Shown: in pieces, positions 1 through 64,000 of the stretch
How positions within the stretch are numbered: the stretch's first letter is position 1
Layout: the number at the start of each line of letters is the position of its first letter
NCBI RefSeq assembly: GCF_000383915.1
Contig: NZ_KB912942.1
Coordinates: 6,706,413-6,770,412 of the forward strand
Source: Amycolatopsis benzoatilytica AK 16/65
GTDB lineage: Bacteria; Actinomycetota; Actinomycetes; Mycobacteriales; Pseudonocardiaceae
DNA: 64,000 bases
Direction of reading: 5' to 3'
The notes under the pieces: generated by a model
Seen by the model: only the letters and a program-made list of their open reading frames with translations
Database searches by the model: none
What the model was told of the DNA's origin: nothing
Translations under genes and position numbers: made by a program

Positions 1-881
1 TCGCCGAGCACCTTGCCGATGTACAGCTTCGCGCCCGGTGCCGCGCCCTTGCGCTTGCCTCCGTCGGCCGCACCGCTGCCGGTGATCGTCGAAGCGACGT
101 GCGTGCCGTGGCCGACCCGGTCGACCAGGTCCGCGCTGGACGAGAAGTTGGCGGTCTTCTCGACCTTGCCCGCGAGATCGGGGTGCGTGGCGTCGAAACC
201 GGTGTCCAGGACGGCGACCTTGACGCCGGTGCCGTCGTATCCGGCCGCCCACGCCTGCGGGGCGCCGATCTGCGGGACACTGCGATCGAGCGAGGCGTGC
301 ACCTTGCGGTCCAGCGAAATCCTTTCCACCGCGCCGGAAGCGGCGTGCGGACCGGTGAACGACTCCCAGAACTCTCCGGCACGCTTCTTGTCCTCGCGGA
401 CCGCGCGGCCGTGCACGCTCGGCAACTCGGCACCCTGCTCGGCCCCGGCCAGCCTCGGCGCGGCCGCGATCGACCTGCCCTTGGCGTAGTGCGTGATCAA
501 CGGGAGCTTCGCGCTCGTTTCGTCGGCGTAGCCCTGTGCGATCAGGTCGGTGACGTCGAACAGCGCCTTGTCGAGGCGCTTGCTGGCGACGAACCGCATC
601 GCGTCGGAAGGAACGACGGTCAGTTTTCCGTCCACATCGGACTGACTGAACCGGATCCGCTCGCGGCCCTTGCCCGGCTGGACGGTCGCGATCTGCCGAC
701 CGCCCGGCACCGCCTCGACCTGGACGACGTCGCCGGTCATCAAGGTGACCTTGTGCCGCTCACCGGGATTCTGCGCTGGCACGCCGGCGGCGGGGTCAGC
801 CGCCGCGGGGACCGCCTGGCCGAGCATCGCGACCAGTGCCCCCGTGCAGCCGAGTGCGAAAACTCGTGATCTCCACGTCAT
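1..881 (-). CDS. Secreted S8 (subtilisin-family) serine protease, N-terminal part
   Basis: The gene enters from the left edge, so only about the first 293 residues are seen. The ATG at 881 gives a Sec signal peptide: a basic start (MTWRSR), a hydrophobic stretch and an Ala-rich cleavage region (VPAAAD). A propeptide-like segment of roughly 190 residues follows, then the start of a subtilase catalytic domain. The Asp motif AVLDTGFDATHPDLAG and the His motif GHGTHVAS are both present; the catalytic Ser lies outside the window. Long secreted S8 proteases of this layout are common in actinomycetes and degrade extracellular protein. Nothing ties it to the type VII genes: the N-terminus does not look like a mycosin. 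Confidence 0.88.
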   Translation of the reverse strand, partial: MTWRSRVFALGCTGALVAMLGQAVPAAADPAAGVPAQNPGERHKVTLMTGDVVQVEAVPGGRQIATVQPGKGRERIRFSQSDVDGKLTVVPSDAMRFVASKRLDKALFDVTDLIAQGYADETSAKLPLITHYAKGRSIAAAPRLAGAEQGAELPSVHGRAVREDKKRAGEFWESFTGPHAASGAVERISLDRKVHASLDRSVPQIGAPQAWAAGYDGTGVKVAVLDTGFDATHPDLAGKVEKTANFSSSADLVDRVGHGTHVASTITGSGAADGGKRKGAAPGAKLYIGKVLG

Positions 882-964
882 CGCATCAGGTTCGGGGCGA
901 GCCGGGGGCCGCGTCACTACCTGGCGGCTGTCGCGGTTGCGACATGTCGCAACTGGGACAGCGG

Positions 965-1621
965 TTACTCTCCGGTTGCCGCAGCGGTATAGACCAGTAG
1001 CCGGTCGGCGAGTTCGTCAGGGCGGCTCAGCAACGCCAGGTGGGAGCCGGGCATCTCGTCGGCGACCAGGCCGAGCCGGTCCCGCGCGACCCGCCGTTGC
1101 AAGTCGGCGCCGAAGAACCGGTCGTCCTGGAAAAGCAGCACCTTCGTAGGCAGGTCCGGCAACCGCTCGCCCGGCCACGGCAGGCCGTAGTCCCGGCTCT
1201 TCGGCTCGCGCCCGCGGCGCATGTTCTCCTTCGCCAGCTCCGACGGGAGATCGTGCAGGAAGTGCTCTTCGGCCTTCATCTCGCCGGGAAATTCGAAGCC
1301 GACGTTCTCCCACCATTCGCCGGGTGCCTCGCCGGGTGCGGGGATCATCCCGGCGACGAAGACGAGCAGCCGCGCGCCGACTCGGTCGGCCACCAGCGGA
1401 GCGGTGAAGCCGCCATAGGAGTGCCCGACCACGACGACGTCGCGGGCGTCGCCGAGCGCGGTGACGACGGCGTCCGCGAAGTCGTCCTGGGTCGCTTGCG
1501 GGTCCTCGATCGGAAGGTCGGGAGCGACGACCCCATGCCCGCGCGCGCTCAGCCGGGCAGCGACCAGGTGCCAGTCCCAGCCGCTGCCCCCGCCTCCGTG
1601 GATCAGTGCGAACGTCGCCAT
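965..1621 (-). CDS. Alpha/beta-fold hydrolase
   Basis: A 218-residue single-domain alpha/beta hydrolase without a signal peptide. An oxyanion-hole HGGGGSGWDW lies at residues 8-17, the nucleophile elbow GHSYGG has Ser68, and the likely catalytic His is in PGSHLALLSRPDELAD near the C-terminus. The fold and size match esterase- or MenH-like hydrolases of the kind annotated as salicylate-esterase or HNL-like. The substrate cannot be read from sequence. It starts only 10 bp after the stop of the upstream HNH gene on the same strand, so the two may be co-transcribed. Confidence 0.82.
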   Translation of the reverse strand: MATFALIHGGGGSGWDWHLVAARLSARGHGVVAPDLPIEDPQATQDDFADAVVTALGDARDVVVVGHSYGGFTAPLVADRVGARLLVFVAGMIPAPGEAPGEWWENVGFEFPGEMKAEEHFLHDLPSELAKENMRRGREPKSRDYGLPWPGERLPDLPTKVLLFQDDRFFGADLQRRVARDRLGLVADEMPGSHLALLSRPDELADRLLVYTAAATGE

Positions 1622-1631
1622 GGGATCAGTT

Positions 1632-2288
1632 CTACCCGCAGCGCTTCACCATGTCCTGCAGCGCGGTCTTTTCCATGTCCGTCACGGACAAGCCGTAGAA
1701 GTGCTTCACGGTGATCCAATCCGTCGCATAGGTGCACCAGAACCCCACGGACGGCGGCTTCCACTCGTCGGGCGCCTTGTCGCTCTTCTGCCGGTTCACA
1801 CTGGCGGTGACCGCGAACAGCTGCGGCCGGGTCAGGTCGTTGGCGAACTGCTCGCGCTTCTCCTGCGTCCAGTCGCGCGCGCCGCTCACCCACGCCTGGC
1901 CGAGCGGGACCATGTGGTCGATGTCGAGCTGCCCCGGCTTGGTCCAGGTCGCGCCGTCGTACACGCTGACCCAGGTGCCCGATGTCGGCTTGCAGTCGCT
2001 GCCGGCCTGGACGTTCTTGCCCGCGCGCTTGAGGACGACCTCGCGCGTGTCGCAGCTGTCGCCCTGGCTGTCCCAGTGCTTGAACTTGTCCCGCGAATAG
2101 CCAGTCATAGTGCCGCGCGCCGCGATCTTCAGCTCGGACAGCTGCTTGGTCGCGTCCGCCGCGGACGCCGGAGCGGCCTCGGACGTGTTGTCGCCGACTT
2201 CGCGCTGGGCGTACCAGAACCCGAAGACAGCGACGAGAAGCACGACCGCGAGCAGCACGGTCCGCTTGGTGGGGAACTTCCGGGCCAT
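1632..2288 (-). CDS. Secreted or anchored HNH-family nuclease (DUF1524-like)
   Basis: A 218-residue protein. The start at 2288 (MARKFPTKRT) is chosen because GAAAGGA sits just upstream and the N-terminus then reads as a signal anchor (basic residues, then VLLAVVLLVAVFGFWYA). The mature part carries the DUF1524/HNH nuclease signature DIDHMVPLGQAW, followed by the conserved LTRPQLFAVTASVNRQKSD. A CDTREVVLKR segment and the other Cys residues suggest a disulfide-stabilised extracellular protein. Actinobacterial members are usually annotated as HNH endonuclease family proteins; their role (nutrient nuclease or defence) is not established. It is divergent from the Sel1-repeat gene. Confidence 0.85.
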   Translation of the reverse strand: MARKFPTKRTVLLAVVLLVAVFGFWYAQREVGDNTSEAAPASAADATKQLSELKIAARGTMTGYSRDKFKHWDSQGDSCDTREVVLKRAGKNVQAGSDCKPTSGTWVSVYDGATWTKPGQLDIDHMVPLGQAWVSGARDWTQEKREQFANDLTRPQLFAVTASVNRQKSDKAPDEWKPPSVGFWCTYATDWITVKHFYGLSVTDMEKTALQDMVKRCG

Positions 2289-2522
2289 GACGCGCGGGAT
2301 CCTTTCGACGGGGTGGAGCCGGAGTATGCCCCGCGGCGGACCGGTAATCGCGCAGACACTCTCGGCAGCGGACTGGCCGTGGCCCGGGACACGTACCGTC
2401 AGCTGTTGCCCGGCAACGAAAAAGCGCAGCTCAACGGGGGTGGAAAACGCTCGCGAAGCTGTCACGCCGACCGGCTCGCGAGCGATCTCCGATCAAAGGG
2501 GGCGGAAAGGAGCGGGTCGAGG

Positions 2523-3560
2523 ATGCCCGGGCGGCTGCGGAACTGGAACACGCGCGTCGACGATTTCCTGCGCCGCAAGGCAGCGGAGGGCGGGAACGTG
2601 GTCGCGATGGCGCGGGTCGCGGCTGACCTGCGCGAACGCGGCCAGCTCGCGGAAGCCGAGGAGTGGTACCGCCGAGCCGCTTCGGGCGGGGACCGGATCG
2701 CGATGACCGGACTCGCCCGGCTGCTGTCCGACCGGGGCGAGCATGCCGAAGCCGAACGCTGGTACCACGAAGCCGCGCAGGCCGGCGAGCCGCACGGGAT
2801 GCTCGGGTACGCCCGGACCTGCGAAAAGAACGGCCGGCCGGAGGACGCGGAGCACTGGTACGTCGCCGCCTGCCGCGCCGGCGCGACCGAGGCGTGCGGA
2901 CCGCTCGGGCATTTCCTGGTGGAGACCGGCCGGTTCGCCGACGCGGAGAGCTGGTGCCGGCGAGCCGCGGAAGACGGTGATTCGAGGGCGATGCTGGACC
3001 TGGGGCGCGCCCTGCAGGAACGCGGCTTGATCGAGGACGCGGTGAGTTGGTGGCGAGCGGCAGCGGAAGCCGGAGAGCTTGCCGCGACCTGCCTGCTGGG
3101 CCGTCAGGCGGAACGGGCGCGCCGGGAGGGCGACGCCGAGCGATGGTTCCGGCGAGGCGCGAAAGGCGGCTACGTCGAGGCGAAGGTGCGGCTGGGCTTG
3201 TTGCTGCACCGGCGCGGCGAGGTGGAAGAGGCCGAGCACTGGTACCTGGCCGCGGCCGAAGCCGGCGACGCCGCGGCGATGACCAACCTGGGCGTCCTGG
3301 CGCGGAACCGGGGCGACGAAGGGGAGGCGGCCGCCTGGTACCGGAAGGCGGCTGAGCACGGCAGTGTCCCGGCGCTGACGAATCTGGGACATCTCGCGGA
3401 GGCGCGCGATGACCTCGCGCGGGCTGAACGGTGCTTCCGGACCGCCGCCGAGACTGGGGATGTGCAGGGGATGTTGAGCCTGGCCCGGATGCTGCGCGCG
3501 CGGGGGGCGCTGGCAGAGGCCGAGCAGTGGCAGGGACGGGCGGAGGACCGGCCCCGGTGA
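2523..3560 (+). CDS. Sel1/TPR-repeat protein
   Basis: A 345-residue, purely repetitive protein. About nine tandem helical repeats of 36 residues run the whole length, each with the pattern EAExWYRxAAxxGDxxAM...LG, which is the Sel1-like (SLR) consensus. The ATG at 2523 follows GGAAAGGAG and begins just ahead of the first repeat. There is no signal peptide, membrane segment or catalytic domain, so the protein is probably a cytoplasmic protein-protein interaction scaffold. Near-identical repeat units make the region prone to copy-number change. The partner is unknown. Confidence 0.85.
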   Translation: MPGRLRNWNTRVDDFLRRKAAEGGNVVAMARVAADLRERGQLAEAEEWYRRAASGGDRIAMTGLARLLSDRGEHAEAERWYHEAAQAGEPHGMLGYARTCEKNGRPEDAEHWYVAACRAGATEACGPLGHFLVETGRFADAESWCRRAAEDGDSRAMLDLGRALQERGLIEDAVSWWRAAAEAGELAATCLLGRQAERARREGDAERWFRRGAKGGYVEAKVRLGLLLHRRGEVEEAEHWYLAAAEAGDAAAMTNLGVLARNRGDEGEAAAWYRKAAEHGSVPALTNLGHLAEARDDLARAERCFRTAAETGDVQGMLSLARMLRARGALAEAEQWQGRAEDRPR

Positions 3561-3657
3561 CCGGGCAGGCAGGTGCCGGGCAGGCGGGTCCCTTGACCCG
3601 GAAGTCCACAATAGACACCCCGCGCCCATCTCAGGGTCCACTCCGGGGTCTTCCCGG

Positions 3658-4584
3658 ATGTCTGTCCGCCGCCGCCGCATTAGCGTCGAGCGAGTGTTCA
3701 GACGTGTGCTCCTCGCCCTCCTCGCCGGCATCGCCGTGTTCCTGGTGCCGTGGACCGTCTACCTGGGCGTGACCCTGCCCCAGCGCTTCGACACGAGCCA
3801 GTGGCGGCTCGCCTGGGTCGGTTTCGACATCGTGCTCCTGTTCTGCTTCGCCGCGTCCGCCGTGCTCGGCCTCCGCCGCAGCCGCGCATCGGTGCCGATG
3901 CTGGCCGCGACCGCGGCGCTGATGTGCTGCGACGCGTGGTTCGACGTCGTCCTCGACTGGGGCGGTCCGGACCAGTGGGCCAGCGTCGGGACGGCGCTGC
4001 TCGCCGAGATCCCGATCGCGGTGCTCCTGCTGCTGCGCGCCCGCGCACTGCTCGCCGGCCGGGCCCGGCCGCGGAACCTGACCATGCGCGACATCGCCGT
4101 GCACTCCAACCCGAACTACCAGCGGCTGCTCCGTCTCCTGCCGGCCACCTCGGCCGAGCTGCGAGCGCAGATCCCGGCGATCGACGTCCCGGCCGCGCTG
4201 CTGACCCTCACCCACGCCGGCTACGTCCGCCGCGCTCGCGACGGACGCTGGCACCCCGTCCCGCACAGCACGAACGAAGCGAAGCCAGAGGACTTCCCGG
4301 AGCAGGACCGGGCGGCTCTGACCGAGTACCTGGACGCCAAATACGACCGCGAGGCCCGCCTGTTCGCCTGGGCCGCCGAACACCGCGACAGCTTCGACGG
4401 CTGGACCGGCGGCAGCCGCGCCGGAATGCACCTGACGCACAAGGATGTGAAGGAGTTCGAAGCGGAGTACCTGGAACTGGTGCACCGCTACGCCGCCCGC
4501 CGCGTCCGGCCGACCGCGAACACCCGTCCGATGCTGCTGCGGTTCTACGCGTTCCCGGAGCCGTCGCCGGCCGAACTGTCGTAA
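3658..4584 (+). CDS. Four-helix membrane protein with a cytosolic C-terminal domain, unknown function
   Basis: A 308-residue protein. After a basic N-terminus there are about four hydrophobic segments (LLALLAGIAVFLVPWTVYLG, FDIVLLFCFAASAVLGL, VPMLAATAALMCCDAW, LLAEIPIAVLLLL) within the first 135 residues. The remaining 170 residues are soluble. Part of this soluble domain (ATSAELRAQIPAIDVPAALLTLTHAGYVRRARDG, read in two pieces) has the helix pattern of a winged helix, with a strand after it. It could be a membrane-tethered transcription factor or sensor, but that is inference. I do not recognise the family. Confidence 0.7.
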   Translation: MSVRRRRISVERVFRRVLLALLAGIAVFLVPWTVYLGVTLPQRFDTSQWRLAWVGFDIVLLFCFAASAVLGLRRSRASVPMLAATAALMCCDAWFDVVLDWGGPDQWASVGTALLAEIPIAVLLLLRARALLAGRARPRNLTMRDIAVHSNPNYQRLLRLLPATSAELRAQIPAIDVPAALLTLTHAGYVRRARDGRWHPVPHSTNEAKPEDFPEQDRAALTEYLDAKYDREARLFAWAAEHRDSFDGWTGGSRAGMHLTHKDVKEFEAEYLELVHRYAARRVRPTANTRPMLLRFYAFPEPSPAELS

Positions 4585-4614
4585 GTTGGCCCTTCCCAGG
4601 GAGAGGGGCAGACC

Positions 4615-4980
4615 ATGATCCATCACGTACAGGTCGCTTGCCCGGCCGGCGCGGAAGACAACCTGCGCGCGTTCTACACCGGCGTGCTCGGCTGGCCTGA
4701 GCTGCCGAAACCGCCGCTGCTGGCGGCCCGCGGCGGCTGCTGGTTCCAGGTGCCCGGCCGGGGCGGGCCGGACGGCGAGCTGCACGTCGGAGTCGACGCC
4801 GACTTCCGGCCGGCGAAGAAGGCGCATCCGGCGTTCGTGGTCGACGTGGACGCGGTCGCCGCCGCGGTCGAAGCCGCCGGTGGTTCGGTCGACTGGGCGG
4901 ACCCGGCGGAGATCCCCGGGCGGCGCCGGTTCCACGCCTTCGACCCGGTGGGCAACCGGCTGGAGTTCCTCGAGGGCTGA
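4615..4980 (+). CDS. VOC-superfamily (glyoxalase-like) protein
   Basis: A 121-residue single vicinal-oxygen-chelate domain. The start MIHHVQVACPAG gives the usual first strand with a metal-ligand-type His, followed by LRAFYTGVLGWPEL, the conserved helix of glyoxalase/bleomycin-resistance folds. It ends with FHAFDPVGNRLEFLEG, the typical last strand with the Glu ligand. One domain means it should act as a dimer. The reaction (isomerase, dioxygenase, drug binding) cannot be predicted. GGGAGAGGGG just upstream supports the start. Confidence 0.85.
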   Translation: MIHHVQVACPAGAEDNLRAFYTGVLGWPELPKPPLLAARGGCWFQVPGRGGPDGELHVGVDADFRPAKKAHPAFVVDVDAVAAAVEAAGGSVDWADPAEIPGRRRFHAFDPVGNRLEFLEG

Positions 4981-5031
4981 GATCGCCGGGAGCTGAGCCG
5001 GCCGGGAAACCGACTGTCTAATGTGGACTGC

Positions 5032-5922
5032 TTAGTCGCCGACCGCGTCTCGACCGCGCTTCACGATCAGCGGATCCGGTTCGCCGACAATGGTCTTGTC
5101 CTTGCCCTCGTAGTCGAACCGGGACAGGAAGTAGCGCATCGCGTTGATCCGCGCGCGTTTCTTGTCGTTGCTCTTGATCGTGGTCCACGGCGCGAGGTCG
5201 CTGTCGGTGCGGAGGAACATCGCCTCCTTGGCCGCGGTGTAGTCGTCCCATTTGCCGAGCGATTGCAGGTCCATCGGAGACAGCTTCCACTGCCGCACCG
5301 GGTCGACCTGGCGGATGATGAACCGGGTGCGCTGTTCGGCCTGGGTGACCGAGAACCAGAACTTCGTGACCGTGATCCCGCTCTCCACCAGCATTTCCTC
5401 GAACAACGGCACCTGGTGCATGAACTGCTCGTACTGCTCCGGCGAGCAGAACCCCATCACCCGCTCGACTCCGGCCCGGTTGTACCAGGAGCGGTCGAAC
5501 AGCACCATCTCGCCCGCGGTCGGCAGATGCTGGACGTAGCGCTGGAAATACCACTGATGGGCTTCCCGGTCACTGGGCTTGCCCAGCGCGACGATCCGCG
5601 CGTGCCGCGGGTTGAGATGCTCCATGAACCGCTTGATGGTGCCGCCCTTGCCCGCGGCGTCGCGGCCCTCGAAGAGGAGGACGTGTCGGCCGCCGGTCTC
5701 GCTGATCGAGTTCTGCAGCTTCAGCAGTTCGACCTGCAGGAGGTATTTGGTCTCGTCGTACTCCTCGCGCGACATGCGCTCGTCGTACGGGTAGTTCTCC
5801 CGCCAGGTGTCGACCGCCTTGCCGAACGTGTCGATCAGCACCGGATCGTCGTCGTGATCCTCGCCGATCGAATGCCCGTCGATCTCGAGCCGGTCGATGT
5901 ACTCCCGCACGTCCCGCAACAT
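5032..5922 (-). CDS. ppk2: Polyphosphate kinase 2
   Basis: PPK2-family kinase of 296 residues, transferring phosphate between polyphosphate and nucleotides (usually GDP/ADP to GTP/ATP). Walker A is GRDAAGKGGTIKR at residues 86-98 and the lid/Walker B block DRSWYNRAGVE begins at residue 143. The C-terminal SPMDLQSLGKWDDYTAAKEAM and KKRARINAMRYFL are the family's conserved blocks. Length fits the single-domain short class of PPK2, expected to be cytoplasmic. It converges with the VOC gene and lies alone, so no operon partner helps refine the preferred nucleotide. Confidence 0.93.
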   Translation of the reverse strand: MLRDVREYIDRLEIDGHSIGEDHDDDPVLIDTFGKAVDTWRENYPYDERMSREEYDETKYLLQVELLKLQNSISETGGRHVLLFEGRDAAGKGGTIKRFMEHLNPRHARIVALGKPSDREAHQWYFQRYVQHLPTAGEMVLFDRSWYNRAGVERVMGFCSPEQYEQFMHQVPLFEEMLVESGITVTKFWFSVTQAEQRTRFIIRQVDPVRQWKLSPMDLQSLGKWDDYTAAKEAMFLRTDSDLAPWTTIKSNDKKRARINAMRYFLSRFDYEGKDKTIVGEPDPLIVKRGRDAVGD

Positions 5923-6117
5923 GCGGCCGACCTTAAGCAGGGCAGGTGAACACCGGGTGTCTCGGCCGGGGACGCTCCGCGGGTCCGGATGCCGGCTCTC
6001 CGGCTACCGGCCGACGGCGATGCCGATACCGGTAAGGCAGGCGATCGAGACGATGGTTTCGCTGCCGTGCAAGATCGGTGTCCACAGAGGATCTGGGAAG
6101 AGTACCCCCGGACGAAC

Positions 6118-6153
6118 GGTAGGCCGGTTTCTCGTGCGAGAAACCGGCCTACC
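6118..6153. terminator. Long perfect hairpin downstream of tRNA-Arg
   Basis: Perfect inverted repeat: 17-bp arms (ggtaggccggtttctcg and its complement) around a 2-base centre. It is the second of two hairpins met by a polymerase leaving tRNA-Arg on the minus strand, and also lies between the ppk2 promoter side and the tRNA pair. A role in transcription termination is inferred; there is no long T-run. Confidence 0.6.
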
Positions 6154-6157
6154 GTAT

Positions 6158-6176
6158 ACTGTCTCGACCAGACAGT
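6158..6176 (-). terminator. Short hairpin abutting the tRNA-Arg 3' end
   Basis: Perfect 7-bp arms (actgtct/agacagt) around cgacc. It starts at the tRNA discriminator position itself, so it could act in 3'-end processing or, with the larger hairpin that follows, in termination. Confidence 0.45.
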
Positions 6177-6249
6177 GCGCCCGAAGGGATTCGAACCCCT
6201 GACCTTCTGATCCGTAGTCAGATGCTCTATCCAGCTGAGCTACGGGCGC
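6176..6249 (-). tRNA. tRNA-Arg (anticodon ACG)
   Basis: A complete cloverleaf reads on the minus strand: acceptor stem GCGCCCG/CGGGCGC, D arm GCTCAGCTGGATAGAGC, anticodon stem-loop with CTACGGA loop (ACG, decoding CGN via inosine at position 34), and T arm GGTTCGAATCC. No CCA is encoded; the discriminator base is A. It sits about 40 bp downstream of tRNA-Ser(GCU) on the same strand, so they probably share a transcript. Confidence 0.96.
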
Positions 6250-6291
6250 GTGTTCAGTTGTTAATCTAGCACCTGCCGAAACAGGCACCAG

Positions 6292-6381
6292 CGGAGGCTC
6301 CGGGATTTGAACCCGGGAGGGGGGGTTACCCCCAACCGCATTAGCAGTGCGGCGCCATAGACCAGACTAGGCGAAGCCTCC
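6292..6381 (-). tRNA. tRNA-Ser (anticodon GCT)
   Basis: Class II tRNA on the minus strand: acceptor GGAGGCT/AGCCTCC, anticodon loop CTGCTAA (GCU, reading AGC/AGU), a long variable arm built on GGGGGTAACCCCC, and T loop GGTTCAAATCC. The discriminator is G, as serine tRNAs require, and no CCA is encoded. It lies upstream of tRNA-Arg in the same direction. Confidence 0.96.
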
Positions 6382-6447
6382 TGGGTCCCAACGACCACTG
6401 CTCAGATAGGTTACACACCTCGCCAACCCCGCCGACAGGCACCCCCC

Positions 6448-8157
6448 TCAACGCTGCAGCACCCGGCGCAACCAGGGCGAACGACCGCCGAGGCCCTCGG
6501 CTTCGAAGGTGGCGATGCCGACCCTCGGCAGCGACCCGACGCCCGGGTACACGAGGTAGCGCGGTTCCCACCGGGGCTGGAACTTGGCGTTGAACCGGTA
6601 GAGGCTCTCGATCTGGATCCAGCGCGAGAAGAAATGCAGCACCTTCGCCGACAGCCGGGCGACCGGGCCGGCGCCGATCCGCTGGCCCTGTTCCATCAGG
6701 GCGCGGAAGGCGGCGAAGTTCAGGGACACCTGGTCGATGCCGTGCTCGCGCGAGTACAGCAGCAGCTCCGAGATCATCAGCTCGTTCACGCCGTTGTCGG
6801 CCGCCCGGTCACGGCGCATCACGTCCAGCGACAGACCCCGCTCGCCCCACGGCACGAACTGCAGGACGCCGCGCACCCGCCCGCCCTGTTCGGCGGTCAC
6901 GATCACCGAGCTGCGGTCGCCCATGCGGCCCAGCGCCATCGAGAAACCGCGTTCGGTCTCGGTGCCTCGCCAGGTCGCGGCCAGGTGCGCCAGTTCGGAC
7001 AGCTCGCCCGGGCGCAGGTCTTCGGCACGGCGGACCAGGACTTTGTAACCCGCCCGCTTCGTTCTCGACGCGGCTTGCCGCACACCGCGCATCACGCGGC
7101 CGTCCAGGGTGAAAGTCTCCGTGTCGACGATCGCCTCGTCACCGATCTCCAGCACTTCCAGACCGAACCGGGCCCAGACCGTCGCACCGAGCTCGGACGC
7201 GCCCATCGCGGCGGGCACCCACGCGTTGCGCCGGCAGATCTCCAGGTACTCCTCGATCGCGCCGGGCCATGCCTCGTGGTCGCCGAGCGGGTCGGCCGAG
7301 GTGAGTGCGACGCCGGCGATCACCCGGAACGTGACCGCGGCCTTGCCGGTCTTGGAGAAGACCGCGAACTTGTCGCGGCGCAGCGCGAAGTAGCCCAGCG
7401 AGTCCCGTTCGCCGTGCTGTTTGAGCAGCGCGTGCAGCCGGTCGAGTTCGTCGTCGGTCAGCTCCGGCGCGGGTTCGGCGGAGCGCAGCAGGAAGTAAGC
7501 GGACACCAGTACGCCGGTGATGCTGAAGAGCAGGCCGATCGTCGCCGACAGGTCCTCGAACCACATTTCGTGGAACTCCGCCGGGCCGCTCACCCCGCAC
7601 AGCGCGAGCGCGGACTGGACGAGCCGGTCGCCGAAGCTGAGCGGTTCGAGCATCTTCGAGGTGCCGACGGACAGCAGGATCACGTTGAGCACGAACCCGG
7701 CGAGCAGCAGTTGCAGCAGCACCCGGACCGCTCGCCAACGGCCGACCGTCGGGTCCGGCCGGGCGATGAAGTAGCGGCGGGTACCGAGCAGCCCGGCCAG
7801 CAGTACGACGGACACCACGCCCGCACCGAACACATGCCGCAGGCCGATGTGCGACAGCGCGAGCAGCGTCGCGAACCCTACCGCCAGCTGCCAGGCGCGC
7901 CGCTTCCGTCTGCGCAGCCCGGCGGCGAGCATGATCAGCAACACACCGGTGACCAGCGCCACGGCCGCGGCGGCGGTGGTCGCCTCGCTCGGCAGCTCCA
8001 GCCACTCGGACAGGTGGCCGCGCATGTTGCGCCCGGCCGGCAGCAGTGTCGATAGCACGGTCAGCAGGCCGGCCAGCCTGGTCACCCAGGTGATCGCGAC
8101 GACCGACGTGACGCCGGCCATCTGCCAGGTCTGCTGCGCGCGTGTCCCCGTCACCAA
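6448..8157 (-). CDS. MprF-like membrane protein with DUF2156 (lysyl-phosphatidylglycerol synthase-type) domain
   Basis: A 569-residue protein. The N-terminal 230 residues hold about six hydrophobic segments. The C-terminal half is a DUF2156/GNAT-like domain of the kind that transfers an aminoacyl group from tRNA to a lipid: GERDSLGYFALRRDKFAVFSK, then VAGVALTSADPLGD, and the conserved GVNELMISELLLYSREHG and RFNAKFQPRWEPRYLVYP at the end. In mycobacterial LysX this module is fused to a lysyl-tRNA synthetase; here no synthetase domain is attached. The likely job is modification of membrane lipid charge, giving resistance to cationic peptides, but the donor aminoacyl-tRNA is unknown. Other in-frame starts (for example MAGVTSVVAI) are possible. 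Confidence 0.82.
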   Translation of the reverse strand: MVTGTRAQQTWQMAGVTSVVAITWVTRLAGLLTVLSTLLPAGRNMRGHLSEWLELPSEATTAAAAVALVTGVLLIMLAAGLRRRKRRAWQLAVGFATLLALSHIGLRHVFGAGVVSVVLLAGLLGTRRYFIARPDPTVGRWRAVRVLLQLLLAGFVLNVILLSVGTSKMLEPLSFGDRLVQSALALCGVSGPAEFHEMWFEDLSATIGLLFSITGVLVSAYFLLRSAEPAPELTDDELDRLHALLKQHGERDSLGYFALRRDKFAVFSKTGKAAVTFRVIAGVALTSADPLGDHEAWPGAIEEYLEICRRNAWVPAAMGASELGATVWARFGLEVLEIGDEAIVDTETFTLDGRVMRGVRQAASRTKRAGYKVLVRRAEDLRPGELSELAHLAATWRGTETERGFSMALGRMGDRSSVIVTAEQGGRVRGVLQFVPWGERGLSLDVMRRDRAADNGVNELMISELLLYSREHGIDQVSLNFAAFRALMEQGQRIGAGPVARLSAKVLHFFSRWIQIESLYRFNAKFQPRWEPRYLVYPGVGSLPRVGIATFEAEGLGGRSPWLRRVLQR

Positions 8158-8194
8158 GCTTGCAACACGTACGGCCTCGCCATGCTTCCCCCTG

Positions 8195-10186
8195 TCACCT
8201 CACGGCGAGCTCCACAAACGGCTCGAGCGCGGCCGGATTGGCCAGCGCGTCTCTGCTCACCGCCCTCTCCGGGGCAATCCCGGCGAGGATCCGCTTCACT
8301 GGTACTTCGCACTTCTTACCGTTCAACGTACGGGGAATCTCGGAAACGACGATGAACCGATCGGGTACGTGTCGCGGCGACAGCGCGTCGCGAAGCTCTT
8401 TCCGCAGGTCAGGCTCGACCTCTTCGAGTTTCGCGCCGGGTGCGAGGACAAGGAAACACAACAGCTGTCCGTCCTCGTTCCCCGCCGCCGAGGTGTCGAT
8501 GACCAGCGAGTCCGCGATCTGGTCGAAACCCTCGGCGACCCGGTAGAACTCGGCGGTGCCCATCCGGACACCGCCGCGGTTGAGCGTCGAGTCGCTGCGG
8601 CCGTAGACCACGGCCGAGCCGCGGCGGGTGATCCGGACCCAGTCGCCGTGCCGCCACACCCCGGGATAGCGGTCGAAATACGCCTCGCGCAGCCGCGTGC
8701 CGTCCGGGTCGTTCCAGAACGCGACCGGCATCGACGGCATCGGCTCGGTGATCACCAGCTCGCCGACCTCCTCGACCACCGGTTCGCCGTCGTCGTCGAA
8801 CGCCGCCGCGGCCACGCCGAGCGCCCGGCAGGAGATCTCGCCGAGCCACACCGGCAGGTCCGGCGACGCGGCGACGATCGCCGCGCACAGATCGGTGCCG
8901 CCGGAGACCGAGCAGATCTGGACGTCGCGGCCGATCTCGTCGGCGATCCAGCGGAATCCCTCTGCCGACAACGGGGCACCGGTCGAGCCGACCACCCGCA
9001 GCGCGCTGAGGTCGTAGCGCTCGGCCGGTTTGACGCCTTTCTTGAGGCAGCTCTGGATGAACGGCGCGGACGTGCCGAAGTAGCTGACCCGATGCTGTTC
9101 GGCCAAGCGCCACAACACATTCAGGTCTGGATAGCCGGGGTTGCCGTCGTAGAGCACGATCGTCGCGCCGACCACGAGGCCGGACACCACGAAGTTCCAC
9201 ATCATCCAGCCGGTGGTGGTGAACCAGAAGAACCGGTCGCCCGGCCCGAGCCCGCTCTGCAGGCCCAGCGCCTTGAGGTGCTCGACGACGATGCCGCCGT
9301 GGCCCTGCACGATTCCCTTCGGCAGCCCGGTGGTTCCCGAGGAATACAGGATCCACAACGGATGTGCGAACTCCACTGGCTCGTAGACCAGCTCGGCGCC
9401 AGCGTGTTCGGCGAGCATCGCGTTCCAGTCGATGGCGCCTTCGAGTGTCGCGTCGCCCAGGTATCGCACCAAGACGGTGGCTTCCAGCGAGGGAAGTTGT
9501 TCGCGCAGCTGCTGAACAGTGCCGCGGATGTCGAATTCCCGTCCGCCATAGGCATATCCGTTCACCGCGACCAGCACCTTCGGCTCGATCTGGGTGAACC
9601 GGTCGGCGATCGCGCGCACGCCGAAGTCCGGCGAGCACGACGACCAGATCGCACCGAGACTGGCGGCGGCGAGGAACGCGATCAGTGTCTGCGGGCAGTT
9701 CGGCGCGAGCGCGACGACGCGATCGCCCTTGCCGACGCCGAAAGCGCGCAACCCGGCCCGCGCGGCGGCGACATGCGCACGAAGGTCGCCATAGGTGAGC
9801 TGCTCGGCGAACCCGTCCTCGCGATGGAAAATCACCGCGAGGTCGTCGTCTTCCTTCGGCGCACCGCCGCTGCCCGGGCTGAGCGAGTGTTCGGCGTAGT
9901 TGAGCGTGGCGCCGTCGAACCACCGCGCGGACGGCATCGAGCCGGACAGGATCTCGCGCGGCGGCTCGTGCCAGCGCACGCCGAAGAACTCGGCCAGCGC
10001 GGCCCAGAACTCCGGGACGTGCTCGACCGAGTAGCGCCACAGGTCGTCGTAGTCGGCCAGTTCGCGGTCGCCGGCCGAGCCGCCCCGATCGCGCAGCCAC
10101 TGGCGGAAGGCTTCGATTTTCGTGTCCGCGACCTGATTCGGATCAGGTCGCCACAGCACCTCGGGAACAGCGGCGTTCTCGGTCAC
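8195..10186 (-). CDS. aacS: Acetoacetate-CoA ligase
   Basis: ANL-superfamily enzyme of 663 residues that activates acetoacetate to acetoacetyl-CoA using ATP. The N-terminal block (residues 1-100) with DLWRYSVEHVPEFWAALAEFFGV is characteristic of acetoacetyl-CoA synthetases as opposed to acetyl-CoA synthetases. The P-loop is YSSGTTGLPKG at 281-291, SVSGGTDLC precedes the adenylate-binding region, and the C-terminal NGKKCEVPVKRIL carries the lysine used in catalysis and often acetylated. Length agrees with the family (about 650). The dienelactone-hydrolase-like gene upstream ends 38 bp before it, so the two may be cotranscribed. Likely use: ketone-body or leucine catabolism. Confidence 0.92.
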   Translation of the reverse strand: MTENAAVPEVLWRPDPNQVADTKIEAFRQWLRDRGGSAGDRELADYDDLWRYSVEHVPEFWAALAEFFGVRWHEPPREILSGSMPSARWFDGATLNYAEHSLSPGSGGAPKEDDDLAVIFHREDGFAEQLTYGDLRAHVAAARAGLRAFGVGKGDRVVALAPNCPQTLIAFLAAASLGAIWSSCSPDFGVRAIADRFTQIEPKVLVAVNGYAYGGREFDIRGTVQQLREQLPSLEATVLVRYLGDATLEGAIDWNAMLAEHAGAELVYEPVEFAHPLWILYSSGTTGLPKGIVQGHGGIVVEHLKALGLQSGLGPGDRFFWFTTTGWMMWNFVVSGLVVGATIVLYDGNPGYPDLNVLWRLAEQHRVSYFGTSAPFIQSCLKKGVKPAERYDLSALRVVGSTGAPLSAEGFRWIADEIGRDVQICSVSGGTDLCAAIVAASPDLPVWLGEISCRALGVAAAAFDDDGEPVVEEVGELVITEPMPSMPVAFWNDPDGTRLREAYFDRYPGVWRHGDWVRITRRGSAVVYGRSDSTLNRGGVRMGTAEFYRVAEGFDQIADSLVIDTSAAGNEDGQLLCFLVLAPGAKLEEVEPDLRKELRDALSPRHVPDRFIVVSEIPRTLNGKKCEVPVKRILAGIAPERAVSRDALANPAALEPFVELAVR

Positions 10187-10224
10187 CCGCCGATGCTAAC
10201 CCCGGCCCAGGCCGAAGCGCCTTT

Positions 10225-10869
10225 TCAGCGGAGGTGGGCGTCGAACCAGTCGAGGGTGCGCTGCCAAGCCTCTTCCGCCGCACCGGGATCGGCGTCGAAG
10301 CGGTGGTTCGCCCCCGCATAGCGCACGACATTCGTCGCGACCTTCGCCGAGGCCGCCGCCTCGCGCAACTGCTCCACCTCGGCCTCGCCTGCCTCGTCGC
10401 CGGCGTCGCCGTACATGCCAAGCCACGGGCTGGTCACCCGCCCCGCGATCTCAAGCAGTTTCGGCAGTTCCGTGACCGCCTGCCCGCCCACGCTGACCGC
10501 CGCGCCGAGCTTGCGGTGCGAGGCTACGACCAGCGCGGCCGTCCCGCCGAGGTCGAAGCCGACGACGCCGCGCAGGTCGGCGTCGACCCCGCGCTCGGTG
10601 AGCCAGTCGAAGGTGCGGTCGGCGGCTTCGAGCAGGTCGTGCTGGGTGAGTTCCTCGCCGGACTCGATGTGCGGCGTGACGGTGAGCCAGCCTTCCTCGG
10701 CGAGGCTCTTGACCAGCAGCAGGACGCCGTCCGTGACGCCATGCCCTTCGTGCAGGACCACCAGCCCGCCCCGGATCGCGCCAGCCGGCTCCGCGAAGGT
10801 GAGGCGGAGCGTGCTGCCGCCGGTACGCTGGTCATCCACGGTGGTTGTCGACGTCATCGCCTCATGCAA
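10225..10869 (-). CDS. Dienelactone hydrolase-family protein with Asp at the nucleophile site
   Basis: A 214-residue alpha/beta hydrolase of the dienelactone hydrolase family. RGGLVVLHEGHGVTDGV forms the first strands and oxyanion region. The nucleophile elbow reads VVGFDLGGTAAL, with Asp106 where family members have Cys (GxCxGG) or Ser. A likely catalytic His is in YAGANHRFDAD. The Asp nucleophile could mean a different reaction (as in haloalkane or fluoroacetate dehalogenases) or loss of activity. The ATG at 10869 has GGAAGTG upstream; MTSTTTVDDQ four codons later is an alternative start. It is divergent from hisC. Confidence 0.78.
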   Translation of the reverse strand: MHEAMTSTTTVDDQRTGGSTLRLTFAEPAGAIRGGLVVLHEGHGVTDGVLLLVKSLAEEGWLTVTPHIESGEELTQHDLLEAADRTFDWLTERGVDADLRGVVGFDLGGTAALVVASHRKLGAAVSVGGQAVTELPKLLEIAGRVTSPWLGMYGDAGDEAGEAEVEQLREAAASAKVATNVVRYAGANHRFDADPGAAEEAWQRTLDWFDAHLR

Positions 10870-10961
10870 TCACTTCCGGGTGAACATTGGGAACCTTCCG
10901 GGATTGGCCGGGGCGAGATACGGTGACCCCGTCGTCCCGTGAAAACCGAGGAGTACCGACG

Positions 10962-12020
10962 ATGCCGTCCCTCGCCCCCCGTCCAGACCTTGATTCGTTG
11001 CCGAAGTACGTTCCCGGCCGAACGATCGAAGGTGCCATCAAGCTCGCGAGCAACGAGGTCCCGGGCGGCCCGCTGCCCAGCGTGCAGGCGGCGATCACGG
11101 CGGCGGTGACCGGCGTCAACCGGTACCCGGACAACGGTGCGCAAGCCCTGCGCGAGCGGTTGTCCCGCCGCCTCGACGTGCCGGTGGAACGGCTCGCGAT
11201 CGGCTGCGGCTCGGTTTCGCTGTGCCAGCAGATGATCCAGGCGCTGTGCTCGGCCGGCGACGAGGTGCTGTTCGGCTGGCGGTCCTTCGAGGCGTACCCG
11301 ATCGTCGTGCAGGTGGCGCTGGCCAAGGGCGTGAAGGTCCCGCTGACGCCGGAGCACGGCCTGGACCTCGACGCGATGCTGGCCGCGATCACCGACCGCA
11401 CGCGGCTGGTGTTCGTCTGCAACCCGAACAACCCGACCGGCACGGTGCTGCACCGCGACGAGATCGAACGGTTCCTCGACGAGGTCCCGCCGCACGTGCT
11501 CGTGGTGCTGGACGAGGCGTACAAGGAATTCGTCACCGACCCCGAGGTCCCGGACGGGGTCGAGTTCACCCGCACCCGCGACAACGTGGCGGTGCTGCGG
11601 ACGTTCTCGAAGGCGTACGGGCTCGCCGGTCTGCGCGTCGGGTACGCGGTGGCACCGGAGCCGATCGCGCAGGCGCTGCAGCAGGTTTACGTGGCGTTCT
11701 CGGTGAACAGCATCGCTCAGGTGGCCGCGATCGCGTCACTGGACGCGGAGGACGAGCTGCTCGCCCGGTGCCAGCAGATCATCTCCGAGCGCACCCGGGT
11801 GCGCGACGCGCTGCTGGAGATGGGCTACGAGATCCCGCCGACGCAGGCGAACTTCGTGTGGTTCCCGCTGGGCGAGCGGACCGTCGCGTTCGCCGAGCAC
11901 ATGATGGACCGGAAGCTGATCGTGAGGCCGTTCCCCGGCGAAGGCGCCCGGGTGACGATCGGGACGCCGGAGGAGAACGACCTGATGCTGGCCGCGGCGC
12001 GGGAGTTCCAGGCCGCCTGA
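10962..12020 (+). CDS. hisC: Histidinol-phosphate/aromatic aminotransferase
   Basis: Class I/II PLP aminotransferase of 352 residues. The ATG at 10962 follows GAGGAG. Signature blocks in order: KLASNEVPGGPLPSV (substrate-binding N-terminus), NRYPDNGAQALRERL, FVCNPNNPTGT (PLP phosphate/ring region), DEAYKEF, and TFSKAYGLAGLRVGYAVA with the Schiff-base Lys. The C-terminus has the conserved NFVWFPLG and VRPFPGEGARVTIGTPEEN. It stands alone, not in a his operon, so it may be the aromatic-amino-acid (Pat/HisC2) paralogue; sequence alone does not separate them. Confidence 0.9.
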   Translation: MPSLAPRPDLDSLPKYVPGRTIEGAIKLASNEVPGGPLPSVQAAITAAVTGVNRYPDNGAQALRERLSRRLDVPVERLAIGCGSVSLCQQMIQALCSAGDEVLFGWRSFEAYPIVVQVALAKGVKVPLTPEHGLDLDAMLAAITDRTRLVFVCNPNNPTGTVLHRDEIERFLDEVPPHVLVVLDEAYKEFVTDPEVPDGVEFTRTRDNVAVLRTFSKAYGLAGLRVGYAVAPEPIAQALQQVYVAFSVNSIAQVAAIASLDAEDELLARCQQIISERTRVRDALLEMGYEIPPTQANFVWFPLGERTVAFAEHMMDRKLIVRPFPGEGARVTIGTPEENDLMLAAAREFQAA

Positions 12021-12058
12021 GCCGAGTTCCCGGCTCGGGCCTCGCGGTCCGGGCCGGG

Positions 12059-12820
12059 TTACTTGAGCACGAGCTGCACGACCGCGGCCAGCCCGATCAC
12101 GACGATCACGCCGCGCAGCACGGTGGGCGGCAGCTTGCGGCCGATCTTGGCCCCGAGCTGCCCGCCGACCGTCGACCCGAGCGCGAGCAGGCCGATCACC
12201 GGCCAGCTCACCGGCGCGACGAACGCGTAAATGGTGCCGGCGACGATGTTGATGACCGCCGAGAGCACGTTTTTCACGCCGTTGAGCCGCTGCAACGGTT
12301 CGGAGAGCAACATGCCCATGACCGCCATCATCATCACGCCCTGCGCGGCAGTGAAGTAGCCGCCGTAGACGCCGATGACGAACAACAGCCCGAAGAGCAA
12401 CGGACCAGCGTGGTGCTCGCGCCCGTTCGCGGCGCGGCGCAGCTGCACCCACTTCGCCATCCGCGGCTGGATGATCACGAGGACGACGGCCAGCCCGACG
12501 AGCACCGGCACGACCTTCTCGAAGGCATCCTTGGGCAGGGTCAGCAGCAGCACAGTGCCGCCGATGGCCCCGAAGAACGAGGCGACCGCGAAGCGCGCGA
12601 CCTGCGGCCAGTACCCGACGAGCTCCGCCCGATAGCCGTACGCGCCGCTGATCGTGCCCGGCGCGAGCCCGACCGCGTTGGACGTCGTCGCCGTCACCGG
12701 CGGGTATCCGAGCGCGACGAGCACCGGGAACGTCACCAGCGTCCCGGACCCGACGACGGCGTTGATCGTCCCGGCCCACACCCCGGCGACGAAAATGATG
12801 ACGGCGTGCCACCACGTCAT
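12059..12820 (-). CDS. TSUP-family (TauE/SafE) anion transporter
   Basis: A 253-residue integral membrane protein of the sulfite-exporter TauE/SafE family. The start MTWWHAVIIFVAG at 12820 (GGTGAGCG upstream) fits better than the longer reading frame because the first membrane helix begins there. The first repeat holds GTINAVVGSGTLVTFPVLVALGYPP (read in parts), the hallmark N-terminal motif; the second repeat has YGGYFTAAQGVMMMAVMG. About eight hydrophobic helices alternate with short loops. Substrates in the family include sulfite, sulfoacetate and other organic anions; none can be chosen here. It converges with hisC at 38 bp. Confidence 0.88.
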   Translation of the reverse strand: MTWWHAVIIFVAGVWAGTINAVVGSGTLVTFPVLVALGYPPVTATTSNAVGLAPGTISGAYGYRAELVGYWPQVARFAVASFFGAIGGTVLLLTLPKDAFEKVVPVLVGLAVVLVIIQPRMAKWVQLRRAANGREHHAGPLLFGLLFVIGVYGGYFTAAQGVMMMAVMGMLLSEPLQRLNGVKNVLSAVINIVAGTIYAFVAPVSWPVIGLLALGSTVGGQLGAKIGRKLPPTVLRGVIVVIGLAAVVQLVLK

Positions 12821-13126
12821 AAAGCGCTCACCCGCCGACCCTAGGCACCCGCTCGGACTTCTGGCGACGCGATGTGTCCGGTCAGACACCGGATGCGCGG
12901 ATCGCGTTCGGGCGACCCGCGGCCTGGCGGGTCAACGGTAACTGGCAGTCACTTGCGGGATCCCTCGACGACAAGGCGGCGATAGCTTCGACGTCGGCAC
13001 CCACCGCTATCAGGCGGAACCAGCAGCAGACTGAATCCGTCTTGACTAGAGTGATCAGCCGGGCACTCGGTGTGCCCTGACGTCGGGAAGAGCTCGGCGC
13101 GGACTACGCGGGGAGGCGTAACGGCG
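12821..13126. promoter_or_regulatory. Divergent intergenic region upstream of the first type VII module
   Basis: About 300 bp between the divergent TSUP transporter and the type VII substrate operon. It should contain both promoters. A small inverted repeat (ccggt-cagac-accgg) lies around 12879-12893 and a TTGACT box at 13042-13047 could be a -35 element for the operon, but no matching -10 is clear. No coding sequence is supported here. Confidence 0.35.
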
Positions 13127-13528
13127 ATGACGGACGGCCAGCCGAATCATATCCAGGACGGCAGGAGTTACGGGGGAACGCCGGTTGAGAACTTTCTCAA
13201 TCCGCTCGCCGCTGCACCCAGGTACGTCTACGACAAGCAGACGTTGAAGGAGATCGCGGACGAGTTCGAGGCCCTCGCCGACTTGTTCCTCGAAGACCAG
13301 GTCTACGCAAAGATCATCGCGCGAACGCAGGCGCCCGGGCACGATTACGCGAGCAAGAACAACGCGGAGACGATCCGTAACTCCGGGACGGCGCTCTTAA
13401 CGTCGTTGACCCAGCAGGAAAAGTACTGCCGGGAACAGGCAAAGAAGTACCGAAAAGCGCTCGGCACCTACAACGCCGCTGAGGACACGCATTCGCAGGA
13501 CGTCAAGAACGCCGGGGGAAGTCTGTGA
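13127..13528 (+). CDS. Small helical type VII secretion (PE/EsxB-like) protein with YxxxE signal
   Basis: A 133-residue, mostly helical, Cys-poor protein opening a four-gene operon. The ATG at 13127 follows GGGAGG. After a short linker, two long amphipathic helices (KQTLKEIADEFEALADLFLED and AETIRNSGTALLTSLTQQEKY, in parts) form a hairpin-like pattern. The C-terminal tail contains YNAAED, matching the YxxxD/E signal that directs ESX/type VII substrates. There is no signal peptide and no WxG turn; in a PE/PPE-type pair the WxG motif would be supplied by the partner, here probably the 14156-15436 product. The stop overlaps the next gene's ATG by 4 bp, so translation is coupled. Confidence 0.68.
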   Translation: MTDGQPNHIQDGRSYGGTPVENFLNPLAAAPRYVYDKQTLKEIADEFEALADLFLEDQVYAKIIARTQAPGHDYASKNNAETIRNSGTALLTSLTQQEKYCREQAKKYRKALGTYNAAEDTHSQDVKNAGGSL

Positions 13529-14154
13529 AACGCGTTCTGTCCGTGCTGGCATGCGCCGCCTTGGCCGGGCTTGCCGGATGTTCCGGAACGACCGGCGGGG
13601 CAGCAGGGCCGGCGAGGACGCCCGGCCAGTCCGCGCCGTCCGCGGCACCGACCAGCGCCGCAGCTGATCAGGTGCCGGGACCAGGTGTTCCGAAGGTCGA
13701 GAACCCGATCGACACGGACAAGTTCAAGAAGGCACCCTGCGACACGCTGACCCCTGCCCAAGCGGACAGCCTGGTCGGCAAAGGGGTGACCCCGAAAACG
13801 GACCTGAAAGCACCCGCGGGACCGGCGTGTGCTTGGCACAGCCAGGCCCACATCATCGTCGTGTTCCCGAACGTAGACAATCTCGGGCTGACGAGCGTCT
13901 ATCGCGCTAAAGGCACCACGTACCCCCTTTTTATGCCGCTAGACCCGATCGATGGCTATCCGATCGTGGCTTACGGACAGGTTGACGAGCGCGCGTCGGA
14001 GGGTCGATGCGACGTGGAGTTCGGGACGAGCGATCGCGAAGGCGTTGTCGTTTCGATCAGCCAATCCCCCGAAAAAAAGGGCAGCCAAGACCCGTGCCAA
14101 TCGGCGCGCAGCGTCGCGCAGATGGTGCTTGGGAACCTGAAGGGCGGTCAGTGA
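13525..14154 (+). CDS. DUF3558-type lipoprotein
   Basis: A 209-residue exported lipoprotein. The N-terminus MKRVLSVLACAALAGLAGCSG is a lipoprotein signal with lipobox LAGC. A Pro/Ala/Ser-rich linker follows, then a DUF3558-like domain: PCDTLTPAQADSLV near residue 70, CAWHSQAHIIVVFPN, a Cys pair suited to a disulfide, and a C-terminal helix with DPCQSARSVAQMVLGNL. DUF3558 proteins are common in mycobacteria and Pseudonocardiaceae, often as several copies, and their role is unknown. Here it sits between the small YxxxE protein and the PPE-like gene, which suggests a surface role linked to type VII export. Confidence 0.82.
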   Translation: MKRVLSVLACAALAGLAGCSGTTGGAAGPARTPGQSAPSAAPTSAAADQVPGPGVPKVENPIDTDKFKKAPCDTLTPAQADSLVGKGVTPKTDLKAPAGPACAWHSQAHIIVVFPNVDNLGLTSVYRAKGTTYPLFMPLDPIDGYPIVAYGQVDERASEGRCDVEFGTSDREGVVVSISQSPEKKGSQDPCQSARSVAQMVLGNLKGGQ

Positions 14155-14155
14155 C

Positions 14156-15436
14156 ATGGAGGCGGAGCAATGTCTGAACGCCAGCGAGATCTACGACCAG
14201 GTCACGGGCGGCCCAGGCCCCGGGTCGCTGGGTGACGCCCACGGTGCTACCGGCAAATTGAGCGATCGGTTGAGGGATCGAGCTGGGCGAGTGTTGGCGC
14301 TGCGCCAGAAGGTGGCGGGAGGCTGGCAGGGTGCGGCCGGAGAAGGGGCAGCGAATTCCTGCGAGCCGTTGGCGAATGCAGCGGCCGACAACAGTGTGCA
14401 TTTAATGTTTGCGACGGACTCGGTTACCGATCAGATGTCGGGATTCCAGACGGCGAAGAATAGCGTGAAACCGGTGTCGCCGCAGGAACCCACGGTAACG
14501 GACCAGGACGTCATCAACGTGATCACCGGGCAGGGGCCGACGTATTCGACGCGGCTGGCGCAGCGGGCCGTGGATTCGCAGCACAATATCCAGGTGTTCG
14601 GCGGCTACAGCTCGATGAGTTCGGCGAACAGTTCGCGGATCACGAACCAGTATTCGCAGCTGCAGGACACGGGTGCGGATGTCGCCCTGGCTGGCGCGAG
14701 CGGCCCGGGCCCGGGGCAGCCTGGGCCGGTCGGGGGCGACGGGAAGCCGCCCGCCCGCCGTGGCCCAGGTGGTGGCGAGAGCGGTCCGGTGCCCGGGTCG
14801 GGCGGGCTGGTGCCGGGCAGTCCTGGCCATTCGGGCAGTGGTGCGGGGCAGCCCGGCAGCGGGGCATCGGTACCGCCGCCCGGGCAGTACGTTCCGCCGG
14901 ATTCGAGCGTACGGACGAGTTCGTACGCTCCGCCTCCGGCGCAGCCGCCAAGCGGCTACCAGTTCGGGCCGACCGGGCAGCTGGCGAACCCGCTGGGGCC
15001 AGGGCAGGGCGGCGGCTCGGCTACCGGGTTCGGCCCCCTGGGCTACCCGCCAGGCGGCGGCTATGGCGGCCCGGGTTCCGGGCAGGGCGGTTCCGGGTCG
15101 GGCGGCGGCTACCGCGGCGGCGCGGGTGCGGGCACAGGCAGTGAGCCGGGCGCTCGCGGCGGCGCTGGTGCTGGAGCCGGTGCCCGCAGCGGTGCGGGTG
15201 TGCCGAACGAGTCCGTGCCCGGGCGCGGCGGCAGCGGCGCTGGGGCTGCGGGCGCGGCCGGGAAGAACGGCGCGGCGATGGGCGGCGGCATGGGCGGCAA
15301 GGGCGGCAAAGGTGAGGAGGACAAGGAGAAGAAGGCCGCGTCCTACTTGCAGGAAGCCGACCCGGACGCCTTGTTCGGGGGCAGCGAGGTGAAGCCGACG
15401 CCGCCGGTGATCGGCGAGATTCCGCGGCGACAGTAG
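14156..15436 (+). CDS. PPE/WxG-type protein with Gly/Pro-rich tail and C-terminal PPVIGE motif
   Basis: A 426-residue protein. The N-terminal 170 residues are helical and include GGWQGAAGEGA (WxG turn) near residue 60, as in WXG100/PPE substrates. A low-complexity region of about 200 residues rich in Gly, Pro, Ser and Ala follows. The last 40 residues are conserved in style: a charged segment, then DPDALFGG and PPVIGEIPRRQ. The same tail ends the PPE-like protein at 55412-56584. There is no Sec signal. It is expected to pair with the small YxxxE protein of this operon and to be carried by the EspG-type protein encoded next. The start lies 1 bp after the lipoprotein stop. Confidence 0.75.
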   Translation: MEAEQCLNASEIYDQVTGGPGPGSLGDAHGATGKLSDRLRDRAGRVLALRQKVAGGWQGAAGEGAANSCEPLANAAADNSVHLMFATDSVTDQMSGFQTAKNSVKPVSPQEPTVTDQDVINVITGQGPTYSTRLAQRAVDSQHNIQVFGGYSSMSSANSSRITNQYSQLQDTGADVALAGASGPGPGQPGPVGGDGKPPARRGPGGGESGPVPGSGGLVPGSPGHSGSGAGQPGSGASVPPPGQYVPPDSSVRTSSYAPPPAQPPSGYQFGPTGQLANPLGPGQGGGSATGFGPLGYPPGGGYGGPGSGQGGSGSGGGYRGGAGAGTGSEPGARGGAGAGAGARSGAGVPNESVPGRGGSGAGAAGAAGKNGAAMGGGMGGKGGKGEEDKEKKAASYLQEADPDALFGGSEVKPTPPVIGEIPRRQ

Positions 15437-15463
15437 ACAGCGGTTGAGGGGGAGGAAACAACG

Positions 15464-16210
15464 GTGGTGCTGTCGCGCACGACAGAGATCACGCTGAGCA
15501 CGATTCTGGGCGCTTTCCGTGAGGTGAGGCTGGGCGAGCCGCATCCCGTGTTCGGAGGCGGGGCCGTGCACGTGCCGGAGTCGCTCGCGACGGAACTCGA
15601 CGACGAGGCTCGCGGCGAGCTGACGCAGCTGGGCCTGTCGGACCGGCGCGGGCGCGTCACTGACGAGTTCGAGGACGCGCTGTACGCACTGGGCCAAGCT
15701 GATACGGAGTACTTCGCGAGGTACCACGGCGAGGAGCGGCACTACAGCGTCCTGGTGGCCACGCGTGGCCACAACACTGTGACCGCAGTGGTCGCCGGGG
15801 AAAAGGTGTGGGTGAAAGCAGAGGACAGCCGCCAGTCGCCGGCAGCCGTTCTCGTGGCCAATCTCCCTGCGTCGCGGCCGGCGCAGCTGACGACGATCTC
15901 GTTGTCTCAGCAGGAACTGCGCGGCGAGGACAGCGACGACCCGGGCGACCGCAGTCGCACTGCGCGCACGGTCGACGCACTGCTGAACCAGCCCGCGTCC
16001 GGGCGTGGCGAGGTCAACGTGGCCGTGCGCGAGCAAGGCTGGCATCGGCAGGAAGTCGGCGGCGTTCTCTTGTTCCGGGACCTCGCCGAGGGCCGGGCGC
16101 TGTTCGAGCTGTCCGGACCGGCGCAAAACCGGTACGTCACGGTCATGCCCGGCGAGGACCAGCTGTTCGTTCGGAAGGTGGCCGCGCTCCGTGCGAGCTG
16201 GGGTAGCTGA
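15464..16210 (+). CDS. ESX secretion-associated protein, EspG family
   Basis: A 248-residue cytosolic EspG-type chaperone; these bind the tip of PE/PPE-like heterodimers and keep them soluble for the ESX machine. Features seen: N-terminal LSRTTEITLSTILGAFREVRLGEPHPVF, central QADTEYFARYHGEERHYSVLVATRG, and a DALLNQPASGRGEVNVAVRE block followed by GVLLFRDLAEGRALFELSGPA. GTG at 15464 follows GGGGAGGAAACAACG. It closes the operon. A paralogue at 57033-57803 serves the second module and shares the TARG/H-x-Y-x-VLV pattern. Confidence 0.85.
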   Translation: MVLSRTTEITLSTILGAFREVRLGEPHPVFGGGAVHVPESLATELDDEARGELTQLGLSDRRGRVTDEFEDALYALGQADTEYFARYHGEERHYSVLVATRGHNTVTAVVAGEKVWVKAEDSRQSPAAVLVANLPASRPAQLTTISLSQQELRGEDSDDPGDRSRTARTVDALLNQPASGRGEVNVAVREQGWHRQEVGGVLLFRDLAEGRALFELSGPAQNRYVTVMPGEDQLFVRKVAALRASWGS

Positions 16211-16312
16211 CACCGCGCTGCTTCCTTTCCTCGTGGGACGAACCCGGTAATGGGCGGTGGCCTCTCTGATACTTCGAGAGGCGACGGCCTTGCGTCCTGC
16301 CCAGGGGACGCG

Positions 16313-16351
16313 CCCGGTTGCCGCGTCGGAGGCTCCGACGCGGCAACCGGG
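16313..16351. terminator. Perfect 18-bp-arm hairpin between convergent genes
   Basis: Arms cccggttgccgcgtcgga and its complement flank a 3-base loop. It lies just after the EspG gene (plus) and just past the stop of the small minus-strand gene at 16356, so it can end transcription from both sides. Confidence 0.75.
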
Positions 16352-16355
16352 AGGC

Positions 16356-16577
16356 TCAGGCCGTGCATCGAATCGCCGGGTTGGCGCGTGCCAGGTCGAG
16401 CGCCGTGCAGACCAGGAATTCATCGAGTGCCGTGCTCTCGGCCAGGGCTTCGACGGATTCGCCATGCTCGAAACGCTGAAGGACGAACTCAGCGAACTCC
16501 ACCACAGCCTGGTCCTTGATGGCCTTCCCGGTCTCGGGGTCCGCGACGGTTTCGATGCCGTCGTGGTCGATCCGCAA
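16356..16577 (-). CDS. Small acidic protein, unknown
   Basis: A 73-residue acidic, helical protein (MRIDHDGIETVADPETGKAI...ALAESTALDEFLVCTALDLARANPAIRCTA, in parts). It has no signal or membrane segment. It is divergent from the UTRA-type GntR regulator at 16681, with about 100 bp between the starts, so the regulator may control it. Codon use matches the region and it ends at a strong hairpin, which favours a real gene. I do not recognise the family. Confidence 0.55.
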   Translation of the reverse strand: MRIDHDGIETVADPETGKAIKDQAVVEFAEFVLQRFEHGESVEALAESTALDEFLVCTALDLARANPAIRCTA

Positions 16578-16680
16578 GCCCTCACGCGACCTTTCGAAAC
16601 TGGTAATGACGTCTTATCCACAACAGTGGCACATTCGAAGGAACTGGTCAAGACAAGCTATCCAGTGAGAGGATGGCGGC
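16578..16680. promoter_or_regulatory. Divergent promoter/operator region of the UTRA-GntR gene
   Basis: This 103-bp gap separates the small minus-strand gene from the GntR regulator. It is less GC-rich than its surroundings and contains ggtcaagacaagc; its complement holds TTGTCTTGAC. HutC-type regulators often autoregulate through such nearby sites. A direct repeat tatcca occurs at about 16616 and 16661. The operator role is inferred. Confidence 0.4.
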
Positions 16681-17442
16681 ATGGTCGATCGACGAAGCGG
16701 CGTCCCCGCATTCCGCCAGGTCGCAGCGGACCTGCGCGAGAAGATCGCTGCCGGGCGCTACGCGCCCGGCGACCAGTTGCCGAGCGAACGCGAGATGGTC
16801 GAGACCTACGGAGTCTCCCGGCCGACGGTTCGTGACGCCGTCGACATGCTGCGCGCCGAAGGTCTCGTCACCAGCGAGCACGGTCGTGGCGTGTTCGTCC
16901 GGCCGCCGGCGAGTATCCAGCGAATCGCGCGATCGCGATTGTCCCGTGCAGCCAGGGCAAAGAACCGCGGCGCGTTCCTCGCGGACGCCGCGGCCCGCGG
17001 ATTCACGCCGTCCAGCTCGGTGAAGCTCCGATTCGAGGAAGCCGACGCCCGCACAGCGCAGCACCTCGCAATCGCCGAGGGCACCGAAGTAACGGTGCGG
17101 GACCGGGTGATGCGCGCCGACGGGCTGGTTGTTCAACTCGCAGTGTCGCGCTTTCCGCGCGAGCTGACGCGCGCCACCGCCATCGAGGACGTCGATACCG
17201 GCCCCGGCGGCGCGTATGCGCGCTTGGAAGAAGCCGGGCACCGGATCGGTTGGTTCGCCGAGCACGTCGGCGCGCGGATGCCCACCCCGGACGAGGCCTC
17301 ACTGCTCCAGCTCGCCGAAGGCGTTCCCGTCATGACGATCACCCGCGTCGCTCATGGCGAGGACGGTACGCCGCTGGAGATGAACGACATGGTTCTCGCG
17401 GCCGACCGCTACGAGCTGTCCTACGAGTGGATGGCCGACTGA
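16681..17442 (+). CDS. GntR-family regulator, HutC/UTRA subfamily
   Basis: A 253-residue transcription regulator. The N-terminal winged helix (residues 8-75) has the GntR signature YAPGDQLPSEREMVETYGVSRPTVRDAVDMLRAEGLV. A UTRA ligand-binding domain follows to the C-terminus (VTVRDRVMRADGLVVQLAVSRFP, then TPLEMNDMVLAADRYELSYEW). UTRA domains sense small molecules such as sugars or amino-acid derivatives. Related regulators control transfer genes of actinomycete integrative elements, but no such genes are present here. Divergent from the 73-residue gene. GAGAGGATGGCGGC precedes the ATG. Confidence 0.88.
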   Translation: MVDRRSGVPAFRQVAADLREKIAAGRYAPGDQLPSEREMVETYGVSRPTVRDAVDMLRAEGLVTSEHGRGVFVRPPASIQRIARSRLSRAARAKNRGAFLADAAARGFTPSSSVKLRFEEADARTAQHLAIAEGTEVTVRDRVMRADGLVVQLAVSRFPRELTRATAIEDVDTGPGGAYARLEEAGHRIGWFAEHVGARMPTPDEASLLQLAEGVPVMTITRVAHGEDGTPLEMNDMVLAADRYELSYEWMAD

Positions 17443-17629
17443 GCAACCCTCGCGACGAGTACGCGGCATTTCAAGTGGCTAGCACGGACCCCGACCTCAT
17501 GACCAGCCGCTTCCTGACAGCGGTGCGGCGTATCGGTGCTGGCATGGAGACTCGGCGCCAGCGCATCCTCGACCGATCAGGCAACCCGCCACCGACATCT
17601 TTCCGCGGCTCGATCCGGTACCTGTCAGG

Positions 17630-18358
17630 ATGGGCGGCGTGGCCCACGAATCCGATCAGGTCTGGAGCGCCACGGTCGACCATCTGCGCGGGATGATCGA
17701 CTCAGGCGAGCTCGCGCCGGGCTCGCGCCTGCCCGCGGAGCGCGCGTTGTGCGAGCAGCTTGGCATCAGCCGCGGGTCGTTGCGGCAGGCGCTGCGGGTG
17801 CTGGATTCGATCGGGTACGTCCAGATCCGCGCCGGGTCGGGCACTTACGTGCGTGAGCAGCAGGCCGCGGACGGTCCGCTGAGCAGCTGGTTCTCCGAGC
17901 ACGAGCAGCTGGTGGAAAAGCTGTTCGACCTGCGTGCGACGGTCGAGCCGACTCTCGCCGAGCGGCTCGCTCGGCATCGCACGCCGCGGACTGTGCAGCG
18001 GTTGGCGGACAACGTCGCGGAGATGGAAGCAGCCGCGGCGGCTGGGGACATGCTGCGCGTCATCGCGACCGACGCCGAGTTCCACCGGGTGATCGCCGGC
18101 AACGCGGGCAGCGACGACGTCGCCGACCTGCTGCGTTCGGTGCTCGCACTGGTCGGCGAGGAGCGCCGCGCCGCGCTGCGGCTGCCCGGTCAGATCCGCA
18201 AGGCTGTGGAAGAGCACCGCGCGATCCTGGACGCGATCAGCCGCTCGGACGCGGCGGCTGCCCGCGAGATCACGCTGAAGCACTTGCTGGACGCCAAAAC
18301 CTACGCCCACGACTACGCCGCGCACGAACCCGCACCGCAGGACCACGCGCAAGGATGA
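17630..18358 (+). CDS. GntR-family regulator, FadR/FCD subfamily
   Basis: A 242-residue regulator. The N-terminal winged helix spans about residues 8-75 (LAPGSRLPAERALCEQLGISRGSLRQALRVLDSIGYV). An all-helical FCD domain follows, with LFDLRATVEPTLAERLA, ATDAEFHRVIAGNAG and VEEHRAILDAISRSDAAAAREI carrying the Asp and His residues that usually bind a metal and a carboxylate effector. The target is unclear; the gene follows another GntR gene in the same direction but with a 187-bp gap. That gap holds no gene I can support. Confidence 0.88.
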   Translation: MGGVAHESDQVWSATVDHLRGMIDSGELAPGSRLPAERALCEQLGISRGSLRQALRVLDSIGYVQIRAGSGTYVREQQAADGPLSSWFSEHEQLVEKLFDLRATVEPTLAERLARHRTPRTVQRLADNVAEMEAAAAAGDMLRVIATDAEFHRVIAGNAGSDDVADLLRSVLALVGEERRAALRLPGQIRKAVEEHRAILDAISRSDAAAAREITLKHLLDAKTYAHDYAAHEPAPQDHAQG

Positions 18359-18427
18359 TGCCCGCCTCCGCCGATCGCGCTACGGTATTCATAAGTTTGT
18401 GAAAACTCTGTCGCGCAGGGGGTCCGG

Positions 18428-19240
18428 ATGGAGAAAGTTCACTTCACCGAGGAAAAGGCCACCAATCTCGGCACGCTGTACGCCCGCGCGCTCGACGCGC
18501 GCCGTCCTGATCCGATCCTCGGCGACACCGCCGCCGACGAGGCGGTGCGCCGGATCGACTACGACTTCCGCAAGCTCGGCGTCAACGAGAACGCCGCCGT
18601 CTCGGTCGCGATCCGGGCCCGCGCCATCGACGAGAGGGCCGGCAAGTGGCTGGCCGAACGCCCGGACGCGGTCGTCGTGCATCTCGGCTGCGGCATGGAC
18701 ACCCGGGTGTTCCGGCTCGCCCCGCCGCCGACCGTGTCCTGGTTCGACGTCGACTATCCCGAGGTGGTCGACGTCCGCACGCGCCTCTACCCGCAGCGGC
18801 CCGGCTATACGATGATCGGCTCGTCGGTCACCGATTTCGACTGGCTGGACCAGGTTCCCGGCGACCGCGAGACACTGATCGTCGCCGAGGGGGTCACCAT
18901 GTACCTCACCGCGCAGTCCGGCGGCGAGCTGATCCGGCGGCTGGTCGGCAAGTTCCCGTCCGGCCGGATCGTGTCCGACTTCTTCAGCACGCTCGGCATC
19001 AAGGCGCAGGCGCTGAACCCGGTCGTCCGCCGGGCCGGCGCGACCTTGCATTGGGGCATCGACGATCCGCACGAGCTGGAGCGCTACGGCCTGCGCGTGG
19101 TGTCCTGTTTGGACGCTACCGACTGGGCGAGCGGCGACGTGGCGGCGAAGATCCCGGCCGCGTCCCGGCTGGCCTTGCGCGCGAGCGCACTGCTTCCGGT
19201 GATCAGGAAGATGGGCCGGATCGCCGAATGGGACTTCTGA
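18428..19240 (+). CDS. SAM-dependent methyltransferase, LCM (leucine carboxyl methyltransferase-like) family
   Basis: A 270-residue class I methyltransferase of the LCMT/PPM2-like family widespread in actinomycetes. The SAM-binding glycine motif is VVVHLGCGMDTRVFRL (about residues 76-91); next come SWFDVDYPEVVDVR, the acidic loop that binds the ribose, and ETLIVAEGVTMYL, the conserved fourth motif. N-terminal HFTEEKATNLGTLYARALDARRP is typical of members acting on small carboxylates, for example in polyketide tailoring. There is no biosynthetic context. Its last 38 bp overlap the decayed P-loop gene on the other strand. Confidence 0.85.
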   Translation: MEKVHFTEEKATNLGTLYARALDARRPDPILGDTAADEAVRRIDYDFRKLGVNENAAVSVAIRARAIDERAGKWLAERPDAVVVHLGCGMDTRVFRLAPPPTVSWFDVDYPEVVDVRTRLYPQRPGYTMIGSSVTDFDWLDQVPGDRETLIVAEGVTMYLTAQSGGELIRRLVGKFPSGRIVSDFFSTLGIKAQALNPVVRRAGATLHWGIDDPHELERYGLRVVSCLDATDWASGDVAAKIPAASRLALRASALLPVIRKMGRIAEWDF

Positions 19241-19683
19241 GCACCTGCCGCAGCACGGCGTCGGCGGCCTCGGCCACCGGCACTGTCGTAAGCACTTCGA
19301 AGGTCGCCGAGGAACGCAGCAGCGGCTCGACCTCGTCCAGGTACCGCAACGCCTCGGCCAGTTCGCCCGGATGTTTCCCGTACGCATGGGACGTTCGCGT
19401 CGTCAACCGCTCCACCAGCACCTCGCGCGGCGCGCTCAGCAGCACGATCGCGCTGAACCGCGGAGAGAACCGGGACTGGTTCAGCACCGTCCCGGAGACG
19501 AACAACGGCCCGGAAGTCGCCAGCAGCGCCGAAATCCGGTCCTCGCGCCACCGTCGCTAGCCCTCGACCTCGTGCACGTATCCGTCGTAATCGGTGTCCA
19601 CCGTGCGGTACCCGCGCCGAGACAGCTCCGCGAGCAGGCTGCTTTTGCCTGCTCGCGGACATCCCGTTCACCAGCGCTCGCAT
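19203..19683 (-). pseudogene. Decayed P-loop nucleotide kinase-like ATPase
   Basis: Fragments of one protein lie in order on the minus strand but are broken. MRALVNG starts at 19683; then the frame shifts by one near 19652-19664, and the Walker A GCPRAGKSSLLAELSRRG continues with YRTVDTDYDGYVHEVEG. An in-frame TAG at 19557-19559 stops it, after which the same frame resumes with ISALLATSGPLFVSGTVLNQ to the stop at 19203. Intact homologues (short AAA/shikimate-kinase-like ATPases, roughly 160-180 residues) would read straight through. Two separate lesions argue for a true pseudogene, but sequencing error at either site cannot be excluded. It begins 6 bp after the FBP-domain gene, so it was once the second gene of that operon. 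Confidence 0.72.
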
Positions 19684-19688
19684 CGCGG

Positions 19689-20177
19689 CTACCGGGTTTC
19701 CAGCACCCGGGCCACGAACCGATCGACCTTCTCGCCCATCCGCGCGACGCGCTCCCCGGTGGAGAGCGTCTCCTTCGGTTGCGGCACCGCCGGCCGCAGC
19801 TCACCACGCAGATACGCACTGCAAGCCAGGTCAGAGCACAGATACGTGCCTACCGTGTTCCCGTCGCGACCGGCCTTGCCGGCCAGCCGCGCGGTGAACA
19901 GCGTGATGTCCGCCAGCGGATGCGTCGTGGAACAGAACGCGCACATGTTGCTCCGCAGCCGCGACTTCGGCGGCGCGGCAGCACGCAGCGACAGGCCGAT
20001 CAGCTCCTCGCCGTGCGGCACTACCAGGTAAGCCCGGCCGGGCGCCTTCGCGTCGCGCCAGCCGAGGAAGTCGCGCGTTTCCCACGGAACCTCGGCCGGA
20101 ATCGTGACGGACTTGGCTTCCCCGCGGGAACAGTTGACGAAGGAGGCACGGATCTCCGCGGAGTCGAGCGGCTGCAT
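19689..20177 (-). CDS. FBP-domain (FusB-like zinc finger) protein
   Basis: A 162-residue protein with a C-terminal treble-clef zinc finger of the FBP family: SNMCAFCSTTH and, later, GTYLCSDLACSAYLR give the four Cys ligands. In staphylococcal FusB/C this finger binds elongation factor G and rescues it from fusidic acid; other FBP proteins are less well understood. The N-terminal part (SAEIRASFVNCSRGEAKSV) is helical followed by strand-rich sequence. The role here is likely ribosome/EF-G related, inferred from the finger only. Confidence 0.83.
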   Translation of the reverse strand: MQPLDSAEIRASFVNCSRGEAKSVTIPAEVPWETRDFLGWRDAKAPGRAYLVVPHGEELIGLSLRAAAPPKSRLRSNMCAFCSTTHPLADITLFTARLAGKAGRDGNTVGTYLCSDLACSAYLRGELRPAVPQPKETLSTGERVARMGEKVDRFVARVLETR

Positions 20178-20256
20178 ACCGGCACGCTAGCCACCCGCCC
20201 CGGCGACAGCGACGGCTTTTCTCGCTCCCCGGCCCGCCACCCCATACGATCGGCGG

Positions 20257-21738
20257 GTGCGCAAGATGATCGCGGGGAGGTTCCGGCTGGTTTTGCGCAC
20301 CAGTCTGGGCTTCGCCGCGCTCGGCATCGGCTCTAGTGTCGCCGGTGCCGGGGTCGTCGCGCTGCTGTTGCTCCTGCAGGGCTTGCCCGAGGACGTCGAC
20401 AACCGCGGCTGGGTGCTCGGCGTCACCGCGGCAGGAGTGGTCGCGCTCGCATTGATCATCGGCACGCTGTGGACCGCGTACCTGCAGCGCCGCACCGTCG
20501 TATGGTTCACCATCGGCCGGCCGCCGACTGAGGCGGAAGCCAAGCGCGCGCTACGGCTGCCGTTCGACATGGCAGTGGTCAGCGGAACGCTCTGGCTGGT
20601 CGGTGCGCTCGCACAGGGCATTCTGGCCGGCGTGCTCGGGTCGCTCGGCGATGCGGCGGGCATCGCGCTCACCATCGGCCTCGGCGGCCTGACCACGGTC
20701 GGGCTCACCTATCTCGCGGCGGAATGGGTCGCCCGCCCGGTCATGACGATGGCGCTCGACGTGCTGCCGCCGCGCGGCGCGCTGCCGGTCACCGTGCTGA
20801 CCCGGCTGGTGGTCACCTGGGTGCTGGCCAGCGGCGTGCCGTTGATCGGCGTGCTGCTGGTGACGACGCCGCCTGATCTCGGCCGGCACGGGAACCCCAC
20901 CGCGAGCCTGATCGTGCTGTCCGTCGCCGGACTCACCACTGGCGCGATCGGCACCGCACTGCTCTCCCGCGCCGTCGCCGCTCCGTTGCACCGGCTTCGG
21001 GTCGCACTCGACGCGATCGCGCACGGCCGCAAGGACGTGCACGTCGACGTGGACGATTCCAGCGAGATCGGGATGCTTCAGACGTCCGTCAACGACCTCG
21101 CCGCCGGGCTGCGCGAGCAGGACCGGATGCGGGATCTGTTCGGCCGCCACGTCGGCACCGACGTCGCGCGGCACGCGCTGGAGTACGGCGCTTCGCTGTC
21201 CGGCGACGTCCGCGAGGTGACCGCGCTCTTCGTCGACGTCGTGGACTCGACGGCACTCGCGTCGCGCACCCCGCCGCAGGAGCTGGTCGAGAAGCTGAAC
21301 CGGTTCTTCGCCAGCGTGGTTTCCGCGGTCGACGCGCGCGGCGGGCTGGTCAACAAGTTCCAGGGCGACGCGGCGCTGTGCATCTTCGGCGCGCCGACCC
21401 GGCTGTCCGACGGCCCGACGATGGCGCTCGCCGCGGCCCGCGCGATTCGGGATGCGGTGATGTCGGAAGGCGAGCTGGACCTGGGCATCGGAGTCGCGAC
21501 CGGGCAGGTGTTCGCGGGCCAGCTCGGCGCGTCGAGCCGGCTGGAGTACACGGTGATCGGCGACGCGGTGAACGAGGCCGCGCGGCTCACCGAGCACGCG
21601 AAGGCCGTGCCGGCGCGGGTGCTCGCCAGCGAAACGACGGTGAAATACGCGCTCGGCGGCGAACGGGAACACTGGCGGCTGCACGGGGAACTGCACCTGC
21701 GCGGCCGGCACCGCGAGACCCGGACCTGGACGACCTAG
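20257..21738 (+). CDS. Membrane class III adenylate/guanylate cyclase with HAMP domain
   Basis: A 493-residue sensor-cyclase. About six N-terminal membrane helices (first 250 residues) lead to a HAMP linker (AVAAPLHRLRVALDAIAHGRKDVHVDVDDSSEIGMLQ, in parts). The cyclase catalytic domain spans about residues 310-480: EVTALFVDVVDSTALA (metal Asp residues), LVNKFQGDAALCIFG (second metal Asp, GD turn) and the transition-state region SRLEYTVIGDAVNEAARL with Asn. Layout matches mycobacterial Rv1318c-type HAMP cyclases. Substrate residues suggest ATP more than GTP but this is not certain. GTG start at 20257. Confidence 0.9.
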   Translation: MRKMIAGRFRLVLRTSLGFAALGIGSSVAGAGVVALLLLLQGLPEDVDNRGWVLGVTAAGVVALALIIGTLWTAYLQRRTVVWFTIGRPPTEAEAKRALRLPFDMAVVSGTLWLVGALAQGILAGVLGSLGDAAGIALTIGLGGLTTVGLTYLAAEWVARPVMTMALDVLPPRGALPVTVLTRLVVTWVLASGVPLIGVLLVTTPPDLGRHGNPTASLIVLSVAGLTTGAIGTALLSRAVAAPLHRLRVALDAIAHGRKDVHVDVDDSSEIGMLQTSVNDLAAGLREQDRMRDLFGRHVGTDVARHALEYGASLSGDVREVTALFVDVVDSTALASRTPPQELVEKLNRFFASVVSAVDARGGLVNKFQGDAALCIFGAPTRLSDGPTMALAAARAIRDAVMSEGELDLGIGVATGQVFAGQLGASSRLEYTVIGDAVNEAARLTEHAKAVPARVLASETTVKYALGGEREHWRLHGELHLRGRHRETRTWTT

Positions 21739-21777
21739 CGTTTTCGGCCTTCGGACTCGCTGAGCATGCGCTCGCGT

Positions 21778-22794
21778 TCAGCCAGCCGCCGCCGGCACCG
21801 GCACGTCCGGCCAGGTCAGCACGGTGGAGCCCCAGGTCAGTCCGGCGCCGAACGCGGTCAGCAGGACCCGGTGCCCCGGCATCAGCGACCCGTCCGCGGC
21901 CGCGTCGGCCAGCGCCAGCGGGATCGACGCCGCGCTCGTGTTGCCTACCCGGTCGATGTTCGACACGACGGTGTCCGTCGGCATCCCGAGCTGCTTCGCG
22001 GTCGCCTGCAGAATCCGGATGTTCGCCTGGTGGCCGACGAACCGGTCCACGTCGCCGACCATCCAGCCGGCCTGCTCCAGCACCGCGCGCGAGGATTCGG
22101 CCATCCGCGCGCACGCCTGCCGGAACACCGCCGTGCCCTGCATCACGAGGAACCGGTCCTTCGGGTCCTCCGGTAACCGCTGGGTCGCGCCGCCCGCTTC
22201 GACCCACAGCAGTTTCGCCAACTCGCCCTCGCTGTGCAGGTCGAACGGACCCAGCGCGCCGCGCTCTTCCGGTTCGCCCGCGCGCAGCAGCAGCGCGCCC
22301 GCGCCGTCGCCGAAGATCGGCACCGTGGTGCGGTCGTCCGGGTCGATCAGGGAAGTGAAGACGTCCGCGCCGATCACCAGCACGCGCGAAGCGATCCCGC
22401 CGGAGATGAACCCGGCGGCGGTCGCCAGCGCGTAGATGAAGCCGCTGCACACCGCGTTCACGTCCAGCGCCAGCGCCGTGCCGAGACCCAGCCGCGCGGC
22501 GACCTGCGGGGCCGTCGCCGGGCAGAGCTGGCCTGGGGTCGAGGTCGCCAGGACCACCGCGTCCGCCGATTCGCCGCCGAGCGCCGCCCGGCCCGCCTCC
22601 TCGGCCAGATCCACCGTGGACTGCCCGGGCGCGACCCGGCGCCGCTCGCGGATGCCGGTGCGGGTACGGATCCACTCGTCGCTGGTGTCCAGCCGGGCGG
22701 CGATCTCGTGGTTGGTCACCACGGTTTCGGGCAGCGCACCGCCCAGCCCGGCGACGACAGCGGCGCGGTGCGGCGACCTGCCGGCAGCACTCAT
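21778..22794 (-). CDS. Beta-ketoacyl-ACP synthase III (FabH-like)
   Basis: A 338-residue thiolase-fold condensing enzyme. The catalytic triad is visible: Cys116 in DVNAVCSGFIYAL, His in FVGHQANIRIL and Asn in RVGNTSAASIPLAL. The C-terminal GAGLTWGSTVLTW is the family's closing motif. Such enzymes start fatty acid synthesis by joining acyl-CoA to malonyl-ACP. Here it stands alone, outside a fab operon, so it may serve a secondary pathway or lipid precursor choice. GGGAGG 10 bases upstream supports the ATG at 22794. It is divergent from the Lrp-type regulator, a likely controller. Confidence 0.9.
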   Translation of the reverse strand: MSAAGRSPHRAAVVAGLGGALPETVVTNHEIAARLDTSDEWIRTRTGIRERRRVAPGQSTVDLAEEAGRAALGGESADAVVLATSTPGQLCPATAPQVAARLGLGTALALDVNAVCSGFIYALATAAGFISGGIASRVLVIGADVFTSLIDPDDRTTVPIFGDGAGALLLRAGEPEERGALGPFDLHSEGELAKLLWVEAGGATQRLPEDPKDRFLVMQGTAVFRQACARMAESSRAVLEQAGWMVGDVDRFVGHQANIRILQATAKQLGMPTDTVVSNIDRVGNTSAASIPLALADAAADGSLMPGHRVLLTAFGAGLTWGSTVLTWPDVPVPAAAG

Positions 22795-23038
22795 GGCGGA
22801 ACCTCCCAGACCGGCGGGTGGCGGACGTGCCGGATTGCCTCCCTTGTATGGCCTACCCCTGGGTAGACCGGTCAGTTGTGTTCCACATCACTAAGAGACC
22901 TCTTCCACATTCGCCCTATAGGGGGTAGTGCGATCTTCGCTCCGGAGCCTCGTTCCCCTGGCCAGCCGCAGCAGTCGGCCGTTCCCCAGGTCCGGTAAAC
23001 CCGGCGCGTTTTGTCGGTGCCTCCGGTTAGCCTGAAGC
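22795..23038. promoter_or_regulatory. Divergent fabH-like/Lrp intergenic region with two palindromes
   Basis: This 244-bp region separates two divergent genes. It has two dyads: ctacccctgggtag at 22853-22866 and ccctataggg at 22914-22923. Their placement suits operators for the Lrp regulator or for an acyl-CoA-responsive repressor. It is noticeably AT-richer around 22845-22925, where promoters would lie. Function inferred from position and symmetry. Confidence 0.45.
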
Positions 23039-23509
23039 GTGCGCACTCCCGACCTCGACCAGCTTGACCTCGCCATCCTCGCCTGCCTGCAGGCCGACGC
23101 CCGCACCATCGCCGAGGTCATCGGGGCGAAGGTGGGCCTGTCCGCGGCGGCGGTGCAGCGACGGATCAAGCGGCTGCGCGAGGCCGGGGTGATCGAAAAA
23201 GAGGTCGCGGTGCTGTCCCCGGCGGCGCTCGGGCTGGACATGACGTTCGTCGTCATGGTCGAGATGGAGCGGGAGAGCCTGGCGGTGCTGGACGGCTTCC
23301 GCGCCCAGGTTCTGGCCGACGACTGCGTGCAGCAGTGCTATTACGTGACCGGCGCGGCCGACTTCGTGCTGATCGTCTCCTGCCCGGACATGGCCGCCTT
23401 CGAGGCGTTCGCCCGCCGGATGTTCTTCGACAACCCGAACGTCCGGCACTTCACCACCAGTGTCGCCATGGACCGGGTCAAAGTAGGCCTCACGCTGCCG
23501 CTTCGCTGA
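23039..23509 (+). CDS. Lrp/AsnC-family transcription regulator
   Basis: A 156-residue regulator with a GTG start. The N-terminal helix-turn-helix covers LDQLDLAILACLQADARTIAEVIGAKVGLSAAAVQRRIKRLREAGVI (read in parts). The RAM/AsnC ligand domain follows: LDMTFVVMVEMERESLAVLD, then VQQCYYVTGAADFVLIVSCPDMAAFEAF with the conserved GxxD effector-binding turn. It should form dimers to octamers and respond to an amino acid. Divergent from the FabH-like gene; autoregulation and control of that gene are plausible. Confidence 0.92.
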   Translation: MRTPDLDQLDLAILACLQADARTIAEVIGAKVGLSAAAVQRRIKRLREAGVIEKEVAVLSPAALGLDMTFVVMVEMERESLAVLDGFRAQVLADDCVQQCYYVTGAADFVLIVSCPDMAAFEAFARRMFFDNPNVRHFTTSVAMDRVKVGLTLPLR

Positions 23510-23684
23510 GCGAGCGGGGCCGCGCGGCAAGCGCAAGAGCTCTGTGTCCGGCGTTACGCGAATGCGGGACGATGCAACCGATCGCGTGAACGTCGAGGCA
23601 ATGGCGTCACGGGTCCCCCGGTCGATCATCTCCCTGCCGACCAGTTCGCGAGGCGCGAACGACCGGAGGACTCCAGGAGCAGCC

Positions 23685-24092
23685 GTGCACACCACCGACG
23701 CCGTACACCAGACCCAGTTCGTACTGCTGAACGAGAGCACTACGCCGGTGCTGTCCCGCCTGTCCTACCTCGTCTCGGAGCCGTTCGCGGTCACCGTGTC
23801 GTTCCGGACCGAGCGGGGCCGGTGGATCGAGTGGACCTTCGCCCGCGAGTTGCTCGCGGCCGGAATGGACGAGCCGACCGGGATCGGCGACGTGCGGGTC
23901 CGGCCGGACCTGTCCGAGGACGAGGCCCTGCTGACGCTGGAGATCGAATCGCCGGACGGGTACGCCTCCTTCGAACTGGAGCGCGCCGACCTGCAGACGT
24001 TCCTGGAGTCGTCCTACGAGCTGGTGCCGCTCGGCGCCGAGAGCGAGCACTTCGACATCGACGGGCTGATCGAGGAGATCAGCAACGTGTGA
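23685..24092 (+). CDS. SsgA-like sporulation/cell-division regulator
   Basis: A 135-residue SsgA-family (SALP) protein. GTG at 23685 (VHTTDAV...) follows CAGGAGCAGCC and matches the usual start. Family blocks: VSEPFAVTVSFRT, WIEWTFARELLAAGM, EPTGIGDVRVRP, ESPDGYASFELER and the C-terminal HFDIDGLIEEI. SALPs position FtsZ during sporulation septation or control wall remodelling; SsgB is the most widespread member in morphologically complex actinomycetes. Being a lone copy with this core, ssgB is the likely assignment but I have not tested it. A strong terminator follows. Confidence 0.88.
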   Translation: MHTTDAVHQTQFVLLNESTTPVLSRLSYLVSEPFAVTVSFRTERGRWIEWTFARELLAAGMDEPTGIGDVRVRPDLSEDEALLTLEIESPDGYASFELERADLQTFLESSYELVPLGAESEHFDIDGLIEEISNV

Positions 24093-24117
24093 GACCTGCC
24101 GATCCCGCGGCATGAGG

Positions 24118-24162
24118 AAAAGGGCGGCTCGAGTGCGCTGGAGGCACTCGATCCGCCCTTTT
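24118..24162 (+). terminator. Rho-independent terminator after the SsgA-like gene
   Basis: 19-bp arms (aaaagggcggctcgagtgc versus gcactcgatccgccctttt) with one mismatch around a 7-base loop, ending in cccttttcg. A-run and T-run at the two sides allow it to work in both directions. Confidence 0.82.
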
Positions 24163-24289
24163 CGTCCGTTTCGCGGGATCGGCTGTGCGGAAACGACCGC
24201 ATCGGCATGCATCGACTGGGATGATCTTGGGCATTAAACGGAAGCCCGCAGCTTCCGTGGCACGGTCCCCCAAGAGGAGAAGCTCCCCG

Positions 24290-24925
24290 ATGTCCACCAC
24301 CACGCGTACCCGCGCCGCCGCCGGCGCAGCGGCTCTCGCGAGCGTCTTCGCTCTCGCGGCCTGCGGCTCGGGTTCGAACTCCGCCACCTCCGACGCTTCG
24401 GCGCCCACCGCAGAATCCGCTCCTTCCGGAACCCCGGCACCCGGCGCTCCGGCTAGCGCCGCGAACGGACAGCCGTCCGGCCCGACGCCGCGGTGCACGA
24501 CCGAGAACCTCAGCGTGACGCTCGGCAAGGCTAAGCCGGAGGGCAGCCAGGTGCAGCTCCCACTGGTGTTCAAGAACATCGGCGCGAAGCCGTGCGACCT
24601 GCACGGCACCCCGGGCGTCGACCTGCACGGCCCGGAGCACCCCACCTACGGACCGGTCGACTCGCTGCTGCGCCGGGAAACCGGCACCCCGCACAACATC
24701 CTGGCCCCCGGCCGTACCGGAACCGCGCTGATCACCGTGCTCCAGTCCAGCCCGAATCCGCCCGCGGAGTCGCCAGCTTGGACCGCGCAAAGCCTGGAGA
24801 CCATCCCGCCGGGCCAGACCAAGGCGCTGAAGGCGACCTGGCCCTCAGACCTCGCGATCACTCGCCAGGACGGGGCGACCCACCCCGGCACCTGGGTCGA
24901 CGGCATCAAGGCCGACCCTTCCTGA
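24290..24925 (+). CDS. Lipoprotein with DUF4232-type domain
   Basis: A 211-residue lipoprotein. The ATG at 24290 follows AGAGGAGAAG and gives a lipoprotein signal with lipobox LAAC (MSTTTRTRAAAGAAALASV...). A Ser/Ala/Pro-rich linker precedes a beta-sandwich-like domain: CTTENLSVTLGKAKPEG, PLVFKNIGAKPCDLHGTPGVDL and VDGIKADPS at the end. That Cys pair and the VFKNxGxxPCxLxGxPGV block are the DUF4232 signature. Function unknown; it is surface-exposed. It is flanked by terminators, so it is monocistronic. Confidence 0.85.
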   Translation: MSTTTRTRAAAGAAALASVFALAACGSGSNSATSDASAPTAESAPSGTPAPGAPASAANGQPSGPTPRCTTENLSVTLGKAKPEGSQVQLPLVFKNIGAKPCDLHGTPGVDLHGPEHPTYGPVDSLLRRETGTPHNILAPGRTGTALITVLQSSPNPPAESPAWTAQSLETIPPGQTKALKATWPSDLAITRQDGATHPGTWVDGIKADPS

Positions 24926-24937
24926 CCTGGCAACGAC

Positions 24938-24971
24938 GAAGGGCCTGCGCCGGGCAGGACGCAGGCCCTTC
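24938..24971. terminator. Terminator after the DUF4232 lipoprotein gene
   Basis: Perfect 12-bp arms (gaagggcctgcg and its complement) around a 10-base loop, 13 bp after the stop codon. Confidence 0.8.
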
Positions 24972-25140
24972 GCCAGCTCCTGATTGCGCGGCCAGGTCGG
25001 CCGCGCCCCGCTGTCCATTAAGGACTTTCCGGGTGCTCTGGCTCCCCGCGGTGTCGATACCTCGGCCGGTGACGGACCGCGGTGCGGCCTTCGCACGCGC
25101 GAGGAAACCGCCGCGCGTTCCGGCTCGTCGATGGCCCACA

Positions 25141-25665
25141 ATGGCGGCCATGGCGGACATCGAACTGGTCCAAGGCGACCTCACCGAGCAGGAAGTGGAC
25201 GCTATCGTCAACGCGGCCAACTCGTCCCTGCTGGGAGGGGGCGGCGTCGACGGTGCGATCCACCGCAAGGGCGGGCCGGAGATTCTCGCTGAGTGCCGGA
25301 AACTGCGAGCCGGCCACTACGGCCGCGGCCTGCCGACCGGGCAGGCCGTCGCGACCACCGCCGGACGGCTGCTGGCGCGCTGGGTCGTGCACACCGTCGG
25401 CCCAGTGTGGTCGGACACCGAGGACCGGTCGGATCTGCTGGCCGACTGCCACCGCAACTCGCTCGCCGTCGCGGCGGACCTCGGTGCGCGCAGCATCGCC
25501 TTCCCGGCCATCTCCACCGGCGTCTACCGCTGGCCGATGGCCGACGCCGCGCGCATCGCCGTGACGACCGTCCGGGCCAGCGAATCGTTCGACGTGGTGC
25601 GGTTCGTCCTCTTCGATCGCGCCGCGCACGACACCTTCGCGGCGGCGGTACGGGAAATCCGCTGA
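25141..25665 (+). CDS. Macrodomain protein (O-acetyl-ADP-ribose deacetylase-like)
   Basis: A protein of 174 residues that is a single macrodomain of the MacroD/YmdB type. The ADP-ribose-binding blocks are seen in order: IELVQGDLTEQEVDAIVNAANSS, LGGGGVDGAIHRKGGPEI with the Gly-rich loop, TGQAVATTAG, and the phosphate-binding ARSIAFPAISTGVYRWP. Such enzymes remove ADP-ribose from proteins or deacetylate O-acetyl-ADP-ribose. Two ATGs (25141 and 25150) lie close together and no clear ribosome site separates them; the second gives the tidier N-terminus MADIEL. Confidence 0.9.
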   Translation: MAAMADIELVQGDLTEQEVDAIVNAANSSLLGGGGVDGAIHRKGGPEILAECRKLRAGHYGRGLPTGQAVATTAGRLLARWVVHTVGPVWSDTEDRSDLLADCHRNSLAVAADLGARSIAFPAISTGVYRWPMADAARIAVTTVRASESFDVVRFVLFDRAAHDTFAAAVREIR

Positions 25666-25686
25666 TCCAGGCCCTACCGTGAGCGG

Positions 25687-26361
25687 GTGGCCGATCAAAG
25701 ACTGCCTGCCTGGCGGCGGGCGACCAGGGGCGAGACCCGATGGCCGGCGGCGATCGTGGTCATCGGGACTCTCGCGCTGCAACTCGCGTTGCCGGACGAG
25801 ATGGTGCTGCACCCCTGGTGGCTGCTGCCGTCGCTGACCGCGGCGCTGATCGGCGCGCTGCTGCTGCTGAACCCCGGCCGGCTCAGCGAGTTCAACATCA
25901 TCGAGCGGATCGTCGCGCTGTGCGTGCTCGCGGTGGTCAGCGTGCTCAACGGAGCGTCCGCGGTGCAGCTGGTGATCGGGATCGCCGAGGGATCGCAGCG
26001 CGGGCACGCAGTGCAGGTGCTGATCAGCGGCGTCGTCATCTACTGGACGAACATCGTCGTCTTCTCGCTCTGGTACTGGGAATTCGACCGCGGCGGCCCG
26101 GCCAGGCGGGCGACCGGCCGCGCGGACTTCCCGGACCTGCAGTTCCCGCAGATGAGCGATCCGTCGATGGCGAAGGCCGAGTGGGAACCGAAGTACCTGG
26201 ACTACCTGTACACCTCGTTCACCAACGCCACGGCGTTCAGCCCCACCGACGTGATGCCGCTGCGGATCTGGGCGAAGATGACCATGATGGTGCAAGCTGG
26301 CATCTCGCTGCTGCTCGCGCTGATGGTGTTCGCCTGGGCGGTGAACGGCCTCCAGGGCTGA
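25687..26361 (+). CDS. DUF1345 membrane protein
   Basis: A 224-residue membrane protein with about five helices: AIVVIGTLALQLAL, LLPSLTAALIGALLLL, RIVALCVLAVVSVLNG, ISGVVIYWTNIVVFSLWYWEFD and a last one near the C-terminus. The loop DFPDLQFPQMSDPSM followed by YLYTSFTNATAFSPTDVMPL is the DUF1345 signature. Function is unknown; the motif resembles the pore-lining region of two-pore-like channels, which is speculation. GTG start 21 bp after the macrodomain stop, so likely an operon with it. Confidence 0.85.
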   Translation: MADQRLPAWRRATRGETRWPAAIVVIGTLALQLALPDEMVLHPWWLLPSLTAALIGALLLLNPGRLSEFNIIERIVALCVLAVVSVLNGASAVQLVIGIAEGSQRGHAVQVLISGVVIYWTNIVVFSLWYWEFDRGGPARRATGRADFPDLQFPQMSDPSMAKAEWEPKYLDYLYTSFTNATAFSPTDVMPLRIWAKMTMMVQAGISLLLALMVFAWAVNGLQG

Positions 26362-26404
26362 AACACACTGGCCCCAGCCGCCCGCGCCGGGTATATCTCC
26401 AGCT

Positions 26405-26722
26405 ATGGAGCTTCCCGAACCGCCTTACTACGCCGTGATCTTCACTTCCCGGCGCACCGAGGGCGACCGCGGCTACGCCGAACGGTCCACCGCCATGTCC
26501 AAGCTCGCCGCTCAACAGCCGGGCTACCTCGGCGAGACCTCGGTTCGCGAGGAGTCCGGGCTCGGCATCACCGTGTCGTACTGGAAGGACGAGAAGTCGA
26601 TCGCCGGATGGCGCGCCAACCTCGAGCACGTCGAGGCTCGGCGGCAGGGCCGCGCGGAGTGGTACCTGGACTACGAGGTGCAGGTGTCGCGGGTGGAACG
26701 GGCTTACGACTTCCGCCGCTGA
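26405..26722 (+). CDS. Antibiotic biosynthesis monooxygenase (ABM) family protein
   Basis: A 105-residue dimeric alpha+beta barrel protein. YYAVIFTSRRTEGDRGYAERS, then AAQQPGYLGETSVREESGLGITVSYWKDEKSIAGWRANLEHVEAR (in parts), match the ABM consensus, including the SYWxDxxSIxxW block. Small ABM proteins act as cofactor-free oxygenases or heme-degrading enzymes, but many have no known activity. It is followed by an interspersed palindromic repeat. Confidence 0.85.
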   Translation: MELPEPPYYAVIFTSRRTEGDRGYAERSTAMSKLAAQQPGYLGETSVREESGLGITVSYWKDEKSIAGWRANLEHVEARRQGRAEWYLDYEVQVSRVERAYDFRR

Positions 26723-26748
26723 GGCCCGCCGCTCCCCCTCATGCCCGT

Positions 26749-26799
26749 CCGTGAAGGGAACATTGAGGGACTCTGAGTCCCTCAATGTTCCCTTCACGG
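26749..26799. repeat. Interspersed palindromic repeat, copy 1
   Basis: Perfect inverted repeat: 25-bp arms beginning ccgtgaagggaacattgag, around one central base. Copies of this family are at 42550, 49646, 58235 and 63762, all between convergent genes. Here it separates the ABM gene from the glutamic protease gene. Confidence 0.9.
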
Positions 26800-26824
26800 C
26801 ATCACATCCGCGCCGCCGGGAAGG

Positions 26825-27544
26825 TCACTGCCGGGTCATGGCGAAGCTCTGGCCGTCCGAGCCGATCGGGCCGGGAGTCCAGGTGGCGCTGCCGCCGTCG
26901 TCCGCGTTCAGGCCCTGCGGGCTGGTGTCGGCGAGGTTCTTGCCGTCGAACTTGACCCCGTCGAACTTCACGCCGCCGCTGATCGACGGGTAGGAGTCGG
27001 TCGGCGATTCGATGATCGCCTCGGCCGAGGAGTGCGGCGCGTTCAGCGACTGGGTGGTCGTCTTGGTCCAGCCCTGGGTGTCGTTCTTCAGGTCGAGCGT
27101 GTAGCTGGTCCCGCTGCGGGTGACGGTCGCGGTCAGGTGGTCACCGGCCTTCACCGGAGCTTCCGACGCCGAGTAGTACACCGGTGCGGCCGGGTACATC
27201 TCGTACCACGCCTGGTACTGCGGGCTGCCGCTGGAGCAGTCGGTCGCCACCCCGGTTTGCTCCACAGAGGACGATCCGTCGCCGTCGATGCCCACCCACG
27301 GAGCGAAAAGATCGTTGCTGCTCTTGCAGGTCGCCGAGGGCTCGGTCCAGCCGGCGGTCGCGGTCGTGAAGCTGCCGAAGCTGACGTAGCCGCCCCAGTT
27401 CCCGCCGGAATAGTGATTTCCGTGGAAGTGCGCGCCAAACGAGACCGGCCCGGCGCCCGCACCGGCGACGAGAGACGCGGCGGCAACCGCTCCGACCGCG
27501 AAAAGCCTTACCGGGCGCGAAAAAATACGCGAGTTCATGGGCAT
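26825..27544 (-). CDS. Secreted glutamic endopeptidase (G1/eqolisin family)
   Basis: A 239-residue exported protease. A Sec signal covers the first 32 residues (VRLFAVGAVAAASLVAGAGAG). The eqolisin core follows: NHYSGGNWGGYVSFG, GWTEPSATC, LFAPWVGIDGDGSSSVEQTGVATDC with the catalytic Gln, QAWYEMYPAAPVY, and SSAEAIIESPTD with the catalytic Glu. G1 peptidases act at acid pH, first known from fungi; bacterial members occur in actinomycetes and acidophiles. MNSRIFSRP two codons downstream is an alternative start. Confidence 0.9.
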   Translation of the reverse strand: MPMNSRIFSRPVRLFAVGAVAAASLVAGAGAGPVSFGAHFHGNHYSGGNWGGYVSFGSFTTATAGWTEPSATCKSSNDLFAPWVGIDGDGSSSVEQTGVATDCSSGSPQYQAWYEMYPAAPVYYSASEAPVKAGDHLTATVTRSGTSYTLDLKNDTQGWTKTTTQSLNAPHSSAEAIIESPTDSYPSISGGVKFDGVKFDGKNLADTSPQGLNADDGGSATWTPGPIGSDGQSFAMTRQ

Positions 27545-27745
27545 CCAATCTGGTCGCGGGACTCGGGGAGCCGACGCGTACCAGTGTTGAATTTGCTTGC
27601 CCGCTGCCGGTAGCTACTTTCGAAGGGTATTCACATCTGGCGAATTACTCACCGAATGTCCTGATTCTCCTTTGTGTGCACGGAAGTCCGTGCCCGGCCC
27701 GCGGGGACGGGACGGGCCGGACACGGACCTCGCGCGCGGAGCGGA
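27545..27745. other. Intergenic region between the protease and the ABC importer
   Basis: The first 120 bp (27545-27670) are less GC-rich and should hold the promoter of the glutamic protease. The rest is occupied by the terminator of the ABC operon. No gene is supported. Confidence 0.4.
27686..27728 (-). terminator. Terminator of the ABC importer operon
   Basis: Bipartite stem: gtccgtg pairs with cacggac and cggcccg pairs with cgggccg, closing a Gly-codon-like GC loop. It lies 18 bp past the stop of the substrate-binding protein gene. Confidence 0.7.
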
Positions 27746-28801
27746 CTACTGCGCGGCGCGTGCGTGCGCCGCGTCCACGAACCGGGTGGTGTAGGTCTGG
27801 GACAGATCGATCTTGTCCTTCTTGGGCTTCACGTTGCTGGAGGAGGAGCCGAGCACCTTCAGCACGTTCCGCGCACCGGCCGGGTCCATCCGGCCGTCCT
27901 TGGTGAACATCGGCAGGCTGTCCTTGAGAGATTTCACGTACAGCGCCTTGTCCCCGCCCGCGAACGACTTCGGCATCACATCGGCGACCTGTTCCGCGGT
28001 GTGCGTGGACAACCACTGCAGCGAAGCCACGTACGCGTTCGCGAGTTTCTGCACGACATCCGGATAACGCTTCACGATCTCGCAGCTCATGTACAGCGAG
28101 CTCGCCGGGTACAGCCCGCCCAGCGCGGCCTTGGTGCCTTCCGGGGTGCGCATGTCGTAGAGCACCTTGGCCTGACCGGTGTTGGTCAGCTGCGCGATCG
28201 TCGGGTCGGTCGTCATGCCGGCGTCGATCGAACCCTGTTGCATCGCCGAGATGAACGTCTGCCCGGCCCCGACCTTCACCGGCGTGTAATCCTTGCTGCC
28301 GACCCCGCCGCGGCTGGCCAGCGCCTTGGTGAGGAAGTCGGTCGACGAGCCCAGCGACGTGACGCCCAGGTTCCGGCCCCGGAAGTCCGCGCCGGACTTG
28401 ATCTGGTCCGCCTTCTTCGTGGCGACCATCTCCGCCTCGCCCGGCACGTTCGCGAACTGCACCACGCTGGTGATGCATTGTTCCTTGGCCTGCAGGTCGA
28501 TCGTGTGGTCGTAGAACCCGATCACGCCCTGCACCTCACCGGCCAGCAGCGAGGTTTCCGCGTTCGCGCCGGAGGGCTGGTCGAACAGTTCGACGTCCAA
28601 TCCCTGCTTCTGGTATTCGCCCAGCTGCTGGGCGAGCTGGCCGGGCAGATAGATCACTTTGGACAGTCCGCCGACCATGATCTTGACGTGCGGCCGCCCG
28701 CTGTCGCCGAGGTCGATCTGCCGGGAATCCCGGCAGGCGCTCACCCCGGCCACGGTGACCAGCGCGGCCGCCGCGACCGCGAGTGTCCTTTTCAGCCGCA
28801 T
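27746..28801 (-). CDS. ABC importer substrate-binding lipoprotein (NMT1/SsuA-like)
   Basis: A 351-residue lipoprotein with signal MRLKRTLAVAAAALVTVAGVSAC (lipobox VSAC). The periplasmic-binding fold of the NMT1/SsuA type is shown by KIMVGGLSKVIYLPGQLAQQLG, LLAGEVQGVIGFYDHTI, the hinge region RGRNLGVTSLGSSTDFLTKAL and AMQQGSIDAGMTTDPTIAQL. Relatives bind alkanesulfonates, nitrate, taurine, thiamine precursors or aromatic acids; the ligand is not clear. It is the third gene of an ATPase-permease-binding protein operon; the permease stop is 1 bp upstream of its start. Confidence 0.88.
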   Translation of the reverse strand: MRLKRTLAVAAAALVTVAGVSACRDSRQIDLGDSGRPHVKIMVGGLSKVIYLPGQLAQQLGEYQKQGLDVELFDQPSGANAETSLLAGEVQGVIGFYDHTIDLQAKEQCITSVVQFANVPGEAEMVATKKADQIKSGADFRGRNLGVTSLGSSTDFLTKALASRGGVGSKDYTPVKVGAGQTFISAMQQGSIDAGMTTDPTIAQLTNTGQAKVLYDMRTPEGTKAALGGLYPASSLYMSCEIVKRYPDVVQKLANAYVASLQWLSTHTAEQVADVMPKSFAGGDKALYVKSLKDSLPMFTKDGRMDPAGARNVLKVLGSSSSNVKPKKDKIDLSQTYTTRFVDAAHARAAQ

Positions 28802-28802
28802 G

Positions 28803-29678
28803 TCAGATCCCCTGGCTCGCCTGGGCGGAAACCTGCGGACGCCAGCGCAGCAGCTTGCGCTCGGCCGAGCCGATCACCCATTCCGCGAACAGCGCCACCA
28901 CCATGATCACCAGCATGCCGGCGTAAACCCCGGCGGTGTCGAAGGTTCCCTGCGCGTTGGCGATCAGGAAACCCATGCCCGCCTTGGCTCCGGTGTACTC
29001 GCCGACCACCGCACCGATCAGCGCGAACCCGAACGCGACGTGCAGCGAGGAAAGGATCCACGACGTCGCGCTGGGCAGCACGATCGACTGCAGCACCTGC
29101 CAGCGCGTCGCGCCGAGAATGCGCGCGTTGTCGATCAGATTGCGGTCCACTTCCCGAGCACCGGTGAACGCGTTGAAGAACACCGCGAAGAACACCAGCA
29201 CGAACACCGTCGCGACTTTTGAAGACAACCCGAGACCGAACCAGATCACGAACAGCGCGGCGAGGACGATCCGCGGCATCGCGTTGGCCGCCTTGATGAA
29301 CGGTGCCAGGACTTCGGCGAGATACGCGCTGCGGCCGAGAACGACACCGCAGATGACACCGGCCACCGCACCGAGCACGAAGCCGATCACGGCTTCCTCG
29401 ACGGTAACCAGGATCTGGTACCAGATGCTGCCGAAATCCGTCCCGGTGGAGAACCATTCCACCAGCCGGTCCCAGATCTTCGACGGCATCGAGTAGAAGA
29501 ACGGGTCGATCCAGAACCGGCCGGCCAGTTCCCACAGGCCCAGCCAGGCCACGAGGATCGCCAGCCGCAGCAACCAGACGTTGCGTCGGTGCCGCCCGGC
29601 CGACTTCTTCGCGCGGGCGACGATGTCCTGTTCGGTTTCGAAGACCGGCGTCGGCGCGGTCCGAGTCTCAAGCGACAC
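28803..29678 (-). CDS. ABC importer permease (SsuC/TauC type)
   Basis: A 291-residue permease with about six helices. The EAA loop that contacts the ATPase is EVDRNLIDNARILGATRWQVLQSIVLPSATSWIL (read in parts). N-terminal LLRLAILVAWLGLWELAGR and VGEYTGAKAGMGFLIANAQGTF are typical of SsuC/TauC-type permeases. It should form a homodimer. Its start overlaps the ATPase stop by 11 bp, indicating coupled translation. Confidence 0.9.
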   Translation of the reverse strand: MSLETRTAPTPVFETEQDIVARAKKSAGRHRRNVWLLRLAILVAWLGLWELAGRFWIDPFFYSMPSKIWDRLVEWFSTGTDFGSIWYQILVTVEEAVIGFVLGAVAGVICGVVLGRSAYLAEVLAPFIKAANAMPRIVLAALFVIWFGLGLSSKVATVFVLVFFAVFFNAFTGAREVDRNLIDNARILGATRWQVLQSIVLPSATSWILSSLHVAFGFALIGAVVGEYTGAKAGMGFLIANAQGTFDTAGVYAGMLVIMVVALFAEWVIGSAERKLLRWRPQVSAQASQGI

Positions 29679-30471
29679 CGGTCGCTCCCTTCTGGCGGGC
29701 CTTGTCGACCTCGCCGCGCAGCGATTCCCAGATGTCGGAGTAGATCTTGCGGAATTCCTCGGTCAGCCGAAGGTCCTCGACCTTGCGCGGCCGCTCCAGC
29801 GGGACCTCGAAGACGTCCTTGACGGTCGCCGGGCTGGTGGTCAGCACGACGACCTTGTCCGCCAGCGCGATGGCCTCGTCGAGGTCGTGCGTCACGAAGA
29901 TCACCGCGGCGCCGGAGCCGGACCACAGCCGCAGCAGCTCGTCCTGCATGAGGGCGCGGGTCTGCACGTCGAGCGCGGAGAACGGCTCGTCCATCAGCAG
30001 GATCTTGGGCTCGGTGACCAGCGTCTGGGCCAGTGCGACGCGCTTGCGCATGCCGCCGGAAAGCTGGTGCGGATAGTACTTCTCGAACCCGGCCAGGCCG
30101 ACCCGGCCGATCCAGTCCGCCGCCTTCTTCCGAGCGTCCTCTTTGGACTCACCGCGGAACCGCGGGCCGGAGGCGACGTTGTCCAGCACCGAACGCCACG
30201 GCATCACCGCGTCGGTCTGGAACATGTAGCCGACGCCGTCCGGAATGGACTTCACGTCCTCGCCGTGCACGACGACCCGGCCCGCCGACGGCGGTTGCAG
30301 CCCGGAAACCAGGGAGAGCGTGGTGGATTTGCCACAGCCGGTCGGGCCGACCACGGAGACGAACTCCCCGGGTTCGACGGTCATGGTGAGCTCGCGGACA
30401 GCGGTGTGGACGGAACCGGATCCGCTGGGGAACCTTTTGGTGGCGCCGATCAGTTCGATGAGTGGGGCCAT
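29668..30471 (-). CDS. ABC importer ATP-binding protein (SsuB/TauB type)
   Basis: A 267-residue ATPase, first gene of the importer operon. The ATG at 30471 with GAAGGAG upstream is preferred over longer readings. Walker A is GPTGCGKSTT, the Q-loop is GYMFQTDAVMPWRSVLDN, the signature is LSGGMRKRVALAQTL, Walker B is KILLMDEPFSALD and the H-loop is FVTHDLDEAIALAD. The GYMFQ...MPWRSV segment is typical of nitrate/sulfonate/taurine importers. Divergent from the sensor kinase gene, which may control it. Confidence 0.92.
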   Translation of the reverse strand: MAPLIELIGATKRFPSGSGSVHTAVRELTMTVEPGEFVSVVGPTGCGKSTTLSLVSGLQPPSAGRVVVHGEDVKSIPDGVGYMFQTDAVMPWRSVLDNVASGPRFRGESKEDARKKAADWIGRVGLAGFEKYYPHQLSGGMRKRVALAQTLVTEPKILLMDEPFSALDVQTRALMQDELLRLWSGSGAAVIFVTHDLDEAIALADKVVVLTTSPATVKDVFEVPLERPRKVEDLRLTEEFRKIYSDIWESLRGEVDKARQKGATGVA

Positions 30472-30616
30472 CGAGGTGACTCCTTCGTCACGGTGGGGAC
30501 TCGCTCGAGGCAGGTTAAGTACCGGTGTGACCCGGGAGAAGCTTGTCGACGTTCTGCGTGCGCTCTGCGCGTTCTCCACGTTTTGCTCGTTTAGCGCACG
30601 GCGCTGAGCTGGGGGT
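30472..30616. promoter_or_regulatory. Divergent promoter region of ABC importer and sensor kinase
   Basis: A 145-bp gap between divergent operons. It contains near-repeats of gttctgcg/gttctcc/gttttgc in 30547-30592 that could be response-regulator sites. No consensus -35/-10 pair is clear on either strand. Confidence 0.35.
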
Positions 30617-32248
30617 ATGTTCCCTGCCATGCCGAATTGGGCGCTCTTCCCGCGGATGCGGTTCACCCGTCAGGTGCTGCTGTTGCAGATCGGCGTGGTG
30701 GTCCTGCTCGTGGGCCTCGGCGTCGCACTGGTCAGCTGGCTGCTGCGCACGACGCTGGTCGAGCAGTACGGCCAGCGAGCGCTGGCGATCGCGAAATCGG
30801 TGGCGACCGAGCCGGCGGTGGTCAACGGCGCCGCCTCCCGGAAACCGAATCCGGACCTGCAGCAGCGAGTCGAGGCGGTGACCGGCACCGACGACGCGCT
30901 GCTGTTCGTGGTCATCACCGACGATCACGGCATCCGGCTGGCGCATCCGACCCGGTCGGAGGTCGGCAAGCCGGTGAGCAGCTCGTGGGAAGAAGTGATC
31001 GCGGGCAACGACGTGGTCAGCGAGTTCAACGCCGGCACGCTCGGCCCGTCGGTGCGCAGCAAAACCCCGATCCGGCTCGGCCCGCGCGTCGTCGGCGAGG
31101 TCAGCGTCGGCTACCGCATCGGCGAGCTCACCAGCGATTTCAACCGGATATTGGTCTTGACGATGATCTTCGCCGGCGGCGCGCTGCTGATCGGGGCCGG
31201 TGCGTCGGCGCTGCTCAACCGCCGCTTGCGCCGCGTAACGCACGGCCTTGAACCGCACGAGCTGACCGAGCTTCTGTACGAACACGAAGCCGTCCTGCAC
31301 GGCATCGGCGAAGGAGTGCTGGCCGTCGACGCCGAACATCGGGTGACCGTCCGCAACGACGAGGCCGAACGCCTGTTGGACACTCCCCTGCCGGTCGGCA
31401 CGCCGCTCGAAGAACTGGACCTGTCACCGCGCGTGCACAACGCCGTCGCCGAGGGACTGCCGGTGGACAATCTGCTGGCAGTAGCCGGAAATCGGGTACT
31501 GGTGGTCAACTCCCGCGCCGTGCACCGGGACGAGCGCGCCCTCGGCACCGTGCTGACTTTCCGCGACCGCACCGATCTCGACACCCTCACCCGGGAACTG
31601 GACGGCATCCGTTCGCTTTCCGACGGCCTGCGTGCCCAGCGCCACGAGTTCGCCAACCGCCTGCACACCCTGTCCGGCTTGCTGCAACTGGGCCACCACG
31701 CCGAGGCTGAGGAGTACCTGCAGACGCTCACCGAGACCACCGCTTCCCGGGCGCGACCGCTCGACGACCGGGTCGCCGACCCCTACCTGCGGGCCCTGCT
31801 GGTCGCGAAAACCGAGCAGGCACAGGAAAAAGGCATAGATCTGCGGGTCGCCGACGATTCCTGGGCACCCACCCCGGTGACCGATCCGATCGCCGCCGGA
31901 ACAGTGATCGGCAACCTGGTCGACAACGCCCTGCACGCCGCCCTGCTCGGCCCGCGCCGGCCCTCCTGGGTGGAGATCGGACTGCTTGCCGACGGGTCCG
32001 CTTTGCATGTGTCCGTTGTAGACAGTGGGCCAGGTGTCGCGCCTGACCTGCGGGACAACCTCTTCGCTGAGGGAGTGTCCACAAAGCTCAGTCCCGGGCA
32101 CGGTCTTGGCCTCGCCCTGGCACGGCAAGCCGCCCGTGCCCGAGACGGCGACGTGTGGCTCGCCGACCCCGGCGGCGATACCGTCGGCGCGCTGTTCGTG
32201 GCCAAACTTCCTGGCCTGCTGGACCGACCCGAGGAGACCGACGCATGA
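30617..32248 (+). CDS. Sensor histidine kinase, CitA/DcuS type
   Basis: A 543-residue membrane kinase. A first helix (LLLQIGVVVLLVGLGVALVSWLL) and a second (ILVLTMIFAGGALLIGAGASALL) bracket an extracytoplasmic Cache/PAS-like domain with DDALLFVVITDDHGIRLAHP and the conserved GxxGPSVRSKTPI. A cytoplasmic PAS domain follows (LHGIGEGVLAVDAEHRVTV). The phosphoacceptor is in RAQRHEFANRLHTLSGLLQLG, and the ATPase domain has VIGNLVDNALHAAL, DSGPGV and GHGLGLALARQAA. This architecture senses C4-dicarboxylates or citrate. Its TGA overlaps the regulator's ATG. Confidence 0.92.
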   Translation: MFPAMPNWALFPRMRFTRQVLLLQIGVVVLLVGLGVALVSWLLRTTLVEQYGQRALAIAKSVATEPAVVNGAASRKPNPDLQQRVEAVTGTDDALLFVVITDDHGIRLAHPTRSEVGKPVSSSWEEVIAGNDVVSEFNAGTLGPSVRSKTPIRLGPRVVGEVSVGYRIGELTSDFNRILVLTMIFAGGALLIGAGASALLNRRLRRVTHGLEPHELTELLYEHEAVLHGIGEGVLAVDAEHRVTVRNDEAERLLDTPLPVGTPLEELDLSPRVHNAVAEGLPVDNLLAVAGNRVLVVNSRAVHRDERALGTVLTFRDRTDLDTLTRELDGIRSLSDGLRAQRHEFANRLHTLSGLLQLGHHAEAEEYLQTLTETTASRARPLDDRVADPYLRALLVAKTEQAQEKGIDLRVADDSWAPTPVTDPIAAGTVIGNLVDNALHAALLGPRRPSWVEIGLLADGSALHVSVVDSGPGVAPDLRDNLFAEGVSTKLSPGHGLGLALARQAARARDGDVWLADPGGDTVGALFVAKLPGLLDRPEETDA

Positions 32249-32901
32249 TCCGCACCCTGATCGTGGACGACGACTTCCGCGTCGCCGGCGTGCACGCGGG
32301 TTTCGTGTCGGAGGTACCGGGTTTCACCGTCGCAGGTGTCGCGCACACCGCCGCCGAGGCTCGCGCGCGCGTGCGGGAACTGACCCCGGACTTGGTGCTG
32401 TTGGACGTCTACCTGCCGGACGAGCCCGGCCTGTCCGTCCTGCCCGACCTCAAAACGGACACCATCGTGCTGTCCGCCGCCACCGACCCCACGTCGATCT
32501 CTGCCGCGCTCCGCGCCGGCGCGCTGAACTACCTGATCAAACCGTTCACGACCCGGCAGCTGTCCGAACGGCTCACCTCCTACGCCCGCTACCGCGGGTT
32601 GATGACGACGGAACGACCGCTGTCGCAGGAAGACGTGGACCGCGCGTTTCGCTCGTTGCACGACCAGGACCGGGCAGCCACGCCGAAGGGTCAGTCAAGC
32701 GCGACCGCGCGGCTGGTGTCCGAGCGGCTGCGCGACTCGCCCGCTCCGCTGTCCGCGGCGGAAGTAGCGCGAGAACTCGGCATGGCACGCGCGACCGCGC
32801 AGCGCTACCTGACCGCGCTCGCGGAGTCCGGCGCGGTGGAAATGCGGCTCCGATACGGCGCTACCGGCCGCCCGGAGCACGAGTACGCCTGGATCGGCTG
32901 A
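32245..32901 (+). CDS. Response regulator, CitB/DcuR type
   Basis: A 218-residue regulator whose ATG overlaps the kinase stop (ATGA). The receiver domain has DDDF at residues 8-11, the phosphorylated Asp in LVLLDVYLPDEPG and the conserved KPF. The C-terminal helix-turn-helix (LSAAEVARELGMARATAQRYLTALAESG) is of the DcuR/CitB kind. It should be phosphorylated by the adjacent kinase and control transport of an organic acid; the divergent ABC importer is the nearest candidate target. Confidence 0.92.
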   Translation: MIRTLIVDDDFRVAGVHAGFVSEVPGFTVAGVAHTAAEARARVRELTPDLVLLDVYLPDEPGLSVLPDLKTDTIVLSAATDPTSISAALRAGALNYLIKPFTTRQLSERLTSYARYRGLMTTERPLSQEDVDRAFRSLHDQDRAATPKGQSSATARLVSERLRDSPAPLSAAEVARELGMARATAQRYLTALAESGAVEMRLRYGATGRPEHEYAWIG

Positions 32902-32910
32902 TCCGCGGGC

Positions 32911-33546
32911 TCAGTGCCCGGCCGCGATCCGCTCAGCCGCGTCCACCCAGGACTTCCAGTCCAGGTACTGGCCGATCCGGGGCTGCGCCGAACTCGTCGT
33001 CGGCGCTGGCGGGTCCACTCGCGGATCGGCTTCTTCCGCAGCCGGTGCAGCCGGTGCGCGCGGCGTAGCGGACCGGGTCGGAACGTGCCGGCGAGCAGGG
33101 GAATCGTGCGAGGGCACGGGAACGTAGACGGTGACCGGCGGTGCGGTCTGGGTGATCGGCGCGACCACCGTCGAGGGCACCGGGATCTGCTGTTCGGCGA
33201 CCGGAACACGCTGGTCCGCCTGCGCGACCTCGTCCGAGGTGTGGTCGTGTGCCCCGGCGAGCAACCCGCCGGTCAACCAGCCGAACCCGACCAGCAGCAC
33301 CGCGGCGCCGCCGCCGATCCACCGCTGGGCCCGCCGCCGCACCACCACCGCACGCGGCCCCTGCTCGGCCGGCGCGGTGCCGGCGACCACCGGGATCTGC
33401 TGCGTCGACTCGCAACTGGTCTCCGCGGCCACCGCGTCGTCGGCGCGACGCGGGACGCTCGCCGCGATGATCCCGGTGCGGTCGACCAGCTCCCCGGAGG
33501 CGCGGTCTGCGGGCGCGTGCGGACGGCGCTCGGCAAGGCGCAGCAT
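32911..33546 (-). CDS. Single-pass membrane protein with Pro-rich outer region, unknown
   Basis: A 211-residue protein. About 75 cytoplasmic N-terminal residues precede one membrane helix (WIGGGAAVLLVGFGWLTGGLLAG). Outside, a 100-residue Pro/Ala/Val/Thr-rich stretch leads to a short C-terminal segment IGQYLDWKSWVDAAERIAAGH. The shape resembles anti-sigma-like or wall-spanning proteins, but no zinc-binding motif or sigma gene is present. It converges with the response regulator gene at 9 bp. Family not recognised. Confidence 0.6.
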   Translation of the reverse strand: MLRLAERRPHAPADRASGELVDRTGIIAASVPRRADDAVAAETSCESTQQIPVVAGTAPAEQGPRAVVVRRRAQRWIGGGAAVLLVGFGWLTGGLLAGAHDHTSDEVAQADQRVPVAEQQIPVPSTVVAPITQTAPPVTVYVPVPSHDSPARRHVPTRSATPRAPAAPAAEEADPRVDPPAPTTSSAQPRIGQYLDWKSWVDAAERIAAGH

Positions 33547-33661
33547 CGAGGGCTACCTCCGGGGTGCGGACACACGGGTGGACGGGGTGCATTCTGCTGT
33601 AGTTCCGACGGGGTTGGTCTAAATGCAACTCCATCGGGTGAGCAAGCCCGCTCCGGCCGCG

Positions 33662-34492
33662 TTATCCGTTCCGCTTCGAGCGGTTGAGCCCCGGTCGCGC
33701 CAGCATCGCGAGCGGCCGCTGGTAGGCGGAACCGAAGACGCGCGGGATGGCGTCGATGACGTAGGCGTCCGGTCCGATGAGGATCCGCGCGCACTTCCGG
33801 CGCACTCCGCGCAGGATCGTCTGCGCCGCCTTTTTCGGTGTGGTGAGGGCGATCTTGTCGAACCCGGCGGCCAGGTCGTCCTGGTCGCCGCCGCCGCGTG
33901 CGTTGCGCGCGATGTTGGTCTTGATCCCGCCCGGGTGCACGCAGCTGACACCGACCGGATGCCCGGCCGCGAGCATTTCTTCGCGCAGCGACTCGGTGAA
34001 TCCGCGAACGGCGAACTTCGCCGCGTTGTAGGCACTCTGCGTAGGCACTCCGACGAATCCGAACACGCTGGAGATATTCACGAGATGACCGTCGCCGGAG
34101 GCGATGAGATGAGGCAGGAACGCCTTCGTCCCGTTCACCACGCCGCCGAGGTTGATGCCGAGCAGCCAGTCGAAGTCCTCGAAGGTCATCTCCTCGACGG
34201 TCGCGCCGAGCGCCACCCCGGCGTTGTTGACGACGAGGTTCACCCGCCCGTGCTCTCCCGCGACGTCCTCGGCGTGGGCGAGCACCGCGGCCCGGTCGGC
34301 CACGTCGAGCGCATGGCCGCGCACGAGCGCACCGCGTTCGCGGGCCTGGCGAACGGTGCCGTCGAGCCCCTCGGAGTCGACATCGGAAAGTTCCAGCCGG
34401 GCGCCATGCAACGCCAGCTCCAGAGCGAGCGCGCGGCCGATGCCCGAGCCCGCTCCGGTGATCACCGCGACTTTGCCTGAGAAGTCCTTCAT
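33662..34492 (-). CDS. Short-chain dehydrogenase/reductase
   Basis: A 276-residue classical SDR. The cofactor motif is TGAGSGIG at residues 13-20, NNAG is present, and the Ser-Tyr-Lys triad is seen in NISSVFGFVGVP...YNAAKFA. The acidic residue in LELSDVD after the second strand suggests NAD rather than NADP. The C-terminal extension with RKCARILIGPDAYVIDAIPRV resembles actinobacterial SDRs annotated as ketoacyl-reductase-like. Substrate unknown. Divergent from the serine protease gene. Confidence 0.88.
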   Translation of the reverse strand: MKDFSGKVAVITGAGSGIGRALALELALHGARLELSDVDSEGLDGTVRQARERGALVRGHALDVADRAAVLAHAEDVAGEHGRVNLVVNNAGVALGATVEEMTFEDFDWLLGINLGGVVNGTKAFLPHLIASGDGHLVNISSVFGFVGVPTQSAYNAAKFAVRGFTESLREEMLAAGHPVGVSCVHPGGIKTNIARNARGGGDQDDLAAGFDKIALTTPKKAAQTILRGVRRKCARILIGPDAYVIDAIPRVFGSAYQRPLAMLARPGLNRSKRNG

Positions 34493-34555
34493 TTTCCCAC
34501 CCTGTCCTCACCGGTTGTTCTGATACTAGTGACGGGAACCGGTACGGGAGGTGAC

Positions 34556-35308
34556 ATGCGGCGCACGGTGATCGGGCTGTTCGCACTGATGAGTGCAAGC
34601 GGTGCCGTCGTGGCGTGCACGGACAAAACGGATGATCCGGTGATCCCTGCGACCTCGACGGCGGCGAAGCCGCTCCACCCGGCGATCGGCGCGTTGTTCG
34701 TCGACGGCGCGCATTACTGCACCGCGAGCGTGGTCCACAGCCCCCGAGGCGACGAACTGGTCACCGCCGCCCACTGCATCCACGACGGCGAGGGCGGCGG
34801 ATACCTGACCGGCGTGACGTTCGCCCCCGGCTTCCACGACGGCATCGCGCCGTACGGGTATTGGCAGGTCGGGGACGAGACGGTCGCGCAAGGCTGGATG
34901 GACACGTCCGATCCGAACCTCGATGTCGGCTTCGCGACGGCGCGCCAGGCCGGCTCGCCGGAACCGATCGAATCGGTGACCGGAGCGAACCAGCTGGGCG
35001 CGAACGGTCCCTTCGCGCGCCCGGTGACGGTGGCCGGCTACCCGGACGGCGTGGACGAGGTGGCCACCTGCCAGGTGCAGACACAGCAGCAGGACGAACA
35101 CCAGATGCGCCTCGACTGCCCCGGTTTCGCGACCGGCACGAGCGGCAGCCCGCTGGTGGCGGACCCGGCACCGGACACGAAGCTGGGCACGGTGGTCGGC
35201 GTGGTCGGCGGATACGAGGCGGGCGGATACACCGATGACGTGTCGTACGCCAGCTACTTCGACGACCAGATCACCGCGCTCTATCAGAAGGCGACCGCCA
35301 CCCCGTGA
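34556..35308 (+). CDS. Trypsin-like serine protease, lipoprotein-type export
   Basis: A 250-residue exported chymotrypsin-fold protease. ATG at 34556 follows GGGAGGTGAC and gives a signal ending in a possible lipobox (GAVVAC). The triad is complete: His in LVTAAHCIHDG, Asp in PNLDVGFATA and Ser in GTSGSPLVAD. A Cys pair (around CQVQ and CPGF) and YCTAS/AAHC provide disulfides. It is a small extracellular peptidase of unknown target. Confidence 0.88.
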   Translation: MRRTVIGLFALMSASGAVVACTDKTDDPVIPATSTAAKPLHPAIGALFVDGAHYCTASVVHSPRGDELVTAAHCIHDGEGGGYLTGVTFAPGFHDGIAPYGYWQVGDETVAQGWMDTSDPNLDVGFATARQAGSPEPIESVTGANQLGANGPFARPVTVAGYPDGVDEVATCQVQTQQQDEHQMRLDCPGFATGTSGSPLVADPAPDTKLGTVVGVVGGYEAGGYTDDVSYASYFDDQITALYQKATATP

Positions 35309-35320
35309 CATGATTCGCCC

Positions 35321-35542
35321 ATGAACGTGCGCGATGTCCCGATCACCGGCGAACCCATCCGGCTCGGCCAGTTTCTGAAGCTGGCCGATCTGGCGGACAA
35401 CGGAGCGCACGCGAAGGATTTGATCGACGCGGAAGAGGTGACGGTCAACGGCGAGGTGGAGACTCGCCGGGGGCGTCAGCTGGCGAACGGCGACGTGGTC
35501 TCGGTCGGCGGCGACGAGGCTCGGGTTTCGCTGTCTGACTGA
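35321..35542 (+). CDS. RNA-binding S4-domain protein (YbcJ-like)
   Basis: A 73-residue protein that is one S4 domain: IRLGQFLKLADLADNGAHAKDLIDAEEVTVNGEVETRRGRQLANGDVV, read in parts, carries the alpha-L RNA-binding motif. YbcJ/RqcP-like small S4 proteins bind structured RNA or ribosomes; RqcP acts in ribosome quality control. It starts 12 bp after the protease gene and may be cotranscribed by chance. Confidence 0.85.
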   Translation: MNVRDVPITGEPIRLGQFLKLADLADNGAHAKDLIDAEEVTVNGEVETRRGRQLANGDVVSVGGDEARVSLSD

Positions 35543-35700
35543 CGCGGGTTCGGGGCGGGGGGCCGTTCGCTCCGGATGCCGCGAGCGAGAGCGCCGTTCC
35601 CACCACCACCCGCGGCGAGCGAGGGCCATTCGCGACCGGTCGCGGCGCGCGAACGGACCCCTCGCACCCTGCAGTAACCCCCGTGCCGAACCGTCCGTCC
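35543..35700. repeat. GC-rich inverted-repeat gap between convergent genes
   Basis: This 158-bp gap has related words in both orientations: ggccgttcgctc near 35565, gagggccattcgcga near 35620 and gcgaacggacccc near 35649. They can fold into a long imperfect stem and may end transcription of the convergent S4 and Ldh-like genes. No gene is supported. Confidence 0.4.
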
Positions 35701-36666
35701 TCACCCCACCGTGCTCAACGGCGCCAACCCCAACCCCAGCGCCAGCGAGTCCAGCTGGCGCCGCACCCCGGCCTGCAACGGCACCCCCAACGCGCGGCAC
35801 TGCTCGAGATACTGCGCTTCCCGCCAGCCCGGATACCGGATCGGCGTCCCGCCTTCCGCCCATCCGAGCATGCTGCCGAACACCGCACTCGCCGCCCGGT
35901 AAAAGCCGTCCGCGCTGCGCAGTGTCGTCGGGGCGATCGCGAGTACCAGCAGTCCGGTGTCGTGTTCGTGGTCCGCGACGCCGGACAGCACGCCGGCCAG
36001 TACGTCGACCATCAACGCGAACCCGGCGAACTGCGGATTCCGAGCCGTGTCGGCGAGGTCGACGTCCAGCACGAACTCCGGGTACGCCCCGGCCGGCGCG
36101 GCCATGCCCAGCGGGTGCACCGGCTGATCGCCGTACCCGCCGGCCGCCATCACGAGGCCGATCATCCCGTGCGGGAGCGCCCGCGCGGCATGGTGGCCGA
36201 CGCGGCCGAACGGCCCGACTCCGCGCAACGACAGCAATCCGACGCCGAACCGTCCCGCTCGCTGCACGGCCCGGTCCATCGCCTCCCCGACCGCCCACAA
36301 CCCGGACGCCCGCCGGTAGTCGACCAGGGCCGCGGCACCGCGGTCCGCGATCAGCAACGGCTCGGCGGACGGGCTGACCAGACCGTTTTCAATCGCGGGC
36401 AGGTGCACCCGGGTCAGTTCCGCGACGCCCGTATCCGGCGCGCCGGTGAGATCGCCGTGGCAGAGCGCCTCCGCGGCCGGGCGCGCTCGCTCCTCCGGAA
36501 AGCCTTGAGCCATCAGGACAACTGCGACGAGCGTGACCAGTTCGTCGGCGGGAACGCGCCGCCATGCCTGCTCGGGAATGGGAGTGTCGGCGGGAACGTC
36601 GGGGGCGGGGCGGGCGGAACGAAGCGCACGGGGTCTGAGGGCCACTTCATCAAGGTTGCCGGGCAT
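35701..36666 (-). CDS. Ldh-family (malate/L-lactate dehydrogenase-like) oxidoreductase, altered active site
   Basis: A 321-residue protein of the Ldh_2 (YlbC/ComC) family, NAD(P)-dependent 2-ketoacid reductases distinct from Rossmann LDH. The overall pattern is kept: LMAQGFPEERARPAAEAL, SLRGVGPFGRVGHHAARAL, LGMAAPAG and FAGFALMVDVLAGVLSG. But the catalytic GxDSHGV appears as GAPDTGV, with Thr79 at the His position, and the usual SxHFG is GPFG. It may have changed or lost function. GGCCGGAGA precedes the ATG. Confidence 0.75.
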   Translation of the reverse strand: MPGNLDEVALRPRALRSARPAPDVPADTPIPEQAWRRVPADELVTLVAVVLMAQGFPEERARPAAEALCHGDLTGAPDTGVAELTRVHLPAIENGLVSPSAEPLLIADRGAAALVDYRRASGLWAVGEAMDRAVQRAGRFGVGLLSLRGVGPFGRVGHHAARALPHGMIGLVMAAGGYGDQPVHPLGMAAPAGAYPEFVLDVDLADTARNPQFAGFALMVDVLAGVLSGVADHEHDTGLLVLAIAPTTLRSADGFYRAASAVFGSMLGWAEGGTPIRYPGWREAQYLEQCRALGVPLQAGVRRQLDSLALGLGLAPLSTVG

Positions 36667-36737
36667 TCTCCGGCCCCGTCAACGAGGTTGGCCCGAGAGT
36701 GTGATGTGGGTTGCCGAAGAGACGTACCCTGAATCGC

Positions 36738-37019
36738 ATGTGCCGAAACATCACGACGCTCCGCGGCTTGCAGCCCGCTGCCACGACCGATGAGATCGAA
36801 GCCGCGGCACGCCAGTACGTGCGGAAAGTGACCGGGGTGCAGTCCCTTTCGGACGCGACGCGCGAGCCGTTCGAGGCCGCGGTCGCGGAGATCGCGCAGA
36901 TCACGGCGCGGCTGCTGGAGGAACTTCCGCAGCGCCGTCAGCCGCCGGCGACCGTGCCGCCGTTGCGGCGGCCGGAGGTCCAGGCGCGGATCGCGCTGCG
37001 GGAAATGAAAAAAGCCTGA
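36738..37019 (+). CDS. DUF2277 family protein
   Basis: A 93-residue protein. The start MCRNITTLRGLQPAATTDEIEAAA is the highly conserved DUF2277 opening, followed by RQYVRKVTGVQSLSD and AVAEIAQITARLLEEL. DUF2277 proteins are small, helical and of unknown function; the N-terminal MCRNI is nearly invariant and includes a Cys. Start at 36738 chosen on that motif. Confidence 0.88.
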   Translation: MCRNITTLRGLQPAATTDEIEAAARQYVRKVTGVQSLSDATREPFEAAVAEIAQITARLLEELPQRRQPPATVPPLRRPEVQARIALREMKKA

Positions 37020-37037
37020 CCCCGGCACGAAAACGGT

Positions 37038-37259
37038 TCAGTCCACCTCTTGCCCGGGAAACCGCGGCTTGATCTCGCGGTTGAGATACCGGCCCGGGCT
37101 CTGCGCGGCCATCAGTTCGCGGTGCACTCGCGCGGGCACGAGGTGGTAGCGGTACACCGAACCGTTCCGGAAACCGACTTCCAGCACCGATCGAGCGGCG
37201 TCGTAGCCGACGTCGCGAAGGACGGATGACTCCACGGGAACCCGGCGCACAGCGAGCAT
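37038..37259 (-). CDS. KTSC-domain protein
   Basis: A 73-residue protein of the KTSC family: VESSVLRDVGYDAARSVLEVGFRNGSVYRYHLVP, then MAAQSPGRYLNREIKPRF (the K-T-S-C-type motif reduced here to SPGRYLN). The ATG at 37259 starts just ahead of the domain; an ATG at 37322 would add 21 residues. KTSC domains occur alone or in lysyl-tRNA-synthetase-related or stress proteins; role unknown. Confidence 0.78.
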   Translation of the reverse strand: MLAVRRVPVESSVLRDVGYDAARSVLEVGFRNGSVYRYHLVPARVHRELMAAQSPGRYLNREIKPRFPGQEVD

Positions 37260-37346
37260 CAGGATACCGTGCGACCAGCCGTCCGGGTGATCATTGGCGA
37301 CGGGAACCAGGCGACCCGCCAACGTCAGCGAGCCGCCCGGCGCCCC

Positions 37347-39113
37347 TCACGCCGGAATGAGCGCCCAGACCGTCTCGTGGCTGGTGCCGCCCAGGAACGG
37401 CCGCTGCTCCAGGATCGAGGCGGTGCCGTTGCTGACCTGCCGCACCGCGAGCCCGCTGTCCCGGTTGACCAGGCCATACATCATGTCCGCCGTCTTGACC
37501 AGCTTCCACAGCTGATTGGACGAAGAGCCGCAGCCGGTCTGTTCCAGCTGGACACCGGCCTTGGTGCTGCCTCCGACCGGACGCATGCACTTGCCGCTCT
37601 TGTCGTTGACGATCTTCCAGTACTGCCCGTCGGCGACCAGCTTCCACTTCTGGCTGGCATCATCCTGCCGGCCGGTGTTGTCGAGCAGCGCTCCGCTGGC
37701 GGTCGAACCGTTGACCACCGCCGCGCTGTTCCCGTTCGACGTGTTGGCCAGGTAGTACTTCTTGCCGTTCTTCGGGCCGGCGTCCGCGACCGGGTTGAGC
37801 TTCCACTGCTGGCTGGCCGCCCCGGTGTAGGGCTGCTGGACCAGCGGTGCCGGGTAGGAGCCGTTCTCGGTGAGCGCGTACCCGGTCAGGTAGTTGAAGA
37901 TCGCCACGCGGCCGTTGCCGAGTGACTGGAACGCCCACCGCATCCCGTTCTGGCCGTTGCAGTTGTACTGCAGGACCTCGGTGCCGGGCGCCGTCCCGCT
38001 CTGCGCGCTGTCCACGCACAGCTGGCTGTTGGCGTTGACGAGCTGCAGACCGGTTTCGTAGTACAGCACCCATTTTTGGCTCAGCGAGTCGTTTTTGTTC
38101 TTGGTGCTGAGCTTGACCAGTCCGCCGGTCGAGGAACCGATGATATCGACGGCCCGGCCGCTGGCCCCGGTGATGACGTAGGTCTTCCCGCCCTGGGCGT
38201 GCCCGTCGTTGTTGTCCGGGGTGTCCTTCTTGATCAGGAAGGCGCTGTTGGCGACGTTCCAATGCGTGGCGAGCCAGCTGCCCGGCTTCGGGTTGGTGCT
38301 GTAGTAGTCGTCGTGACCGCAGTCCATCAACCGGTCTTTGTCTCGCTCCGGGCAGGCGCTGTAGTCCTGGGTGTCGCCGTAGCACATGATGTCCCATTCC
38401 TGGGAGCAGTGGCCGCCGCCCTGGAAATGCGGTGCGCCGGGCAGGACAGCGCCCAGCATGTGGCCCAGTTCGTGGGCCATCGCGTTGGCGCCCCAGCAGT
38501 TGGGGCCGATCTCGGTCCAGTGCCCGCCGTTGTTGAACCGGTTGGCGGGGCCGGGCTGGTCGTCGCTGTCGCCGACGGTGCCGCCGCAGGTCGCGCTGTT
38601 GTCGGAGAAGATCACGTAGTCGCGGTCTTTGTTGTTGCCGTCGGCCTTGGCCACCGCGTCGAAGATGTTCCCGTACCCGCCTTTGGGAAGCACCAGGTTG
38701 CCGATGTCGAGCTGGCAGCCCGCGCCGGCCGTCGTGACGTACCGGATGTGCCGGCTGCCGCCGGTGTCCGCCGCGCTGTCGTTGTAGGCGTCGTCGACCC
38801 CGGCCGCGTACGCCTGCAACGACGGAACGACCTTCGCGTACCGGTCGGGCTGGTCCGCCTCCCGGACGTAGAACACCTTGACGCGCTTGCCGGTCTGCCC
38901 GTCGCCTTCGCAGGTGATCGGGCTGGCGGCGATCTGCGCCCGCGCGGCGGCGGGCGGGAGCGGCGCTACCGGGGCCGAGCCGGGCGGCAGCGGCTCGGAG
39001 AAGAAGTTCTCCGCCGGCACGGCTCCGGCTCCGGTGGCGCTTCCGGCGAGCAGGCCGCACACCAGGCCCGCTGCCGTGAGCACCCCGGCCAGCCTGCGCT
39101 TTCTTTCGGACAT
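37347..39113 (-). CDS. Secreted metzincin-like metalloprotease with two ricin-type lectin domains
   Basis: A 588-residue exported protein. A Sec signal (MSERKRRLAGVLTAAGLVCGLLAG...) is followed by a catalytic domain with HELGHMLG at 214-221, a distal His in APHFQGGGH and a Met-turn-like WDIMCYGD, as in metzincins. From about residue 305 there are two ricin B-type lectin repeats, seen by QKWVLYYETG, QQWKLNPV, QKWKLVADG and QLWKLVKT (QxW motifs) with Cys pairs. It probably binds and degrades glycosylated or wall-linked protein. Ample Cys residues fit extracellular action. Confidence 0.88.
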   Translation of the reverse strand: MSERKRRLAGVLTAAGLVCGLLAGSATGAGAVPAENFFSEPLPPGSAPVAPLPPAAARAQIAASPITCEGDGQTGKRVKVFYVREADQPDRYAKVVPSLQAYAAGVDDAYNDSAADTGGSRHIRYVTTAGAGCQLDIGNLVLPKGGYGNIFDAVAKADGNNKDRDYVIFSDNSATCGGTVGDSDDQPGPANRFNNGGHWTEIGPNCWGANAMAHELGHMLGAVLPGAPHFQGGGHCSQEWDIMCYGDTQDYSACPERDKDRLMDCGHDDYYSTNPKPGSWLATHWNVANSAFLIKKDTPDNNDGHAQGGKTYVITGASGRAVDIIGSSTGGLVKLSTKNKNDSLSQKWVLYYETGLQLVNANSQLCVDSAQSGTAPGTEVLQYNCNGQNGMRWAFQSLGNGRVAIFNYLTGYALTENGSYPAPLVQQPYTGAASQQWKLNPVADAGPKNGKKYYLANTSNGNSAAVVNGSTASGALLDNTGRQDDASQKWKLVADGQYWKIVNDKSGKCMRPVGGSTKAGVQLEQTGCGSSSNQLWKLVKTADMMYGLVNRDSGLAVRQVSNGTASILEQRPFLGGTSHETVWALIPA

Positions 39114-39437
39114 GGATCTTCCTTCCGCGAGAGCGAGTTCGCGATGGACTCCGACGAAGCCACAAGTTAGAGATCAGATGAATACGGCACCAGGCAGAAA
39201 GACCGACAGAACCCGTTGCGTCCTGGTGATCGACACAGGATGGCCCGAATGGGCGTAGACCAGCTCACGGAACCTCGACGACAAGACTTCCCGACACGCC
39301 CGAACGCACCGCTGTCATCGGATGTGTGAATACGTCCGGCTCTTCACCGATCAGCCTCGTCGCGTGCTCGCGGCCGCTGGTTGGCGACGCCGGTTGAGCT
39401 GACGATTTCCGCCCTCGGATACCCTGGTCGCGCGCCG
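39114..39437. other. Intergenic region upstream of metalloprotease and tRNA-Ser
   Basis: This 324-bp gap between the divergent metalloprotease and tRNA-Ser(UGA) has no supportable gene. Its left part should contain the protease promoter (GGAAGGA ribosome site just before 39113). Its right end carries a possible tRNA promoter. It is less GC-rich at 39160-39200. Confidence 0.45.
39394..39423 (+). promoter_or_regulatory. Candidate promoter of tRNA-Ser(UGA)
   Basis: TTGAGC at 39394-39399 and GATACC at 39418-39423 with 18 bases between them, ending 14 bp before the tRNA. Matches a housekeeping-sigma promoter loosely. Confidence 0.4.
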
Positions 39438-39524
39438 GGTAGCGTGTCCGAGCGGCCTAAGGAGTGCGTCTTGAAAACGCATGAGGGTTGATCCCCTCCG
39501 TGGGTTCGAATCCCACCGCTACCG
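39438..39524 (+). tRNA. tRNA-Ser (anticodon TGA)
   Basis: Class II serine tRNA: acceptor GGTAGCG/CGCTACC, D arm with GTCCGAGCGGCCTAAGGA, anticodon loop CTTGAAA (UGA, reading UCA/UCG), long variable arm GAGGGTTGATCCCCTC and T loop GGGTTCGAATCCC. The discriminator is G and no CCA is encoded. A terminator follows 6 bp later. Confidence 0.96.
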
Positions 39525-39530
39525 CAGCCG

Positions 39531-39566
39531 GAACTGCCCCGCACCCTCTCGGGTACGGGGCAGTTC
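39531..39566 (+). terminator. Terminator after tRNA-Ser(UGA)
   Basis: Perfect 11-bp arms (gaactgccccg and complement) around a 14-base loop, followed by ttcttcg. Confidence 0.82.
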
Positions 39567-39614
39567 TTCGCTTCGACGCGGAAAGAGACGCGGAAAGATC
39601 GGTGCGCGCCGGCC

Positions 39615-40109
39615 CTACTGGCTCAGCGTTTCCCGCCGCCCCTCCACCTCGTCCAGATGCTCGAGCACCCGGGTGAACGCGTTCCCCATCGCGGACTGCT
39701 CGTCCGGTGTCAGCAGGTCGATCAAGTGCTCGCGCGCGCCCCGCACATGGGTCGGAGCGGCCTCGGCCAGCACCTCGTGCCCGGCGTCGGTCAACGCGGT
39801 CAGCACCCCGCGCTTGTCGTCCGGATCCGGCCTGCGCGCAACCAAGCCCGCCGACTCCAGTTTGCCGATCTGGTGCGACAGCCGGCTCTTCGTGGAGCCG
39901 AGCAGCGCGGCCAGTTCGGTCATCCGCAAGCACCGGCCCGGGGACGCGTCCAGGACCACCAGCACCTCGTAGTCCGACAGCGATACCCCGTGCGCTTCGG
40001 TCAGCTCGCGGTGCAGGCGCTGGCGCAGCCGCAGCGACGCGACGATGTACGCGCGCCAGGCGTGCTGCTCCGCCGGATCCAGCCAGCGCACGTCCTGGTC
40101 GTCGCTCAT
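39615..40109 (-). CDS. MarR-family transcription regulator
   Basis: A 164-residue winged-helix regulator. The dimer helix comes first (YIVASLRLRQRLHREL), then the DNA-binding unit CLRMTELAALLGSTKSRLSHQIGKLESAGLV with the wing RRPDPDDKRGVLTALTDAG, which is the conserved MarR DxR motif. It likely represses a nearby transport or redox gene in response to a phenolic or oxidant; no divergent partner gene is clear. Confidence 0.9.
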   Translation of the reverse strand: MSDDQDVRWLDPAEQHAWRAYIVASLRLRQRLHRELTEAHGVSLSDYEVLVVLDASPGRCLRMTELAALLGSTKSRLSHQIGKLESAGLVARRPDPDDKRGVLTALTDAGHEVLAEAAPTHVRGAREHLIDLLTPDEQSAMGNAFTRVLEHLDEVEGRRETLSQ

Positions 40110-40610
40110 CTACGCAGCGTAGAAGGCGGGCCGCGAAGTGCGCGTTCGGGCCCGCGGTGAAAACTTCCCCCGATGGGGGGTTACGAAAAGGTTGAGACTC
40201 GCTCCGAAGAGGCGCATCCTCAATGGACAGCGGAGGGCAGGCCCGGATCCCGGAGCGCGCCGCGGGGGTGCGCCGGCCCGGTCTCCCGCCGGGAGAGGCC
40301 AGGTGGTGGCATGGCAGGTAGTACCCGCGGTTGACCGCCCGCTGTGTCCCCGCGACCGGCACGGACCGTTCCGGTTCGGTCGCGATTGCGAACAGCACTG
40401 GCACCCCGTGCGCTCGGCATCGACCACGCGCACACCCGGCGTCGTTGAGGCGTGCTTCTCTTCGCGGCCTCGGCACCGCGAAGGCATAGCCGGACGCCAG
40501 CCCGACCGGTGGTTGACCGCTGAAACGAAACCTCGGTAGTACCTGGGTGCGGCTCCTCGCGCAGGAGCCGCACCCAGCCATGTCGGCGGCGGTGCGGTTA
40601 CGCTTCCGGC
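40110..40610. other. Long intergenic region before the zinc metallopeptidase
   Basis: A 500-bp gap. A plus-strand open frame at 40138-40539 would encode 133 residues, but it is Arg-rich, lacks domains and has no clear ribosome site, so I do not call it. It ends at a strong hairpin (40543-40577). The region probably holds the MarR promoter at its left end. An unannotated RNA ending at the hairpin is possible. Confidence 0.35.
40543..40577. terminator. Perfect 15-bp-arm hairpin
   Basis: ctgggtgcggctcct and its complement surround a 5-base loop (cgcgc). It lies 34 bp before the metallopeptidase start, with no annotated gene ending in front of it, so it may end an unknown transcript or attenuate the downstream gene. 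Confidence 0.65.
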
Positions 40611-41546
40611 GTGCGATTCGACGACAACGCGGGACTGGACGCCTCCGAAGTCGAGGACATGCGTGGCAGCGGCGGCGGAGGGGGCGGCGGCCTTGGCCGC
40701 GGCATGGCGATCGGCGGCGGCGGGCTCGGCATCGTCGGCGTGATCATCTACTTCGTGATTTCCCAGCTCGGCGGCGGCGGGACGGGGGCGGCGCCGGCGG
40801 CGGGCGGGCTCTCGCTCGGCAACGTCGGATCCGGGCAGCAGGTGGACACCAGCGCGCTCGCGCAGAAGTGCCGCACCGGTGCCGACGCCAACCGCGACCA
40901 CGACTGCGCGATCCTCGCCGTCGTCAACTCCATCCAGGACTACTGGACGCAGGAGTTCTCCCGCTCCGGCCAGACCTACCGGAAGGCGACCACCCGGTTC
41001 TTCACCGGCGGCGTGCGCACCGGGTGCGGCAGCGCCACTTCGGACACCGGCCCGTTCTACTGCCCGGCCGACTCGCACGTGTACATCGACCTGTCGTTCT
41101 TCAACGAGCTGAAGACCCGGTTCGGCGCGCAGGGCGGGCTGTTCACCGAGGCGTACGTGCTCGCCCACGAATACGGCCACCACGTGCAGAACCTCACCGG
41201 CACCTCGAAGAAGGGCACCGGCACCGGCGCGACGTCCGGCTCGGTCCGGCTCGAACTGCAGGCCGACTGCTACGCGGGTGTCTGGGCCAACCACGCCTCC
41301 ACCACCCCGACCCAATCCGGGAAACCGCTGGTCCAGGACGTCACCAAGGACGACATCTCGCGGGCGCTGGACACCGCGTCCCGGATCGGCGACGACTACA
41401 TCCAGACGAAACTGGGCAGCGGGCACGCCGACTCGTCGACGTTCACGCACGGCACCTCGGCACAGCGCGAGAAGTGGTTCACCACCGGGTACCAGACCGG
41501 CTCGCCCGCCCGCTGCAACACCTTCAGCACCAACAACCTCGGCTGA
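40611..41546 (+). CDS. Neutral zinc metallopeptidase (YpfJ family), membrane-anchored
   Basis: A 311-residue protein. A Gly-rich cytosolic start and one membrane helix (GGGLGIVGVIIYFVISQL) are followed by an outer peptidase domain. The zinc site is AYVLAHEYGHHVQNL (HExxH) with the downstream ligand block LELQADCYAGVWA. FYCPADSHVYIDLSFFNEL is another family block. YpfJ-type neutral zinc peptidases are widespread but their substrates are unknown. GTG start at 40611. Confidence 0.9.
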   Translation: MRFDDNAGLDASEVEDMRGSGGGGGGGLGRGMAIGGGGLGIVGVIIYFVISQLGGGGTGAAPAAGGLSLGNVGSGQQVDTSALAQKCRTGADANRDHDCAILAVVNSIQDYWTQEFSRSGQTYRKATTRFFTGGVRTGCGSATSDTGPFYCPADSHVYIDLSFFNELKTRFGAQGGLFTEAYVLAHEYGHHVQNLTGTSKKGTGTGATSGSVRLELQADCYAGVWANHASTTPTQSGKPLVQDVTKDDISRALDTASRIGDDYIQTKLGSGHADSSTFTHGTSAQREKWFTTGYQTGSPARCNTFSTNNLG

Positions 41547-41565
41547 CCCGGGATACAGTCGGCCC

Positions 41566-42543
41566 ATGCACGCGATCACGATCCGCGAACCCGGTGCCCC
41601 TGACGTCCTCGAGTGGACCGAGACCCCGGATCCGGAGCCCGGTCCGGGCGAGGTTCTGCTCGACGTCGCGGCCAGCGCCGTGAACCGCGCCGACCTGCTG
41701 CAACGGCAAGGAAACTACCCACCGCCGCCCGGGGCCAGCGAGGTGCTCGGCCTGGAATGCTCCGGCACGGTCGCCGCGCTCGGCGAGGGTGTCGAGGGCT
41801 GGCAGGTCGGCGACGAGGTGTGCGCGCTGCTCGCCGGCGGCGGGTACGCGGAGCGCGTCGTCGTCCCGGCGGGTCAGCTGCTGCCGGTTCCGGCCGAGGT
41901 CGACCTGATCGCCGCGGCCGGACTGCCCGAGGTGGCCTGCACGGTGTGGGCGAACGTCGTGATGCACGCCGGGCTCGGAGAAGGCCAAGTACTGCTGGTG
42001 CACGGCGGCGCGGGCGGCATCGGCACGCACGCGATCCAGGTCGGCAAGGCGCTGGGCGCGACGGTCGCGGTCACCGCCGGCTCGGAAGAGCGGCTCGAAC
42101 GCTGCCGTCAGCTCGGCGCGGACATCGCGATCAACTACAAGGAACAGGACTTCGTCGAGGTGCTGCGCGCCGAAACGAAGGGCGCCGACGTCATCCTCGA
42201 CAACATGGGCGCGAAGTACCTTGGCCGCAACATCGACGCGCTGGCGATGGACGGCAGGCTGGTCATCATCGGAATGCAGGGCGGCGTCAACGGCGAGCTG
42301 AACATCGGCAAGCTGCTCGGCAAACGCGCCAGCGTGTTCGCCGCCGGGCTGCGTTTCCGTCCCCTCGACCAGAAAGCGGCGATTGTCGCGGATGTCCGGA
42401 AGCGGTTGTGGCCGCTGGTCGAGCGAGGCTCGGTGAAGCCGATCATCGGCGACATCGTGCCGATGGCCGAGGCCGCGTCCGCGCACCGGATGCTCGAAGA
42501 CGGCGAGATCTTCGGAAAAGTACTGCTGACCGCCAAGTCCTGA
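41566..42543 (+). CDS. NAD(P)H-quinone oxidoreductase (zeta-crystallin type)
   Basis: A 325-residue MDR enzyme without zinc ligands. N-terminal MHAITIREPGAPDVLEWTETPDPEPGPGEV (in parts) and NRADLLQRQGNYPPPPGASEVLGLECSG are typical of the PIG3-like quinone oxidoreductase branch. The nucleotide motif is VHGGAGGIGTHAIQVGKALG. It occupies the position of mycobacterial Rv3777 next to the aminotransferase-V-like and bpa genes. It starts 20 bp after the metallopeptidase and ends at an interspersed palindrome. Confidence 0.92.
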   Translation: MHAITIREPGAPDVLEWTETPDPEPGPGEVLLDVAASAVNRADLLQRQGNYPPPPGASEVLGLECSGTVAALGEGVEGWQVGDEVCALLAGGGYAERVVVPAGQLLPVPAEVDLIAAAGLPEVACTVWANVVMHAGLGEGQVLLVHGGAGGIGTHAIQVGKALGATVAVTAGSEERLERCRQLGADIAINYKEQDFVEVLRAETKGADVILDNMGAKYLGRNIDALAMDGRLVIIGMQGGVNGELNIGKLLGKRASVFAAGLRFRPLDQKAAIVADVRKRLWPLVERGSVKPIIGDIVPMAEAASAHRMLEDGEIFGKVLLTAKS

Positions 42544-42549
42544 CCGAGT

Positions 42550-42600
42550 CCGTGAAGGGAACATCGAGGGACTCTGAGTCCCTCAATGTTCCCTTCACGG
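42550..42600. repeat. Interspersed palindromic repeat, copy 2
   Basis: Same 51-bp palindrome as at 26749 with one base change in the left arm (acatcg for acattg). It fills the gap between the convergent quinone oxidoreductase and aminotransferase-V-like genes, 7 bp past one stop and 5 bp past the other. Confidence 0.9.
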
Positions 42601-42604
42601 CAGG

Positions 42605-43804
42605 TCAGCGCAGTTCTTCGAGAACCCGCACCAGCTGGTTGATCTCGAACACGTTGGAGTAGTGCGCCAGCCCGATCCGCACCGCGCCGCCGACCTCGCC
42701 GACGCCCAGCGACGCGAACACGCCGCTGGTCCCGTCGTCGGCGAACGCGCACAAGCCTTGCGACGCCAGATATTCCGCGACCTCGGCCGATTTCGCGCCG
42801 GCCACCGCGAAGGCGAGCGCGGGGATCCGGCGCATCGCGTCGCCGATCACCATCACATGCCGCAGCGAACGCAGTTCGGTGGACAGCTGCGCGAGCAGCC
42901 CCGCGTGGTAGGACTTCGCGGACCCGAGCGACGTCACGAGCCGTTCGCGCCGGGACCCGGCCGCGGCGTCGTCCAGCCCGGCCAGGTAGTCGATGGACGC
43001 GACGAGCCCGGCCAGCAGCGGATAGGCGTGCGGCCCCAGTTCGAGCCGCGCGGGGCCGCGGGCGGCCGGGTCGAGCGAGACCGACGAGATGCGTTCCAGC
43101 AGCTCCGGATCGCGGAAGACCAGCGCGCCGACCGCCGGTCCGCCCCAGGCGGGAGCCGAGACGACCAGCACGTCGGCACCGAGTTCCTGCAGGTCGAGCG
43201 GCACGAACGGAGCCGCGTAGGTCGCGTCGACCACCACCAGCGCGCCGACCCGCTTCGCGAATTCGATCACCGTCGGCACGTCCGGCCGGGTCCCGACGGA
43301 CCCGGACGCCAGCGTCACCGACACCGCCTTGGTCCGCGCGGACACCAGGTTCTCGTACTGCCAGGCGGGCAGCTCGCACGTTTCGATGTCGATCTCGCTC
43401 CAGCGGACGACCGCGCCGACCCGCTTCGCGGCACGCCGCCACGGCGCGATGTTGGCCTCTTCGTCCAGCCGGGAGACGACGACCTCGTCGCCGATAGTCC
43501 AGCGCTCGGCAAGCGCGTCGACCAGCCGGCGCAGCAGCACCGGGGCGCTCGGCCCGAGCACGACGGCAGCCGGGTCCGCCCCGACCAGATCAGCTACGGC
43601 CCGCCGGGCCGCGGTGACGATGCTCTCCGCCCGCTGGGAGGCCGGAAATGCTCCGCCGGGCCCGGACACCGGAGCCCGCATGGCTGTCGAAACGGCCGAA
43701 GCGACCTGTTCCGGCACGAGCATTCCGGCGGCGCCGTCGAAGTGAATCCAGCCGTCACCCAGCGCGGGGAACAGCCCACGGATACGAGCGACGTCGAACG
43801 CCAT
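42605..43804 (-). CDS. Cysteine desulfurase-like (aminotransferase class V) protein lacking the PLP lysine
   Basis: A 399-residue fold-type I protein, start at 43804 (MAFDVARIRGLFPALGDGWIHFD). It keeps the family frame: SRLDEEANIAPWRRAAKR, ELPAWQYENLVSARTKAV, ALVVVDATYAAPF with the Asp that pairs the PLP ring nitrogen, and HYSNVFEINQLVRVLEEL. At the Schiff-base site, where SufS-type enzymes read S-G/A-H/Y-K, it reads VVSAPAWGGPAVGALVF with Ala219 in place of Lys. It seems to be the orthologue of mycobacterial Rv3778c, from memory also without this Lys. It may be a non-catalytic or divergent PLP protein. Confidence 0.82.
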   Translation of the reverse strand: MAFDVARIRGLFPALGDGWIHFDGAAGMLVPEQVASAVSTAMRAPVSGPGGAFPASQRAESIVTAARRAVADLVGADPAAVVLGPSAPVLLRRLVDALAERWTIGDEVVVSRLDEEANIAPWRRAAKRVGAVVRWSEIDIETCELPAWQYENLVSARTKAVSVTLASGSVGTRPDVPTVIEFAKRVGALVVVDATYAAPFVPLDLQELGADVLVVSAPAWGGPAVGALVFRDPELLERISSVSLDPAARGPARLELGPHAYPLLAGLVASIDYLAGLDDAAAGSRRERLVTSLGSAKSYHAGLLAQLSTELRSLRHVMVIGDAMRRIPALAFAVAGAKSAEVAEYLASQGLCAFADDGTSGVFASLGVGEVGGAVRIGLAHYSNVFEINQLVRVLEELR

Positions 43805-43918
43805 GGGGGACACCGTACGGACGTGCGGTTTCGCCGTTGCCGCGGGGTTGGGCAGAACTGCCCGAACGGCCGCTAGGCTCGGACCCAGGACCGCTAGCCA
43901 GTGACGGGGATGGAGCAC

Positions 43919-44485
43919 ATGAGCGAGCCGCACTTCCGGGGAATGGGCGCAACCGGGGACGGAACGGACGCGTCGCACGTGGTCGTCGTCGGACCGGACG
44001 GGGTTCCGGTCGGCAGCGCACAGATCGCCCCCGAGGGGGAAGAAGCCGAATCGGCGGTCGGCGACCTCGTCGAGGAACCGGCCAAGGTGATGCGCATCGG
44101 CACGATGATCAAGCAGCTGCTGGAGGAGGTCCGCGCCGCTCCGCTCGACGACGCCAGCCGCGACCGGGTGCGTGAGATCCACCAGACCTCGGTGAAGGAG
44201 CTGGAGCAGGCGCTCGCGCCGGAGCTGCGCGACGAGCTGGAACGGCTCGTGCACCCGTTCACCGAGGACCGCACGCCCTCGGACGCGGAGCTGCGGATCG
44301 CGCAGGCGCAGCTGGTCGGCTGGCTGGAAGGGCTGTTCCACGGCATCCAGACCGCGCTGTTCGCGCAGCAGATGGCCGCGCGGGTGCAGCTGGAGCAGAT
44401 GCGCCGCGGCCTGCCCGCCGGCTCGTCCGGCCGGGGCGGCGAGACGCCGGGCCCGGGGATCTCCGGAACTGGGCAGTACCTCTAG
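43919..44485 (+). CDS. bpa: Bacterial proteasome activator Bpa (PafE)
   Basis: A 188-residue ATP-independent activator of the 20S proteasome. The conserved core KVMRIGTMIKQLLEEVRAAPLDDASRDR and LRIAQAQLVGWLEGLFHGIQTALFAQQMAARVQLEQMR (in parts) forms the four-helix ring subunit. The last four residues GQYL are the motif that docks into proteasome pockets and opens the gate. The N-terminus is variable, as in the family; ATG codons at 43910 and 43919 are both possible. Its stop overlaps the convergent epoxide hydrolase stop by 4 bp. Proteasome genes are not in this window. Confidence 0.94.
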   Translation: MSEPHFRGMGATGDGTDASHVVVVGPDGVPVGSAQIAPEGEEAESAVGDLVEEPAKVMRIGTMIKQLLEEVRAAPLDDASRDRVREIHQTSVKELEQALAPELRDELERLVHPFTEDRTPSDAELRIAQAQLVGWLEGLFHGIQTALFAQQMAARVQLEQMRRGLPAGSSGRGGETPGPGISGTGQYL

Positions 44486-45624
44486 AGCCCGGAGAAGAAC
44501 GCTCGCAGGTCGCCGATCACCGCGTCGGGTTCCTCGAGCGCGGGGAAATGCCCGCCGCGCGGGAACTCCGTCCATCGGACGATCCGGTCGGTGCGCTCGG
44601 CGAGCTGCCGGATCGGCAGCCCGATGTCGTCCGGGAAAACGGCGACCGCGGTGGGCACGGCGGAGATCGACGGCTGCGCGCCCCACTGCACGTCCTGGTA
44701 GGCGTAAATCCGCGAGGACGACGCGGCGGTGCCGGTGAACCAGTAGATCGAGACGTTGGCGAGCAGGTCGTCGCGGTCGATCAGGTCGTGGTCGGCGTTG
44801 GAGAAGGAGCGGAACTTCTCCGCGATCCAGGCCAGCTGCCCGGCCGGGGAGTCGGTGAGGCCGAAGGCAAGCGTTTGCGGCTTGGTGGACTGGATCATCG
44901 CGTAGCCGATGCCGGTGCGCTGGAAGGCACGCGCTTTGTCCAGGGAACGCTGTCCCAGCTCCCGGTCGTCCAGGCCGTCGAGGTCCTCCTCGGTGCGGGC
45001 GACCGCGGACGGCAGCATGGTCACATGCGCGCCGACGACCCGCTCGGGGAACTGGACGCCGAGCTCGCGGGAGATGAGCGCGCCCCAGTCGCCGCCGTGC
45101 GTGCCGAACCGGTCGTAGCCGAGCCGGGTCATCAACTCGGCCCACGCTCGGGCTGTCCGCGCCGGTCCCCAGCCGCGGTCGCGGGTCGGCCCGGAGAACC
45201 CGAAGCCCGGGACCGAGGGAACGACGACGTGGAACGCGGTGGCCGGGTCGCCGCCGTAGGCACGCGGGTCGGCCAGTGGGCCGATGAGGTCGAGGAACTC
45301 GACGATTGAGCCAGGCCAGCCGTGCGTGAGCAGCAGCGGGAGGGCGGTCGGCTCCGGCGACCGCAGATGCAGGAAGTGGACGTTCGCGCCGTCGATCGTG
45401 GTGGTGAACTGCGGAAAGCCGTTGAGGCGGTCTTCCTGGGCGCGCCAGTCGAACTTGAGGCGCCAGTGGTGGGCCAGGTCTTGGACTTCGGCGACCGGGA
45501 TGCCCAGGTCCCAGGCCGGATCGTCGAACGGGTCGGGCCAGCGGGTCGCGGCCAGCCGGCGGTGCAGGTCGTCCAGGTCGGATTGGCGGACGTGGACTCG
45601 GTACCGGGTGAGGTCTTGGGCCAT
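44482..45624 (-). CDS. Epoxide hydrolase with EHN domain
   Basis: A 380-residue alpha/beta hydrolase. The N-terminal EHN segment (YRVHVRQSDLDDLHRRLAATRWPDP) is typical of microsomal-type epoxide hydrolases. The oxyanion motif is LLLTHGWPGS, the nucleophile Asp is in GTHGGDWGALI, and the catalytic His is in RGGHFPALEEPD. Tyr residues in the cap (IYWFTGTAASSSRIYAY) would protonate the epoxide. It hydrolyses epoxides to diols; likely detoxification. It follows pseG by 92 bp on the same strand but is not functionally linked. Confidence 0.9.
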   Translation of the reverse strand: MAQDLTRYRVHVRQSDLDDLHRRLAATRWPDPFDDPAWDLGIPVAEVQDLAHHWRLKFDWRAQEDRLNGFPQFTTTIDGANVHFLHLRSPEPTALPLLLTHGWPGSIVEFLDLIGPLADPRAYGGDPATAFHVVVPSVPGFGFSGPTRDRGWGPARTARAWAELMTRLGYDRFGTHGGDWGALISRELGVQFPERVVGAHVTMLPSAVARTEEDLDGLDDRELGQRSLDKARAFQRTGIGYAMIQSTKPQTLAFGLTDSPAGQLAWIAEKFRSFSNADHDLIDRDDLLANVSIYWFTGTAASSSRIYAYQDVQWGAQPSISAVPTAVAVFPDDIGLPIRQLAERTDRIVRWTEFPRGGHFPALEEPDAVIGDLRAFFSGL

Positions 45625-45716
45625 GTCCGGAGGCTAAGCGGGATTGCGGACCAGGGCGGTCCTCGATGAACCGATTTCGCCGACCGGTCAACTCCCCCGG
45701 TCATCGGCGTCCTCGG

Positions 45717-46682
45717 TCACCAGTTCAACGAATCGAGCACCCGGTCCACCCCGTGCCCGTCCACCGCGGCCCGCCCTGCCGAAGAGAGCCGCGCCCGCAG
45801 CGAAGCGTCCGACAACAGCTGCCGCAGCGTCTCCGTCACCTCCGGCAGGCGGTCGGCCAGCGTTTCCGCTTTCCCCAGCCCGCGTGCCAAGCCCCGCTCC
45901 AGCGCCGCCCGGTAGCCCGTCGCCTGGTTGTCCACCAGCTGCACCGCGGCCGTCGGCACGCCCAGGCAGCACAGCTCCAGAAACGTCACTCCCGAGGCGC
46001 TGATCGCGACCTCCGTCGCCACGAGCAGATCGAGCAACCCCGCGTGCGGCGCGGCGATCCGGATCTCCTGACCCTCCACAGTGGACGGAAGCGAAGGCTC
46101 GCCGCGCACCAAGGCGTCGGCGGTGAAAGGCAATCCGGTATCCGCCAACGCTCGCAGCAGCAGCGAAACCGTCGAGGCCCATTCCGCGCCACCGCCCAGC
46201 ACGACCGTGACATGCGGCGGCTCCGACGACTCGGCCCGCCGTGCCCGGGCGTTCAGCACGACGTCCCGCAGCGGCGTGTACTCCACCCCGCGCAGCAGCA
46301 GGCCCGAACCGTCGTCCGGTCGCGGCGCGGGCGCGAAGCCCGAATCCACCACGACATCAGCCGGGCGCCTGCCGAACGTATCGTCCTCAATGGACATCAG
46401 CCGGGCCCCGGCGGCGTTGACCTCGGCCCGGACGTCGCCGATGCCGTAGTGGTCCACCAAGACCGCGTCGAAGCCGGCCGCCAGCCCGGGCCAGGAGGTG
46501 ACCGGCAACCGCGGCACGGACAGCTCGTCGAACCGGGCGGCCAGCCACTCCGCGTTGGTCGTCGATCCGGCGAACCGCACGTCCCAGCCGCGCGCGACCG
46601 CGCGTTCGGCGTAGGCGACCATCCGGGAGATGTGCCCGGCCCCGATGTCCGGCGACGAGTCGGCCCGCAGCAGCAGCTTCAC
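45717..46682 (-). CDS. pseG: UDP-2,4-diacetamido-2,4,6-trideoxy-altropyranose hydrolase (PseG-like)
   Basis: A 321-residue GT-B-fold nucleotide-sugar hydrolase that removes UDP from the pseudaminic acid precursor. GTG at 46682 overlaps the cytidylyltransferase stop (GTGA). Diagnostic blocks: LLLRADSSPDIGAGHISRM with the catalytic His, LVDHYGIG, MSIEDDTFGRRPADVVVDSG, VVLGGGAEW and ISASGVTFLELCCLGVP. SpsG in spore-coat loci is a near relative. Context with pseB, pseC, pseH and pseI supports PseG. Confidence 0.88.
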   Translation of the reverse strand: MKLLLRADSSPDIGAGHISRMVAYAERAVARGWDVRFAGSTTNAEWLAARFDELSVPRLPVTSWPGLAAGFDAVLVDHYGIGDVRAEVNAAGARLMSIEDDTFGRRPADVVVDSGFAPAPRPDDGSGLLLRGVEYTPLRDVVLNARARRAESSEPPHVTVVLGGGAEWASTVSLLLRALADTGLPFTADALVRGEPSLPSTVEGQEIRIAAPHAGLLDLLVATEVAISASGVTFLELCCLGVPTAAVQLVDNQATGYRAALERGLARGLGKAETLADRLPEVTETLRQLLSDASLRARLSSAGRAAVDGHGVDRVLDSLNW

Positions 46683-47416
46683 TGGCCGACCTTCTTCTGC
46701 TCGACCTCCGCGTTCAGCGCCACCAGATCCGGCCGCGACCGCAGCAACGACACCACCGAACGCCACGAGCCCGCCGCGTCGCCGAGCTCGGCGACCACCG
46801 CGGAGATCAGCTCCCAGTCCTGCGCGGTGTCCAGCGTGACCCGCAGGTCCTCGGCCGCCGGGCTGACCACGACACCGGTGCAGGAGTACCGGTGCGGCTG
46901 CCGGTAGATCGCCGAGGTCACGTGCTCGCGGTCGGCTCCGGTCGCGGTCGCCGCCTGCTCCGCCAGCACCGGCGCCCGCACGAGTTCGGCGTCGAACCCG
47001 CGGGGCAGGGTCCGCACCAGCGTGGTGGAGACATAGTCCAGCGTCGGCTCGGCCCGCCAGATCGCGACCAGCCGCCCGATCAGCGCCGGATCGAGCAGCG
47101 GGCAGTCGGCGGTGAGACGGATCACGGCGTCCGCCGGGTACTCCGACAGCGCGAGCCCGAACCGGGCCACCACGTCGTCGAGCGGACCCCGCACCACGGC
47201 CGCGCCACAGCGGGCGGCTTCGGCGGCGACCGCGTCGTCGTCCTCGGCATCCGAGGTCGCGACCACCACCCGGTCAACGCCGGGAGCGGCAGCGGCGGCC
47301 CGGACGACCCAGCCCAGCACGCTCCGTCCGGCCAGCGGCCGCAGCACCTTCCCGGGCAGCCGGGTCGAGGAGGACCGGGCCTGTATCACGGCGTTGACGC
47401 CGGGGCCTGCACGCAT
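46679..47416 (-). CDS. pseF: Cytidylyltransferase (SpsF/PseF-like)
   Basis: About 245 residues, a GT-A-like CMP-sugar synthetase. NAVIQARSSSTRLPGKVLRPLAG carries the CTP-binding signature; AVIRLTADCPLLDPALIGRLV has the metal Asp. Last part LRVTLDTAQDWELISAVVAEL is typical of SpsF/KdsB-like enzymes. It should activate the nonulosonic acid with CMP. SpsF-type proteins also occur without such a role, so symbol is by context. Start 47416 (MRAGPG) or 47425 (MSPMRAG). It is divergent from pseB, 63 bp apart. Confidence 0.8.
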   Translation of the reverse strand: MRAGPGVNAVIQARSSSTRLPGKVLRPLAGRSVLGWVVRAAAAAPGVDRVVVATSDAEDDDAVAAEAARCGAAVVRGPLDDVVARFGLALSEYPADAVIRLTADCPLLDPALIGRLVAIWRAEPTLDYVSTTLVRTLPRGFDAELVRAPVLAEQAATATGADREHVTSAIYRQPHRYSCTGVVVSPAAEDLRVTLDTAQDWELISAVVAELGDAAGSWRSVVSLLRSRPDLVALNAEVEQKKVGQ

Positions 47417-47479
47417 GGGTGACATGATGGCCTGCGGCGCACCGCGCCGATCCACGAACCCCAACCGCGGAGGTCATCG

Positions 47480-48463
47480 ATGTCCGAGCTGGATGGCTCC
47501 AGCATCCTGCTCACCGGCGGGACCGGCTCTTTCGGCAAGGCGTTCATCGCCTACGCGCTCGAGAAGCTGAACCCCAGCCGGCTCGTGGTGCTCTCCCGCG
47601 ACGAGCTGAAGCAGTACGAAGCCCGGCAGCTGTTCAACGACGACCCGCGGCTGCGCTGGTTCATCGGCGACGTACGCGACCGCCGTCGTCTCGAACGCGC
47701 CATGCACGGTGTCGACTACGTGGTGCACGCCGCCGCGCTCAAGCAGGTCGACACCGGCGAATACAACCCGTTCGAATTCGTCCAGACCAATGTCACCGGC
47801 TCGCAGAACGTGATCGAGGCGGCAATCGACACCGGCGTGCAGAAGGTCGTCGCGCTGTCGACCGACAAGGCGTCCAGCCCGATCAATCTCTACGGCGCCA
47901 CCAAGCTGTGCGCGGACCGGATGTTCATCAGCGGCAACCACTACGCGGCCGCGCACCCGACCCGGTTCTCCGTGGTGCGCTACGGCAACGTGATGGGTTC
48001 GCGCGGCAGCGTCATCCCGTTCTTCCGCAAGCTCGCCGAGCAGGGCGAGTCGCTGCCGATCACGCACAAGGACATGACCCGGTTCTGGATCACGCTGCCG
48101 CAGGCCGTCCAGTTCGTGGTCGACTCGTTCGACCAGATGTCCGGCGGCGAGCTGTACGTGCCGCGCATCCCGAGCATGCGGCTGGTCGACCTGGCCCAGG
48201 CCATCGCGCCCGGTTCGCCGATGCACGAGGTCGGCGTGCGCCCGGGCGAGAAGCTGCACGAAGAGATGATCGCGCCGGATGACGCGCGCCGGACCGTGCG
48301 GCTGTCCGACCGCTACGTCGTGCAGCCGCACCTCGCCGGCTGGGGCTACGAACCGCCCGCCGCCGGCGAAGAAGTGCCGGAGGGCTTCGCGTACCGCTCG
48401 GACACGAACGATCTCTGGCTGGAAGCCGACGAGCTGCGCGAGCTGGTCGAGCAGTATGCCTGA
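47480..48463 (+). CDS. pseB: UDP-N-acetylglucosamine 4,6-dehydratase, inverting (PseB)
   Basis: A 327-residue SDR-type dehydratase/5-epimerase, first step to pseudaminic acid. The NADP motif is LLTGGTGSFGKAFI at residues 10-23. The active region has ALSTDKASSPINLYGATKLCADR with the YxxxK pair and the Asp/Lys of inverting enzymes. VVRYGNVMGSRGSVIPFF and EKLHEEMI are further PseB/FlaA1 blocks. Length matches PseB (about 330). GAGGTC ribosome site upstream; its stop overlaps pseC by 8 bp. Confidence 0.93.
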   Translation: MSELDGSSILLTGGTGSFGKAFIAYALEKLNPSRLVVLSRDELKQYEARQLFNDDPRLRWFIGDVRDRRRLERAMHGVDYVVHAAALKQVDTGEYNPFEFVQTNVTGSQNVIEAAIDTGVQKVVALSTDKASSPINLYGATKLCADRMFISGNHYAAAHPTRFSVVRYGNVMGSRGSVIPFFRKLAEQGESLPITHKDMTRFWITLPQAVQFVVDSFDQMSGGELYVPRIPSMRLVDLAQAIAPGSPMHEVGVRPGEKLHEEMIAPDDARRTVRLSDRYVVQPHLAGWGYEPPAAGEEVPEGFAYRSDTNDLWLEADELRELVEQYA

Positions 48464-49631
48464 GTCCGATGCCGTCTCCGCGGGAAAGAGCACGTCGGCG
48501 GAGTTCCTGCCATACGGCCGCCAGTCGGTCAGCGAGGAAGACATCGAAGCGGTCGTCGCCGTCTTGCGCGGCGACTGGCTGACCACCGGACCCGCGGTCG
48601 CGCGGTTCGAAGCGGACCTGGCTGAACACACCGGCGGCACGCCGGCGGTGGCTGTCACGTCCGGTACCGCGGCGCTGCACGTTGCTTACGCCGCGGCCGG
48701 AATCGGTTCGGGCGACGAGGTGGTCGTGTCGCCGATGACCTTCGTGGCGACCGCCGCGACGGCCGCGCTGCACGGAGCGAAGGTGGTGTTCGCGGACGTC
48801 GAGCCGGACACCGGAAACCTGTCCGTCGACGCCGCCGCGGCCGCGATCACCAGCCGTACCAAGGTGATCGCCGCGGTGGACTACGCCGGACACCCGGCCG
48901 AGCTGGACGCACTCGGGAAGCTCGCGCACGACGCGAACGCCCTCCTGCTGGAAGACGCCGCCCACTCCGTCGGCGGCGCCTGGCAGGGCCGTCCGGTCGG
49001 GTCGATCGCCGACCTGACCACGTTCTCGTTCTTCCCCACCAAGAACCTGACCACCGCCGAGGGCGGCGCCGTCGTCACCGGATCCGCCGAGCTGCTGCAA
49101 CGCGCGCAAGCGTTCCGCAACCACGGACTGGTCCGCGACAAGAGCCGCCAGCGCTACCCGGACGAGGGCGGCTGGCACCAGGAAGTGCACGAGTTCGGGC
49201 TGAACTACCGGCTGCCAGACGTCCTGTGCGCTCTCGGCAGCAGCCAGCTGACGCGGCTGGCTGAGTTCAAGGTGCGCCGGGCCGACATCCACGCGCGGTA
49301 CAACGCCGCGCTCGCGGAGGTGGAGGGTGTCTTGACCCCGCCGCGCCGCGACGGCGCGGACCCGGTCTGGCACCTGTACCCGCTGCGAGTGCTGGAGGGC
49401 CGACGGCGAGCCCTGTTCGAGCACTTGCGCGCGCTGGGCATCGGCGTGCAGGTCAACTACATCCCGGCGTACTGGCATCCGGTGTTCGAGGATCTGGGCT
49501 ATCGACGGGGGTTGTGCCCCGCCGCGGAAACGTATTACGAGCAGGAGCTTTCGCTGCCGTTGTTCCCGTCGCTCACCGACGCGGACGTGGATCGGGTGAT
49601 CGACGGGGTGCGCGAGTTCTTCAGGAGCTGA
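48456..49631 (+). CDS. pseC: UDP-4-amino-4,6-dideoxy-N-acetyl-altrosamine transaminase (PseC)
   Basis: A 391-residue DegT/DnrJ/EryC1 aminotransferase. It begins inside the pseB end (8-bp overlap). Blocks: PYGRQSVSEEDIEAVVAVLRGDWLTTGP, VTSGTAALHVAYAA, LLLEDAAHSVGGAWQGRPVGS, and FFPTKNLTTAEGG with the PLP Lys196. C-terminal NYIPAYWHPVFEDLGY and LPLFPSLTD are shared with PseC. It aminates C4 of the PseB product. Confidence 0.93.
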   Translation: MPESDAVSAGKSTSAEFLPYGRQSVSEEDIEAVVAVLRGDWLTTGPAVARFEADLAEHTGGTPAVAVTSGTAALHVAYAAAGIGSGDEVVVSPMTFVATAATAALHGAKVVFADVEPDTGNLSVDAAAAAITSRTKVIAAVDYAGHPAELDALGKLAHDANALLLEDAAHSVGGAWQGRPVGSIADLTTFSFFPTKNLTTAEGGAVVTGSAELLQRAQAFRNHGLVRDKSRQRYPDEGGWHQEVHEFGLNYRLPDVLCALGSSQLTRLAEFKVRRADIHARYNAALAEVEGVLTPPRRDGADPVWHLYPLRVLEGRRRALFEHLRALGIGVQVNYIPAYWHPVFEDLGYRRGLCPAAETYYEQELSLPLFPSLTDADVDRVIDGVREFFRS

Positions 49632-49645
49632 TCGCGTTTCCCCAG

Positions 49646-49700
49646 GTCCGTGAAAGGCCCCTTGAGGGAATCCAAGTCCGGCAAGGGGCCCTTCACGGAC
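49646..49700. repeat. Interspersed palindromic repeat, copy 3
   Basis: Imperfect 55-bp palindrome: gtccgtgaaaggccccttg pairs with caaggggcccttcacggac across a short centre. It lies between convergent pseC and pseI. It is the ggcccc subtype, differing from the ggaaca copies at 26749 and 42550. Confidence 0.85.
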
Positions 49701-49817
49701 CACAACTCCGCTCCCGCCGCCCGCATGAGCCCGCTACGAGCCATCCCGGGCCTTCACCCTGGCCAGACCCAGCGAAACCGCACTCACAACGCCGCCTTAA
49801 GTTCCCGGCATTGAGAC

Positions 49818-50867
49818 TCAGAGCAGATCCCACGTCAGCGCGGTCCCCTTGGCGGCATCCACCCGGAACGTCCGTCCCAGCACCGTCGTGATCTCCCCCG
49901 GCGCCAGACCGCCGGCCGGCCGGATCGACCGGACGTTCTGTGGCGTCACCACCTCGCCCGCGCGCACGTCCTCCACCACGTACAGCGACCGGCGCAGGCG
50001 CAGACCTTCCTTCTCGCTCTCGCGCGGTCCCAGCACCGGCGAACCGAGCGCCTCCCACGCGCGATGTGTCTCCGTGACCAGCGCGGCCAGCTCCGTCGGC
50101 TCCAGTGAGAATTCCGAATCCACCCCGCCGTCGCTGCGTGCCAGTGTGACGTGCTTCTCGATCGCGACCGCGCCCAGCGCGACGGCCGCGACCGGCGCGC
50201 CCAGGCCCGGCGTGTGGTCGGAAAGGCCCACCAACGTCCCGGTGAGGCCGGCCAGCAGCGGCAGGCCGCGGAGGTTGCTCTCGGTCGGCGACGCCGGGTA
50301 GCTGGCCGTGCAGCCGAGCACCACCAGCTGGTCGTTGCCCGCCGCCCGGGCGGTGCGCACTGCCGCGTCGATCTCCGCGACGTTCGCCATCCCGGTGGAG
50401 ATCACCAGCGGCTTGCCGGTGCGCGCGCACAGCTCGATCAGCGGCAGGTCGACGATCTCCGACGAGGCGATCTTGTACGCGGGCGCGTCCAGCGATTCCA
50501 GCAGCTCCACCGCGGTCGGGTCGAACGGGCTGGAGAAGATCTCCAGTCCGCGCTCCCGAGCGCGAGCGAAGAGCGGCGCGTGCCATTCCCACGGGGTGTG
50601 CGCCTTTTCGTAAAGCTGGTACAGGTTCTCCCCGCCCCACAGCGAATGCCCGTCGCCGATCCGGAACGCCGGGCCGTCGACGTCGACGGTGATGGTGTCC
50701 GGCCGATACGTCTGCAGCTTCACCGCGTGTGCGCCGGCCTCGGCGATCGCGTCCACGATGGCCAGCGCGCGGTCGAGATCACCGTTGTGGTTGCCGGACA
50801 TCTCCGCGATGACGAAGGGCGGCTGCTCCGGTCCGAGCAGGTGCTTGCCTATGCGGACTTCGGACAT
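49818..50867 (-). CDS. pseI: Pseudaminic acid synthase (PseI, NeuB family)
   Basis: A 349-residue NeuB-type enzyme condensing the hexose with phosphoenolpyruvate to the nine-carbon acid. ATG at 50867 follows GGAAGGAC. Blocks: FVIAEMSGNHNGDLDRAL, AVKLQTYRPDT, LEIFSSPFDPTAVELLE, YKIASSEIVDLPLI, VLGCTASYPASP, SDHTPG and AIEKHVTLARSDGGVDSEFS. A C-terminal SAF/antifreeze-like domain (VRAGEVVTPQNVRSIRP) closes it. The WGGENLYQLYEKAHTPWEWH segment is typical of PseI over NeuB. Confidence 0.93.
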   Translation of the reverse strand: MSEVRIGKHLLGPEQPPFVIAEMSGNHNGDLDRALAIVDAIAEAGAHAVKLQTYRPDTITVDVDGPAFRIGDGHSLWGGENLYQLYEKAHTPWEWHAPLFARARERGLEIFSSPFDPTAVELLESLDAPAYKIASSEIVDLPLIELCARTGKPLVISTGMANVAEIDAAVRTARAAGNDQLVVLGCTASYPASPTESNLRGLPLLAGLTGTLVGLSDHTPGLGAPVAAVALGAVAIEKHVTLARSDGGVDSEFSLEPTELAALVTETHRAWEALGSPVLGPRESEKEGLRLRRSLYVVEDVRAGEVVTPQNVRSIRPAGGLAPGEITTVLGRTFRVDAAKGTALTWDLL

Positions 50868-50890
50868 GGGTGGCGTCCTTCCGGTGTGGG

Positions 50891-51358
50891 TCAGTGCAGA
50901 GTCTTGCGCAGCCGCCGGAAGCCGTCCGCGGCGGGCGCGTCCTCCAGGTAACCAGCTCGCTCGAACAACGCCGCCGAGGCCGCGTTGTCCGGATGCACCG
51001 CGGCGAGCACCGCTGCCGCGTCCGTGCGGGCGGCCAGCGCCTGCTCTCCGGCGGCGAGCACTGGGCGGGAGAGCCCGCGGCCCCGGCTGCCCGGCGCGAG
51101 CGTGATGCTGACCTCCCATTCGCGGTCGCCCTCGTCGTCGAACCGCACCGTGCCGACCGGAGTCCCGGCCCGCATCGCTACCAGCAGTATCCGGTCCGGC
51201 GCCGTGAGCACCCGGCGCAACCAGCGCAGGTGACTGTCGAGGTCGATCACCCCGGCCGACCGCGACGCCTGCCTCGTCGCCGGATCGTTGCGCCAGGACA
51301 GCAGCAGCTCGGCGTCGTCCTCGGTCGCGTCGCGGACGGTGACCGCGGGTGCCGTCAC
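50891..51358 (-). CDS. pseH: GNAT N-acetyltransferase (PseH-like)
   Basis: A 155-residue GNAT. VTVRDATEDDAELLLSWRNDPATRQASR opens it; the acetyl-CoA loop is ITLAPGSRGRGLSRPVLAAGE, a Q/RxxGxG/A variant. The C-terminal VHPDNAASAALFERAGYLE is typical. RNDPxxR and xxxHLRWL are shared with PseH, which acetylates N4 of the altrosamine. GTG at 51358 overlaps the coiled-coil gene stop (GTGA), and pseI begins 23 bp downstream. Confidence 0.85.
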   Translation of the reverse strand: MTAPAVTVRDATEDDAELLLSWRNDPATRQASRSAGVIDLDSHLRWLRRVLTAPDRILLVAMRAGTPVGTVRFDDEGDREWEVSITLAPGSRGRGLSRPVLAAGEQALAARTDAAAVLAAVHPDNAASAALFERAGYLEDAPAADGFRRLRKTLH

Positions 51359-51798
51359 GATGCCGGAGTGAACTTCGCGTTCTCGAGCCGGCTGAGCCGT
51401 TCCTCGTACCGGGCGACGCCGGCCATCCGGATCCGGATCTGCGCGTGCTGACGCTGGATCTCCTCGATCAGCGACCGCGCCTCGAGGTTGTCCCCGGCGT
51501 CCGAGCGCGGCGTCATCGCGATCGATTCGCGCAGCGTCTCCAGCTGCGCTTCCTGGGCCGCGACATGCGGGATCATCCGGTCCAGCTCGCCGCGGATCCA
51601 GCGCAGGTCGCCGGCCGCGGTCTCCAGCCGGCTCTCCGTCTCGTCGAGCCGGCGGCGGTGGTCGACGGTGCAGTGCTCGAGCTCGTCGATCCGGGTCTCG
51701 AAGTCCCGGATGACGTCCCGGGTCCGCTCCTCGACGCGGTGGTCGACGATCCGGGCGAGGCGGGCGCCGAAGAGGTTTCTGAGCTTGGCGACGGGCAT
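51355..51798 (-). CDS. Small coiled-coil protein in the pse operon, unknown
   Basis: A 147-residue, charged, almost wholly helical protein. The first 20 residues (MPVAKLRNLFGARLARIVDHR) are amphipathic and basic and could touch membrane; the rest is heptad-like (RIDELEHCTVDHRRRLDETESRLETAAGDLRWIRGELDRM, in parts). ATG at 51798 has GAAGGAAA upstream. It lies between the transferase and pseH, translationally coupled to pseH by a GTGA overlap. It resembles the coiled-coil parts that accompany glycosyl/methyl-transferases in polysaccharide loci, perhaps a scaffold or chain-length ruler; this is inference. Confidence 0.7.
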   Translation of the reverse strand: MPVAKLRNLFGARLARIVDHRVEERTRDVIRDFETRIDELEHCTVDHRRRLDETESRLETAAGDLRWIRGELDRMIPHVAAQEAQLETLRESIAMTPRSDAGDNLEARSLIEEIQRQHAQIRIRMAGVARYEERLSRLENAKFTPAS

Positions 51799-51838
51799 AG
51801 CGGGTTTCCTTCGGGAAGTGCCGGAGCCGGCAGTGGCT

Positions 51839-52498
51839 TCAGCGGAGCAGGGTGGTGGTGCCGGTGCGGGTCCAGGACTCCAGCAGCCGGCCCTCGGCGG
51901 CGATCTGGTGCTCGGGGCCGACGATGCACGAATCGCCTGCCGCGTGCTCCCACGAGGTCTGGTCCGGGTTGTCGATGAACGAGAACCCGGTGAGCACCAG
52001 CTGCGCCTCGGGGAAAGACGTACGGGCGATCCAGGCCGCGAGGGTACCCGTGGTCGACCAGGTCGGCTCGGAGCGCGTGGGCAGCCCGAGCGCGTCCGAC
52101 AGCGGCAGCACGACGTCGCGGTTCGACACCGGGACGAAGCCGAGGTCCTCGGGCCACCAGCCGGGCAGGTCCTCCGGCTCCCAGTGCAGGCGGCCCGGCT
52201 CGACCAGCAGGTACAGCCGGCGGCGGTAGTCGCGGAAGACATGCCGGGTGGCGCGCACCGCGCGGTTGAAGACCACCGCATGCACCTTGCGTCCGGTGAC
52301 ATCCGGACCATCCGGTTCGTCCACTACGAACCCGTTGACGCGAATGACCAGGTCACAGTCGTCGACTGCCTTGGCGCGCGCCGGGTCCGGAGCCAGCGGC
52401 TGGTTGCCGACCACGGCCACCGAACGCGGGTCCGGCCGGTCCGCATACGCCGAAAGCAGGTCGCCCATCAAGCTCGCCGCACCAAGAGCAGCACTCAT
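51839..52498 (-). CDS. Sialyltransferase-like (GT29/GT42-type) putative nonulosonyltransferase
   Basis: About 219 residues. SVAVVGNQPLAPD near the N-terminus and DDCDLVIRVNGF match the L-type sialylmotif (GNxxxL, D-x-D-x-V-x-R-x-N). Later GRKVHAVVFN, STTGTLAAWIA (S-motif-like) and QLVLTGFSFIDNP follow the order of GT42/GT29 enzymes, and GPEHQIAAEGRLL could hold the catalytic His. CMP-nonulosonic acid is the expected donor given the pse genes. First gene of the minus-strand operon (transferase, coiled coil, pseH, pseI). No clear ribosome site for 52498; MGDLLSAYAD at 52468 is an alternative start. Confidence 0.7.
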   Translation of the reverse strand: MSAALGAASLMGDLLSAYADRPDPRSVAVVGNQPLAPDPARAKAVDDCDLVIRVNGFVVDEPDGPDVTGRKVHAVVFNRAVRATRHVFRDYRRRLYLLVEPGRLHWEPEDLPGWWPEDLGFVPVSNRDVVLPLSDALGLPTRSEPTWSTTGTLAAWIARTSFPEAQLVLTGFSFIDNPDQTSWEHAAGDSCIVGPEHQIAAEGRLLESWTRTGTTTLLR

Positions 52499-52646
52499 AG
52501 AGGAGAAAACTACCAGGACACAAGGAACGACCATGCCCGTATCGCCCGAACACACGCACCGGCCGGGCCGTGATCAAGCCGAGGTCGCGCCGTGATCGAG
52601 CCGGGGCGGACCGAGCCCGCCGCGCCCCATCGGTACCCTCGTCCAC
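52499..52646. promoter_or_regulatory. Divergent region between pse operon and galactan exporter operon
   Basis: 148 bp between divergent starts. It must hold promoters for the transferase-pseH-pseI operon and for wzm-wzt-glfT1. A segment at 52499-52530 is AT-richer. No dyad of note. Confidence 0.35.
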
Positions 52647-53600
52647 GTGCATGCCACCAGCACGGTTCACGCAGCCGAACCCGATGTGTCGACCTCGGTT
52701 CCACCGACGTCGGACAGCAAGACGTTCAAGCGTGCGATCGAAGACATCAGGTCCGGTTTGGCCGCCCGTGAGCTCTGGACTCACCTCGGCTGGCAGGACA
52801 TCAAGCAGCGCTACCGGCGCTCGGTCATCGGGCCGTTCTGGATCACCATCAGCCAGGGCGTCATCGCGCTCGGCCTGGGCCTGCTGTACTCGCAGCTGTT
52901 CCGCACGCCGATCGAGGTGTTCCTGCCCTACCTCTCCACCGGCTTCATCATCTGGGGATTCATCCAGGGCTGCCTCACCGAGGGCATGGAAACGTTCATC
53001 TCCAACGAGGGGATGATCAAGCAGCTGCCCGCGCCGCTGAGCGTCTATGTGCTGCGCACGATCTGGCGCCAGACGATCCAGCTCGCGCACAACATGATCG
53101 TCTACGTCGTGCTGCTGATCATTTTCTTCTCGGCGCTCGACAATCCGTATTCGCTCGGGTCGAAAGACGGTGCCTGCCTGCCCGACAAGTACTGCCATCC
53201 GGGCCTGAGCTGGAACATCTTCCTCGCCATCCCCGGGTTCGTGCTGCTCGCGCTGACCGCCGGCTGGGCGGCGCTGCTGCTGGGCATCATCTCGACCCGG
53301 TTCCGGGACATCCCGCAGCTGATCAACTCGCTGATCCAGCTGATGTTCTACGGCACCCCGATCGTCTGGCCGGTCGACCAGCTGCTGTCCGGCGGGGCCC
53401 GCGACGGCGCGTCCTGGGCGCTGCCGATCATCAAGCTGAACCCGCTTTACCACTACATGCAGGTGGTGCGAGGGCCGCTCATCGGACAGGCGGTGAGCTG
53501 GACCAGCTGGGCAGTGGTCGGCGGGCTCACCGTGGTCGGGTGGGGGCTCGCCCTCGTCGCCATGCGCAATTACCGGTCCCGCGTCTCGTATTGGGTGTGA
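52647..53600 (+). CDS. wzm: Galactan ABC exporter permease (Wzm)
   Basis: A 317-residue ABC-2-type permease with six membrane helices. IRSGLAARELWTHLGWQDIKQRYRRSVIGPFWITISQGV (in parts) is the typical N-terminal coupling segment of Wzm/TagG exporters, followed by VFLPYLSTGFIIWGFIQGC. Together with the ATPase 3 bp downstream and GlfT1 it matches mycobacterial Rv3783/Rv3781/Rv3782, which move lipid-linked galactan across the membrane. GTG start at 52647. Confidence 0.9.
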   Translation: MHATSTVHAAEPDVSTSVPPTSDSKTFKRAIEDIRSGLAARELWTHLGWQDIKQRYRRSVIGPFWITISQGVIALGLGLLYSQLFRTPIEVFLPYLSTGFIIWGFIQGCLTEGMETFISNEGMIKQLPAPLSVYVLRTIWRQTIQLAHNMIVYVVLLIIFFSALDNPYSLGSKDGACLPDKYCHPGLSWNIFLAIPGFVLLALTAGWAALLLGIISTRFRDIPQLINSLIQLMFYGTPIVWPVDQLLSGGARDGASWALPIIKLNPLYHYMQVVRGPLIGQAVSWTSWAVVGGLTVVGWGLALVAMRNYRSRVSYWV

Positions 53601-53603
53601 CAG

Positions 53604-54419
53604 ATGGTCAGCATTGACGTCCACAACGCGTACGTGGACTTCCCGATTTTCGACGCGAAATCGCGTTCGATGAAAAAGCGCGTGCTCGGCAAGGTCGGCG
53701 GCAAGATCGGCACCGAGCAGAAGGTGCCGATCATCGAGGCGCTGCACGACGTGTCGATCAGCCTGCGCGAGGGCGACCGCGTCGGTCTCGTCGGGCACAA
53801 CGGCGCGGGCAAGTCCACGCTGCTGCGGCTGCTCGCCGGCATCTACGAGCCGACCCGGGGCTCGTCCCGGATCGTCGGCAAGATCGCGCCGGTGTTCGAC
53901 CTCGGCATCGGCATGGACCCGGAGATCTCCGGCGAGGAGAACATCATCATCCGCGGTCTTTTCCTCGGCATGAGCGCCAAGGAAATGGAGAAGCGGGTCG
54001 ACGACATCGCGGAGTTCACCGAGCTCGGCGACTACCTGCAGATGCCGCTGCGCACCTACTCCACCGGTATGCGGGTCCGGCTCGCGCTGGGCGTGGTGAC
54101 CTCGATCGACCCGGAGATCCTGATCCTGGACGAGGGCATCGGCGCGGTCGACGCGGCGTTCCTGAACAAGGCCCGCGACCGGCTCAAGGACCTGGTCAAA
54201 CGGTCCGGCATCCTGGTGTTCGCCAGCCACTCCGACGAGTTCCTCTTCGAGCTGTGCGACTCCGCGATCTGGATGGACGAGGGGCGGCTCAAGCAGCAGG
54301 GATCGCTGCGCGAGGTGCTCACCGGCTACAAGGGCCGCGACCCGTTCGAGAACATGAGCCAGGAAGGTCTCGAGCGCCTCGGCATCGAGCCCGCGACCAC
54401 GAAGAACGGCGGGGAATGA
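53604..54419 (+). CDS. wzt: Galactan ABC exporter ATPase (Wzt)
   Basis: A 271-residue ATPase of the polysaccharide-exporter type. VHNAYVDFPIFDAKSRSMKK at the start is characteristic. Walker A is GHNGAGKSTLL, the signature TYSTGMRVRLALGV, Walker B EILILDEGIGAVD, and FASHSDEFLFELCD has the H-loop. There is no C-terminal carbohydrate-binding domain, as in Rv3781. The stop overlaps glfT1 ATG (ATGA). Confidence 0.92.
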   Translation: MVSIDVHNAYVDFPIFDAKSRSMKKRVLGKVGGKIGTEQKVPIIEALHDVSISLREGDRVGLVGHNGAGKSTLLRLLAGIYEPTRGSSRIVGKIAPVFDLGIGMDPEISGEENIIIRGLFLGMSAKEMEKRVDDIAEFTELGDYLQMPLRTYSTGMRVRLALGVVTSIDPEILILDEGIGAVDAAFLNKARDRLKDLVKRSGILVFASHSDEFLFELCDSAIWMDEGRLKQQGSLREVLTGYKGRDPFENMSQEGLERLGIEPATTKNGGE

Positions 54420-55327
54420 TGACCAGCGAGACGCGGGAGCTGCCCGAAGGCGCCGTTGTCGGCGTGGTGGTCACGCGGCATCGTCGTGAGCTGCTCGCGG
54501 ACTCGCTGAAAATCCTCGCCGCCCAGACGCGGCCGATCGACCACCTCGTGGTGGTGGACAACGGGCCGGACAAGCCGGCCCGCGAAGTGGTCGAGGGCTA
54601 CCCGCTGCCGTACACGTACCTGCCGTCGCACCGCAATCTCGGCGGCGCGGGCGGGTTCGCGCTCGGCATGCTGCACGCGTTGTCGATGGGCGCGGAATGG
54701 GTGTGGCTCGCCGACGACGACGGACGGCCCGCCGACGAGCACGTGCTGGAAATCCTGCTGGAAGAGGCCGAGAAGCGCGGGCTCGCCGAGGTTTCCCCGG
54801 TGGTGGCGAACATCGACTCCCCGGCGAAGCTGGCGTTTCCGCTGCGCCGCGGACTCACCTGGAAGCGTTCGTCGGCGGAGCTGGGCACGGACTTCCTGCC
54901 CGGCATCGCGTCGCTGATGAACGGCGCGCTCTTCCGAGCGTCCACTTTGGACGTCACCGGCGTGCCGGACCTGCGGCTGTTCTTCCGCGGCGACGAGGTG
55001 GAACTGCACCGCCGCCTGGTCCGCTCCGGCCTGCCGTTCGGCACGTCGCTGCGCACGACCTACCTGCACCCGGACGGCTCGGACGAGTTCAAGCCGATGC
55101 TGGGCGGAAAGTTCCACGCGCAGGACCCGGAGAACGAGGTGAAGCGGTACTACACCTACCGCAACCGCGGATATCTGCTTTCCCAGCCTGGAATGCGCAA
55201 GATCGGTGCACTGGAAGTGCTGCGGTTCGGGCTGTACTTCGTGGGCGTGAAGCGCGATCCGAAGGCGTTCGCGCAGTGGCTGAAGCTGGTCCGGCAGGGG
55301 CGGGCGGAGAAGTTCTACCGGTACTGA
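54416..55327 (+). CDS. glfT1: Galactofuranosyltransferase GlfT1
   Basis: A 303-residue GT2 enzyme that adds the first galactofuranose residues to the lipid-linked rhamnosyl-GlcNAc primer. ATG codons at 54416 and 54419 follow each other; the first overlaps wzt. Blocks: VVGVVVTRHRRELLADSL, HLVVVDNGPDKPAREV, HRNLGGAGGFALGMLHAL, VWLADDDGRPADE (DDD metal motif) and FFRGDEVELHRRL with the base. YYTYRNRGYLL is shared with GlfT1 relatives. Confidence 0.9.
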   Translation: MMTSETRELPEGAVVGVVVTRHRRELLADSLKILAAQTRPIDHLVVVDNGPDKPAREVVEGYPLPYTYLPSHRNLGGAGGFALGMLHALSMGAEWVWLADDDGRPADEHVLEILLEEAEKRGLAEVSPVVANIDSPAKLAFPLRRGLTWKRSSAELGTDFLPGIASLMNGALFRASTLDVTGVPDLRLFFRGDEVELHRRLVRSGLPFGTSLRTTYLHPDGSDEFKPMLGGKFHAQDPENEVKRYYTYRNRGYLLSQPGMRKIGALEVLRFGLYFVGVKRDPKAFAQWLKLVRQGRAEKFYRY

Positions 55328-55359
55328 ACCGGCGTCCGAGCACCGGCTGACCACAGCAA

Positions 55360-55401
55360 AAGAGTCCGTTGTGGACAGTGCAGCATCCACAACGGACTCT
55401 T
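55360..55401. terminator. Bidirectional terminator between glfT1 and the PPE-like gene
   Basis: Perfect 16-bp arms (aagagtccgttgtgga and complement) around a 10-base loop, preceded by caaaa and followed by ttcg. It lies between convergent genes. Confidence 0.83.
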
Positions 55402-55411
55402 CGAAGAACCG

Positions 55412-56584
55412 CTACTCCCCGATCACCGGCGGCGCGGACCGGTGCCCGCCGCCGAAGTCTTCGTTTTCGTCGATCTCCATGACGAACGCCGGCTGGTCGT
55501 GCCCGTCGTCGTAGGGGCGGGCGCCGAAGCCCATCCCCGGACGTGCCGGCGCGCCGCCCATTCCGCCGGCCGCGACATCCGCCGCACCCGGGGTCATCGC
55601 GCCGTCGCCGGGACCGAAGCCCGCGTTGGCGCCGCCGCGGCCGACCTTGCTTTGGTGTTCCTCGTCGGCGCCGAAACCGCCGCCTCCGCCGCCCATCGGC
55701 ATCCCGCCCATCGGCATCGCACCCATGCCGGCACCGCCCGCGTTGCCGCCGGCCGGACCGGAGTGGGCCGCGGCGGGCGCGTAGCCGGCCGCCGTCGTGG
55801 AAGCGTCGGGGACCGCCTGGTGCACAGCACCGGTGAACTGGGTCGGGCCGCTGACCGTGGGCGTGCTCTGCGAAACCGCCGAATGGTCAGCCGGAGCGCC
55901 TGCCGCTGCCGCGCCACCGCCACCCGCCGCGGCCGGAGCCGGGCTCGCCGGAGTGTCCGCGTGGCCGCCCGAGTGCTCGCCACCGGTCGGCATCGCGACG
56001 GCCGAGCCGCCGCTCACCGCGGCGCCGAACTTCGGCGGGTGCGCGAAGGTCGGCTGCTTCGAGCCCGACGAGTACAGCGACGCGTCGTACTGCTTCATCG
56101 TCTCCGCGGCCTGCTCGTGCGCCGAGCGGCTCTCCTGCTGCTTCTTCAGCGAGTCGTCGATCGCGTTGCTCATTTCGAGCGGCGTCGCGTGCGACCACTT
56201 GTCGAATTCCTCGGTCCAGTCGAACGGGACCGCTTCCGGCATCGAGTGTTTCGCCACCTGCGCCGCGGACGCCTGCTCTTCGACGTTCTGCGCGGCCAGC
56301 TTCGCGTTCTGCGCGTTCGCTTCCGCCCACTCGCTAAGGCTGGTGAAGTACGCCTGCGCACCAGCGGCCGCCTCGCCGCTCCACGCGTGCGCGGCCTTCT
56401 TCACGGCTTCGCCCAGCTGCGTCGAGAACTCCTCGAACGCCTTCTGCACCTCGGTGTAGGCGTGCGACACCGAGGAAACCTGCTCCACGTCGAGGTTCGT
56501 CTCGACGTAGGCCTTCAACTGCTGGTGCGGATGCCCGAGGTAGTCGGCGTCAGACGGCGCGAGCCCCGGCTGCGGCGTGCTCAT
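55412..56584 (-). CDS. PPE-type protein with Gly-rich linker and C-terminal PPVIGE motif
   Basis: A 390-residue type VII substrate. The N-terminal 180 residues are helical and hold AHAWSGEAAAGAQAYF (WxG turn near residue 68), plus YTEVQKAFEEFSTQLG ahead of it. A Gly/Ala/Pro/Met-rich region (GMGAMPMGGMPMGGGGGGFG) follows, then an acidic end EIDENEDFGGGHRSAPPVIGE. The tail FGG...PPVIGE is shared with the protein at 14156-15436. Its ATG overlaps the stop of the small partner gene (ATGA), as expected for co-folded heterodimers. Confidence 0.8.
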   Translation of the reverse strand: MSTPQPGLAPSDADYLGHPHQQLKAYVETNLDVEQVSSVSHAYTEVQKAFEEFSTQLGEAVKKAAHAWSGEAAAGAQAYFTSLSEWAEANAQNAKLAAQNVEEQASAAQVAKHSMPEAVPFDWTEEFDKWSHATPLEMSNAIDDSLKKQQESRSAHEQAAETMKQYDASLYSSGSKQPTFAHPPKFGAAVSGGSAVAMPTGGEHSGGHADTPASPAPAAAGGGGAAAAGAPADHSAVSQSTPTVSGPTQFTGAVHQAVPDASTTAAGYAPAAAHSGPAGGNAGGAGMGAMPMGGMPMGGGGGGFGADEEHQSKVGRGGANAGFGPGDGAMTPGAADVAAGGMGGAPARPGMGFGARPYDDGHDQPAFVMEIDENEDFGGGHRSAPPVIGE

Positions 56585-57000
56585 TCGGTGCCCTTCACGG
56601 TCCGGTGAGTGTCGATGGCCTGGTTCTCGTTCTCCGTGTAGACCCCGCCCGCGCGCGCCAGCGCCTCGTCCGCCTCCTGCAGGATCCGGCCGAACTGGTC
56701 CAGCACATCGGCAGCCGAGCCGTGCGCGTCCGCGCCGCTCTTGCGGTCATGCTCGGCGACGGTCTGCCCGTACGGGTGGCTGCCCAGCTTCGGAGCGGAC
56801 GCCAGCGCCTGCGTCTGCGGCTTGAGCCGCTCGAGACGGGTGACCATGTCGGTGAGCGCGGCTCGGAGATCGCCCAGCGCGTTCGTGTCGATGCTGAACC
56901 CGCCGGCTTTCGCGGCACCGGCCAGCTTGTGCGTTTCGGCCGCGGCTTCGGCGAGGCCCTTGGCGTTCAGCCCGCCGGCCGCCAGCGGATCAGTGCTCAT
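56581..57000 (-). CDS. Small PE/EsxB-like type VII partner with YxxxE signal
   Basis: A 139-residue helical protein. FSIDTNALGDLRAALTDMVTRLERLKPQTQALASAP (in parts) is the first long helix; SAADVLDQFGRILQEADEALARAGGVYTENENQAI is the second, ending in YTENE, the YxxxD/E export signal in its usual place after the last helix. There is no WxG, which lies in the partner. It begins 32 bp after the EspG gene and overlaps the PPE-like gene. Confidence 0.8.
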   Translation of the reverse strand: MSTDPLAAGGLNAKGLAEAAAETHKLAGAAKAGGFSIDTNALGDLRAALTDMVTRLERLKPQTQALASAPKLGSHPYGQTVAEHDRKSGADAHGSAADVLDQFGRILQEADEALARAGGVYTENENQAIDTHRTVKGTE

Positions 57001-57032
57001 GCGCCGGAGTGTACCGACGGGCGCGCCTTCGG

Positions 57033-57803
57033 TCAGGCGTTTGCCGAATACCCTTCAAGCTGGGTGAACAGCTGCTGGGCCAAACGGGCATTGTCAGCCG
57101 GCGCATAGGTGAGCCAGCGCTGGCCGTCGCTCGCGTCACGGGTGCTGAGCAGGTACCGGCCGAGCTCGGTGTCGAACCAGGCGAGCGAAGGCAGCGACTG
57201 TTCGTGGCCGCGTCCGTCGCCGATGTGCACGGTGAACTGCCCGACCGCCAGCCGCGGCTTCTCGAAGATCCGCTCCACTGCCCGCAGCTGCGGGTTGTGC
57301 GTTCGCGGGCCGCTGACCCCGGCGAACGGGTCGTAGGCGTCGCCGCGCACTGGCTTCTTCGCCGGACGCGCGACGGTGACCGACTGGCCGGGCGCGGCGG
57401 GCGTCAGCGGCAGCAGGTCGACGATCGCCGGGACGATGCCGGTCGGACGGACCTCTTCGAAGGTGAACATGCCGTCGCGGTGCACCACGAGCACCGCGTA
57501 GTTGGCGCCATTGGACGCGACCCGCGCGAACAGCTGCTCGTCGCCGAGCTTGGCCGCCGCGGAAACAGCGATGCTGGGCCGGGCGAAGGTGGCGAGCGCG
57601 ATCTCCACGTCGTCGTCGACGCTCCCGCGGCGCAGCAATCCGCGCCCGTCGAGGTCGCGCATCACGGCGTCGCGCACCGCGGCGCGCTCGTCGCCGGTGA
57701 TGCCGATGTGCGGCACCACGAACGGCACCGGTGCGCGGCCCAAGCCGAGCTCGGCCAGCAGGAGATCCACCGCTGCCGGCGACAGCGTGAACGAATACGG
57801 CAC
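57033..57803 (-). CDS. ESX secretion-associated protein, EspG family
   Basis: A 256-residue EspG-type chaperone, first gene of the second type VII module. FTLSPAAVDLLLAELGLGRAPVPFVVPHIG opens it; ISTDDERAAVRDAVM-like helical region, then EQLFARVASNGANYAVLVVHRDGMFTFEEVRP and an extended loop LPSLAWFDTELGRYLLSTRDASDGQRWLTYAPAD (in parts) complete the fold. Its partner pair is encoded right after it. No ATPase, mycosin or EccB-E gene is in the window, so export must use machinery encoded elsewhere. Confidence 0.83.
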   Translation of the reverse strand: MPYSFTLSPAAVDLLLAELGLGRAPVPFVVPHIGITGDERAAVRDAVMRDLDGRGLLRRGSVDDDVEIALATFARPSIAVSAAAKLGDEQLFARVASNGANYAVLVVHRDGMFTFEEVRPTGIVPAIVDLLPLTPAAPGQSVTVARPAKKPVRGDAYDPFAGVSGPRTHNPQLRAVERIFEKPRLAVGQFTVHIGDGRGHEQSLPSLAWFDTELGRYLLSTRDASDGQRWLTYAPADNARLAQQLFTQLEGYSANA

Positions 57804-57948
57804 GTCCCACCCCTAAGTCCGGTCTCTGCCCGCGGAAACCGTAGTCCACCCGGCGGCGCGTCAGCCAATCGCGCTTCCGCTGTGCGCGAATCCGCTGGTG
57901 GCGAAAGCCTCTTGCTTCCGGCGAGCGACCGCTGCTGCCATGGAGATC

Positions 57949-58191
57949 ATGACCGAACCGAAACCAGCACTGGTGCTGCACCTCGCGACCGGCGGCGAGC
58001 CGCTGATCTTCCCGCTCGCCGCCGAGAGCGCCCCGCCAGTCCAAGAAAAGCTCGCCGACCTGCTCAGACACGGCAGCGTGCACTCCGTGCAGACCCGGGA
58101 CGGCAACGTCGTGTCGGTGAATTTCGCGCACGTCGCCGCGGCGTATGTCGAAGACCTGAGCCGGAAGGGCAAATTCGGGCTGTCCGTCTAG
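57949..58191 (+). CDS. Small conserved-looking protein, unknown
   Basis: An 80-residue soluble protein: MTEPKPALVLHLATGGEPLIF, then HGSVHSVQTRDGNVVSVNFAHVAAAYVEDL. It has the strand-strand-helix-strand look of a small beta-barrel. ATG at 57949 with GGAG upstream; MEIMTEP at 57940 is an alternative. It lies between the EspG gene (divergent) and a palindromic repeat block. Family not recognised. Confidence 0.55.
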   Translation: MTEPKPALVLHLATGGEPLIFPLAAESAPPVQEKLADLLRHGSVHSVQTRDGNVVSVNFAHVAAAYVEDLSRKGKFGLSV

Positions 58192-58234
58192 CCGACGGCG
58201 AGCAGGCCGAACCGGATTTTCGCCTCGGCCGGTG

Positions 58235-58319
58235 GTCCGTGAAGGACCCCTTGCCGGACTCAGATTCCCTCATGGGGCCCCTCACGGACACCGAGTCCTT
58301 CAAGGGGCCTGGCACGGAA
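58235..58319. repeat. Interspersed palindromic repeat, copy 4 (composite)
   Basis: A 55-bp imperfect palindrome (gtccgtgaaggaccccttg ... ggggcccctcacggac, 58235-58289) followed by a further half-unit (gagtccttcaaggggcctgg, 58294-58313). It lies between the convergent small gene and glfT2. Three arms suggest a duplication within the element. Confidence 0.8.
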
Positions 58320-58385
58320 TTGCCCGGAAACGCGGGAAGGGCGCCCCGCCGAACGCGAGACGCCCTCCCTGACCAGCTCGAAAAC

Positions 58386-60296
58386 TCAGAGCTCGTACAG
58401 CCGCTTCCAGTTCTCCCGCGAGGTGAGCTCCGGCATCGCGCGCTTGTACTGCTCCTGCACGGCCGCGCCTTCCTTGCGCAGCCGGTTGATCACCTTCGCA
58501 CCGCGCTTGGCCAGGTCGAACATCTTGACCTTGTCGTAGGTGCGGACGCGCACGCCTTCCTGCGACGCGTCGGTGACCACGGCGGTGTCGAACAGCGCGA
58601 TGTGCCACCAGTGCGCCTCGTCGATCGGCACCGCGCCGAGGCCGAACCGGCTGCGGCCGAGCACCCGGTCCAGGACGCGCTTGATCAGCACCAGCCGCTG
58701 CATGCTGGGCCGCGGCGCGCTGTTGATGATGCCGATGTCGTTGGACGCGATGCCCGGCACGTCGGTGGCCTTGTGCCGCTTGGTCTCCGGGTACGCGTCG
58801 CGGATCCGGCGGATCTCCTTCATCGCCTCGACGCCGCCGTCACGCAGGATCTCCGGGCCCTCGAGGAAGTCCTCGACGGCCTTGATCAGCGTGGCGGACA
58901 GGCCGTACTGCATGCCGAGCAGGTAGCGCACCAGCTGAGCCAGCAGCACCCGCGACAGCAGGTTCAGGTTGAACGGCGAGTGCAGCGCGGCGGTGATGAT
59001 CGAGTTGCGCAGGTTGAAGTACCGGTGCCACTCGTCCCAGTCCTTCCAGTGGAAGTCCGCGTGCCACACGCCGGCCCCCGGCAGGGTCACCGTCGGGAAG
59101 CCGTACTCGCGGGCGCGGTAGGAGTACTCCGCGTCGTCCCACTGGAAGAAGAACGGCAGCGGGTAGCCGATGGCCTTGACCACCTCGGCCGGGATCAGGC
59201 AGGACCACCAGCCGTTGTAGCCGGCGTCGAGGCGGCGCTCCTGGCGGTTCGGGGCCCCGGTCTCCTCGTCGACGCCGAGCAGGTCGGCGGTGGAGAGCGA
59301 GTGCTGCACCGGCTGGCCCGGCTCCAGCGTGTTCAGCCGGGCGTACTCAGCGCCGACGTGCAGCTGGTTCGGGTGCAGCAGGTTCAGCATCTGGCCGCCG
59401 ACGATGATCGGGTTGGCGGCGCGGTTGGAGAACGCGGTCATCCGCACGACGAGGTCCGGCTCGAGCAGCACGTCGTCGTCCATGAACAGCACGTTCGCGT
59501 GCTCGGCGGCGGACTGGCCGGCCACCTCGTACAGGCCGCGGGTGAAGCCGCCGGCACCGCCGAGATTGCCCTGCTTGATGTAGTGCAGCTTGTCGCCGAG
59601 GTCCTTCGCGACCTGCTCGAAGCCGTCGCGGGTCTCGACCCGGTCGGTGCCCTGGTCGGCAACGTAGATGGCGTGCAGGGTGTCCAGCGAGGACACGTCC
59701 GCGGCCAGCGCCTGGAGGTTCTTCAGGCAGTCGTCGGCGCGGTTCATCGTGCAGATGGTGACCGCGGTCGGGCGGATCTGCTCCGGTGCCTCGACGGTCC
59801 AGCGGACCTGCTCGGCGCGCAGCGTCTGGCCGCCTTCGGTCTCCAGGTCGAGCCACAGCGCGCCGCCGTCGTGGAACTTGTCCAGCTTGGCGCTCAGCAC
59901 GACCTTCGTGCCCTTCGCGCCGGACACCTGCTTGGCGTCCGCCACGCGCGCGTCGCCGAGCAGGTCGGACGCGCCCATCGAGAGCAGGCCGTCGCCGGTC
60001 ACGACCGCTTCGACCTGCACCTCGGTCGCGGTGGTCCAGCGCTGCCAGTAGCTGGCCGGGAAACGGCCGAAGTAGGTGTTTCCGGTCACCTTCGCCGACG
60101 GCTCCAGCGAGATGCTGCCGCGCTCGCGCAGCGCGTTGCCGTGCACGACCTCGGCGTACAGGTCCTTGCTGACGATCGGAGCCGGCCCGGAGTACAGCCC
60201 GCGCTGGGCGGTGAGCCTGCCCTCCGGGGCGTGGTCGGCGAACCGGGTCTCGCCTGCGGGGGCCGCCTCGGCGACCGGGGCTGCTTTACCGGGCAT
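58386..60296 (-). CDS. glfT2: Galactofuranosyltransferase GlfT2
   Basis: A 636-residue bifunctional GT2 that builds the galactan chain by alternating beta-1,5 and beta-1,6 links. Length equals mycobacterial GlfT2 (about 637). N-terminal beta-barrel region (NTYFGRFPASYWQRWT), GT-A core with TAVTICTMNRADDCLKNL, KQGNLGGAGGFTRGL, LFMDDDVLLEPD (DDD motif) and FFFQWDDAEYSYRAREYGF with the catalytic Asp pair; WHADFHWKDWDEWHRYFNLRN has the metal-binding His. C-terminal helices follow. The GtrA gene starts upstream, its stop 5 bp before the glfT2 ATG. Confidence 0.94.
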   Translation of the reverse strand: MPGKAAPVAEAAPAGETRFADHAPEGRLTAQRGLYSGPAPIVSKDLYAEVVHGNALRERGSISLEPSAKVTGNTYFGRFPASYWQRWTTATEVQVEAVVTGDGLLSMGASDLLGDARVADAKQVSGAKGTKVVLSAKLDKFHDGGALWLDLETEGGQTLRAEQVRWTVEAPEQIRPTAVTICTMNRADDCLKNLQALAADVSSLDTLHAIYVADQGTDRVETRDGFEQVAKDLGDKLHYIKQGNLGGAGGFTRGLYEVAGQSAAEHANVLFMDDDVLLEPDLVVRMTAFSNRAANPIIVGGQMLNLLHPNQLHVGAEYARLNTLEPGQPVQHSLSTADLLGVDEETGAPNRQERRLDAGYNGWWSCLIPAEVVKAIGYPLPFFFQWDDAEYSYRAREYGFPTVTLPGAGVWHADFHWKDWDEWHRYFNLRNSIITAALHSPFNLNLLSRVLLAQLVRYLLGMQYGLSATLIKAVEDFLEGPEILRDGGVEAMKEIRRIRDAYPETKRHKATDVPGIASNDIGIINSAPRPSMQRLVLIKRVLDRVLGRSRFGLGAVPIDEAHWWHIALFDTAVVTDASQEGVRVRTYDKVKMFDLAKRGAKVINRLRKEGAAVQEQYKRAMPELTSRENWKRLYEL

Positions 60297-60301
60297 CGAA
60301 C

Positions 60302-60769
60302 TCAGTTCTCCTTTACCGGTCGCACACGGAACACGACCCACTTGAGCATCACGAAATTGATCACGGTCGCCGTGGCCTGGGACACCACCCAGGCGAGGGT
60401 GGCCTGCCACCCCGACTCCGGCAGCACGCGCAGCATCACCTGATTGACGCCGACGGCGACGAAGAAGGTGACGGCGTACAGCAGAACGAAGCTGCCGACC
60501 TGGGCGTTCCCCTCGCGCTTCCCCGCGGCGAAGGTGAATCGCCGGTTGAGGAAGAACGCGGTGGTCGTGCCCACGATGAAGCTGATCGCACGGGCGAGGT
60601 CCACCCACGGGGCGGCGTCCATGCCGACCGCTCGCAGCAGCGAGTACGTGCCCAGGTCGAGCAGCGCGCAGAACCCGCCGATCACGCCGAACCGGACCAG
60701 CTGGCCCAGCAGCCCGGGACCCGCGGTCCCCGGCTGCGTTTGGTCACTCTGCGGTTCTGTAGCCACCAC
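60302..60769 (-). CDS. GtrA-family membrane protein
   Basis: A 155-residue protein with four membrane helices (LVRFGVIGGFCALLDLGTYSLL, ARAISFIVGTTTAFFLNRRFTF, FVLLYAVTFFVAVGVN, AWVVSQATATVINFVMLKWVVF). FxxxRRFTF and NFxxxKxxVF are GtrA signatures. The mycobacterial counterpart Rv3789 lies next to dprE1 and has been linked to decaprenyl-phosphoryl-arabinose flipping or AftA recruitment. Probably cotranscribed with glfT2; divergent from dprE1. Confidence 0.88.
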   Translation of the reverse strand: MVATEPQSDQTQPGTAGPGLLGQLVRFGVIGGFCALLDLGTYSLLRAVGMDAAPWVDLARAISFIVGTTTAFFLNRRFTFAAGKREGNAQVGSFVLLYAVTFFVAVGVNQVMLRVLPESGWQATLAWVVSQATATVINFVMLKWVVFRVRPVKEN

Positions 60770-60831
60770 TTGGAATACCTTCTCGGCCTATTGCGTCAGT
60801 GTCCGTATTACCCACTTCGACGCTCGGACGC

Positions 60832-60859
60832 TTGTGCCTTGATGCGCAAAGTGTAGAAG
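60832..60859 (+). promoter_or_regulatory. Candidate dprE1-dprE2 promoter
   Basis: TTGTGC at 60832-60837 and TAGAAG at 60854-60859 with 16 bases between, in the 144-bp gap between divergent GtrA and dprE1 genes. The match is loose. Confidence 0.35.
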
Positions 60860-60913
60860 CGGGCACTTCAGGGTCACGTTCCGGGCGGTGTTCGGCGTGG
60901 CTACCCTGGTCGA

Positions 60914-62287
60914 GTGACCCACGCACCCGAGACACAGCGCCGCACGCTCACCGGCTGGGGCCGCACCGCCGGGACCGTCGCCGACGTGCTGAGCACGCGC
61001 GATGTCGAGGCGATCGCCCGCGCCGTCGCTTCCGCAGGCCCGCGCGGGGTCATCGCACGCGGGCTCGGCCGGTCCTACGGGGACCCGGCGCAGAACGCGG
61101 GCGGACTGGTCGTCGACATGACCGTGCTCGACCGGATCCACTCGATCGACCCGGACTCCGGTCTGATCGACCTCGACGCCGGAGTGAGCCTCGACAAGCT
61201 GATGCGCGAGGCGCTGCCCTACGGCCTGTGGGTCCCGGTGCTGCCGGGCACCCGCCAGGTGACCATCGGCGGCGCGATCGCCAACGACATCCACGGCAAG
61301 AACCACCACTCGGCGGGCAGCTTCGGCAACCACGTGGTGTCGATGGATCTGCTGACCGCCGACGGATCCGTGCACACGCTCACCCCGGACGGCCCGGAAT
61401 CGGAGCTGTTCTGGGCGACAGTCGCCGGAATCGGACTGACCGGCATCATCGTCCGCGCGACGATCCGGATGAAGAAGACCGAGACGGCGTACTTCTACGT
61501 GGACGCCGACCGCACGTCGAACCTCGACGAGACGCTCGGGCTCTTCACCGACGGCTCGGACCTGAACTACGACTACTCGATGTCGGTGCCGGACCTGATC
61601 TCGTCCGACAGCCGGCTCGGCCGCGCCACCTTCTCCCGCGGCTCGCTCGCCACCATCGACCAGCTGCCGCCGAAGCTGCGGAGCAACCCGCTGAAGTTCG
61701 ACGCGCCGCAGTTGCTGACGCTGCCGGACGTGTTCCCCAACGGGCTCGGCAACAAGCTGACCTTCGGACTCATCAATGAGCTGTGGCAGAAGACGGTTCC
61801 CAAGAACGGCGCGCGCGGCAAGATCCAGAACCTCACGCAGTTCTATCACCCGCTGGACATGCTGAGCGAGTGGAACCGCGCGTACGGCAGCAAGGGCTTC
61901 CTGCAGTACCAGTTCTCGGTGCCGTTCGGCGCGGAGGACAAGCTCAAGGAGATCTGCCGGGTGATCTCGCGGTCCGGGCACTACTCGTTCCTGAACGTGT
62001 TCAAGCGGATGGGCGACGCGAACCCGGCCCCGATGTCGTGGCCGTCGCCGGGCTGGATGCTGTCGGTCGACTTCCCGATCAAGAACGGGCTGAGCCGGTT
62101 CTGCGCGCAGATGGACGAGATGGTCCTCGCTTCGAACGGCAGGCTCTACACCGCGAAGGACTCCCGGACCTCGGCGGAGACGTTCGCGAAGATGTACCCG
62201 CGGCTGGAGGAGTGGCGCAAGGTGCGCTCCTCCGTCGACCCCGAAGGCGTTTTCGCCTCTGACATGAGCCGGAGGCTCGCACTGTGA
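60914..62287 (+). CDS. dprE1: Decaprenylphosphoryl-beta-D-ribose 2-oxidase DprE1, with Ser at the benzothiazinone-target position
   Basis: A 457-residue FAD enzyme of the VAO type that oxidises decaprenylphosphoryl ribose on the way to arabinose for the wall. FAD region: [49 protein letters not shown]. Near the C-terminus, [17 protein letters not shown] aligns with the mycobacterial GWNICVDFPIK; Ser384 (codon 62063-62065) takes the place of the Cys that covalently binds benzothiazinones. YTAKDSRT keeps the catalytic Lys. GTG start; stop overlaps dprE2 (GTGA). Confidence 0.95.
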
Positions 62288-63039
62288 TCGACGCGGTCGG
62301 TAACCCCCAGTCCCTGCTGCTGCTCGGCGGCACGTCCGACATCGCGCTGGCGATCGCGGAGAAGTACCTCGAGGAGAAGCCGCTGCGGGTCGTGCTCGCC
62401 GCCCGTCCGTCGGCGCGGCTGGAGGACGCCGCGCAGCAACTGAAAGACCTCGGTGCCGAGGTGTCCACGGTGGCGTTCGACGCCCTGGACACCGCGTCCC
62501 ACCCGAAGGTGCTGGACCAGGCGTTCGCCGGCGGCGACATCGACGTGGCGGTGGTCGCGTTCGGTCTGCTCGGCGATGCCGAAGAGATGTGGCAGGACCA
62601 CGCCAAGGCGGTCGAGCTGGCGACGGTGAACTACACGGCGGCGGTCTCGGTCGGCGTGGCGCTGTCGGAGAAGCTGAAGGCGCAGGGGCACGGCAAGGTC
62701 ATCGCGCTGTCGTCGGTGGCGGGCGAGCGCGTCCGCCGGTCGAACTTCGTCTACGGCTCGACCAAGGCCGGCTTCGACGGCTTCTACCTCGGCCTCGGCG
62801 AGGCCCTGGCGCCGCACGGCGTGCAGGTGACCGTCGTCCGGTCCGGCCAGGTCACCACGAAGATGACCGCCGGGATGAAGGACGCGCCGCTGACCCGGAC
62901 CGCCGAGCAGGTGGCCGAAGTCGCGGTGGACGCCTGCCGCAAGGGCAAGGAGCTGGTCTGGTCGCCGTCGGAGTTCCGGCTGGTGATGTCGATCCTGCGG
63001 CACGTGCCGCGCAAGATCTTCCGCAAGCTGCCGGTCTGA
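62284..63039 (+). CDS. dprE2: Decaprenylphosphoryl-2-keto-beta-D-erythro-pentose reductase DprE2
   Basis: A 251-residue SDR that reduces the DprE1 keto product to decaprenylphosphoryl arabinose. The cofactor motif is [18 protein letters not shown] at residues 12-29; the active site is [25 protein letters not shown] with Ser, Tyr and Lys. C-terminal [28 protein letters not shown] is typical of DprE2. GTG start overlaps the dprE1 stop by 4 bp, so the two are translated together and form the epimerase pair. Confidence 0.95.
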
Positions 63040-63124
63040 TCCCCCGCGCATCCACCGGTCGGTGGATGCCGGCCTGACCGGCTCGACGATGCCCCCGGAC
63101 GCCCGGCGCGCCGAAACTCGGGGC

Positions 63125-63769
63125 ATGGCGAACGAGTTCCGCTCCGCACTGGCCACGCTGATCGTCGACTTGGCCACTCCGGTCGGCGGCTACTACCTGC
63201 TGCGGGCGTTCGACGCATCGCCGGTGTGGGCGCTGCTGCTGAGCGGCCTGCCGCCGGCCGTGCGCGTGCTGTACGGCCTGATCGCGCACCGCCGGGTGGA
63301 CGGAATCGGCCTGCTGGTCGTCGCGTTCCTCGCGGTGGGCTTGGCCACCACGCTGCTCACCGGCGATGCCCGCCTGATGCTCGTCCGCGGCGCGTGGTTC
63401 AGCACTCTGGCCGGGGGCTGGCTGCTGGCGAGCATGGCCATCGGCAAGTACCCGATCACTTACCAAGCGGCCCGGACCCTGCTGCCCGGCCGCGGTTCGA
63501 GGCTGGACGCAGCCTGGGACGCGCACCCGTCGTTCCGGCGGGCGTGGCGGACGTTGACGGTGGCGTGGGGCGTCGGCAGTTTGGTCCACAGTGGACTCAG
63601 CGTGGCGATGGCCTACACCTTGCCGGTGGACGAGGTGCCCGGACTGGACGCCGGGTTGTCGGTCGGGTTTTTCCTGCTGCTGCAGGTGATCACCCAGGTG
63701 CTGCTGATCCGGGAGGGCACCCTGCGGCAGGTCGTCCGGCCAGCAGCGGCCGCCGCCGGTGGTCGGTGA
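63125..63769 (+). CDS. VC0807-like membrane protein
   Basis: A 214-residue protein with about six hydrophobic helices: TLIVDLATPVGGYYLLRAF, WALLLSGLPPAVRVLYGLI, GIGLLVVAFLAVGLATTLL, AWFSTLAGGWLLASMAIGKYPITYQ and two at the C-terminus. The pattern DLATPVGxYY and LLSGLPPxVR is found in VC0807-family proteins of unknown function. Start at 63125 (MANEFRS) chosen over 63089. It follows dprE2 by 85 bp; a link to the wall pathway is not shown. Confidence 0.75.
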   Translation: MANEFRSALATLIVDLATPVGGYYLLRAFDASPVWALLLSGLPPAVRVLYGLIAHRRVDGIGLLVVAFLAVGLATTLLTGDARLMLVRGAWFSTLAGGWLLASMAIGKYPITYQAARTLLPGRGSRLDAAWDAHPSFRRAWRTLTVAWGVGSLVHSGLSVAMAYTLPVDEVPGLDAGLSVGFFLLLQVITQVLLIREGTLRQVVRPAAAAAGGR

Positions 63770-63779
63770 AGGGCCCCAT
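63762..63779. repeat. Interspersed palindromic repeat, copy 5 (half-unit)
   Basis: gtcggtgaagggccccat matches one arm of the ggcccc subtype, overlapping the last codons of the membrane protein gene. The opposing arm is not seen. It lies again between convergent genes. Confidence 0.55.
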
Positions 63780-63817
63780 CTCCACCCGACGGTTCGGCGC
63801 GGGTGCACAGCGGACCG

Positions 63818-63946
63818 CTATTCGTCCCCGCGCGGCGGCCGCAGCTCGTCGGCCAGCTCCTCCTGATTGAGCCCCGCCCGGTTCCGGAACTCGCGCACCC
63901 GCTCGCCCACGACGCGCGCGGCGGCGGAGATCGGCGTCTTGACCAT
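63818..63946 (-). pseudogene. Truncated XRE-type helix-turn-helix fragment
   Basis: A 42-residue frame. VGERVREFRNRAGLNQEELAD is the first half of an XRE helix-turn-helix (helix 1, turn, start of helix 2), then it runs into LRPPRGDE and stops. The recognition helix and the rest of a regulator are missing. ATG at 63946 has no clear ribosome site. It is probably a remnant left by a deletion; a small functional peptide is less likely. Confidence 0.5.
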
Positions 63947-64000
63947 GGCCGCTTAAGCACACACGACTAGGGCATTTGATATCAATGCACAGATGTCTAT
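63947..64000. other. AT-rich window edge
   Basis: The last 54 bases are strongly AT-rich for this genome (gggcatttgatatcaatgca, with the dyad ttgatatcaa). They look like a promoter/operator region belonging to a gene beyond the right edge. Confidence 0.4.

Follow-up and report, generated by a model that had tools for sequence, protein, structure and literature searches.

The window, a stretch of 64,000 nucleotides from the soil bacterium Amycolatopsis benzoatilytica AK 16/65, whose wall is of the mycobacterial type, contains a galactan export region with sugar biosynthesis genes in its midst (Table 1). The mycobacterial galactan export locus comprises bpa, wzt, glfT1 and wzm. The window contains each of BPA, Wzm, Wzt, GlfT1 and GlfT2, but between bpa and wzm it also has an epoxide hydrolase-like gene and an acidic-sugar module of 6.8 kb; in another genome of the genus (L131), only 209 bp lie between BPA and Wzm. 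The initial annotation had placed pseudaminic acid (pse) genes between bpa and the exporter genes, which span 52647-54419, and this placement holds.

Table 1 Features of the galactan export region and its variable slot in the window
Feature	Position	Strand	Evidence or remark
BPA, left border of variable slot	43901..44485	+	PF10759, 254.5 bits
PseG-like UDP-sugar hydrolase	45717..46682	-	TIGR03590, 81.6 bits (below cut-off 153.55)
PseF/SpsF-like CMP-nonulosonate synthetase	46679..47425	-	PF02348, 87.4 bits; overlaps pseG
PseB inverting UDP-GlcNAc 4,6-dehydratase	47480..48463	+	TIGR03589, 483.7 bits (above cut-off 407.75)
PseC aminotransferase	48456..49631	+	TIGR03588, 421.4 (cut-off 423.5); overlaps pseB
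PseI pseudaminic acid synthase	49818..50867	-	TIGR03586, 447.6 (above cut-off 340.25)
PseH-like GNAT acetyltransferase	50891..51358	-	PF13302, 57.8 bits; overlaps partner gene
Conserved coiled-coil-like partner protein, 147 aa	51355..51798	-	Similar gene 3′ of GT29 in 77/77 loci
GT29-type sialyltransferase-like glycosyltransferase	51839..52498	-	Motifs, predicted fold, Pfam matches of relatives
Divergent intergenic region GT29/wzm, 148 bp	52499..52646		
Wzm, galactan exporter permease	52647..53600	+	PF01061
Wzt, galactan exporter ATPase	53604..54419	+	NF050108 'galactan export', 465.3 (above cut-off 400)
GlfT1 galactofuranosyltransferase	54419..55327	+	NF050113, 499.6 (above cut-off 330)
GlfT2 galactofuranosyltransferase	58386..60296	-	PF19320, PF17994

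Profile searches place all six pse homologues within 45717-51358, such that the locus has a homologue for every step of the CMP-pseudaminic acid pathway of Campylobacter and Helicobacter. PseB and PseI are the most clearly assigned, with PDB matches to 2gn4 (E 5.5e-108) and to the pseudaminic acid synthase 8h2c (E 3.4e-71), respectively, and PseI is distinguished from NeuB/NnaB by its score of 259.1 against the NnaB model (cut-off 399.65). For PseC, TIGR03588 is the top family among those listed, at 2 bits under its cut-off. The PseF, PseG and PseH proteins are divergent homologues as judged by sequence, because they score under the equivalog cut-offs (TIGR03584, 32 bits versus 205.7 for PseF; TIGR03585, 37.3 bits versus 93.1 for PseH). 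The PseF/SpsF-like protein matches the cytidylyltransferase 6oew in a PDB sequence search (E 6.9e-26), and the same type of search with PseG gave no match at E<=0.01. The locus differs from the known pathway in these three divergent proteins, in lying among the galactan genes of an actinobacterium and in having no known flagellin target.

These below-threshold scores are a reason to entertain a different product, either another C9 sugar (such as a different diamino nonulosonate isomer) or a small secreted metabolite. We regard this as improbable, given that PseB and PseI score above their cut-offs and PseC narrowly misses, and, for a metabolite, given the linkage to galactan genes and the fact that no natural-product enzymes were recognised among the neighbours scanned around the pse genes. 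The grouping of the pse genes is not due to chance, because homologues of both PseB and PseC recur next to GT29 in 47 of the 77 related loci.

Competing open reading frames on the minus strand at 47474-48658, 48090-49703 and 49693-50640, as well as the portion of 51355-52311 upstream of 51798, were rejected, as they lack family matches and codon-position GC prefers other frames. Likewise, a recent foreign island was rejected on the basis that the GC content of 45001-53000 (0.70-0.72) falls inside the range of the window (0.65-0.73). An Rfam scan of 40000-62000 returned no matches. The 52400-52720 interval yielded no sigma-70-like promoter and one terminator-like match, where 0.3 were expected.

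A complete pse set had originally been assigned to 45717..52498. All six homologues are present, three of them under cut-offs, but 51355-52498 holds no pse gene. It encodes instead a long-helix protein and a GT29-type transferase, neither of which was in the initial annotation. The predicted model of the former (pTM 0.48) has helices at residues 2-95 and 102-143, the first thus 94 residues long, and Pfam matches are weak and all under cut-offs. From its sequence and this helix prediction, we judge the protein to be coiled-coil-like.

The GT29-type protein is 219 amino acids in length, or 209 if translation starts at 52468, and its predicted model shows a GT29 fold. An H-x4-E pattern, which we take to be sialylmotif VS, is invariant in the alignments (36 of 36 and 24 of 24 GT29 rows) and aligns with that of ST8SiaIII in a profile comparison, in which this stretch by itself is not significant. 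PF00777, the sialylmotif L region, scores above cut-off in two relatives (P0073 and P0116) and at E<=0.01 in 11 of the 24 members of set A2, the window protein not among them; the A2 profile also matches ST6Gal1 (E 0.0091). When the window protein alone was compared with PDB by using phmmer, only two matches appeared (E 0.59 and 0.78), both to SAC1 phosphatase. The protein shares with the GT29 sialyltransferases of animals an L-like region, the H-x4-E pattern and its predicted fold. In contrast to known GT29 enzymes, the actinobacterial branch is short (about 210 amino acids), lacks a strongly hydrophobic segment by sequence check and is coupled to the partner gene and to sugar genes of the pse, Kdn or Neu type. 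The main text of one paper reports bacterial GT29 sialyltransferases in Proteobacteria and does not contain the words actinobacteria or Amycolatopsis (PMC5811610).

A survey of 249 genomes of the family identified 61 with GT29, and 77 loci with this gene were compared. NeuB-family genes are linked in 58 of these 61 genomes, which suggests a CMP-nonulosonate as the putative donor. A gene similar to that of the partner adjoins GT29 at all 77 loci (69 detected by tblastn and 8 by open reading frame and C-terminal pattern). GT29 lies no more than 5.3 kb from wzm in 58 loci, and the 58 carry pseudaminic (38), Kdn (13), neuraminic-acid (4) or unassigned (3) sugar cassettes. These types are interleaved on a tree of flanking genes, and in Amycolatopsis arida a relic pseF adjoins neuraminic-acid genes. 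The predicted sugar is Neu5Ac for A. arida and Kdn for A. bartoniae and A. deserti. On the GT29 tree, with unassigned loci treated as a fourth label, cassette type changes 12 times compared with a shuffled mean of 28.2. Comparison of the loci demonstrates cassette exchange, in which GT29 and its partner stay while the sugar-making genes (Pse, Kdn-type or Neu5Ac-type) are swapped. The idea that each GT29 subfamily strictly corresponds to one sugar type was rejected: subfamily II (T45, H68, T184) includes all 13 Kdn-type rows and 6 of 10 neuraminic-type rows, and neuraminic-type rows also fall in subfamily I, where L054 and L055 carry H68/G70/T184 and L041 and L050 do not.

Pyruvyl transferase genes extend this series. 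Among nine same-genus genomes that lack GT29, the exporter is the same in all nine, and a polysaccharide pyruvyl transferase adjoins wzm in seven. A strict either/or relationship was rejected on genome comparison; several GT29 genomes, including that of the window, carry a pyruvyl-transferase homologue elsewhere. The proposal that a wall glycan decorated with nonulosonate is made next to the exporter gains a transferase of predicted GT29 fold and an arrangement that recurs in many Pseudonocardiaceae, but loses its restriction to pseudaminic acid: locus comparison finds Kdn-type, neuraminic-acid-type or pyruvyl transferase genes in the same slot.

We consider it reasonably likely that the bpa-wzm module adds an acidic nonulosonate to wall galactan and that GT29 acts in the cytosol before export. 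In this model, PseB, C, H, G, I and F would convert UDP-GlcNAc to CMP-pseudaminic acid or a close isomer, while GlfT1 and GlfT2 would build the lipid-linked galactan acceptor. Aided by a dedicated long-helix protein, the GT29-type enzyme would move the nonulosonate onto this acceptor, and Wzm-Wzt would then export the decorated chain. Over evolution, sugar genes would be exchanged and GT29 and its partner retained, with pyruvyl transferase occupying the slot in other relatives. The sequences show the enzyme families, the GT29 motifs and predicted fold, the conserved linkage and the exchange of cassettes, whereas we infer the exact sugar, galactan acceptor, cytosolic timing and partner role. 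Because relatives swap other acidic-sugar genes into the slot beside the exporter, it is probable that the wall galactan carries acidic decorations that can be exchanged.

The nonulosonate might instead be placed on another envelope molecule (a teichulosonic-type second polymer, a glycolipid or a surface protein), with the wzm side serving only as a conserved hot spot at which cell-surface genes gather. Such an arrangement could explain why 19 of 77 loci have no Wzm within the fetched flank and why in three genomes (G032, G228 and G201) the best wzm match is on a different contig or 657 kb away from GT29. There is also precedent in the Kdn-containing wall polymer described in excerpts of a Promicromonospora study (PMC6801904). 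However, GT29 is within 7 kb of wzm in 54 of 61 genomes, across three different sugar cassettes, and 3 of 8 Geodermatophilaceae loci have Emb close to the module. A polymer would also need more glycosyltransferases, and in the subset of open reading frames scanned within 39457-60608 none but GlfT1 and GlfT2 was recognised. We therefore regard this alternative as possible but doubtful. Like teichulosonic acids and other actinomycete nonulosonate polymers, the proposed product carries a nonulosonate on a Gram-positive wall glycan, but those are repeating polymers, as with Kdn in the same Promicromonospora excerpts, whereas the window has one transferase beside a galactan exporter. This single transferase, with no polymerising partner recognised, points to galactan bearing a substituent or cap rather than to a separate polymer.

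If it is a cap, GT29 and the long-helix protein could form a chain terminator that includes a molecular ruler, in which the nonulosonate caps the non-reducing end and fixes galactan length, comparable to the CMP-Kdo terminators of Wzm/Wzt O-antigens. The similar partner gene at all 77 loci and the helix predicted for the window's protein fit this idea. Portions of one study describe a coiled-coil in the CMP-Kdo-dependent terminator of Klebsiella O4 and length set by coiled-coil rulers in the O9/O3 and O12 systems (PMC11231755), and the regulation of galactan size is described, in part of another, as still being explored (PMC10951656). The likeness to WbdD, WbbB and ORF7-O4 includes an ABC-exported glycan, a long-helix component and, in O4, a CMP-linked ulosonate donor (same portions of PMC11231755). 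Unlike WbdD and WbbB, in which a single protein both terminates the chain and carries the coiled-coil, GT29 and its partner are two genes, and a domain search recognised no cap-binding domain on Wzt. The exporter is moreover the same in the nine same-genus genomes without GT29, and in other families the module sits away from it. A terminator is therefore unlikely. Quite unlikely, too, is the combined reading in which this pair sets the length of wall galactan before export and, its donor having been swapped several times (Pse, Kdn, Neu5Ac), gives some free-living bacteria with arabinogalactan true sialic acid on that galactan by means of an animal-type sialyltransferase.

Literature searches, largely outside subscription journals, gave no description of a GT29/pse locus at the galactan exporter among the matches listed (titles and abstract openings), and nothing pairing nonulosonic acid with Amycolatopsis. 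Arabinogalactan is known best from mycobacteria. If our model is correct, an exchangeable acidic-sugar layer would be added to this polymer, and GT29-type sialyltransferases would be placed in bacterial wall assembly. One locus would then offer a natural series (Pse, Kdn, Neu5Ac, pyruvate or nothing) for probing the effect of galactan charge, and a way to study the length and export of galactan, the size regulation of which in mycobacteria is still being explored according to the text seen in part (PMC10951656). The resulting surface diversity may influence recognition by phages or toxins and may bear on the taxonomy of these antibiotic producers.

The 64-kb window, part of an 8.70-Mb genome in a single contig, carries a galactan locus whose gene frames were set from codon-position GC content and family models. 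Wzt passes a curated galactan export model and GlfT1 a galactan initiation model, and two Emb-type arabinosyltransferases encoded in the genome exceed their cut-offs. Therefore, the organism very probably makes arabinogalactan. ESX-type genes occupy positions 55412-57803, between GlfT1 and GlfT2, and an EspG gene is also found near GlfT1 in many Amycolatopsis loci.

Features of the galactan locus, in left-to-right order
Feature	Position	Strand	Remark
BPA	43901-44485	+	family models
Epoxide hydrolase-like gene	between BPA and PseG-PseF	-	
PseG-PseF		-	overlapping pair
PseB-PseC		+	overlapping pair
PseI-PseH-partner-GT29		-	near-continuous run
GT29-to-Wzm gap			148 bp
Wzm-Wzt-GlfT1	right of the 148-bp gap	+	
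139-aa gene	among the ESX-type genes		
390-aa gene	among the ESX-type genes		EspB match at chance level only (E 0.35)
EspG family gene	57033-57803		PF14011, 208.5 bits
GlfT2	58386-60296	-	

The initial annotation had placed a pseudaminic-acid-type gene set in this arabinogalactan region, an observation that our analysis confirms. PseB and PseI exceed curated cut-offs and PseC falls 2 bits short, whereas PseG, PseF and PseH resemble their own families yet score under the equivalog cut-offs. PseI scores 447.6 under the PseI model against 259.1 under the NnaB model, and is the sole NeuB-family (PF03102) match in the genome. On these results, pseudaminic acid or a close isomer is the most likely product.

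The minus-strand run of genes beside Wzm includes a sialyltransferase-like gene (GT29) and its partner, which encodes a protein with predicted helices of 94 and 42 residues and is most conserved at its C-terminal end. The closest GT29 proteins, up to 95% identical, come from Amycolatopsis dendrobii, echigonensis, nivea and orientalis DSM 43388. Across 77 loci, all from named genomes, a partner-like gene follows GT29 in every case (69 detected by tblastn, 8 as an ORF with a matching C-terminal pattern). GT29-like bacterial proteins were reported from Proteobacteria in 2018, in a paper whose main text does not contain the word actinobacteria (PMC5811610).

In 58 of the 77 loci, no more than 5.3 kb separates GT29 from Wzm; the other 19 belong to Geodermatophilaceae (8), Nocardioidaceae (3), Microbacteriaceae (3) and Pseudonocardiaceae (5). 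A second sample, of 249 Pseudonocardiaceae genomes, shares some members with the first (matching coordinates show, for instance, that locus L030 comes from G040). In this sample 61 genomes contain GT29, and in 54 of them it is within 7 kb of Wzm. Among the other seven, GT29 is on a different contig or far from the Wzm match listed in five, and two have no Wzm among the matches listed, although in one of these (G049) Wzm adjoins GT29 in the fetched sequence. In a class-level draw, 7 of 394 genomes match GT29, the window's own included and three of them weakly. All eight Geodermatophilaceae loci group the module (GT29, partner and sugar genes) with two further genes, one judged purK-like by eye and one of GtrA type (PF04138 checked for two loci). 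Three have an Emb-type arabinosyltransferase 5-6 kb away (PF04602 for L048, tblastn for the others), which keeps a link to arabinan synthesis in loci that show no neighbouring galactan exporter.

A strong NeuB-family match (at least 128 bits) occurs in 58 of the 61 GT29 genomes, within 6 kb of GT29 in 53, compared with 13 of the 188 genomes lacking GT29; the three exceptions have only split GT29 matches. In two Sciscionella loci (L030 and L032; G040:C36 and G074:C46), GT29 and partner sit next to Wzm, but the fetched flank contains no sugar genes and the genome's NeuB-family gene is on a different contig. Locus L138 (G050, genus g5) has PseI (71%), PseH, PseG and PseF, with neither GT29 nor partner within the fetched stretch; a different transferase may serve this locus.

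The sugar genes beside GT29 and its partner vary between loci, which were typed by tblastn, with curated models applied to L057, L041, L070 and L050. The pse set (type A) occupies 38 of the 58 exporter loci and 47 of all 77. In type B (13/58), a short NeuB accompanies a fusion protein that joins a CMP-sugar synthetase to a KDN-9-phosphatase-like domain (scoring 83 of 180 bits in L057), and the predicted sugar is Kdn. Type C (4/58; 10/77 overall) comprises NeuB, NeuC and NeuA, with NeuC over the TIGR03568 cut-off in all three loci tested, and is predicted to yield Neu5Ac. Three exporter loci are unassigned. In a FastTree phylogeny built on four flanking genes in 45 loci, the types are interleaved, with 5 changes against a shuffled mean of 14.5, and type C A. 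arida retains between cassette and BPA a full-length pseF, 73% identical and with no stop. These patterns argue that cassettes have been replaced in place, and the GT29 tree agrees (12 type changes versus 28.2 shuffled, counting unassigned loci as a fourth label).

Two neuraminic-type GT29 proteins (L054 and L055) fall within subfamily I yet carry H68, G70 and T184 as in subfamily II, making these residues candidate donor-specificity positions; the combination is absent from GT29 of L041 and L050. In two Kdn-type Amycolatopsis loci, the partner gene is immediately followed by a gene for a roughly 540-residue protein that is polytopic by eye (L063:11056-12678 and L075:11075-12715); Pfam gives no match for the L063 protein at E≤0.001. 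Locus L137 (G003) retains a PseG-like gene (50%; 6491-7471) between a pyruvyl transferase and Wzm, probably a trace of a lost cassette, the remaining pse queries having no match.

The interval between BPA and Wzm also has another occupant. All nine same-genus genomes lacking GT29 in the draw have Wzm, and in five of the seven intervals fetched the occupant is a polysaccharide pyruvyl transferase, all five exceeding the PF04230 cut-off; the other two are a 209-bp interval without a gene and one without a recognised gene. Both genomes outside the fetch have a homologue 1.0-1.3 kb from Wzm, giving seven of nine. Family-wide, 73 of 249 genomes have a homologue. In at least 11 it is no more than 7 kb from Wzm, and all of these lack GT29; 47 of the 73 have no Wzm among the matches listed for comparison. 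Strict alternation does not hold: the two genes share the interval in A. marina (L023) and in one MAG of Actinophytocola (L043, also G049). The window's genome encodes a homologue (55%) far from the galactan locus (G000:C1:1412754-1413872). Because pyruvate ketals and nonulosonates each add a carboxylate derived from PEP, we infer that the interval is probably a site devoted to acidic modification of galactan.

Cytosolic galactan assembly is supported in a source that describes the regulation of galactan size as still being explored (PMC10951656). Most likely, GT29 would use a CMP-nonulosonate in the cytosol to modify lipid-linked galactan, which Wzm-Wzt would then export. Alternatively, GT29 and its partner might terminate the chain, by attractive analogy with Klebsiella O4, where a CMP-Kdo-dependent terminator with a coiled-coil acts on an ABC-exported glycan (PMC11231755). 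However, that terminator's defining trait is to hold both parts in one protein, whereas GT29 and partner are separate here, and no cap-binding domain is recognised on Wzt; we therefore consider chain termination unlikely.

Teichulosonic acids are known from actinomycetes (PMC6801904; reference in PMC6194230), and none of the papers listed by our open-access literature search describes nonulosonates at a galactan locus. The initial annotation's proposal of a nonulosonate-decorated wall glycan made beside the galactan exporter pointed in the right direction but was too narrow, since the cassettes are exchangeable. What emerges beside the galactan exporter is an acidic-sugar module, conserved and exchangeable, whose transferase has a predicted fold like that of animal sialyltransferases.
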